Virus record (IMG/VR): IMGVR_UViG_3300010354_000541
Coordinates: 1-26,332 of that record
Strand: one strand, 5' to 3'
DNA: 26,332 nucleotides
Origin: a virus
Shown here: piece by piece, positions 1 to 26,332 of the stretch
Layout of the letters: every line of letters begins with the position of its first letter
How positions within the stretch are numbered: the stretch's first letter is position 1
Translations under genes and position numbers: made by a program
Notes under the pieces: generated by a model
Databases searched by the model: none
The model's input: the letters and a program-made list of their open reading frames with translations, nothing else
Told to the model about the DNA's origin: nothing

Positions 1-191
1 CCATTCTCGGTCAGGGTTAGCCTTCTCCGGGAAGGTAGGCTTGAGCAGGCAGACGACTCCCCTGCCCCAAGCAGGGGGAGGAGTCTGTTGTCCTCCCCTT
101 TAGGGGAGACTACGGATTGTCCACGAGAAAGACGGAAGCGACAGGCTGTCGGGAAATTCATAGGATTATAGTGGGGTGCGGGTGTTGACCC
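1..191. other. Left-end region with hairpins downstream of the helicase gene
   Basis: No confident gene lies here. The region has a stem-loop at 55-85 (GACTCC and CCTGC arms, with a 4-base bulge on the right arm), a second at 93-108 (CTCCCC, loop TTTA, GGGGAG) and a 13-base palindrome at 139-151 (CGACAG-G-CTGTCG). Read on the minus strand it follows the helicase stop codon, so it could end that transcript, but neither hairpin has a clear T tract. A minus-strand frame starting with ATG at 161-159 stays open for 53 codons to the window edge. It crosses the hairpins and matches nothing I recognise, so I do not call it a gene. Confidence 0.5.
165..170 (-). promoter_or_regulatory. Candidate -10 box (TATAAT)
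   Basis: The minus strand carries a perfect TATAAT just past the helicase stop codon and 3 bases before an ATG. No good -35 hexamer is seen 16-18 bases upstream, where the sequence is C-rich. It could drive whatever lies beyond the left edge. The match is short and may be chance. Confidence 0.25.
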
Positions 192-1505
192 TCAGCGACC
201 ATTAAAGAGGCGTGGCGACCCCTTAGCGGGTCGGGAATCGCTATTCCTATGAGCGACCTCATCCTCGTTTTGGACGGGGGGCTGGCTGTATTCCCAGCGG
301 ATGACCCCCTTCTCGGCGGCGTGGCGGATGTAAATCTCGCCCTTGAACTGGTTGGCGTGGTCCTTGAGGCCGGCACGGCCACGGCGCTTGGTCAGGCCGA
401 ACTTGTAGATCGGCTCCTCGCCCTGGCATCGGAAGAGGACGGCGACCTCGCGGAACCAGTTGGTGAACTCGGACGAGCCTAGGCCAGCGTAGGCTAGGTC
501 GGCGACGGTGTGGCCTTCCTTGTCGCTGGCGGCCTTGGGCTTGCCGGTGTGGTGCATGGCGACGAGGACGGCGCCCGTCTCGAGGAGGATGGGGGCTAGG
601 TCGTGGCGCAGGAACTTGGACGCCTGCTCCTGATCGGAGACGTCGATGCCCGCGAAGGACAGGAGCGGGTCGACGAAGACGATGTCGGCCTGCTGGTCAA
701 TGACGAGCTGACGAAGTGCGGCGGTGAAGGTCGTGCCGGTGCTGACGGTGTCGCGGAAGATGGCTAGGTGCTCGCGGAGGGTGGCCTTCTCCTCGCTGTC
801 GAGGTAGGCTCCTGCGATGACGTCCTGAAGGGCCTCGGAGATGTCGCCCGCGTCATTCTCAGCCTGGAGCACGACGGCGCGTAGGGGCTTGGCAGGCTTG
901 ATGCCGAAGAAGTCACGGCCTAGGCACCAGTGGACGGCGGCCTGCATCATGAGGGAAGACTTGCCCGTGCCGGACTGACCGACGATAAGCATCGAGCCGC
1001 CCTTGCAGAGCCAGCGGTGCGAGCCTAGGATGCAGGACGGGTCTTCCTTGCGCTCGAAGGACAGCAGGGCGTCGAAGTCCATCCGCTGCGGACCTCCGGC
1101 CTTGGCCTTGCGACCCTTGCGGGATTCGGCGAGGGTGGCATAGTGGTCGAGGAGGGTGTCCGGGTCGGTGGCCTGTTTGGCGGCATCTAGGGCACGTCGC
1201 AGGATGGCCGTGTCGGCGATCAGGTCGGCGTGCTCAGGTCGGTAGGTGGACTGGCCGACATCGCTGACCAGGAGCGAGACGGTGGCCGCGTCGATAGGCG
1301 AGCCCATGTCGCGGAGTCGCTGGCTGACCGTCAGCTCGTCGGCGATGATGCCGTCGGCGCCGAGGGATAGCATCGCGGAGACGATGTCCTGATGGGCTGG
1401 CTCGAAGAAGTCGGAGGGCTGGAGGTCGCCCGGTAGCGGGAAGGCTTCGCGTAGGAGGACGCCGAGGAGGTGGCGTTCCGCCGGCACGTTGTTCGGAGGA
1501 GTCAT
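192..1505 (-). CDS. Replicative helicase-like ATPase (DnaB N-domain plus RepA/AAA_25-type motor)
   Basis: This 437-residue protein is probably the phage replicative helicase. Residues 8-110 resemble the helical N-terminal domain of DnaB (AERHLLGVLL, then a DFFEPAHQDI segment). The RecA-fold motor follows, with Walker A GQSGTGKS at 176-183, Walker B IVFVDP at 275-280 and MHHTGK at 317-322, as in hexameric RepA/DnaB-type ATPases. The start at 1505 is chosen because this ATG follows a C/A-rich leader and the DnaB-like homology begins right after it. An upstream in-frame ATG at 1550 would add 15 low-complexity residues. It is the last gene of the early run, 51 bases after a tandem winged-helix gene that could act as initiator or loader. 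No primase domain is visible. Confidence 0.85.
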   Translation of the reverse strand: MTPPNNVPAERHLLGVLLREAFPLPGDLQPSDFFEPAHQDIVSAMLSLGADGIIADELTVSQRLRDMGSPIDAATVSLLVSDVGQSTYRPEHADLIADTAILRRALDAAKQATDPDTLLDHYATLAESRKGRKAKAGGPQRMDFDALLSFERKEDPSCILGSHRWLCKGGSMLIVGQSGTGKSSLMMQAAVHWCLGRDFFGIKPAKPLRAVVLQAENDAGDISEALQDVIAGAYLDSEEKATLREHLAIFRDTVSTGTTFTAALRQLVIDQQADIVFVDPLLSFAGIDVSDQEQASKFLRHDLAPILLETGAVLVAMHHTGKPKAASDKEGHTVADLAYAGLGSSEFTNWFREVAVLFRCQGEEPIYKFGLTKRRGRAGLKDHANQFKGEIYIRHAAEKGVIRWEYSQPPVQNEDEVAHRNSDSRPAKGSPRLFNGR

Positions 1506-1556
1506 GGAAGAAGAAGGTTTGGGTTTGGGAGCGTGGGTGCCCGAGGTCAAGGTGCT

Positions 1557-2039
1557 TTAGCGGAAGAGAGCCATTACGGCGCTCTCGAGGTAGTAGGCGT
1601 TGCGATGGATGCCGATGATGCCTCGACGCGTCTTGAAGTAACGGGGCTTGAGTCCTGCCCGGGCTATGCGGGAGCGGACGGAGACGTCGGAGAGTTTGAC
1701 CTTCACGGACACGTCGACGATGCGAACCCAGCCCTTGGGGACGGTTTCCTCCTGGTGCTCGAAGACTCGGGTCGCGGCCTCGGCGATCGTGCGGTAGGGC
1801 GGGACGGGGCGGTAGACATAGGCCATGTGGCATTGCCCGGTCCTAGCCTTGAACTGATGGGGCTGGCGTTCCAGCAGGCCGCGGCGGTAAAGGTCGAGGG
1901 CACGGGATGACGCGTTGCGCGTGTGGGCCATCCGCAGCTCTTCGCGAATCTGGTCGACGGTGAACCAGCCCTTGGGGGCGGGGATGTCGCCTTCGGAGCG
2001 TAGCGCCTTGATGAGGGCGAGAGGGTCGAAGCGCCTCAT
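1557..2039 (-). CDS. Tandem winged-helix DNA-binding protein
   Basis: This 160-residue basic protein appears to consist of two related halves. One begins PKGWFTVDQIREEL at residue 22 and the other PKGWVRIVDVSVKV at residue 101. Each continues into a helix-turn-helix pattern and a strand-rich wing, so I read it as two winged helices from an internal duplication. The start at 2039 gives an ATGA overlap with the phosphoesterase stop. Lying directly upstream of the helicase, it could be a replication initiator, a helicase loader or a repressor. The fold assignment is inference from the pattern and no family is named. Confidence 0.6.
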   Translation of the reverse strand: MRRFDPLALIKALRSEGDIPAPKGWFTVDQIREELRMAHTRNASSRALDLYRRGLLERQPHQFKARTGQCHMAYVYRPVPPYRTIAEAATRVFEHQEETVPKGWVRIVDVSVKVKLSDVSVRSRIARAGLKPRYFKTRRGIIGIHRNAYYLESAVMALFR

Positions 2040-2800
2040 TTGGATTTCGGGGAGAACACCTTTAGGTCGGTCGTCCAGACCCATCGGCTGCCGACGCGGT
2101 GGACAAGCCAGACCTTCCAGTCCTTGCCGTCGACCCAGCCTGCCGCGAAGCCTGAGCCCCAGCGGGAGGTGGCAAGCCTGTGCGACGCGTAGGCCATTGC
2201 GTCCTTCTGGCAGAGACAGCCGGCGCTGAACGCGGCACCGCCTTCGGCCTTCGTAAGGTTGACCTGGCTTAGGGTGTGGGTGTGCCCGTGGATCAGGGCG
2301 CCGCCTCGGTCAGCGTAGTGGCGACCCTGTTCGGGAGTGGCGTTGACGCCATGGGCGTAGCCGTGCACGAAGGCCACCGGGCCTAGGCGGTAGACGCCTT
2401 TCTCGGCGTGGTAGTCGAGGATGGTCTTCGCCCCGCAGCTCTTCGCGGCGGTCTTGATGCGGGCGTAGAGGTCGGCGCAGTAGTCGCGTACCAGGGCGGA
2501 GCCGGAGGAGTGCTGGAGGGCAAGCGCCCGGTGCTCGTGGTTGCCCATCAGGTAGACGGTCGGCTTCGTGCGCTCGAGGAAGTTCTCGCCGGCCTCGACA
2601 TCAGCGATGAGGGACTCAGCCCCTTCGGCGTCGTTGCCAGCCCCACGGCGCAGGGATCGGAAGTCGAAGCAGTCGCCGAGGTGGACGCGGACAGTCGGCT
2701 TGTAGTCCTTGATGAACTCGACGAGGGCCTCGACGGCGTTCTCGTCCATCATGTCGCCGTGGTTGTCGCCGAAAGCGACGAAGCGGGTCGGGGTGCTCAT
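2036..2800 (-). CDS. Calcineurin-like metallophosphoesterase
   Basis: All signature motifs of the two-metal calcineurin-like phosphoesterase fold are present in this 254-residue protein: GDNHGD (11-16), GDCFD (42-46), GNHE (86-89), HGYAHG (146-151) and HGHTH (171-175). It should therefore be an active phosphoesterase. Phage members of this family are often found in replication regions, and substrates may be nucleic acids or small phosphoesters, which cannot be told from sequence. The start at 2800 overlaps the stop of the upstream miniprotein (ATGA), which rules against the in-frame ATG ten codons further up. Its own stop overlaps the start of the winged-helix gene. Confidence 0.9.
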   Translation of the reverse strand: MSTPTRFVAFGDNHGDMMDENAVEALVEFIKDYKPTVRVHLGDCFDFRSLRRGAGNDAEGAESLIADVEAGENFLERTKPTVYLMGNHEHRALALQHSSGSALVRDYCADLYARIKTAAKSCGAKTILDYHAEKGVYRLGPVAFVHGYAHGVNATPEQGRHYADRGGALIHGHTHTLSQVNLTKAEGGAAFSAGCLCQKDAMAYASHRLATSRWGSGFAAGWVDGKDWKVWLVHRVGSRWVWTTDLKVFSPKSK

Positions 2801-2973
2801 TTTGTGGGTGGGTTGGGAAGGGGCATCCAATGGGTAGGACGATACCAGTGGTCGTTGCTATCGTGCCATCCTGAAACTTTACACCAACTAACCGTCCACA
2901 TGTAACCATCATGGAACACTAGGATGTATGAGCCATCCTTCGGGGCCGTCTCGATGGGTTGCCAGTCGCTCAT
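2797..2973 (-). CDS. DUF551-like small protein
   Basis: This is a 58-residue gene that a 60-codon length filter would miss. It begins MSDWQPIETAPKDGSYILVF and ends THWMPLPNPPTK. The W-Q-P-IETAPKDG opening and the THWMPLP-PP ending are the hallmarks of the small DUF551-type phage and prophage proteins, whose function is unknown. The gene fits its gap exactly: its ATG overlaps the stop of the upstream arm-domain gene (ATGA), and its TGA overlaps the ATG of the phosphoesterase in the same way. Both couplings make chance unlikely. It is rich in Trp, typical of the family. Confidence 0.85.
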   Translation of the reverse strand: MSDWQPIETAPKDGSYILVFHDGYMWTVSWCKVSGWHDSNDHWYRPTHWMPLPNPPTK

Positions 2974-3284
2974 CGGGCGTTGATGTAAGGGATTGGCTTG
3001 CCGGAGTCGAAGGCCGCCAGCATCTCGTCACGGCGCTTGCGGGCCGTCTCGAGGTCGGTGGCGATGTTCTCGACGATGTCCTTGCCACGGCGACGCAGGC
3101 GGAACCAATAGCAGTCGCCGAGCTTCTGGAGGTGGTGGTTCGGGTTCTCGGCCTTCGTGTAGACCACCTTGTCGTTCCGGCCGATGCGGGTATACTTCGG
3201 GCAGGCGAGGAGAAAGGCCACGCGGTCAGGCGACAGGCCGACCTTGCGGGCCCAAGCGACGGTGTCGGGGTTCAGAGTCTCCAT
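2970..3284 (-). CDS. Orphan integrase arm-type DNA-binding domain protein
   Basis: In this 104-residue protein, residues 55-95 (CYWFRLRRRGKDIVENIATD, then a basic helix with ARKRRDEMLAAF) look like the arm-binding domain at the N-terminus of tyrosine integrases: three strands followed by a helix. No catalytic domain follows, and the protein ends at residue 104. It could bind repeated DNA sites as a regulator or be the remnant of an integrase. The N-terminal 50 residues are not recognised. The start overlaps the dNMP kinase by 13 bases, and the stop overlaps the DUF551-like gene. The fold assignment rests on pattern only. Confidence 0.55.
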   Translation of the reverse strand: METLNPDTVAWARKVGLSPDRVAFLLACPKYTRIGRNDKVVYTKAENPNHHLQKLGDCYWFRLRRRGKDIVENIATDLETARKRRDEMLAAFDSGKPIPYINAR

Positions 3285-3844
3285 GACTTGGCTAGGTTGC
3301 GACCTTCGGTCATGATCTGGTTACGGGCGTTCGGCTTGAAGATGTACTCCTGGTCGAACAGGTGGGACGCGCGGATTTCGGCGATGCTGTCGAGTTCCTC
3401 GTCGTTGGCCGGACCGACGCCGGCGGTGGCGACGTAGATGGTGCGGACTCGCCAGCCTTTCTCCCAGAGGATGTCCTGGCAGACGCGCAGCTCGTTGACG
3501 TAGCGCCAGTCCGAGCAGACGACGGTCTCGGGGCTGGGCTGGTCGGCGTGCTTCATCACCGGGCACCAGTTGGCGAAGTGACGGGCGAAGACGTCGCGGT
3601 CTAGGCGCCGTGCGAACTTTCCCGCGTGGACGAGGAAGTCTCGGTTATCGACCTTGAAGTCCTCCTTGAAGAAGTCCCCATCGAGGCCGAGGTAGTCCAT
3701 GTAATGGTTCGCGGCTTCCTTGAGGGCGTCGGCGAAGTTGATGTGTTCGGCGGGGCGGGTCGCCCATTCGAGTATGCCCGAGGCGAGGGTGGACTTGCCC
3801 GTCCTTGCGTATCCGGCAATTAAGACGAGCGTTGGGGCTGGCAT
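3272..3844 (-). CDS. Deoxynucleoside monophosphate kinase
   Basis: This 190-residue P-loop protein has GYARTGKST at 11-19 and a DWRYVNE motif at 112-118. This pairing is typical of phage dNMP kinases of the T4 gene 1 type, which phosphorylate dNMPs to dNDPs for phage DNA synthesis. The start at 3844 is preferred since it puts the P-loop about ten residues from the N-terminus, as usual. Another in-frame ATG at 3859 would add five residues and overlap the HNH gene. The end overlaps the next gene by 13 bases. The gene lies in the replication and recombination operon, as expected. Confidence 0.8.
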   Translation of the reverse strand: MPAPTLVLIAGYARTGKSTLASGILEWATRPAEHINFADALKEAANHYMDYLGLDGDFFKEDFKVDNRDFLVHAGKFARRLDRDVFARHFANWCPVMKHADQPSPETVVCSDWRYVNELRVCQDILWEKGWRVRTIYVATAGVGPANDEELDSIAEIRASHLFDQEYIFKPNARNQIMTEGRNLAKSWRL

Positions 3845-3845
3845 G

Positions 3846-4343
3846 TTATTGGGTGGCATGGGAAAGGACATTGCGACAGACAGCGATGAACTCGTCAACG
3901 GTCATATCGTTCTTGCACTGGTTAACCTCAGGAGAAAGCCATTGCAGGTTTTCTGGGTGGTTCTTGCCACCCTTGGAGACGGGGACGATGTGATCTAGCT
4001 CGGCGGTCCTATCGAGACGCTTGCCGGTCATAGCGCATCGGCCACGCTGCTTTCTCCAAAGCCAGAAGATGGACTCAGACAGAGCGGCGACATCCCCTTG
4101 CTTTGTTCTCCATACTGCGGCCTTGGCCCTCTGATGGAAAAAGCGTCGCTTCCTCCGGTCAGCATCTACGGCCTTTGCCCTTTCCTTGTTTCTCTCGCGC
4201 CAACGTTTAACTGCGGCGCGGTGACTATCCTTATTCTTAGAGCGCCAGTTAGCCTGGGTCTGCCTCGCCCTTTCGGGGTTGGCAGCGGCCCAGGCTTTCA
4301 AGCGATTAATCGAAGCCGCCTTTTTCTCGGTGGCAGTTCCCAT
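3846..4343 (-). CDS. HNH endonuclease
   Basis: This 165-residue protein has a very basic N-terminal half (NPERARQTQANWRSKNKDS, then KRWRERNKERAK) and a C-terminal HNH nuclease domain. The core is LDHIVPVSKGG (116-126), N132-LQWL and N141-QCKNDM, with CAMTGKRL (103-110) just before. The histidine and asparagines of the fold are in place. The N-terminal repeats resemble the NUMOD-like or basic helices of free-standing homing endonucleases. It sits between the SSB-like and dNMP kinase genes and looks less G+C-rich than them, so it may be a mobile insertion. A packaging-linked HNH role is less likely so far from the head genes. Confidence 0.85.
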   Translation of the reverse strand: MGTATEKKAASINRLKAWAAANPERARQTQANWRSKNKDSHRAAVKRWRERNKERAKAVDADRRKRRFFHQRAKAAVWRTKQGDVAALSESIFWLWRKQRGRCAMTGKRLDRTAELDHIVPVSKGGKNHPENLQWLSPEVNQCKNDMTVDEFIAVCRNVLSHATQ

Positions 4344-4347
4344 CGGG

Positions 4348-4785
4348 TTAGAAGGGCGGGTTCTCGGGCGGGGGCTCGCTGACGACGGGCTTCTGGGAGC
4401 CCTTGGGGAACGTCAGCTTGTACTTGAACTGAGGCTTGCCGTTCCATTCGCCGTTAGGGATGGCCTCGACGCCGATGAGGCAGGTCTTGCCGCAGGCGGG
4501 TTCGATGTATTGCAGGAACTCGGCGGGGGTGGCGTCCAAGCGGATCTCCTCGGTGAACTTGCCGGCGAACTTGCCGACGAGCATCGCGAGGGGCTTGGCG
4601 TACTTGGAGCCGTAGGACTTGCTCAGGCAGTTGCCCTGGTCGTCGAGGAAGAAGAGGCGCGCGGAGGAGGTGCCGTCTTCGTTGTGCTTCACCTTCTCGA
4701 ACTTCGGCTTGATGAGCTTCAGTTTGTAGGTGCCGGACACCTCGATGGACTTGAGCGGGGGGCGGTCGTTGTTGGGCGGGTTCAT
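4348..4785 (-). CDS. Putative single-stranded DNA-binding protein
   Basis: This 145-residue protein is predicted as mostly beta (SGTYKLKLIKPKFE, then ARLFFLDDQGNCLSKSY, then FKYKLTFPKG), consistent with one OB fold. It ends in a proline-rich, acidic tail, PPPENPPF. A flexible tail finishing in Pro-Phe is how bacterial SSB docks partner proteins (the classic end is DIPF). It starts 3 bases after the RecE-like exonuclease stop, so it is likely co-translated with a nuclease that produces single strands. The SSB call is an inference from fold pattern, tail and position. Other recombination accessory proteins are possible. Confidence 0.5.
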   Translation of the reverse strand: MNPPNNDRPPLKSIEVSGTYKLKLIKPKFEKVKHNEDGTSSARLFFLDDQGNCLSKSYGSKYAKPLAMLVGKFAGKFTEEIRLDATPAEFLQYIEPACGKTCLIGVEAIPNGEWNGKPQFKYKLTFPKGSQKPVVSEPPPENPPF

Positions 4786-4788
4786 GGA

Positions 4789-5595
4789 TTAGGCGAAGTT
4801 GATGTTGGTGGCGGCGGTGGGCTTGGCGGCGATGTCGATGGTCTGGATCTGCTGCGGATAGGCAGGCCACTGTCCCGAGGCGGTGCATTCCTTGTAAAGG
4901 GCCAGCGCCTTCTCGAAGTCGAACGCGGCTTGGGTCATCAGTTCGGGCCCGAGCTCATAGACGGCGTGGGCGTAGGGCGGCTCCTTTTCGACGGCGATGA
5001 AGCGGAAGCCGAGCACCCGGCACTTGTATGCCGACTCGACGGCATGGCGGTAGAAGTAAGCCTGGAGCGCGTACTTGTATTTGCGGACGGCCTGAAGGAA
5101 GCCGTGGGGGCTGGCGTCCTCGCAGGTCTTAAGGTCGTAGATGTAGCCGTCGTCGGATATGCCGTCGATGGCGCACTTAACGAGCGTGTCGCCGATGAAG
5201 GCGGTGAACATGACCTCGGTCTTCGAGAGGACGATGCCGTTGGCCTTCATGCAGGCGGCGGCGGAGTTGGCTACGGCGTCCACGAGGGCACCCTCCTCGG
5301 CGGTCAGGATGGCCTTGCCTTCGTTGGCGGTGACGAACTCGGCCCACTCGGCCTTGCCTTCCTTCGTGCGCTTGTCGACCTCCGGGGCGATGGCGTGGGT
5401 GGCGTTGTAGGCGTCGAGCCCTTCGAGGGCGAGCTTGTGGACGGCGGTGCCGACGCGGAGGGCCTTGCTGTCCTCGCGGGTGCGAGCGAGATACGCCTGG
5501 TAATGAGCGGGAGACTTGAGCAGTTCCTTCGCGCCGGATTGGTTGAGCGCTTGGATGCCGTCGTAGATGACGCGTTCGGTGATGAGGTCGGGCAT
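4789..5595 (-). CDS. RecE-like (exonuclease VIII) PD-(D/E)XK exonuclease
   Basis: This 268-residue protein matches the phage exonuclease family related to RecE (DUF3799 type). Visible marks are GTAVHKLALE (49-58), E127, CAIDGI with D144, and YDLKTC giving the D154-x-K156 catalytic pair, followed by YKYALQAYFYR (173-183). Such enzymes resect double-stranded ends 5' to 3' so that an annealing protein can pair the strands. The annealing partner here is the ERF-type gene 1.4 kb upstream. A C/A-rich 38-base leader precedes the ATG. The next gene, SSB-like, follows with a 3-base gap. Confidence 0.85.
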   Translation of the reverse strand: MPDLITERVIYDGIQALNQSGAKELLKSPAHYQAYLARTREDSKALRVGTAVHKLALEGLDAYNATHAIAPEVDKRTKEGKAEWAEFVTANEGKAILTAEEGALVDAVANSAAACMKANGIVLSKTEVMFTAFIGDTLVKCAIDGISDDGYIYDLKTCEDASPHGFLQAVRKYKYALQAYFYRHAVESAYKCRVLGFRFIAVEKEPPYAHAVYELGPELMTQAAFDFEKALALYKECTASGQWPAYPQQIQTIDIAAKPTAATNINFA

Positions 5596-5633
5596 GGTGA
5601 TCGGGTGTTGGTGTTCTGGGTTGGTGGGAAAGG

Positions 5634-5987
5634 TCAGAGGGAGTCGTCCTCGGGGGCTGACTCCTCGACGCTGGCGGAGATGCGGCGCACGTCCTCAAGG
5701 GCGGCTTCACCGGCGTTCTCCATGGCCTCGAGCGTATTGCGGAGGACACGGAGCTGGACGACGAGCACGTGGACGCGGTCGTGCAGGGGCTTCACTGCGG
5801 CGGACTCGTCGGCGGTCTCGACGTGATCGGTGAACACGCTCAGTTCGGTGAGCGCAGCGGAAGCAAGGTCGGAGAGCGTCGACAGGTCTTCGACGTGCAT
5901 CTCGACCCGGGAGGCGAGCGACTTGACGATGGCGAGGTCGCTGGTGACCTTCTCGACGAGGCGCTGGATGTTGTCGCGGTTGGTCAT
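5634..5987 (-). CDS. Hypothetical coiled-coil protein
   Basis: A 117-residue acidic protein predicted to be almost wholly helical, with long heptad-like runs (IQRLVEKVTSDLAIVKSLAS, then VLVVQLRVLRNTLEAM) and an acidic end, SAPEDDSL. No domain is recognised. It begins with an ATGA overlap with the gene before it and lies between the ERF and exonuclease genes, so it may assist recombination, but nothing in the sequence shows this. No signal peptide or membrane segment is present. Confidence 0.7.
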   Translation of the reverse strand: MTNRDNIQRLVEKVTSDLAIVKSLASRVEMHVEDLSTLSDLASAALTELSVFTDHVETADESAAVKPLHDRVHVLVVQLRVLRNTLEAMENAGEAALEDVRRISASVEESAPEDDSL

Positions 5988-6232
5988 TGGCGGACGGGCG
6001 TGAAGGTAAGTTCCTTTATCTCGCCGTTAGGGGCAAGGGTGAAATAGCGGACCTGCGAGCGGATGAGCGACGGGTAGGTCTTGCGCTTCCACGCGTTGAG
6101 GTCGGTCAGGAAGTCGGCGTGCTTACGGGCGGTCAGTTCGACGTAAGGGTAGCCGTCCAGGAGGAGGAGCAGGGCATACTGATTGCGGACGGTGGCCGCG
6201 ATGCGTTCGATGCCCTTGGGAACGTCAGCCAT
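5984..6232 (-). CDS. Hypothetical protein
   Basis: An 82-residue protein beginning MADVPKGIERIAATVRNQYA, with a hydrophobic stretch ALLLLLDGYPYVEL that is too short and mixed to be a clear membrane helix. The start at 6232 is chosen because its ATG overlaps the stop codon of the upstream gene (TGATG). A longer frame from 6262 would overlap that gene by 31 bases. The sequence just before the start resembles the CCAA/GGGCAA motif of the late genes, with one extra spacer base. Function unknown. Confidence 0.65.
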   Translation of the reverse strand: MADVPKGIERIAATVRNQYALLLLLDGYPYVELTARKHADFLTDLNAWKRKTYPSLIRSQVRYFTLAPNGEIKELTFTPVRQ

Positions 6233-6486
6233 CAGAGTTGCCCGGTCTTGGCGCGGTTCCACTTGGCGATGGTGGCGATGCAGACGGCCTTGGCGATGGC
6301 GTCGAGCTGAGAGGACTGGGCGATGTCGTCGAGGACGCGGGCGAGTTCGTTGCCGGCGTAGCGCATCTCGGCGATGGTCTTGGCTTGGTTCTCGGCGCGG
6401 GCTTCGGCAGCCGACGCGAGGTTCTGGTTATGCAGGTGACGCATGGCGGCGTTCACCGGGTCGAAGGGGTCGAAGTTGTCGCTCAT
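6232..6486 (-). CDS. Hypothetical helical protein
   Basis: An 84-residue protein starting MSDNFDPFDPVNAAMRHLHN, mostly helical and Ala-rich, with no recognised domain. It is coupled to the ERF gene upstream by an ATGA overlap and to the next gene by TGATG, so the three are likely made together. That suggests an accessory role in the recombination module, but this is only context. Confidence 0.65.
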   Translation of the reverse strand: MSDNFDPFDPVNAAMRHLHNQNLASAAEARAENQAKTIAEMRYAGNELARVLDDIAQSSQLDAIAKAVCIATIAKWNRAKTGQL

Positions 6487-6944
6487 TTGGTCAGGGGGCG
6501 GGGGGTGGGGGAGAAGGCAGGGGCGGCGGGTGCGGAGGCCGTAGCGCGGAAGCCAGAGGCCACGGCGCCGTCGTCGTCGAGGTCGACCGAGATGCCGCAG
6601 GCGGTCTGGATGGACTGGCGGCGGATGTAGGTGATGGCCCCGCCGATCTGCTGGGCGGTCAGACCCTCGGCCTTGACGAGCAGGGTGCCAAAGTCGAAGC
6701 GTTCGCCGGAGGAGTGCAGGAAGGCGGTCGAGACACCGACCTTGCCGTCCTGGCTGACGAGCGTCTGGATGAGGGCGAGGTCGTGGTCGAGCAGGACGGG
6801 CTTGATGGCGTCGAGCAGCGCGTCGAGGGAGACGTACTTGGCCTTGAAGGCGGGGTTGATCTTGTTGGCCTTCACGTTGTCCAGGGCGGCGAGGGCTTGG
6901 ACGAGCGCGGAGGTGGCGGTGGTGGGTGTGGGCTGTTTGCTCAT
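6483..6944 (-). CDS. ERF-family single-strand annealing protein
   Basis: This 153-residue protein carries the marks of the ERF superfamily of phage annealing recombinases. These are the N-terminal segment NVKANKINPAFKAKYVSLDA with DAIKPVLLDHDLALIQ (23-60), and later QIGGAITYIRRQSIQTACGI, matching the family's AITYxRRY(A/S)LxxxxGI box. ERF proteins coat single strands and anneal complementary DNA, pairing with a 5'-3' exonuclease such as the RecE-like enzyme nearby. The C-terminal end is a Pro/Ala-rich linker (APAAPAFSPTPRPLTK), so the protein is shorter than P22 Erf and lacks a second domain. The leader before the ATG reads AATTCCCACC, with no Shine-Dalgarno sequence. Confidence 0.85.
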   Translation of the reverse strand: MSKQPTPTTATSALVQALAALDNVKANKINPAFKAKYVSLDALLDAIKPVLLDHDLALIQTLVSQDGKVGVSTAFLHSSGERFDFGTLLVKAEGLTAQQIGGAITYIRRQSIQTACGISVDLDDDGAVASGFRATASAPAAPAFSPTPRPLTK

Positions 6945-6952
6945 GGTGGGAA

Positions 6953-7180
6953 TTATTTGGTGGGCTCGGTGGCGGCCTTGGTGACTTCGCCGGCCTTGAT
7001 GGTGGCCTCGATGTCGGCGAGGGACATCCGCGTGTAGCCGGGGACGAAGAGGTTGTAGTAGGTCACGCCGTTGCGGACGGTGGGCGTCAGGAGTCGGGCG
7101 ACCTTCTGATCGGGCAGGAGGATGTAGGACGAGTCCGCGATGATGCGGTATTCGGGAGAGGGTTTGGAGTCTTTCTTCAT
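6953..7180 (-). CDS. Hypothetical protein
   Basis: A 75-residue protein starting MKKDSKPSPEYRIIADSSYI. The middle (VRNGVTYYNLFVPGYTRMSLADIEATIKAG) has a strand-turn-helix look and could bind DNA, but I do not recognise it. The start at 7180 follows a short C-rich leader (TTTCCCCA) and lies 8 bases after the resolvase stop. Longer in-frame versions would run antiparallel-free through the resolvase gene and are shadows. Confidence 0.65.
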   Translation of the reverse strand: MKKDSKPSPEYRIIADSSYILLPDQKVARLLTPTVRNGVTYYNLFVPGYTRMSLADIEATIKAGEVTKAATEPTK

Positions 7181-7188
7181 TGGGGAAA

Positions 7189-7650
7189 TTAGTTGATGAC
7201 GCCGCGCGTGGCGGAGTCGAAGATGAGGAGGGCGTCGGCGTTCCAGAGGGTGACGTCGACGGTGGGGAAGAGTTCGCAGGCCCGGGCCTTCAGCTTGTTT
7301 TTCCACTGGGTCGTGGTCAGGTCGCCTTTCGTGCCGCAGGTGTGCGTCTTCTGCCAGACGGCGGGACGGATGCGGTGAATCTTCCAGCCCATGGCGACAG
7401 CGGCGCCGTAGAGGACGCCCGTGTTCCACATCAGTTTGCCGATGGCGGAGCCGGGGATGTTCTTGCCGGCGAACAGCGGCGGCTCTTCGAGGTAGAGGCT
7501 GACGTCCTTGGCCTTGCAGCTGAGGTCGGCGAGGAGTTGGCAGACCTCGACATCAGAGCCGGGCATCTTGGCGGTCTGCACCGATCCGTCGATTGACCAG
7601 ACGATGCCGCCGTTCACGCCAGGGTCGATTGCTACGATGAGTTGGGCCAC
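7189..7650 (-). CDS. RuvC-like Holliday junction resolvase
   Basis: A 153-residue RNase H-fold nuclease of the RuvC type. It opens VAQLIVAIDPGVNGG, with the first catalytic Asp at residue 9. LYLEEPP supplies the acidic residue at 55-56, and NADALLIFDSA supplies D139 and D145. It should cut four-way junctions left by recombination or replication before packaging. The likely start is GTG at 7650, two residues before the first strand, 11 bases after the transglycosylase stop. No closer ATG exists, and the upstream open frame is a shadow of the neighbour. It joins the exonuclease, ERF and ligase in a full recombination set. Confidence 0.8.
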   Translation of the reverse strand: MAQLIVAIDPGVNGGIVWSIDGSVQTAKMPGSDVEVCQLLADLSCKAKDVSLYLEEPPLFAGKNIPGSAIGKLMWNTGVLYGAAVAMGWKIHRIRPAVWQKTHTCGTKGDLTTTQWKNKLKARACELFPTVDVTLWNADALLIFDSATRGVIN

Positions 7651-7661
7651 GGCAAGACCCT

Positions 7662-8105
7662 TTATCGTGGCTGACGCTGGGACAAGCGGAAAAGGTTGGC
7701 AACGCGGATGGCGTATTCGTTCGGGCGGAACTTGCGGTCGACGGCGCCTGACCAGCCCACGTTCCAGACCAAGGCAATCTGCTCGGGGGTCGGGGAGGCT
7801 ACGCCTATGCGCTTGAAGTTCGACCTGATCCAGCGGAGGTGGCTGGCGGCAATCATGTCCTGGGCGGTAGCGTCGCGCCACTTGGACCACGGGAAGCGGT
7901 AGTGGCCCTCGGCCTTGAGACGCTCCTCGGCGTCCTTCCAAGCCTCACGCCCGACCTGATACATCCCGCGTTCACCGGCGGCCCCGATGGCCTTACGGTT
8001 CATGCCGGACTCCACGTGGGCGATGGACTCCAGCAGAGTGGCGTCCGAAGCGGCGGCGGCGTTGAAGCCGAGGAGCAGCAGGGCGACGATGGAGAAAGGG
8101 CGCAT
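7662..8105 (-). CDS. Secreted lytic transglycosylase (SLT-like), likely endolysin
   Basis: This 147-residue protein begins with a Sec signal peptide (MRPFSIVALLLLGFNAAAAS; cleavage likely after AAA near residue 19). A goose-type or SLT lysozyme domain follows: LLESIAHVESGMN with the catalytic Glu at residue 32, and GAAGERGMYQV (41-51), the counterpart of the usual G-x-MQ motif. It should cut the glycan of peptidoglycan. Start 8105 is chosen because the signal peptide begins there. The longer frame overlaps the upstream gene. It lies 4.5 kb away from the membrane-protein cassette, and its own export signal would allow it to act without waiting for a holin. Confidence 0.8.
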   Translation of the reverse strand: MRPFSIVALLLLGFNAAAASDATLLESIAHVESGMNRKAIGAAGERGMYQVGREAWKDAEERLKAEGHYRFPWSKWRDATAQDMIAASHLRWIRSNFKRIGVASPTPEQIALVWNVGWSGAVDRKFRPNEYAIRVANLFRLSQRQPR

Positions 8106-8109
8106 GGGC

Positions 8110-8634
8110 TTATGCACGGGGCTTTCCCTCCTTGGCGTCGTTCCAGCGGTTAACCAATTTTTCTTGCAGATAGCCAACACAATCTGGCTCGTTATCCATT
8201 TCGTTTTTAAAGATTTCAGCCATCGCATCCCCGGCCTTGGTCAGCCGATCGACCTGTGCTTGCAGTTCCTTGTTCGGGATGATGGTGCGGGTGGTGAAGG
8301 CGGTCAGCCTATTTACTTCTGCTTGCAATCTAAAGTATCCTTCGTGAATATACCAGAAGTCCGTAAGAGCCTTATCACGTTCCTTAATCAGCCGCTCGAC
8401 CTCGGCCTTGAGGCGGGCGTTCTCGGCGTCGATTGCCGTGATGGTATGCTTGCCGCCCATCCCAAGGTTATCGCAGAGAGACTTGAGGCGGGCGTAGTCC
8501 TCGTATTCGACATACTTGCCGTCTTTGTCTTCAATCATACCAGCGTCTGGATAGCAGTATCTCGCACCAGTCACATCGGTAAACGACTTGGAGTAGAACT
8601 TGATGAAGTGATGGTATCGCTTTGGTTCGCTCAT
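8110..8634 (-). CDS. Coiled-coil protein A of a three-gene set
   Basis: A 174-residue protein with a less ordered, aromatic-rich start (MSEPKRYHHFIKFYSKSFTD) and a long coiled coil from about residue 65, containing ENARLKAEVERL. That 12-residue stretch recurs in the next two genes upstream and is encoded by the same DNA repeat. Further heptads of the form LQAEVNRL and LQAQVDRL follow. No catalytic motif, signal or membrane helix is seen. It may pair with the other two proteins through matching coils. It is linked to its upstream neighbour by an ATGA overlap. Confidence 0.7.
   Translation of the reverse strand: MSEPKRYHHFIKFYSKSFTDVTGARYCYPDAGMIEDKDGKYVEYEDYARLKSLCDNLGMGGKHTITAIDAENARLKAEVERLIKERDKALTDFWYIHEGYFRLQAEVNRLTAFTTRTIIPNKELQAQVDRLTKAGDAMAEIFKNEMDNEPDCVGYLQEKLVNRWNDAKEGKPRA
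8393..8421. repeat. 29-bp coiled-coil cassette repeat, copy 1
   Basis: This 29-base stretch is identical to 8815-8843 and 9045-9073. On the minus strand it encodes most of NARLKAEVER, the shared coil. Identity at every synonymous position indicates recent duplication or gene conversion instead of shared selection on protein alone. Confidence 0.85.
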
Positions 8635-8933
8635 TGGTTGTCTGGATTGATTTCCTCGTAGGTGGTCTTGCCTTCAAGTTCCTTGAGTTTGAGTTGAGCC
8701 GAAGGGGAGTGCATCACGGCCTTGGTCAGCCGCTCGACCTGTTCGCACAGGAAAGCCGACCTTGCCATTTCCTTTTCGTGCATCTGGTCAAGGCACTCGT
8801 TGCCCTCTTTAAGCCGCTCGACCTCGGCCTTGAGGCGGGCGTTATCTTGCTCAAGTGACTCCTTGCGCGGCGCAGGAATAGCGGGAGGCACGATTTTCGG
8901 ATTGGCCTTGGGAATAAATGAATGGTCGCTCAT
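8631..8933 (-). CDS. Coiled-coil protein B of a three-gene set
   Basis: A 100-residue protein with a Pro-rich start (MSDHSFIPKANPKIVPPAIP) then a coiled coil with DNARLKAEVERLKEGNECL, near-identical to the coil in the two flanking proteins, and later CEQVERLTKAV. The N-termini of the three differ while the coil is constant, which suggests a shared dimerisation cassette joined to different ends. ATGA overlaps link it to both neighbours. Function unknown. Confidence 0.7.
   Translation of the reverse strand: MSDHSFIPKANPKIVPPAIPAPRKESLEQDNARLKAEVERLKEGNECLDQMHEKEMARSAFLCEQVERLTKAVMHSPSAQLKLKELEGKTTYEEINPDNQ
8815..8843. repeat. 29-bp coiled-coil cassette repeat, copy 2
   Basis: Identical over 29 bases to the copies at 8393 and 9045, and in the same reading frame of its gene. 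Just outside the shared block the copies diverge. Confidence 0.85.
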
Positions 8934-9223
8934 ACGCTCGGCTTGCCCTCCTTGGCGGCGGCCTCTGCTGCTTTTCCCATCCGCTTGATGATGCCTTCGG
9001 CAATCTCAAAGGCATTCGTGAGTTGGCGATTGTCTTCCTTCAGGCGCTCGACCTCGGCCTTGAGGCGGGCGTTCTCGTCCTCTAGCGCTTCGTTCGATTT
9101 GTATGAGCCGTTAGCCCAGGCGATAGCGCTAACGCGTTCGACGTGTTCGCATGCTTCTTCGCCCTTTAGCGGAGGCATTCCGCTTCCTTCTCTGTGCCAC
9201 CAAATTTTAAAGTCTTTGCTCAT
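8930..9223 (-). CDS. Coiled-coil protein C of a three-gene set
   Basis: A 97-residue protein starting MSKDFKIWWHREGSGMPPLK. The WWHREGSGM segment followed by EEACEHVERVSAIAWANG recalls small phage proteins of unknown role. The coil EDENARLKAEVERLKEDN follows, carrying the cassette found in the next two genes. It ends KEGKPSV, echoing the KEGKPRA end of protein A, so C and A may be duplicates that diverged in their N-terminal parts. ATGA overlaps join it on both sides. Confidence 0.7.
   Translation of the reverse strand: MSKDFKIWWHREGSGMPPLKGEEACEHVERVSAIAWANGSYKSNEALEDENARLKAEVERLKEDNRQLTNAFEIAEGIIKRMGKAAEAAAKEGKPSV
9045..9073. repeat. 29-bp coiled-coil cassette repeat, copy 3
   Basis: Identical over 29 bases to the copies at 8393 and 8815. 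Copies 1 and 3 also agree on the next few bases to the right (TCTCG). Confidence 0.85.
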
Positions 9224-9504
9224 ACGCGGCGAGGGACTTGGGAGCCGGCGATCTCGAAGCCGTCGACCTCGTAGGAGTAAGTGATGCCGACCCAGCCACC
9301 GGCGGCGGCGTAGGCTTGCAGGCTAATCTTCGTGGCGCCGTCTTCGCTGAGGGCTTCGTGGTAGTGGTTCAAGAGCTTCTCCATGCGCTTGGACTCGATG
9401 GCGGTCTTCGCGGAGCAGATGTCCCCGGTCATGATGCGCTCGTTGATGTGGTAGATTTCGCTGAGGAGGGCGAGCATCCCGTCGAGGTGGCGGAATGAAC
9501 TCAT
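9220..9504 (-). CDS. Hypothetical protein
   Basis: A 94-residue protein, MSSFRHLDGMLALLSEIYHI at the start, with a helical first half and a strand-rich second half (GGWVGITYSYEVDGFEIAGS). No domain is recognised. It is part of the chain of ATGA-coupled genes from 9710 down to 8110, so it should be made in step with the coiled-coil proteins. Confidence 0.65.
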   Translation of the reverse strand: MSSFRHLDGMLALLSEIYHINERIMTGDICSAKTAIESKRMEKLLNHYHEALSEDGATKISLQAYAAAGGWVGITYSYEVDGFEIAGSQVPRRV

Positions 9505-9710
9505 CGGCTGCGGGCTTCCTCCAGAAGACGGCGGAGATTGGCGATTTCATCGGACTGGTCGGCGATGACGGCGTTTTGCAGGGTCACGGCGTCGTCGAGT
9601 CGGTCAGCCAGGGCGCGCAGGGCGTTGGCCGAGCGGTGCAGTTGGCGGGCGTAGGACCAGGGGACGAGCCACCAGAAGCGTGGCATGGAGTCGGGTTTGA
9701 TGATGTGCAT
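9501..9710 (-). CDS. Small coiled-coil protein with aromatic N-terminus
   Basis: A 69-residue protein: MHIIKPDSMPRFWWLVPWSY, then a helix with heptads (LRALADRLDDAVTLQNAVIA, then IANLRRLLEEARSR). The FWWLVPW stretch is too short for a membrane span but could lie on a membrane surface or bind a partner. Start 9710 is chosen because a C/A-rich leader (CCTACCAACCC) precedes it. A longer frame from 9821 would overlap the methyltransferase by 86 bases. It opens the coupled gene chain. Confidence 0.6.
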   Translation of the reverse strand: MHIIKPDSMPRFWWLVPWSYARQLHRSANALRALADRLDDAVTLQNAVIADQSDEIANLRRLLEEARSR

Positions 9711-9735
9711 GGGTTGGTAGGGGCGGTGGGAGGGG

Positions 9736-10941
9736 TCAGGCATTGGGATGAAGTTTTGCGTCAACTGCTGCGATCTGTTCGCCGATCCAGTGCATGACCG
9801 GCACGGCCATGGAGTTGCCACAGGCTTTGTAGCGTAGGCCGTCGGGGCACTCCTCCTCGGGCTTGCCCTTCCAGCTGATGCGCGACCAGTTGTCTGGGAA
9901 GCCTTGGAGGCGTTCGCACTCTATAGGGGTAAGGCGACGGACGGCCATCGAAGGTGAAAAGACGGCTCCAACATGATCGACATCGCTTGCCGCGGAACGT
10001 ACCGCCTGAGTTGTTTTCGATGTGGTTTGATTGTAGGTATCAAAGGCGACTGGGTAGGCAACGTGCGGAGTCTGGTCACCAGCGGAAGCCTTTTCGCTGG
10101 CTTGGACGATGTGTGGAGGCACTCCAACAGCGTGAGGGCCACGGGCGACGAGGCTGTCCATGACTTCCGACTCTCCGATGTGTGGTTCGTACTGGGCGTT
10201 TTCTCCTTGGTTATACGCGGCCCGATCAATGACAATCGGAAGACCTCGACCAGTTCCATCCTCGCTGCTGTGATATGACTTTGTCAGACAATGGGACGTC
10301 ACTCCTGTGGCACAGATGCCGCTTGTTTCAAAGCTTGCTCCAACATTGGAGGCAGAGCTTTTCCTCTTTTTGTTGCTCGCCTCAAGATACCCGCGCAGGC
10401 CTTCGCGGAGAGATAGAACCTCGGCGGGAGCTCTCCAGTCTCCAAGACACGCGACAACGAAGACTCGACGACGACGCTGGGGGACTCCGAAGTGTTGAGC
10501 GTCCAGCACTCGGTAGGCGAACCCATACCCGAGTTCGACCAGCCCTTGAAGGAAGCATCCGAAGTCAGATCCTTTAGGTTGACCTGACGACAGGCAGCCT
10601 GGGACGTTCTCCCATAGCACCCATCGGGGGCGGAGTTTAGCAGCCAATTCAAGAAAGGAGAGCATAAGCCGTCCCCTTGGGTCATTGAGTCCGGCCCTCT
10701 TGCCTGCGACGGAATAGCTCTGGCAGGGTGTGCCCCCACAGAGGAGGTCCACATCTCCAATTGAGAGGGGCCAGGATTGGTATTCGGTGAGTGAGCCATA
10801 GTTAGGTACGTTGGGGAAGCGGTGTTTTAGGATAGCGCAGGGGAAGGGTTCGATCTCGGAAAAGCCGACGGGAGTCCAGCCGAGCGGATGCCAAGCGACG
10901 GACGCGGCTTCCATGCCTGAACAGACGGATAGATAACGCAT
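9736..10941 (-). CDS. DNA cytosine-C5 methyltransferase
   Basis: This 401-residue enzyme has the ordered motifs of the family: motif I near the start (YLSVCSGMEAAS), motif IV GGTPCQSYSVAG with the catalytic Cys at 73, motif VI ENV (111-113), motif VIII QRRRRVF (155-161), motif IX RRLTPIECERLQGFP (from about 335) and motif X with GNSMAVPV near 375. Residues about 170-330 are the variable target-recognition region, so the methylated site cannot be read off. No restriction enzyme gene lies beside it. A role in shielding phage DNA from host restriction is likely. The start overlaps the stop of the HTH-like gene by one base (TAATG). Confidence 0.92.
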   Translation of the reverse strand: MRYLSVCSGMEAASVAWHPLGWTPVGFSEIEPFPCAILKHRFPNVPNYGSLTEYQSWPLSIGDVDLLCGGTPCQSYSVAGKRAGLNDPRGRLMLSFLELAAKLRPRWVLWENVPGCLSSGQPKGSDFGCFLQGLVELGYGFAYRVLDAQHFGVPQRRRRVFVVACLGDWRAPAEVLSLREGLRGYLEASNKKRKSSASNVGASFETSGICATGVTSHCLTKSYHSSEDGTGRGLPIVIDRAAYNQGENAQYEPHIGESEVMDSLVARGPHAVGVPPHIVQASEKASAGDQTPHVAYPVAFDTYNQTTSKTTQAVRSAASDVDHVGAVFSPSMAVRRLTPIECERLQGFPDNWSRISWKGKPEEECPDGLRYKACGNSMAVPVMHWIGEQIAAVDAKLHPNA

Positions 10942-11207
10942 TACTTCTGCCGCTTGTAAGGACCGCGGCGGTTAATGTTGACCCACGTAGTTCCGGTGAT
11001 GTCGAGCCACTGACGGAGGGTGCAGACGGTCGTGTCCAGGGCGGCGGCGGCATCAGCCTGAGACTTGCCGGCGGCGTTGAGCGCGGCGATCTGCGGGAGG
11101 ATGGCCTGCAGGCGACGGGCGGCGTATTCGGCCATCGGTCGCTTGAGGGGGAGAGGTCGGCCAGCGAAGGTGAGCGAGTCGACGTAGGGGTGGTTTGCGT
11201 TGGGCAT
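10941..11207 (-). CDS. Small HTH-like protein
   Basis: An 88-residue basic protein. Residues 46-70 (AAGKSQADAAAALDTTVCTL then RQWLD) fit a helix-turn-helix of the kind seen in transposase-like and phage regulatory proteins, and the tail RRGPYKRQK is basic. It is translationally coupled to the methyltransferase through TAATG, so it might regulate that gene. The DNA-binding call comes from pattern only. Confidence 0.6.
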   Translation of the reverse strand: MPNANHPYVDSLTFAGRPLPLKRPMAEYAARRLQAILPQIAALNAAGKSQADAAAALDTTVCTLRQWLDITGTTWVNINRRGPYKRQK

Positions 11208-11216
11208 GGTGGGGAA

Positions 11217-11549
11217 TTACTTGGTAGCGTTGATGTCGGCCTGCTGCTGGGACTCGTAGGCGACGACCTTGGCCTCGTCATCGGACTTCCAGGCGCCGCG
11301 GAACTCGACGACCATTGAGTTGTGGTCGGTGAGCCAAGCGATGCGCTTCTTGGCGACCAGCGGGGCGAAGTCGCCGGAGGTCGGTGCGGCATCGATGCGG
11401 GTGACGCGGACCTTGCCGGAGCCGTAGTTGATGGTGTAGAGCTCGTAGGACGCCTTGGCTCCGGCCTTGGCTCGGTGCTCGATGATGATGTCCTTGGCCG
11501 TCTGGAGGCGTTCGGGTTCGCTGATCTTAATCATTCCGATGCTGCTCAT
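11217..11549 (-). CDS. Hypothetical protein
   Basis: A 110-residue soluble protein, MSSIGMIKISEPERLQTAKD at the start, with alternating strands in the middle (SYELYTINYGSGKVRVTRID) and no recognised motif. Its leader is a clear case of the C/A-rich type (CCCACCCACACCCAACACAC) with no Shine-Dalgarno sequence. Function unknown. Confidence 0.7.
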   Translation of the reverse strand: MSSIGMIKISEPERLQTAKDIIIEHRAKAGAKASYELYTINYGSGKVRVTRIDAAPTSGDFAPLVAKKRIAWLTDHNSMVVEFRGAWKSDDEAKVVAYESQQQADINATK

Positions 11550-11579
11550 GTTCTGGGTGTGTTGGGTGTGGGTGGGAGA

Positions 11580-11720
11580 TTAGCGAACGCGGCGGACGAC
11601 GGCTTTGGCCTTGACCGGCTCCGGGCCGTTGATGGCGCGGTAGAGTTCCGGGCCACAGAACGTGACGACGGCCAGCCAGCCGAAGATGAGGATGGCGGCG
11701 AGGGTGACTAGGGATTTCAT
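11580..11720 (-). CDS. Small single-span membrane or secreted protein
   Basis: A 46-residue protein, MKSLVTLAAILIFGWLAVVT followed by FCGPELYRAINGPEPVKAKA and a basic end VVRRVR. Residues 4-22 form one hydrophobic helix. The leader CCACCCACAAAACACAACC matches that of neighbouring genes, which supports this start over the longer open frame from 11870, which overlaps the next gene. Function unknown. It could act at the host membrane early in infection. Confidence 0.6.
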   Translation of the reverse strand: MKSLVTLAAILIFGWLAVVTFCGPELYRAINGPEPVKAKAVVRRVR

Positions 11721-11742
11721 GGTTGTGTTTTGTGGGTGGATA

Positions 11743-11937
11743 TTAGGCGAGGCAGATGCCGTAAGCGTTAAGCACCTCGGTGACGTGCTCGGGATGGCCT
11801 TCAGCCTTCCAGGCGTTCCAGAGGTTCTTCGCGGCGATCTTGAAAGCCTTGTTGGCAGCGCGGCGGACAATCTTGTCAGACGAAATGCGGCCAGTGGAGG
11901 CGTTGCGGAGGGCGATGAGGGCTTCGGCGGTGTTCAT
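11743..11937 (-). CDS. Small hypothetical protein
   Basis: A 64-residue helical, basic protein (MNTAEALIALRNASTGRISS, then KIVRRAANKAFKIAAKNLWN). It is the first gene after the 212-base gap and so probably the first of the leftward early transcript. No domain is recognised. It may bind DNA given its charge, but this is only a guess. Confidence 0.6.
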   Translation of the reverse strand: MNTAEALIALRNASTGRISSDKIVRRAANKAFKIAAKNLWNAWKAEGHPEHVTEVLNAYGICLA

Positions 11938-12149
11938 GGTTTCGGTGGTGCGTCAATGACCTTGGCGAACTGTTCCGCATTCGTCAAGCACCTTTCCAAA
12001 CGAACCCTGTGCCGTTCTTCACGGCAACCCTTTCAATAGCGGGTTCGGGTCTGCGAGGCCCGGCATGGTGACCGTACCCCTCTCCGACTGAGTTCAGTTT
12101 GCCCCTAGGGTCGCCTCCGTCAAGGGGCATTAGACCCCTCTGGCTTGCC
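11938..12149. other. 212-base intergenic region between lysis-like and early gene runs
   Basis: No open frame of note. It holds a perfect hairpin at 12010-12026 (TGCCGT, loop TCTTC, ACGGCA) without a T tract, and a pair of GCCCCT/AGGGGC arms near 12099-12126. On the minus strand two TTGACG hexamers can be read as -35 boxes, but no good -10 lies 16-18 bases after either. As the only large gap in the minus-strand run, it is the best place for the early promoter and late terminator, which may use signals I cannot recognise. Confidence 0.5.
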
Positions 12150-12479
12150 CTAGGAGGCGTTTTGACGGCGGGAACGTAGGAAGACCGCCACCCCCACCCC
12201 TAAGCACCCCACGGCCAAGGCCCAGCCGAGGTCGCGGACGGCCTTCAGCGCCATCGTCGCGGAGGACAGGCCCTGCTCGACGCTGAGCGAGTCCGACTTG
12301 ATGCCTGCGTCCGTCACGATCATGACCAAGGCGTCCCGAGATTGCAGGGTGTCGAGGACATAGCCGGCAATGTAGGCCGACGAGAAAGCAGACACTCCCG
12401 CGAAGCCCGTGATGAGGGCGACCGCCAGCAGGAGGTTATCGCTTCCGCTTTGAGGCAGGCTTGGCTTTTGCTTTCCCAT
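12150..12479 (-). CDS. Two-span membrane protein, possible second holin or antiholin
   Basis: A 109-residue protein with two hydrophobic helices, at about 15-41 (NLLLAVALITGFAGVSAFSS onward) and 84-101 (LGWALAVGCLGVGVAVFL), separated by a polar loop and finished by RSRRQNAS. It overlaps the end of the LydA-type holin gene by 44 bases in another frame. A two-membrane-protein layout beside a holin is common in phage lysis cassettes, where the second protein is a holin partner or antiholin. That role is inferred from position and topology. Confidence 0.6.
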   Translation of the reverse strand: MGKQKPSLPQSGSDNLLLAVALITGFAGVSAFSSAYIAGYVLDTLQSRDALVMIVTDAGIKSDSLSVEQGLSSATMALKAVRDLGWALAVGCLGVGVAVFLRSRRQNAS

Positions 12480-12819
12480 TGGGTTTGGCGGCCTTAGCCG
12501 TTACGGCAGCGACTTCCTTTTCTCCGCGGGCCTTGATGTAACGCATCAGGTAGTCGAGGCACTCGGGAGCCGCGTAGCCTGCCGCGCCGACGACGGCCAT
12601 CCGAAGGCCCGGGCTGGAGATGTGTTCCTGGATGCCGTAGCCGACCATCGCGGCGGTGATCGCGGCGGCGAGGACACGACGCACGACCCAGCCGAAGGAG
12701 ACGGGCTCCGTCGAAAGCAGGAGACGGGCGGTCATCGCGAGGCCACCTAGGACCGAGGCGACGACGCCGTCCTTGAGTTCCTTCGGAATGGTTTCCGGGT
12801 CGATGGGCGAGGCGCTCAC
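12436..12819 (-). CDS. LydA-type holin (Phage_holin_3_3-like)
   Basis: A 127-residue protein with three likely membrane helices at about 18-35, 46-63 and 72-90. It has the family pattern: GGLAMTARLLLSTEPVSFGW, then RRVLAAAITAAMVGYGI, then AVVGAAGYAAPECLDYL. The glycine-rich third helix followed by a LDYL segment and a long Lys-rich cytoplasmic tail (AKPNGKAKAKPASKRKR) is typical of holins, which open the inner membrane at a set time. It overlaps both neighbours, the HExxH gene by 4 bases. Confidence 0.75.
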   Translation of the reverse strand: MSASPIDPETIPKELKDGVVASVLGGLAMTARLLLSTEPVSFGWVVRRVLAAAITAAMVGYGIQEHISSPGLRMAVVGAAGYAAPECLDYLMRYIKARGEKEVAAVTAKAAKPNGKAKAKPASKRKR

Positions 12820-13103
12820 GAGATGCGGGGGGGCTTGGCGTTGGGAGAGATGAGGACGCGGCGGTAGTCCTGGGACCAGAGCACGGCGGCGAGGTCTTTG
12901 CCTGCCCGGTCGACTTGAGCCTCGCTGAGAAAGGGGAACGTCAAGTGGATCTGTTCGTGGCAGAGCACCTCGAGCTGACGGCGTGCACCTAGGCGGGGGT
13001 CAATCTCGATGAGGTTCTCGCCAATGGTGGCCTGTCCCCACGCGCGCTCCTTGCCGAGTTTGCGCCAGACGACCTTGGCGGTCTTATGCTTGCGGCGGCT
13101 CAT
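12816..13103 (-). CDS. Small HExxH metallopeptidase-like protein
   Basis: A 95-residue protein of a small phage family. The middle reads ENLIEIDPRLGARRQLEVLC then HEQIH (residues 49-53), the HExxH zinc site, with the downstream LSEAQVDRAGKDLAAVLW helix that could supply a third ligand (E61 or D65). The family is widespread in phages with unknown substrate. Here it lies inside the lysis-like cassette, so peptide cleavage in the cell wall or envelope is a possible role, though there is no export signal. The start overlaps the lipoprotein gene by 20 bases. Confidence 0.7.
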   Translation of the reverse strand: MSRRKHKTAKVVWRKLGKERAWGQATIGENLIEIDPRLGARRQLEVLCHEQIHLTFPFLSEAQVDRAGKDLAAVLWSQDYRRVLISPNAKPPRIS

Positions 13104-13824
13104 CGTGCGTAGATTGGGAGGGCTTATTCACCGCATCGCGAACCTTGTCCCAGAGCCACCAGAGGCCGAGGCCGGCGGCGATGGCAATCGTGCCGACCGC
13201 GAGGGGCATGAAGAACGGGCTGTCGATGATGAAGGGCACCGACCCGCAGAAGGCTCCGCAGAGGAGCAGCGGGATGCCGATACGCGGGCCGAGGAACGCC
13301 GTGGACAGGGCGCCGATGGCGGCGAGGCCGGCGCCGACGAGCGTCCACGTCTGGGATGAGGCGTGCTTCTTCACGCGCTCGACCTCCTTCTGGAGTTCCA
13401 CAATCCGGGCGTCCTTCAGCTGAGAGACGCGGAGGGCTTCGGCCTGCTGGGCTTCGAGCTTCTCCCAGGCCTTGTTGACGGCGGTGGCGAGTTGGCGACC
13501 GAAGGCCATCTGCTTCTGGTAGTCCACGGGGTCGGCCTTTGTGGCCCGGGCAATCGCGAAGGCGACGTCGGCCTCGGGGGGCTGAGGCAGATAGGACTGA
13601 GCGAGGCGAGACTCGGCGACCACGACCTTCGGCTTGTCGGCGTTGCGCTCGATGGCGACCAGGGCGGAGGCGACGCGGTGGTCGGTCTTGTCCAGGTCTT
13701 TGCCTAGGGTCGCGACGACGTCCGGCTTGGTCGGGGCGTCCGGCTGCTTAGGCAGCGGCTCGTCCACGGGCTTGGACTTGCACCCAGCCAGGGCCACAAG
13801 GGCGATGACCAGGAGCAGGCGCAT
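13084..13824 (-). CDS. Lipoprotein with periplasmic coiled coil and C-terminal membrane helices (u-spanin-like)
   Basis: A 246-residue protein with a lipoprotein signal (MRLLLVIALVALAGC, lipobox LAGC, Cys 15). A Pro-rich linker follows (18-36), then a helical region with a coiled coil at about 118-156 (EKLEAQQAEALRVSQLKDAR onward). Three hydrophobic segments follow at about 159-179, 182-200 and 205-226, and a polar tail. A protein anchored by lipid at one end and by membrane helices at the other is the layout of unimolecular spanins, which join outer and inner membranes in the last step of lysis. The known type has one C-terminal helix, so three would be unusual. The role is inferred. Confidence 0.6.
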   Translation of the reverse strand: MRLLLVIALVALAGCKSKPVDEPLPKQPDAPTKPDVVATLGKDLDKTDHRVASALVAIERNADKPKVVVAESRLAQSYLPQPPEADVAFAIARATKADPVDYQKQMAFGRQLATAVNKAWEKLEAQQAEALRVSQLKDARIVELQKEVERVKKHASSQTWTLVGAGLAAIGALSTAFLGPRIGIPLLLCGAFCGSVPFIIDSPFFMPLAVGTIAIAAGLGLWWLWDKVRDAVNKPSQSTHDEPPQA

Positions 13825-13828
13825 AGAC

Positions 13829-13960
13829 TCAGCGACCCTTCAGGATGTCGAGCAGGCTGCGGCCCTTCGCCTCGATGGCGTCGGCCTTGGCCTTATGCTT
13901 CCTCATCACGAGCAGACCCGTGGCGAGACCGATCAGAAAGGAGACGATGGCGGTGATCAT
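13829..13960 (-). CDS. 43-residue single-span membrane protein
   Basis: A short gene: MITAIVSFLIGLATGLLVMR, then a basic helix KHKAKADAIEAKGRSLLDIL and KGR. One membrane helix spans residues 2-19, with a positively charged C-terminal side. Its ATG overlaps the fibre stop codon (ATGA), and its own stop is 4 bases before the lipoprotein start, which argues that it is real despite the length. It opens the lysis-like cassette, so it may be a small holin-type protein or a partner of the lipoprotein. Identity cannot be settled from 43 residues. Confidence 0.6.
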   Translation of the reverse strand: MITAIVSFLIGLATGLLVMRKHKAKADAIEAKGRSLLDILKGR

Positions 13961-15774
13961 GTTGAGAAAGTTCCAATCTTGAACCGGCTTATTTGAAACA
14001 CTCCGGCACCAGTTCCTACTTCGACATAAACGTCATAGTTATTACCATAAGGGAAACTCGTGGTAACGCCGCGAGAGTTCCCGGTCGAAGCGATGGCCGA
14101 AGAAGAGACCGTCCATGCTGTCTGCTGAACGCCAGCAAGATAAATTTGAAAATTGATGAAAGGCAATGTGCCATTGTGGTTGTAAAGATTGTTAAAACCT
14201 TCCGGGCAACAGAAGTCGAAGTAAACAGTCTGTTCGTATTCTACAGGGCTTTCAGGGTCAGATCCTGTGCAACTGAAAATGACATTGTGAACCCTAGTCG
14301 AAACAAGGTCAGCCCAGTTGAGTCCTAGATTGAACTCAGAGAAGGAACGATTAATTACTACGGTGTCATTAGCGATACCAGAAGGAGTCGGAGCCGATAC
14401 TGTTCCACTGAATGTGGCGCCAGACAAACTAGCCTTTGCCGCAAGAGCGCTGTTGAGGTCTGTCTGCGAGCTGAGCGTGCCGGTGATGCTTCCCCACGTC
14501 GCACCACCACCTCCAGAAACGACCTCCCATGCGTTGTTCTTTCGAGCGTACTGCGATCCGTTGGCCGGAGCATCGTTCACCGTCGAAAGCGTACCGAGGC
14601 CGAGGTTCGTGCGGGCAGTGGAGGTCGAGGCGAGACCCGAGAGATTGCCAGCCTTGCTCAGGTAGTTCGTCATGCCTGCCTGCGTCTGGTAGGTGCTCGC
14701 GGCGTTGGACTGCGTGAGGTAGGTCGATGCGGCGGCGCTGGTCGTCAGGTACGACGACATTCCTGAGATGGTCTGGTAGGTCGAGGCCGCGGTGGCGCTG
14801 GTCAGGTACGGCGTAAGGGCCGACGAGGTAATGTATCCTGCCGGGTTACTGGTGCTATACTTGCCATCGAGCGCCGTCTGGAGGTCGGTCTGGCTGGACA
14901 GCGTGCCGGTGATGGCACCCCAGGCCACACCCGAGGAGTCAGTCCCGTTGACCCAGAGGTTCGTCGAGGAGTTATACTTCAGGACCTGACCGTTGGTCGG
15001 CGAGGTGATCGAGACGTCGTGCAGTTCGTTCAGCTCGTAGCCGTTCTGGACGGCGACCAGGATGACGCCCTGCGTAGGATGAGCACGGACGACGATGCCC
15101 ACATAGACGAGGTGCTGCGGGGCCGAGGGCTTCGTGGTCGTCCACGTTCCGGCGGTCGTCGGGGAGAGGTAGAGTTGGACGCCTTCGGTCAGCGCCGACG
15201 TGTCGATGTTCTCGAGTTCGCCGCGGACGATGACGTAGCCCGTGCCGTTGTTAGCGATGCTCGTCTTCGTGAAGCCCATAGTCTGGGCGGAGTTCGCGTC
15301 GTTGTTCGCCTGGGCGAGCGTGATCAGGGGACGGTTGCCCGTGGCGCCGGAGATGTAGACGATGGAGCCGGCAGGGATGGTCGAGCCGGTCTGGTTGCGG
15401 ACTTCGACCTCGAGGTTGCGGGCGTTGGCCGTGCCGCCGAGCAGGCCGGCCTGGACGAAGGCGGTCGTCGCGATGGACGTGTCATTATCCCCGAAGGTCG
15501 GGGTCGGCGCCCGGGGGTCGCCCGTGAAGAGAGGGCTGGCAAGCGGGGCGTAGGCCGAGAGGTTGAGCGTGACCCAGTCGGTGTTATAGTTGACGCCGTC
15601 AATCTTCTGGAGGTACTGTCCAGCCGTGCCGCCAGCAGGGACGCCAGGGCCAGCAGGGCCGGTGGCACCAGTGGCACCCGTAGGACCGGCAGGGCCGGTA
15701 GCGCCAGGGGTCGCGACACTGCCAGAGATCGTGCCAGCGATGAGGGAATTGAACGTGCCGGTGATGGTCGCCAT
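13957..15774 (-). CDS. Collagen-like tail fibre or receptor-binding protein
   Basis: A 605-residue fibre. After a short N-terminal part that probably attaches to the tail, residues 23-46 are Gly-X-Y collagen repeats (PGATGPAGPTGATGATGPAG). QYLQKIDGVNYNTDWV (53-68) and the domain ending HDVSITSPTNGQVLKYNSST (252-271) are common in phage fibres. Residues 285-300 and 428-442 repeat as WG(A/S)ITGTLSSQTDL. Between them, 325-372 are short repeats with STYQT or STYLT. From about residue 470 the DNA is less G+C-rich, and the protein becomes Cys- and aromatic-rich (FDFCCPEGFNNLYNHNGTLP). That end is probably the receptor-binding tip. No chaperone-type autoprotease motif was seen. Confidence 0.85.
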   Translation of the reverse strand: MATITGTFNSLIAGTISGSVATPGATGPAGPTGATGATGPAGPGVPAGGTAGQYLQKIDGVNYNTDWVTLNLSAYAPLASPLFTGDPRAPTPTFGDNDTSIATTAFVQAGLLGGTANARNLEVEVRNQTGSTIPAGSIVYISGATGNRPLITLAQANNDANSAQTMGFTKTSIANNGTGYVIVRGELENIDTSALTEGVQLYLSPTTAGTWTTTKPSAPQHLVYVGIVVRAHPTQGVILVAVQNGYELNELHDVSITSPTNGQVLKYNSSTNLWVNGTDSSGVAWGAITGTLSSQTDLQTALDGKYSTSNPAGYITSSALTPYLTSATAASTYQTISGMSSYLTTSAAASTYLTQSNAASTYQTQAGMTNYLSKAGNLSGLASTSTARTNLGLGTLSTVNDAPANGSQYARKNNAWEVVSGGGGATWGSITGTLSSQTDLNSALAAKASLSGATFSGTVSAPTPSGIANDTVVINRSFSEFNLGLNWADLVSTRVHNVIFSCTGSDPESPVEYEQTVYFDFCCPEGFNNLYNHNGTLPFINFQIYLAGVQQTAWTVSSSAIASTGNSRGVTTSFPYGNNYDVYVEVGTGAGVFQISRFKIGTFST

Positions 15775-15775
15775 G

Positions 15776-16099
15776 TTAAGACTGGGTAATGGTTCCGAGA
15801 ATCTGCACGCGGAACTTGGTGGAGTGCGTCACGGGGCCGCCCGGGAACTGAAAGCGGATGTCCCAGCTCGCGAGGCCAACGGCCCAGTCGGAGGTATCAC
15901 CGACATAGGTAGCCGTGAAAGACAGACCTCCGGCGGCGATGACCACCGTCATGTCGTAGTCGTTGTTTGCCGAGTCGCGAAGGGTCGAAGTGATGGTCGT
16001 GCCCGTCAGCGTGGCGGGTTCTCCGGCGCCAGGAGTCCACGTCCAAGTGCTGGAGAAACTGTCTCCACGGGAAAACGATGCGGTTGTAGAGCAGCTCAT
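15776..16099 (-). CDS. Hypothetical structural protein, beta-rich
   Basis: A 107-residue Ser/Thr-rich protein (MSCSTTASFSRGDSFSSTWT) with alternating strands, a likely small immunoglobulin-like or beta-sandwich fold (ATLTGTTITSTLRDSANNDY). It ends one base before the fibre gene. Small beta-sandwich proteins next to fibres often attach them or decorate the tail, which is a fair guess here. The ATG follows motif CCAA-N3-GGGCAA at 16111-16123. Confidence 0.6.
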   Translation of the reverse strand: MSCSTTASFSRGDSFSSTWTWTPGAGEPATLTGTTITSTLRDSANNDYDMTVVIAAGGLSFTATYVGDTSDWAVGLASWDIRFQFPGGPVTHSTKFRVQILGTITQS

Positions 16100-16110
16100 C
16101 GGGTCTAACC

Positions 16111-16123
16111 TTGCCCCGATTGG
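16111..16123 (-). promoter_or_regulatory. CCAA-N3-GGGCAA leader motif, site D
   Basis: Minus-strand CCAATCGGGGCAA ends 11 bases before the ATG of the gene at 16099. It shares 15 bases with site C (TTCCAATCGGGGCAA). It may be a ribosome-loading or promoter element, and does not resemble a Shine-Dalgarno sequence. Confidence 0.5.
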
Positions 16124-16131
16124 AAGGGGGG

Positions 16132-16539
16132 TCAGGTCACGGGGTCCAGCAGGCCGATGTCGTCGATGACGGTGCCGATTACGGGGGGCGTGGTCGTCTG
16201 GTAGGGGCTGGAGAAAGCCGAAGCGTCAATCGTGAAAGTCTCGGCGAGATCGGTCGTGACGGTCTGCCCGGTCAGGACGGACTCATAGCGGACGTCCAAG
16301 TAGATGAAGGCGAAGACGGAGACGCCCTGTACGTTGATTGTGGCCGAAGGTTCGGCGCGGAACGGGTTAAATCCTCCAGCGATGAGCCCGTTGCCTTCCT
16401 CGCTTTTGAAGAAACCAGACGACGCGGCGTAGGTGACGTTGTGGTCGTTGACAGTCGGCGTCCCGCCCTGCACGACAGCCCGACGCAGGGTCGCCCACGT
16501 AGAGATGCCGATGGCATTGTCTCCGATCACGTAGCCCAT
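16132..16539 (-). CDS. Hypothetical tail-associated protein
   Basis: A 135-residue protein, MGYVIGDNAIGISTWATLRR at the start, mostly strands, with no recognised domain. It is joined to the gene before it by a TGATG overlap and lies between tail proteins and the fibre. Position suggests a tail-tip or baseplate component. Confidence 0.6.
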   Translation of the reverse strand: MGYVIGDNAIGISTWATLRRAVVQGGTPTVNDHNVTYAASSGFFKSEEGNGLIAGGFNPFRAEPSATINVQGVSVFAFIYLDVRYESVLTGQTVTTDLAETFTIDASAFSSPYQTTTPPVIGTVIDDIGLLDPVT

Positions 16540-17102
16540 CAGATGCGGGCGTAGTAATACTGCGCCGTGTCGGTGCCTAGCTTGATGCGGTCGCCCCAGA
16601 GGGAGCCGGTGACGTATTGGTTCACGCTGATGCTCGGACCCGTGGCCTCGGTGGCGACGGCCAGCAGGACGTACCCGTAGGTGTCGGTGTCAGCCAGGGC
16701 GACGTCCGAGTTGATGATGCGGGGGTAGTCCGTGGAGGTATCGTCGGCGCTAGGGAAAGCCCCCGTGGTCGCGTCCTTGCCTGCGCGCAGGTAAATAAAG
16801 CATTCGTGCGTCGTAGCGTCGAAGGGCGTCATCACCGAGACGGGCCAGTCAGGGACGCCGGCGGTCGTGCGGTCGAGTTTGACCCAGACCGCGTCCTCCT
16901 CGATCTGCGGTACCAAGTTGTTGATGGTGCCAGGGACGACCTGATAGAGCCACGCCGAGCCCGCCACGTCGTAGTGCAGGTTGACCACCTTCAGCGGGTG
17001 GTTGTTCGCCTGCGTGACAGACGGGAACGGGTCGGACGTGTCGAGGGTGAACCCGTGCGCGGACGAGTCGAAGTTATAGCCGACTCCGGGTTGCAGTTTC
17101 AT
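16539..17102 (-). CDS. Hypothetical tail-associated protein
   Basis: A 187-residue protein, MKLQPGVGYNFDSSAHGFTL at the start, with strand-rich, Thr- and Asp-rich sequence and an aromatic end (QYYYARI). No domain is recognised. The start overlaps the stop of the upstream gene (TAATG), and the end overlaps the next start (TGATG). The tight coupling implies the proteins are made in fixed ratio, as for parts of one tail-tip complex. Confidence 0.65.
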   Translation of the reverse strand: MKLQPGVGYNFDSSAHGFTLDTSDPFPSVTQANNHPLKVVNLHYDVAGSAWLYQVVPGTINNLVPQIEEDAVWVKLDRTTAGVPDWPVSVMTPFDATTHECFIYLRAGKDATTGAFPSADDTSTDYPRIINSDVALADTDTYGYVLLAVATEATGPSISVNQYVTGSLWGDRIKLGTDTAQYYYARI

Positions 17103-17935
17103 TAGACGGAGGCGTAGACGGAGCTGTTATAGCCCTCGCGGTTGAACCGCAGCTCATACTGGACCTTGTAGAGCAGGCCGAAATCCTCGAAGGACACCTG
17201 AGCCAAGAGCAACTGATTCTTTCCGCTGATAGTGAAAGACGTGCCCATGTAGTCGGGGACGAGTTTCTTTCCTGCGAACGTGCCGTTTCCGGAGGTCTTG
17301 CCGACCGCGTTTCGGTGATCGTTGACGATGGTCGAACTTGTCGTGTAGAAGATGCCAGACAGCGAGCACTGCGGGGCGAGGTAGTTCGTCTTGCCATAGA
17401 AGTCATTGAACTCGGCTTTCTTGAATCCCTTAAAGGTACGTCCTTTAGGGCTTTCAAAAGTGGCTCCGTTATTGCCTCCGTACTCTGTCGGATTGGTTCC
17501 AGGGATGACTTGAAAGTTCGGGTCTGCCTTCGTACCAGGGCTAGGACCGACGCCGGCGATGGGCGAGCCGGAGAAGCCAAGCGCCGTGGCCGTCTCGAAG
17601 AAGTTAGGGTGAGTCGTGATGTGCTCCGAGGTCAGACCCTGCGAGCCGGTGATCTGCGGGTCGGTCGACGAGGCGCCGTCGGCGATGCCCACGTAGTCAA
17701 TCGTCAAGGTAGCGATGCCTAGGGCATCAATGACATAGGTATAACGATGAGACTTGCAGTTTGCCTCGATAGGGCAATTCGAACCACGCATAAGGATGGG
17801 ATTTCCGGCGATGGCGCTTTCGTCCACCTTATAGACGACAGTAGCGGTCAACAAGCCGTATCCGTCATCGCTTACTTTGCCTCCTGGCTGTTGAAGGGCG
17901 GTGCCTAGGTTATTGCCTTGTTCGATGCGAGCCAT
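17102..17935 (-). CDS. Hypothetical structural protein after the tape-measure-like gene
   Basis: A 277-residue beta-rich protein, MARIEQGNNLGTALQQPGGK at the start. It is Gly-, Ser- and Asn-rich throughout with several Cys (GSNCPIEANC, APQCSLSG). In siphophages the gene after the tape measure normally encodes the distal tail protein, and this one has a plausible length. I see no signature for that family, so the role is from position only. No Shine-Dalgarno sequence precedes the ATG, which lies 3 bases after the previous stop. Confidence 0.65.
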   Translation of the reverse strand: MARIEQGNNLGTALQQPGGKVSDDGYGLLTATVVYKVDESAIAGNPILMRGSNCPIEANCKSHRYTYVIDALGIATLTIDYVGIADGASSTDPQITGSQGLTSEHITTHPNFFETATALGFSGSPIAGVGPSPGTKADPNFQVIPGTNPTEYGGNNGATFESPKGRTFKGFKKAEFNDFYGKTNYLAPQCSLSGIFYTTSSTIVNDHRNAVGKTSGNGTFAGKKLVPDYMGTSFTISGKNQLLLAQVSFEDFGLLYKVQYELRFNREGYNSSVYASV

Positions 17936-17938
17936 GGT

Positions 17939-18772
17939 TTATTTGGAAGGGGTCTTGGTGAAGTCGGTTGGGACGCCGGACGTGCCGGAAATCTTCTGAA
18001 GTTCTGCGAGCTGAGCCAAAGCAATTTCATTTTGCTTAGCCATTGCTTCAAGAACCGGGTTAGGTCCGACACCGATGACGTTGCCGAAGCCTTCAGGACC
18101 TTTGAAGTCCTTAGCCGCCGCCGCCGCCAGAGGGTCTTTCTTTTGCATCTCCATCAGGTTAAGGCGGACTGCCGCTTGGATTTCAGGAGACTTGGAAAGC
18201 AGTTCAGCCTGCTTTTCCCTAGCACCTGTAACTCCCTCTAAAGCCTTTAGGTATCCAGGCGCCTGTGAACTCCTTGTCTTAAGCTCCATCAAGGCCGCAC
18301 CTTCCTTAGTGTTTAGAAGGAAGTCCTTTGCGATCTGCTCGCTGGAAAGTTTTGCCTGCTCCTCAGACTCTGTCGCCTTCTTCTGAAGGTCGCGCTTCTT
18401 AGCCCAATACTGTTCCTCTTTGGAAATCAGTTCGTTCGTTCCGTCGATAGCCGCCTGATTGGCGTCCTGTTGCTTCTTCTGATTCTCTTCGATTTTCCTA
18501 GAGATGATTGAGATCGCGGCAGTGACCAAGGCCATCGGACCTAGGAAGGAAAGGAAGATGTCCTTGAAGGACATGCTGAACTTCCTGCCGATTTCATCGA
18601 CCTGTTTGCCGACGCTGACCGTGGACTCCTTACTGGCGTCCATGGAACGCTTGGTGGTCTTGCTGACTTTCTCGACCTGTTTGTTGAAGCTCTCTGTGGC
18701 CGCCTTGGCCTTATCCATGGCCTGCGGGACATCGGAGTTGGTCTTCAGGTCAATCTCAAGGGACTGGGACAT
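17939..18772 (-). CDS. Short tape-measure-like protein
   Basis: A 277-residue protein beginning MSQSLEIDLKTNSDVPQAMD and largely helical. It has a coiled N-terminal part, one hydrophobic helix at about residues 73-92 (IFLSFLGPMALVTAAISIIS), then a Lys/Gln-rich coiled coil (IEENQKKQQDANQAAIDGTN). This is the pattern of tape-measure proteins, and its place after the chaperone candidate agrees. It is short for that family. Known scaling of about 0.15 nm of tail per residue would give roughly 40 nm. Start 18772 is chosen because the frame further up is a shadow of the overlapping gene. Confidence 0.65.
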   Translation of the reverse strand: MSQSLEIDLKTNSDVPQAMDKAKAATESFNKQVEKVSKTTKRSMDASKESTVSVGKQVDEIGRKFSMSFKDIFLSFLGPMALVTAAISIISRKIEENQKKQQDANQAAIDGTNELISKEEQYWAKKRDLQKKATESEEQAKLSSEQIAKDFLLNTKEGAALMELKTRSSQAPGYLKALEGVTGAREKQAELLSKSPEIQAAVRLNLMEMQKKDPLAAAAAKDFKGPEGFGNVIGVGPNPVLEAMAKQNEIALAQLAELQKISGTSGVPTDFTKTPSK

Positions 18773-19361
18773 CGGTCGTAGGGGGGCTTTCCTTTGCAGG
18801 ATTGGAAGCAGTCGCGGCGGCTTCCTTGGCTTCCTCGGCTGCCATGAATGCTTCCTCCTCTGGGGACATGATCGCCACGTCCGCACCCTTGCGGATAGCC
18901 AGGGCGGAGTTAAGCCAGATGGCCTGGCACTCCGGCATCTCCCACGCGCGCTGCTCAGGGATGCCCGACGCGATGAGGTTTGCCACGATTGAAAGGGGCC
19001 ACGGGACGCCCTTGCTCCCACCTCCAGACTTAGCCTTATTCTGCTCCCAGAACTTAGGCCAGTCATGGACTAGGATGTAGCCGGCGAAGGCTTCGAGTGC
19101 TTTTTCAAAGTCTTTAGGATTATGGTTAAGCCAGGTTATCCTTACCTTATCGAAAAACCCAAGGTGGCCTAGGGGCTCCTCGGCGCATACGTGGCAAGCG
19201 AAGATAAGGTCAGCCGGAGTGATCGCACGATGCCCATCGACCAGAGGAGAGTTTAATCCCATCAGTCGCACCCGGTACTTTAGGCACCACGGGTAAAGAG
19301 TTCGACCCAGCAACCGAAAGCGGCCTGGGTCGATGTAGGCGTTCAGGAAGCGGCGGTCCAC
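18756..19361 (-). CDS. Putative tail assembly chaperone
   Basis: A 201-residue protein starting with GTG, directly after the sequence AGAGGA. The start MDRRFLNAYIDPGRFRLLGR, the segment LYPWCLKYRVRLMGLNSPLV and a late helix PECQAIWLNSALAIRKGADV resemble small phage proteins between tube and tape-measure genes that act as assembly chaperones. The tail is Glu/Ala-rich and disordered. It overlaps the tape-measure-like gene by 17 bases, and a CCCCCCT run sits just before that overlap. Chaperones of this kind are often made in two forms by ribosomal frameshifting. Confidence 0.55.
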   Translation of the reverse strand: MDRRFLNAYIDPGRFRLLGRTLYPWCLKYRVRLMGLNSPLVDGHRAITPADLIFACHVCAEEPLGHLGFFDKVRITWLNHNPKDFEKALEAFAGYILVHDWPKFWEQNKAKSGGGSKGVPWPLSIVANLIASGIPEQRAWEMPECQAIWLNSALAIRKGADVAIMSPEEEAFMAAEEAKEAAATASNPAKESPPTTDVPVP

Positions 19362-19395
19362 TCCTCTGATGCTAGCCCCTTTACAGGGGTGTCAA

Positions 19396-19776
19396 TTAGG
19401 CAGGCGTGATGCCTTCGTAGTCGACCGCCGTGATCGTGACAGCCGTGAAGCCCTTGTTCGAGCCCTTGTCATCAATCTTGGTGATGGTGCCGACGAAGGA
19501 CGCCGAGGCAGAGCCGGAGGGGTAGGCCGAAGCCGTGTTGACCGTGAAGGACAGGGCCGCGCCGAGGACCGGCATGGTCGAGGTCTTGGCGATGCCTTCG
19601 ATGGTGATCTCAGTCTTACGGTCGTCGTAACGGGCCGTCTTAGTGAGGCCGGCTTCGTCGACCACAGTGGCCTCGGAGTTGAACGAGGACGAAAGGCTGT
19701 AGCTCTGGACGAAGAGATTAGTGACAGTACCCGCGACTCCGTAGATGCAGGTGGTTCCGGTATCGATGGCGGCCAT
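19396..19776 (-). CDS. Probable tail tube protein
   Basis: A 126-residue all-beta protein, MAAIDTGTTCIYGVAGTVTN at the start. It has an internal stretch DEAGLTKTARYDDRKTEITIEGIA typical of the strand-loop-strand region of tail tube and related ring-forming proteins. It lies between the tail-completion and chaperone candidates, which is where the tube gene sits in siphophages. It is small for a major tube protein. A leader with the CCAA-N3-GGGCAA motif suggests strong or special initiation. Confidence 0.55.
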   Translation of the reverse strand: MAAIDTGTTCIYGVAGTVTNLFVQSYSLSSSFNSEATVVDEAGLTKTARYDDRKTEITIEGIAKTSTMPVLGAALSFTVNTASAYPSGSASASFVGTITKIDDKGSNKGFTAVTITAVDYEGITPA

Positions 19777-19782
19777 TTGTCT

Positions 19783-19795
19783 TTGCCCCGATTGG
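19783..19795 (-). promoter_or_regulatory. CCAA-N3-GGGCAA leader motif, site C
   Basis: Minus-strand CCAATCGGGGCAA ends 6 bases before the ATG of the tube-like gene. It is identical in its 13-base core to site D. Confidence 0.5.
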
Positions 19796-19797
19796 AA

Positions 19798-20232
19798 TTA
19801 GGCCGGAGGAAGGACCACCAGCACGTCAAAGGCGAAGGAGGTCGCCCAGGAGCGTTCGTCGAGTCCCTCGTCTTCTGAGACCATAGTGACGTCATAGCAG
19901 GACGCGTCCGTCGAGCTGACGAAGGCGGCCTTGATGGATGTCAGGTCCCTCATGTTTCCGGACAGGGCTGCGCATCGGGCGCGGTGATCGGCGAGGGTCG
20001 TGTCGTCCGCGTTGGAGAAAAGGGTGATGCGGACCGAGCAGGCATAGTTGCCAAGCCCCTCGGGGAGGTCGCCAGGAGCCCGGGCGGAGTCGCATAGGAC
20101 AACTGCTTTTGGCAGGGTCTGGGTCACGGCGCTGTCCCCCGTCAGGAATTGGACGGAGGTCAGCCCGGTCTGGGTGGACAGGTAGGTGGCAAGCGTGGCT
20201 TCCACGATGTGCCTAATGCTCTTCGTACCCAT
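19798..20232 (-). CDS. Putative tail terminator or tail-completion protein
   Basis: A 144-residue mixed alpha/beta protein, MGTKSIRHIVEATLATYLST at the start. The opening helix, followed by LPKAVVLCDSARAPGDLPEG and a strand with VRITLFSNADD, resembles tail-completion proteins that cap the tube. Those fold around a helix packed on a sheet. It comes right before the tube-like gene, matching the usual gene order. The call is inferred from pattern and position. Confidence 0.55.
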   Translation of the reverse strand: MGTKSIRHIVEATLATYLSTQTGLTSVQFLTGDSAVTQTLPKAVVLCDSARAPGDLPEGLGNYACSVRITLFSNADDTTLADHRARCAALSGNMRDLTSIKAAFVSSTDASCYDVTMVSEDEGLDERSWATSFAFDVLVVLPPA

Positions 20233-20239
20233 TGTACCT

Positions 20240-20252
20240 TTGCCCTTTTTGG
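20240..20252 (-). promoter_or_regulatory. CCAA-N3-GGGCAA leader motif, site B
   Basis: Minus-strand CCAAAAAGGGCAA ends 7 bases before the ATG of the tail-completion candidate. It also lies in the 70-base gap between this gene and the opposing ligase gene. Confidence 0.5.
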
Positions 20253-20266
20253 TAGTTTAAAGGAAC

Positions 20267-20295
20267 TTGACAGGGGGATGTGGGTAGCCTTTATT
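20267..20295 (+). promoter_or_regulatory. Sigma70-like promoter of the ligase gene
   Basis: TTGACA at 20267-20272 is a perfect -35 box. A 17-base spacer follows, then TTTATT at 20290-20295 (4 of 6 matches to TATAAT). Transcription would begin about 7 bases later, at or next to the ATG at 20303, so the mRNA would have no leader. Confidence 0.6.
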
Positions 20296-20302
20296 TGTGC
20301 GT

Positions 20303-21199
20303 ATGTTCGACGACCCGGCACTGACTAGCTTCCTTGGTATGCTACAGCATATCGAGGAGCACCGCGTCATCAGACCCATCAAGCGCAGGGTCGTTAAGGT
20401 TCGCCGTGGCCCTATGCTGGCCCGTCTTTATGCCGGCGAGACCCCTGCGTCCTACGTCTGCGAGCCCAAGGTCGATGGCCTCCGCGTCCTGATTACTGCC
20501 GACCTATCCCGTCGCGTCGTCCGTTTCGAGACCCGCAACGGCAACCCTATGCCTTCCCTCAACCATCTGGCCGACGAGGTGCTCGACCTCCTGGCTGGCA
20601 AGGATGGCATCTGGGTGCTCGACGGCGAGGCCGTGTCCGGCAAGTCCTTCTTCACCTCGGTCGGTGCCCTCCGCTCGGAACAATCCGCGGACGATGCCCG
20701 TGTCTGGCTGTTTGACATTCCATCTGTGGATGGCGATTACAGCACCCGCCGTGCCTCTCTGGAGGCTTTGTTCGCTCAGTCCTATCCTACGTCCCTCTTG
20801 CTCATCCCGAGCGTCTCCTGCACCCCGGCGGAAGCCTTTCTCCGCTTTACCGCCGAAGGCTTCGAAGGAGCCATGGTCAAGGACACGACCGCCCCCTACT
20901 CTTACGGCCTCCGCTCCAGGGCTTGGCTTAAGGTCAAGGACGCCGACACCACTGACGCCGAGATTGTGGACGTGGTCGAAGGCACGGGCAAGTGCGCCGG
21001 CATGGCAGGCCATATCGTCGTGCGCTGCGGACGCCGCTTGGTCAAAGTCGGCACGGGCATGGATAACGCCACCCGCGTCGCCCTGCTCGCCGACCGCTCT
21101 CAGCTCATCGGTCAGACCGCTGAGGTAGACTTCCAGATGAAGACCCCGAAGGGCTCGCTACGCCACCCGGTGTTCGTGCAGGTGCGCTCGGATAAGTGA
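20303..21199 (+). CDS. ATP-dependent DNA ligase
   Basis: A 298-residue ligase and the only plus-strand gene. Motif I is CEPKVDGLR with the adenylated Lys at 56, motif III VLDGEAV (106-112), motif IV EGFEGAMVKD (185-194) and motif V WLKVKD (208-213). An OB domain follows (214-298), ending LRHPVFVQVRSDK as in small phage ligases. It seals nicks after replication or recombination. A GTG at 20297 could add two residues, but the promoter predicts an mRNA starting close to the ATG at 20303. It ends directly against the stop codon of the opposing neck gene with no gap. Its opposite direction and own promoter suggest a separately acquired gene. Confidence 0.92.
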   Translation: MFDDPALTSFLGMLQHIEEHRVIRPIKRRVVKVRRGPMLARLYAGETPASYVCEPKVDGLRVLITADLSRRVVRFETRNGNPMPSLNHLADEVLDLLAGKDGIWVLDGEAVSGKSFFTSVGALRSEQSADDARVWLFDIPSVDGDYSTRRASLEALFAQSYPTSLLLIPSVSCTPAEAFLRFTAEGFEGAMVKDTTAPYSYGLRSRAWLKVKDADTTDAEIVDVVEGTGKCAGMAGHIVVRCGRRLVKVGTGMDNATRVALLADRSQLIGQTAEVDFQMKTPKGSLRHPVFVQVRSDK

Positions 21200-22156
21200 T
21201 TACTTCTTGTTGAAGTCATCGACATCCTGCTGAAGCAGGTGCCGGACTCGCTTTCGCATCTGCTTTGTCCTGTTAGCATAAACCAGTCCAAGAACATTAG
21301 CCTGGTCAGCAATGCCGTTCACGTTTCCACTTGGATTGGTCACTACAACGTGGGCTAACTTGTCGCTGAAGGAAGATGTATTGAAACCAGTAACTGAAGT
21401 ATGTCTGACGATCCAAGGAACGCTCAACAAATCGACGCCGAAGTTTTTTTCGACGCCGTTAATCATTGGCTTAGACAATGACCTCAAAGCCACGGCCCAT
21501 CCTGATTTGATTCTTCCGACCATAGCCTGTCGCTCCTTGATGTACTCCTTAAGTTCAGCGGTAGTTTCAACAAGTAGCTTCCTATGGATAGGCTTGATTC
21601 CCATGCGAACACGGCCTCCGTACTTCGCTTTGATCTGATTGTGGACCGGCCTCATGTTATGGACGAAGCCAAGAGTTCCGTAGTCACTGACGACTAGGTT
21701 CGTCTTGTTCAGGTAGTTCTTCGCTTTTTTGAATGCGCGCTCGTAGTCGTAGTCGTTAGCGATGCGCTGCATGATGGGTGAGAGGCCTTGAAGGGCCTTC
21801 ATAGATCCCTTTCCAATCAGCTGATTGAACAGGGCAAAGTCATTTGTCTTTGTCGCATATGCCAGGTTGATCGCTAGAACGTTAGCCGCGTTGCGGGAGT
21901 ATCGGTCATTAGCCGATACGAAAATCTTCCTGATGTCGCCTTCGACGGCGTTTTCACCAGCAAGTTCGGCCGCCTTTGTCAGACCCTTACCTCCGCCTTT
22001 TGGAATTGGAGGGGTAAATGTCGCGGCGTCCTGACAGGCAAGCGCTGCCTGCTCGAGCGTAGCATCTTTCAAGGTCTGCTTCGACCTTTTGGCGTATCGA
22101 GTGATAGCCTTGATGAAATCCGAATAAGACTTCGGATTTAGGCTGACCGTGACCAC
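21200..22156 (-). CDS. Putative neck or minor tail protein
   Basis: A 318-residue basic protein starting with GTG (MVTVSLNPKSYSDFIKAITR). The first third (KRSKQTLKDATLEQAALACQ and TFTPPIPKGGGKG) resembles HK97 gp10-type tail-completion proteins, where a helix precedes a P(x)TG-like loop. The rest is longer than that family and rich in Lys, Arg and Asn. The DNA is less G+C-rich than in the neighbours. It follows the neck candidate with a 6-base gap. The assignment is from partial pattern and position. Confidence 0.55.
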   Translation of the reverse strand: MVTVSLNPKSYSDFIKAITRYAKRSKQTLKDATLEQAALACQDAATFTPPIPKGGGKGLTKAAELAGENAVEGDIRKIFVSANDRYSRNAANVLAINLAYATKTNDFALFNQLIGKGSMKALQGLSPIMQRIANDYDYERAFKKAKNYLNKTNLVVSDYGTLGFVHNMRPVHNQIKAKYGGRVRMGIKPIHRKLLVETTAELKEYIKERQAMVGRIKSGWAVALRSLSKPMINGVEKNFGVDLLSVPWIVRHTSVTGFNTSSFSDKLAHVVVTNPSGNVNGIADQANVLGLVYANRTKQMRKRVRHLLQQDVDDFNKK

Positions 22157-22162
22157 GGCTGG

Positions 22163-22540
22163 TTACTGGTTATCGTCGATGACGACGAGGGTGATCCATG
22201 CCGACCCGGGCTTGTAGGTCTGGGTCGTGATGCGGACGGTCTTCCCGCCTGCCACGATTTTCTTGCCTTGGGCGAGGGAGGCGATGGGCACCCCTCCGCT
22301 AAGGGTGGCCGCCGATGCCCCAATAGACCCGTCTGGCTGGCTCCAGGAGGCCGTTACAGCGGGGAGCCTGACCGTATACTGGGTCCGCTCACAATACCCC
22401 CCTGCTTCGAGCACGGTCGAGACGGCGGGGTCGGAGATGAGGCAGGAGAAGGTGATGGCCCCAGAGTTGGCCGACCCGGCCACGCCGAAGTCCGCGATCA
22501 TCTCCTTCGCGTCCGCCAGAAACTCAGAGTAGAGGCTCAT
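22163..22540 (-). CDS. Putative head-tail joining protein
   Basis: A 125-residue protein, MSLYSEFLADAKEMIADFGV at the start, then mostly strands (TQYTVRLPAVTASWSQPDGS onward), a helix-then-barrel layout like small head-tail joining proteins. It is the first gene after the capsid terminator. Start 22540 is preferred because the longer frame from 22585 runs back through the terminator hairpin. The leader carries the CCAA-N3-GGGCAA motif. Confidence 0.6.
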   Translation of the reverse strand: MSLYSEFLADAKEMIADFGVAGSANSGAITFSCLISDPAVSTVLEAGGYCERTQYTVRLPAVTASWSQPDGSIGASAATLSGGVPIASLAQGKKIVAGGKTVRITTQTYKPGSAWITLVVIDDNQ

Positions 22541-22547
22541 CCTATAC

Positions 22548-22560
22548 TTGCCCGCTTTGG
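22548..22560 (-). promoter_or_regulatory. CCAA-N3-GGGCAA leader motif, site A
   Basis: Minus-strand CCAAAGCGGGCAA ends 7 bases before the ATG at 22540 and begins 9 bases after the T tract of the capsid terminator. Confidence 0.5.
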
Positions 22561-22569
22561 TAGGGGGAC

Positions 22570-22597
22570 AAAAAAAGACCCCCATCGCTGGGGGTCT
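22570..22597 (-). terminator. Rho-independent terminator after the capsid gene
   Basis: Minus strand: an 8-base perfect stem AGACCCCC, loop of six, GGGGGTCT (22597 to 22576), followed at once by TTTTTTT (22576-22570). It lies 21 bases past the capsid stop codon. This is the only textbook terminator in the window. It would raise capsid mRNA relative to the tail genes, which would then depend on read-through or a new promoter. Confidence 0.9.
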
Positions 22598-22618
22598 CGT
22601 TTAAGCCTGTCGGGCTGA

Positions 22619-23488
22619 TTAGGCCGTGGTGAGGCGGTTGAGCGAGGTCGCGCGACCGACAGCGGCACCGAAGAGCAGCGTGGCGGTGACGTTGTAGTAG
22701 CCGCTCTGCTCCTGGCCCATGAGGACCTGGACGCCGAGGCCGGTGTCGGCGTCGACAGCGTTGGCGACTTCGAAGCCCGGGATTTCGCCCATCGGGAGAG
22801 CCGAGGCGACCGCGATGGCGTCAGCGCCGCAACCGAAGCCGGCGAGGGATTCGCCGTTGGCGGGGAGGCTGTTCCACTGGTAGACAGCGGCGCCAGCGAG
22901 GGTGCCGATCTGGCCGGAGGTCAGGATGCCAGCACCGAGGACGGAGTTACCGATGATGGTGGCGTCGCCCAGGAGGTTGTTGGCGTAGGTCGGGTTCAGG
23001 ATGAACGCGCGGGGCTCGGCGGCCTTGGCGGCGTCGAGGACGCCCTTGGAGGCGACGACTTCCGAGTAGGACAGGGAGGCGCCGGTGTTCGTGCCGGAAG
23101 CGTAGTTGGCGGCGGTGATGAGGGCGCCGATTTCAGCGAGGCACTTTTCGGCGAGCGCGTTGGCGGCGGTCGGGACGAAGGCGTTGTTCAGGAACTGAGC
23201 GCCGTACATCTTGACGTCGAGGGGCGAGAAGCGGCTCGACACCTTGAAGTGCTTGAGGGTGACGTTCGCGGCGGTGATCGTCGCGTCGTCCTGGGTGAGG
23301 TAGCCGCCGGCGCCGAACTCGGTCGCGGTGGAGGTACCGATGAGGGGGACCTGAACGGTCTTTCCGGCGGACGACTCAGCGGCCGAGAAGACCGAGGAGA
23401 AGGCGCGCAGGGCGGGGAGCTTGCCCTTGAGGGAAGCGATGACGCTTTCAGCGAGGATGCTGGGAGCGGCGACGATGGAGTTAGCCAT
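22619..23488 (-). CDS. Major capsid protein
   Basis: A 289-residue protein, MANSIVAAPSILAESVIASL at the start. It has Ala/Gly-rich sequence, an early segment GKTVQVPLIG, and late GAGILTSGQIGTLAGAAVYQ and LGVQVLMGQEQSGYYNVTAT, consistent with an HK97-fold coat protein of the P22-like type. Position after the scaffold candidate, strong G+C-rich codon use and its own downstream terminator agree with the most abundant virion protein. The leader is C/A-rich without a Shine-Dalgarno sequence. No single diagnostic motif exists for the family, so the call rests on pattern and place. Confidence 0.8.
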   Translation of the reverse strand: MANSIVAAPSILAESVIASLKGKLPALRAFSSVFSAAESSAGKTVQVPLIGTSTATEFGAGGYLTQDDATITAANVTLKHFKVSSRFSPLDVKMYGAQFLNNAFVPTAANALAEKCLAEIGALITAANYASGTNTGASLSYSEVVASKGVLDAAKAAEPRAFILNPTYANNLLGDATIIGNSVLGAGILTSGQIGTLAGAAVYQWNSLPANGESLAGFGCGADAIAVASALPMGEIPGFEVANAVDADTGLGVQVLMGQEQSGYYNVTATLLFGAAVGRATSLNRLTTA

Positions 23489-23521
23489 GATGTGTTAGGA
23501 TTGGGTGAGGGTTGAGGGAAA

Positions 23522-23962
23522 TTAGAGAGCAGCCTTGATGATGGCGTGCTTGTGAGCGGCGAAGTAATCGTTGCGCTCCTTGGAACCGACCGGGAGGGAC
23601 AGGAAGGTCGCCAGGTGGTCGACGGCCTCGGCGGTCGGCTTGGCGTCCGCAGGGCTGATTTCGACAGGGGCGACGCCGACGGAGGCCACGATCTTGGCGG
23701 CTTCCTTGGAGGCGCTGACCTTGGAGGCTTCGTGCTCGGCGACCAGAGCCTTGAGGGACTCGGCGTCCTTGACGGCGGCCTCGAGGGCGGCGGTCAGTTC
23801 GGCGAGCTTCGCATCCTTGGCGGCGGCTTCGACCTTGAGGGATTCCAGTTCGGCGGCGGCGCCGACGGTCATCTTCTCGACAGTGGTACGGAGGTCGTCG
23901 CGCTCGGCGGTGAGGCCCGAGAGAGCGGCGTTGGCGGCGAGCAGCTGTTCTTCGATGGTCAT
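23522..23962 (-). CDS. Nested scaffold protein from an internal start
   Basis: An in-frame ATG at 23962 would give a 146-residue protein that is just the coiled-coil part (MTIEEQLLAANAALSGLTAE). The 30 bases before it are locally AT-rich and G-poor (AATAATTCCATTCCTAGCAA), unlike the surrounding coding DNA and similar to the leaders of other genes in this window. In lambda, the scaffold Nu3 is likewise made from an internal start in frame. This is an inference. Confidence 0.45.
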   Translation of the reverse strand: MTIEEQLLAANAALSGLTAERDDLRTTVEKMTVGAAAELESLKVEAAAKDAKLAELTAALEAAVKDAESLKALVAEHEASKVSASKEAAKIVASVGVAPVEISPADAKPTAEAVDHLATFLSLPVGSKERNDYFAAHKHAIIKAAL

Positions 23963-24343
23963 AGTCTTATGTTTGCTAGGAATGGAATTATTCGCGGACT
24001 GTTCGCGGTCGAGTTGCTCGACTTTACGCTCGGCCCATTCGGCGGTGCGCATGATGTCGCCGGAGGTCGGACCACCCCAGAGAGCCCACGCGACGGCACC
24101 CGCTCCAGGGAAGTCCTTGTTGTCCGGGTCGTTCTTCGGAGCGTCCATGTCAGCGCGGTGACGACGGAACCAAGGACCCATCCTGCGGACCTTGTCCTCG
24201 GAGATGGAACCTTCGACCATGTCGCGGGCTTCCCGCAGAGTCTGATCGGTTACGCCGTCGCCGGACTTACCCTCCCGATGCCACTCAAGGCCACGACGTG
24301 CGGCCTCGGTGACATAATCAGGAACGGGTACAGTCTGAGGCAT
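23522..24343 (-). CDS. Two-part protein: small N-terminal domain plus coiled-coil scaffold
   Basis: A 273-residue protein. Residues 1-110 form a domain seen in phage head regions (VTEAARRGLEWHREGKSGDG, then RRMGPWFRRHRADM and GAGAVAWALWGG). Residues 128-210 form a long coiled coil of Ala, Glu, Leu and Lys (LAELTAALEAAVKDAESLKA), as in scaffolding proteins. The two are joined by a linker NNSIPSKHK. The ATG overlaps the protease stop (TGATG), so protease and scaffold are coupled, which is the lambda C/Nu3 arrangement in a split form. Confidence 0.7.
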   Translation of the reverse strand: MPQTVPVPDYVTEAARRGLEWHREGKSGDGVTDQTLREARDMVEGSISEDKVRRMGPWFRRHRADMDAPKNDPDNKDFPGAGAVAWALWGGPTSGDIMRTAEWAERKVEQLDREQSANNSIPSKHKTMTIEEQLLAANAALSGLTAERDDLRTTVEKMTVGAAAELESLKVEAAAKDAKLAELTAALEAAVKDAESLKALVAEHEASKVSASKEAAKIVASVGVAPVEISPADAKPTAEAVDHLATFLSLPVGSKERNDYFAAHKHAIIKAAL

Positions 24344-25128
24344 CAGAACGAACGCAGGGCGTCGTTGAAGGAGTCGGCCAAGCCAGTGACCAAGCCCTGG
24401 GCGGCGGCCTGCTTGCCTGAGAAGACCTGACCTTCCATGGCTTCGGCCTTCACCATCTTGCGCTTCATGTTCACGGCCTGCTTGAACTCGGCGTGGATAG
24501 TGTCGACGCCTTCCTGAAGGTTCGCCATCTGGTTCTCGTCGAGGCTGGTGCCTTCGATGCCGGCGCCCTTGAACTTGCCGGACTTGATGACGACCATCTT
24601 GATGCCGGCCATCTTGGCGGCTTCAGAGTAGTCAGGAATCGCCATGTAGACGCCGATGCTTCCGACCGTGGAGGACGGGCTGGCGACGACGCGATCCGCA
24701 GCCGAACCGATCCAATAGGCGGCGGACGCCATCTCGGAGTCGGTGTAGGCCAGCGTGGGCTTGCCGTAGTTACGCACCTTGTTGGCAAGTTCTTCGACGC
24801 CCGTGACGGTGCCGCCAGGGGAGGAGATTTGCAGGGCGACCTTCTCGACCTCTGGGTTCGCGGCGAACGCGTCGAGGGCTTCGGCGATTTCGTTGACGTC
24901 CGCGGCGCCCATCATCTTCTCGAGCGGGGACAGGCCCTTGCCGATGACGCCGACGACCGGGATGATGCCGATGCCGTCGACCACGTAGGGCTTGGGGGCG
25001 ACGCCGAAGAGCTGAGAAAGCATCTCCGTGAAGCCGAACTTCTCGGCGAGGACGGCGTGGTCCTTGGCCTTGGTCGGGTCGATGAGGAGGGGCTCGCGGC
25101 CCGACAGTCCGTTGGTGAGGAAACGCAT
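24343..25128 (-). CDS. S49 (SppA/ClpP-fold) capsid maturation protease
   Basis: A 261-residue protease of the lambda gpC type. ISSPGG (101-106) forms the oxyanion-loop region. The serine nucleophile is in EMASAAYWIG (Ser 135), and GSIGVYMA (156-163) and IKSGKFKGAG (181-190) contain the conserved segment with the catalytic Lys. It should cut the scaffold or portal during prohead maturation. The start is the ATG at 25128, 7 bases after the portal stop. The open frame further up to 25440 is a shadow of the portal gene. The leader CTCCTAATTTCCCC is C-rich. The end overlaps the next start by one base. Confidence 0.9.
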   Translation of the reverse strand: MRFLTNGLSGREPLLIDPTKAKDHAVLAEKFGFTEMLSQLFGVAPKPYVVDGIGIIPVVGVIGKGLSPLEKMMGAADVNEIAEALDAFAANPEVEKVALQISSPGGTVTGVEELANKVRNYGKPTLAYTDSEMASAAYWIGSAADRVVASPSSTVGSIGVYMAIPDYSEAAKMAGIKMVVIKSGKFKGAGIEGTSLDENQMANLQEGVDTIHAEFKQAVNMKRKMVKAEAMEGQVFSGKQAAAQGLVTGLADSFNDALRSF

Positions 25129-25135
25129 GGGGAAA

Positions 25136-26332
25136 TTAGGAGTTGGGTTCGTCTTCGGATTCGGGCTCTTCCATCGAGGCCGGCTCGTCTTCGCCTTCCG
25201 ACTCGGGGCCTTCCTCGACCTCGCCGACGATAGTGCCGACGGGGGTGTTGGACGGACGGAACAGGAGTTCGAACGGGATGCCGTACTCTTCCGCGAGGTC
25301 CTTAATGTGGACCATGTCGGCGGCGCGCTTCTGCATCTCGGTGCGGAAGTCGAGGCCGCGCTGGGCGTAGAGTTCGGACATCGAGAGGAGACCCATCTCG
25401 ACGTCGGCGCGGTCGTTCGCGGCTTCACGGCCAGCGTCAACGGTAACGGACTTCGGGGTAGTCCAGGAGACTTGGTTCCACTGCGGGTCGTCGGGCAGTT
25501 CGCCGGCGGCGATGGCCTGCCCGATGATGTAGCCCCAAGTCGGGACGCAGAAGTTCTCGATGATGATGGTCTGGTACTTTGAGAAGACTCGGCCAGCCTT
25601 GGCGGTGATCAGGCGGACGGTGGCCCCTCCGAGCTTGGAGGAGTCGCCGACGAACTCGTAAGGCAGGACGCCCTGCGAGATGTCGCGTTCCAGCGCCGCG
25701 AGGAAGCCGGTGAAGGTGGCGTTCGGGCGGTTGCTCTGGAAGGAAGTCATGTCCTCCCCGGGCTCGAGGGCGATGAGTTTGCCACCCATCGTCGCGGCCA
25801 CGTTGGCGTAGGACTGGCTGGTCGTCGCCCCGAGTTCTCCGGCCATGTCGGAGTCAATCGTGCCGCCCTGCTTCTTAATGACGCGGGTCACGTCGCCGTT
25901 GTCCTTCACGGCCTGCTTCTCGAGGGCGAGGATTTCCATCTCGTCCTGGATGGAGTTGATGGAGTGCTGTAGCAGAGGGACGCCACGGGCGCCGGACGCG
26001 TACTCCTGGTCGACGATCATCATCATCGACTGGGCGAGAATCTGGCGGGACGAGCCGTCGGAGCGGTAGACGTTCACGGCGATGTATTCGCCGAACGGAC
26101 CGAACTGGATGCCGTCGTGCATGCCCTCGGGCACCTTGCCTTCGAGAGGGTCGCCGACGCGGTGGGCTTCCATCAGCTGGAGTTTCGCTTCGCCGTTGGC
26201 GTTGCGGACCTTGGCCGCAAAGGAGTCGCCGTCGCGAATCATCCCGCGCAGCAGGATGGACTGGGCCTGATAGAAACTAAAGCGGTTCGTGATGTCGATG
26301 CGCTTGGCCTTCTCCGCGAAGTAGGCTTCATA
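25136..26332 (-). CDS. Phage portal protein, lambda gpB type (partial, runs off the right edge)
   Basis: The reading frame stays open to the last base, beginning YEAYFAEKAKRIDITNRFSF at the edge, so the true N-terminus lies outside. About 398 residues are visible. LEPGEDMTSFQSNRPNATFT followed by LERDISQGVLPYEFVGDSSK is the characteristic core of lambda-type portals, as is a late segment SELYAQRGLDFRTEMQKRAA. The portal forms the dodecameric ring through which DNA is packaged. The C-terminus is a very acidic tail (EEGPESEGEDEPASMEEPES). It heads the head-gene operon, with the terminase presumably just outside the window. Confidence 0.92.
   Translation of the reverse strand, partial: YEAYFAEKAKRIDITNRFSFYQAQSILLRGMIRDGDSFAAKVRNANGEAKLQLMEAHRVGDPLEGKVPEGMHDGIQFGPFGEYIAVNVYRSDGSSRQILAQSMMMIVDQEYASGARGVPLLQHSINSIQDEMEILALEKQAVKDNGDVTRVIKKQGGTIDSDMAGELGATTSQSYANVAATMGGKLIALEPGEDMTSFQSNRPNATFTGFLAALERDISQGVLPYEFVGDSSKLGGATVRLITAKAGRVFSKYQTIIIENFCVPTWGYIIGQAIAAGELPDDPQWNQVSWTTPKSVTVDAGREAANDRADVEMGLLSMSELYAQRGLDFRTEMQKRAADMVHIKDLAEEYGIPFELLFRPSNTPVGTIVGEVEEGPESEGEDEPASMEEPESEDEPNS

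Follow-up and report, generated by a model that had tools for sequence, protein, structure and literature searches.

What is the role of the short motif CCAA-N3-GGGCAA, which stands directly before several late genes of this phage? The DNA analysed, here called the window, is a 26,332-bp IMG/VR virus record, and an earlier note on it had left two readings side by side, an enhancer of translation initiation and a late promoter element. The promoter is the better supported of the two, because the element ends in a pyrimidine and an A (Y-A) at a fixed place, its distance to the ATG varies, a terminator and a divergent gene lie upstream of some sites, and a sister group of phages has changed its sites in concert. 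The reading as a translation enhancer is weaker and is kept since the element is nearly always close to an ATG.

No near relative of the window was found among named phages. Verrucomicrobia phage P8625 is the sole relative with a name; its major capsid protein (MCP) is 29% identical. Overall, we compared about 200 related IMG/VR sequences. Group A consists of 80 contigs with at least 90% identical MCPs, fetched by MCP-based retrieval, and the sister group C, first met in a MAG-derived contig, consists of 80 fetched contigs with an MCP identity of 43%. The hosts of these phages appear to be Verrucomicrobiota, and Shine-Dalgarno-scarce genomes are reported for some members of this phylum (PMC10783764). 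One near-complete relative, the G002 contig, has 32,851 bp (32.85 kb) and wraps after 28,230 bp. In its segments 1-4621 and 28231-32851, the gene family called G5 below, the terS side and the protein before terS occur twice, 28,230 bp apart; the two copies differ, with 76% ungapped identity, and judging from the sequence the genome, of about 28 kb, is either permuted or over-assembled.

A 20-base element before six late gene families

The exact motif has five matches in the window, all on the minus strand and none on the plus strand; in Markov simulations of the window 0.05 exact matches were expected, and no run out of 300 gave more than 1. Four of the five, at 22548-22560, 20240-20252, 19783-19795 and 16111-16123, are the gene-start sites already described, and our measured distances of 7, 7, 6 and 11 bases to the ATG agree with the 6-11 bases given before. 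The count of four was incomplete in two ways. A fifth exact match at 8943-8955 had not been listed; it is coding, representing the Lys-Glu-Gly-Lys end of ORF 8930-9223, and lies by chance 9 bases before the ATG at 8933. Furthermore, a site before G6 (23987-23968, with an internal start at 23962) was overlooked because its core differs. The match at 8943 results from a coding repeat in the region 8110-9223, where tandem coiled-coil ORFs, apparently duplicated, have a common ENARLKAEVERL and the Lys-Glu-Gly-Lys C-terminus. The variant that had been proposed before the gene at 6232 (CAAGACCGGGCAA) is ordinary coding sequence, lies off the refined consensus and is due to chance. An element-like match upstream of terS (TGCCAGACGCGGCAAGAATA) was also rejected, since it belongs to the coding part of the gene next to it (NARRGKNK).

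When six gene families, G1 to G6, were profiled de novo, the motif was redefined as the wider T-N-CCA-W-W-N4-GCA-W-N3-Y-A of 20 bases; the original core is real and had been drawn too narrowly. Aligning the upstream regions of orthologs, we found the T, CCA, GCA and the final A to be invariant and the GGG dispensable: in G3, G5, G6 and group C it is swapped for CCT, CCC, CTC, TCG and others, with CCA and GCA kept. As the GGG is not conserved, the element is not a Shine-Dalgarno site, as had been stated before; it offers no conserved purine-rich core at 5-9 nt from the start that could pair with CCUCC, and, judged by eye, CCAA followed by GGG is the wrong order for pairing with the 3' end of the 16S rRNA. 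Numbered from the final A as +1, the profile has CCA at -17, GCA-W at -8 to -5, variable bases at -12 to -9 and a GC-rich centre. The first T (-19) and the last A (+1), neither of which was used in finding the sites, are 99% conserved, and the Y at -1 is missing in some orthologs. No conserved hexamer was seen upstream of the element in the profile of the orthologs.

In the 80 contigs of group A the exact motif is found 144 times in sense and 0 times in antisense orientation, nearly always 4-12 bases 5' of an ATG. The refined pattern gave 289 sense and 0 antisense hits in the 81 sequences of the group A set, about 281 of which precede the ATG of six orthologous late genes; about nine have no ATG ORF after them, at most two of these not being explained by a cut at the contig end. 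Reversed and permuted control patterns were never found before an ATG, and patterns with altered spacers had few matches, mostly coding. Thus the two checks that the earlier note had proposed came out in favour of the motif: inside genes and on the antisense strand the refined pattern is essentially absent, and in related genomes the element is present at the same genes. Well over a hundred uncultured relatives carry it in front of the same set of five or six structural genes, a count that overstates independence because the window's group is itself related to group C.

Scanning the window with the refined pattern gave exactly five sites, the four known ones and the one before G6, all on the minus strand. 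The G1 element (22543..22562, TACCAAAGCGGGCAAGTATA; PWM score 26.0 of 32.6) has its predicted +1 at the A at 22543, with a predicted leader of 3 nt to G1 (22163..22540, minus strand, by ortholog alignment), and the refined motif precedes 119 of 126 G1 orthologs. At the G2 element (20235..20254, TACCAAAAAGGGCAAAGGTA) the predicted +1 is 20235 and the leader again 3 nt, before G2 (19798..20232, minus strand, by ortholog alignment). The G3 element (19778..19797, TTCCAATCGGGGCAAAGACA; PWM score 30.0), with a predicted +1 at 19778 and a leader of 2 nt, is conserved in 146 of 155 orthologs; G3 itself (19396..19776, minus strand) is tail-tube-like by position. The G4 element (16106..16125, TTCCAATCGGGGCAAGGTTA; PWM score 27.2) has a predicted +1 at 16106 and a leader of 7 nt, is conserved in 125 of 125 orthologs and precedes a gene (15776..16099, minus strand) matching phrog_1084 (E 1.4e-7) and BppU-like by eye. 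For the G6 element (23968..23987, TTCCATTCCTAGCAAACATA) the predicted +1 is 23968 and the leader 6 nt. It lies within an in-frame upstream ORF in the window and directly after a TAA stop in relatives. In the window the scaffold-like gene forms one reading frame with the small gene before it (23522-24343); since a TAA separates these two genes in most relatives, an internal start at 23962 is likely, from which the sequence encodes the scaffold-like coiled coil MTIEEQLL... (23522..23962, minus strand).

The motif had been said to mark those late genes whose start follows a gap. This is partly true, with two exceptions: the MCP gene (22619..23488, minus strand; PHROG 283, E 3.8e-14) begins at 23488 after a gap of 30+ bases, and a GTG gene begins at 19361, both after a gap and neither with the motif. 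The GTG gene has GAGGAG instead. In the leader alignment, the MCP gene has an A/C/T-rich leader and lies behind G6 in a unit closed by a terminator.

Distance to the ATG and upstream context

The Y-A is at a fixed distance from the GCA, and the distance of the motif to the ATG varies from 4 to 12. In G4, where the element-ATG spacing is 10-12, the A remains fixed relative to the motif, 7-8 bases before the ATG. The conserved A is mostly 0-11 bases from the AUG. At the near end, it is the A of the ATG itself in the G1 of L073/L174 and L263, in one G6 and at 55 group C sites; group C G1 is mostly leaderless by prediction, like L073/L174. At the far end, the distance reaches about 33: in L040 (6194), L054 (4631) and L133 (119) an insertion (AAGCCTAACCCGCTAAAAATTTTTTACCCTCT) forms an inserted leader that moves the G3 start codon away and leaves the element intact. 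From the sequence we predict late mRNAs with leaders of 0-8 bases.

An intrinsic terminator with a 10-pair stem and a T run (22568..22598, minus strand) lies behind the MCP gene and ends just upstream of the G1 element; it is conserved before G1 in groups A and C. G2 is preceded on the opposite strand by a gene for an ATP-dependent DNA ligase (20303..21199, plus strand, identified by eye), located between the gene at 21200-22156 and G2, so that the G2 element faces the divergent ligase promoter. The G2 element is present in 30 of 30 relatives with ligase-length spacing, in 0 of 66 in which G2 stands immediately behind the preceding gene, and in 16 loci without the ligase in which a short gap is present. 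The terminator before G1 and the divergent gene before G2 call for new transcripts at these places. The G3 and G6 elements are found within tightly packed operons, which could in principle do without a second promoter.

Upstream of G5, which is outside the window, a 24-bp imperfect hairpin was observed between terL and G5 in L202 (about 1440-1510). Eight pairs are changed on both sides in alignment A5, with 99.8% of cells paired. The hairpin overlaps a possible ORF of ~38 aa, is followed by C/T runs and then the G5 element, and had no match in Rfam.

The ligase promoter itself is of the sigma70 type (20267..20295, plus strand): TTGACA (20267), 17 bases, TTTATT and 7 nt to the ATG, with the first T at -36, and is predicted to be leaderless. 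Relatives have TTGACR before the ligase at -36 or -43/-44. Also in P8625 and its relatives TTGACA is found exactly 36 bases before the ATG at several genes; upstream of 5448, 10772 and 15594 of P8625 (L201) it is accompanied by inverted repeats such as GTATCCA-N4-TTGGATAC, and these sites are probably sigma70 promoters for leaderless transcripts, combined with an operator. In the 63% group of P8625 relatives, compact TTGACA...ATG sites were dropped, as overlap with a stop codon was seen at only two genes. Together with the scarcity of Shine-Dalgarno sites reported for some Verrucomicrobiota, the TTGACA sites at -36 make a promoter abutting the ATG plausible in these hosts.

A sister version of the element and its possible factor

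Group C has a shifted version of the element, TTG-CCAAW-N4-GCAR-N4-A, before the same gene families, with 279 sense and 0 antisense matches in its 80 contigs. The C-type pattern had zero matches in group A, the A-type pattern zero in group C, and no contig mixes both; all 80 contigs of group A are purely A-type, and of the 80 in group C, 79 are purely C-type. Because all sites changed together, this argues indirectly for a diffusible, trans-acting and phage-encoded factor.

The candidate is a conserved protein of ~175 aa, encoded between the helicase region and terS, just before terS. It was found in 15 of the 21 long records searched and is 63-71% identical between the groups. By eye its C-terminus is HTH-like, with a putative recognition helix that reads SHFWMRARAKEI in one group versus SHEAMRKRARAI in the other; fixed group differences fall in this helix (3 of 12), and also in a variable loop and the tail. 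The case for this protein is weak, because any core gene separates the groups, the structure model is poor, and profile and database searches gave no significant family, PDB or sigma match. As a sigma factor it lacks profile support, and we retain it as a lead only.

The early HTH protein (10941-11207) was rejected as the factor, since its clades do not track the element type: that of L113 (group A) is nearly identical to that of L349 (group C). Its model had no significant PDB match. Beside it, at 9736-10941, lies an ORF resembling DNA cytosine methyltransferases by eye, which is nearly unique to the window (two matches among the relatives fetched). The about 210 bp at 11938-12149, at the boundary of the lysis-side and early genes, have no obvious gene, contain TTGACG and are a possible early promoter region.

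The proposed late promoter, its rivals and known systems

Taken from the sequence, the element is in our judgement probably a phage-specific late promoter with leaderless or nearly leaderless transcripts. It would span -19 to +1 and transcription would start at the final A, preceded by a pyrimidine at -1. Late transcription would be re-started before G5 (portal side), G6 (scaffold and MCP, up to the terminator), G1, G2, G3 (tail) and G4 (baseplate/fibre), and host ribosomes for which Shine-Dalgarno pairing matters little would begin on the (nearly) 5'-terminal AUG. The sites would be read by a phage-made trans-acting factor, perhaps the protein before terS, acting through the host RNA polymerase; the host enzyme is assumed because the phage encodes no polymerase. 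In the ORF inventory of the G002 contig there is no polymerase-sized unassigned ORF, the largest being the 961-aa tail fibre, TerL and the helicase. Against a promoter, such an element has no need to lie within 12 bases of an ATG, a closeness that equally suits a translation signal, and it comes with neither -10 and -35 boxes nor a polymerase gene.

That closeness speaks for the main rival, in which the element works in the mRNA, as the site of a phage RNA-binding protein or of a special ribosome contact that activates or represses late translation. The element is on the sense strand only, always 0-12 bases upstream of the ATG with one lineage excepted, stands in for translational coupling at G2 and precedes genes that begin without Shine-Dalgarno sites; the co-change in the sister group fits an RNA-binding factor too. 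However, folding revealed no conserved RNA structure (mean z-scores 0.5 to -1.0), with G6 sites nearly unpaired and no stem-loop of the hairpin operator kind known for RNA-phage coat proteins. Moreover, the Y-A tracks the motif and not the AUG, which can be up to 33 bases away, the context of G1 and G2 calls for new transcripts, and the MCP gene manages without the element. We therefore regard this rival as rather unlikely.

Much less probable is RNA processing, with a nuclease that cuts a polycistronic late mRNA at Y/A, so that new 5' ends arise immediately upstream of the start codons. The fixed Y-A beside the motif would suit a cleavage point, as would the position between tightly packed genes (G3, G6), but neither G2 behind an opposite-strand gene nor the G1 terminator is explained, the element is unstructured, and we know of no nuclease with such a cleavage site. 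Hardly credible at all is the idea that the phage borrowed a host-type signal, be it that of an alternative sigma factor or a host ribosome-binding site: the apparent hosts may be Shine-Dalgarno-scarce, but the element occurs at about control frequency in 57 genomes from the same class as the Verrucomicrobiota MAG, its three matches in the MAG holding phage contigs are all phage, and the two phage groups use different versions.

For the preferred late promoter, individual parts have precedents in the T4 and AR9 late promoters. At late promoters of the T4 type, host RNA polymerase is guided by gp55, a small sigma factor of the phage. The element resembles them as a compact element by the start site, without a -35 and before many late genes, and the proposed model shares host polymerase and a small phage protein. 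T4, however, has TATAAATA at -10, and here CCA...GCA lie at -17 and -8 around a GC-rich centre; the profile has no such box, and no gp55 homolog was found. Phage AR9 late promoters read AACA-N6-T(A/G), the last base being the start (PMC5312081). Both have a short motif at a fixed distance to an initiator, which is T-A at the AR9 start site and Y-A, by prediction, here. AR9 differs in sequence, encodes a multisubunit polymerase and has leaders of 26-491 nt, unlike the genome of about 28 kb with no polymerase and predicted leaders of 0-8 nt studied here. Promoters of T7-like single-subunit polymerases are likewise about 20 bp long, end at +1 and are A/T-rich at -4 to -1, but their sequence is unrelated and the near-complete relative has no such polymerase gene. 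A search with PF00940 gave no match, as did its controls. The sigma70 promoters of P8625 and of the window's ligase resemble the element in that transcription is predicted to begin on or beside the ATG; they differ from it in having TTGACA at -36 and a -10-like hexamer, both of which the late element lacks. No sigma70 promoter (TTGACA/TATAAT, 16-18 apart) was found on the minus strand at 5000-24999, and the spacing does not fit sigma54 or ECF promoters.

In the literature searched we found neither the element nor its ATG-abutting architecture nor a matched sister version. We tentatively suggest, with clearly less confidence than promoter function itself, a new late-promoter class in which a small phage protein that had so far escaped recognition, perhaps the HTH-like one before terS, would redirect host RNA polymerase to a 20-bp, ATG-abutting element without -10 and -35, the late mRNAs being leaderless and factor and sites having co-changed between the sister groups.

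Little is known about late-gene switching in phages of the Verrucomicrobiota, an abundant and poorly cultured phylum. Here, sequence alone yields a sharp signal with almost no errors, two specificities that form a matched pair and, with a genome of about 28 kb, a small set of possible factors. Should the promoter be confirmed, it would couple late transcription to leaderless translation in a Shine-Dalgarno-poor host, and would allow late operons to be annotated and start codons to be corrected in hundreds of uncultured phage genomes.
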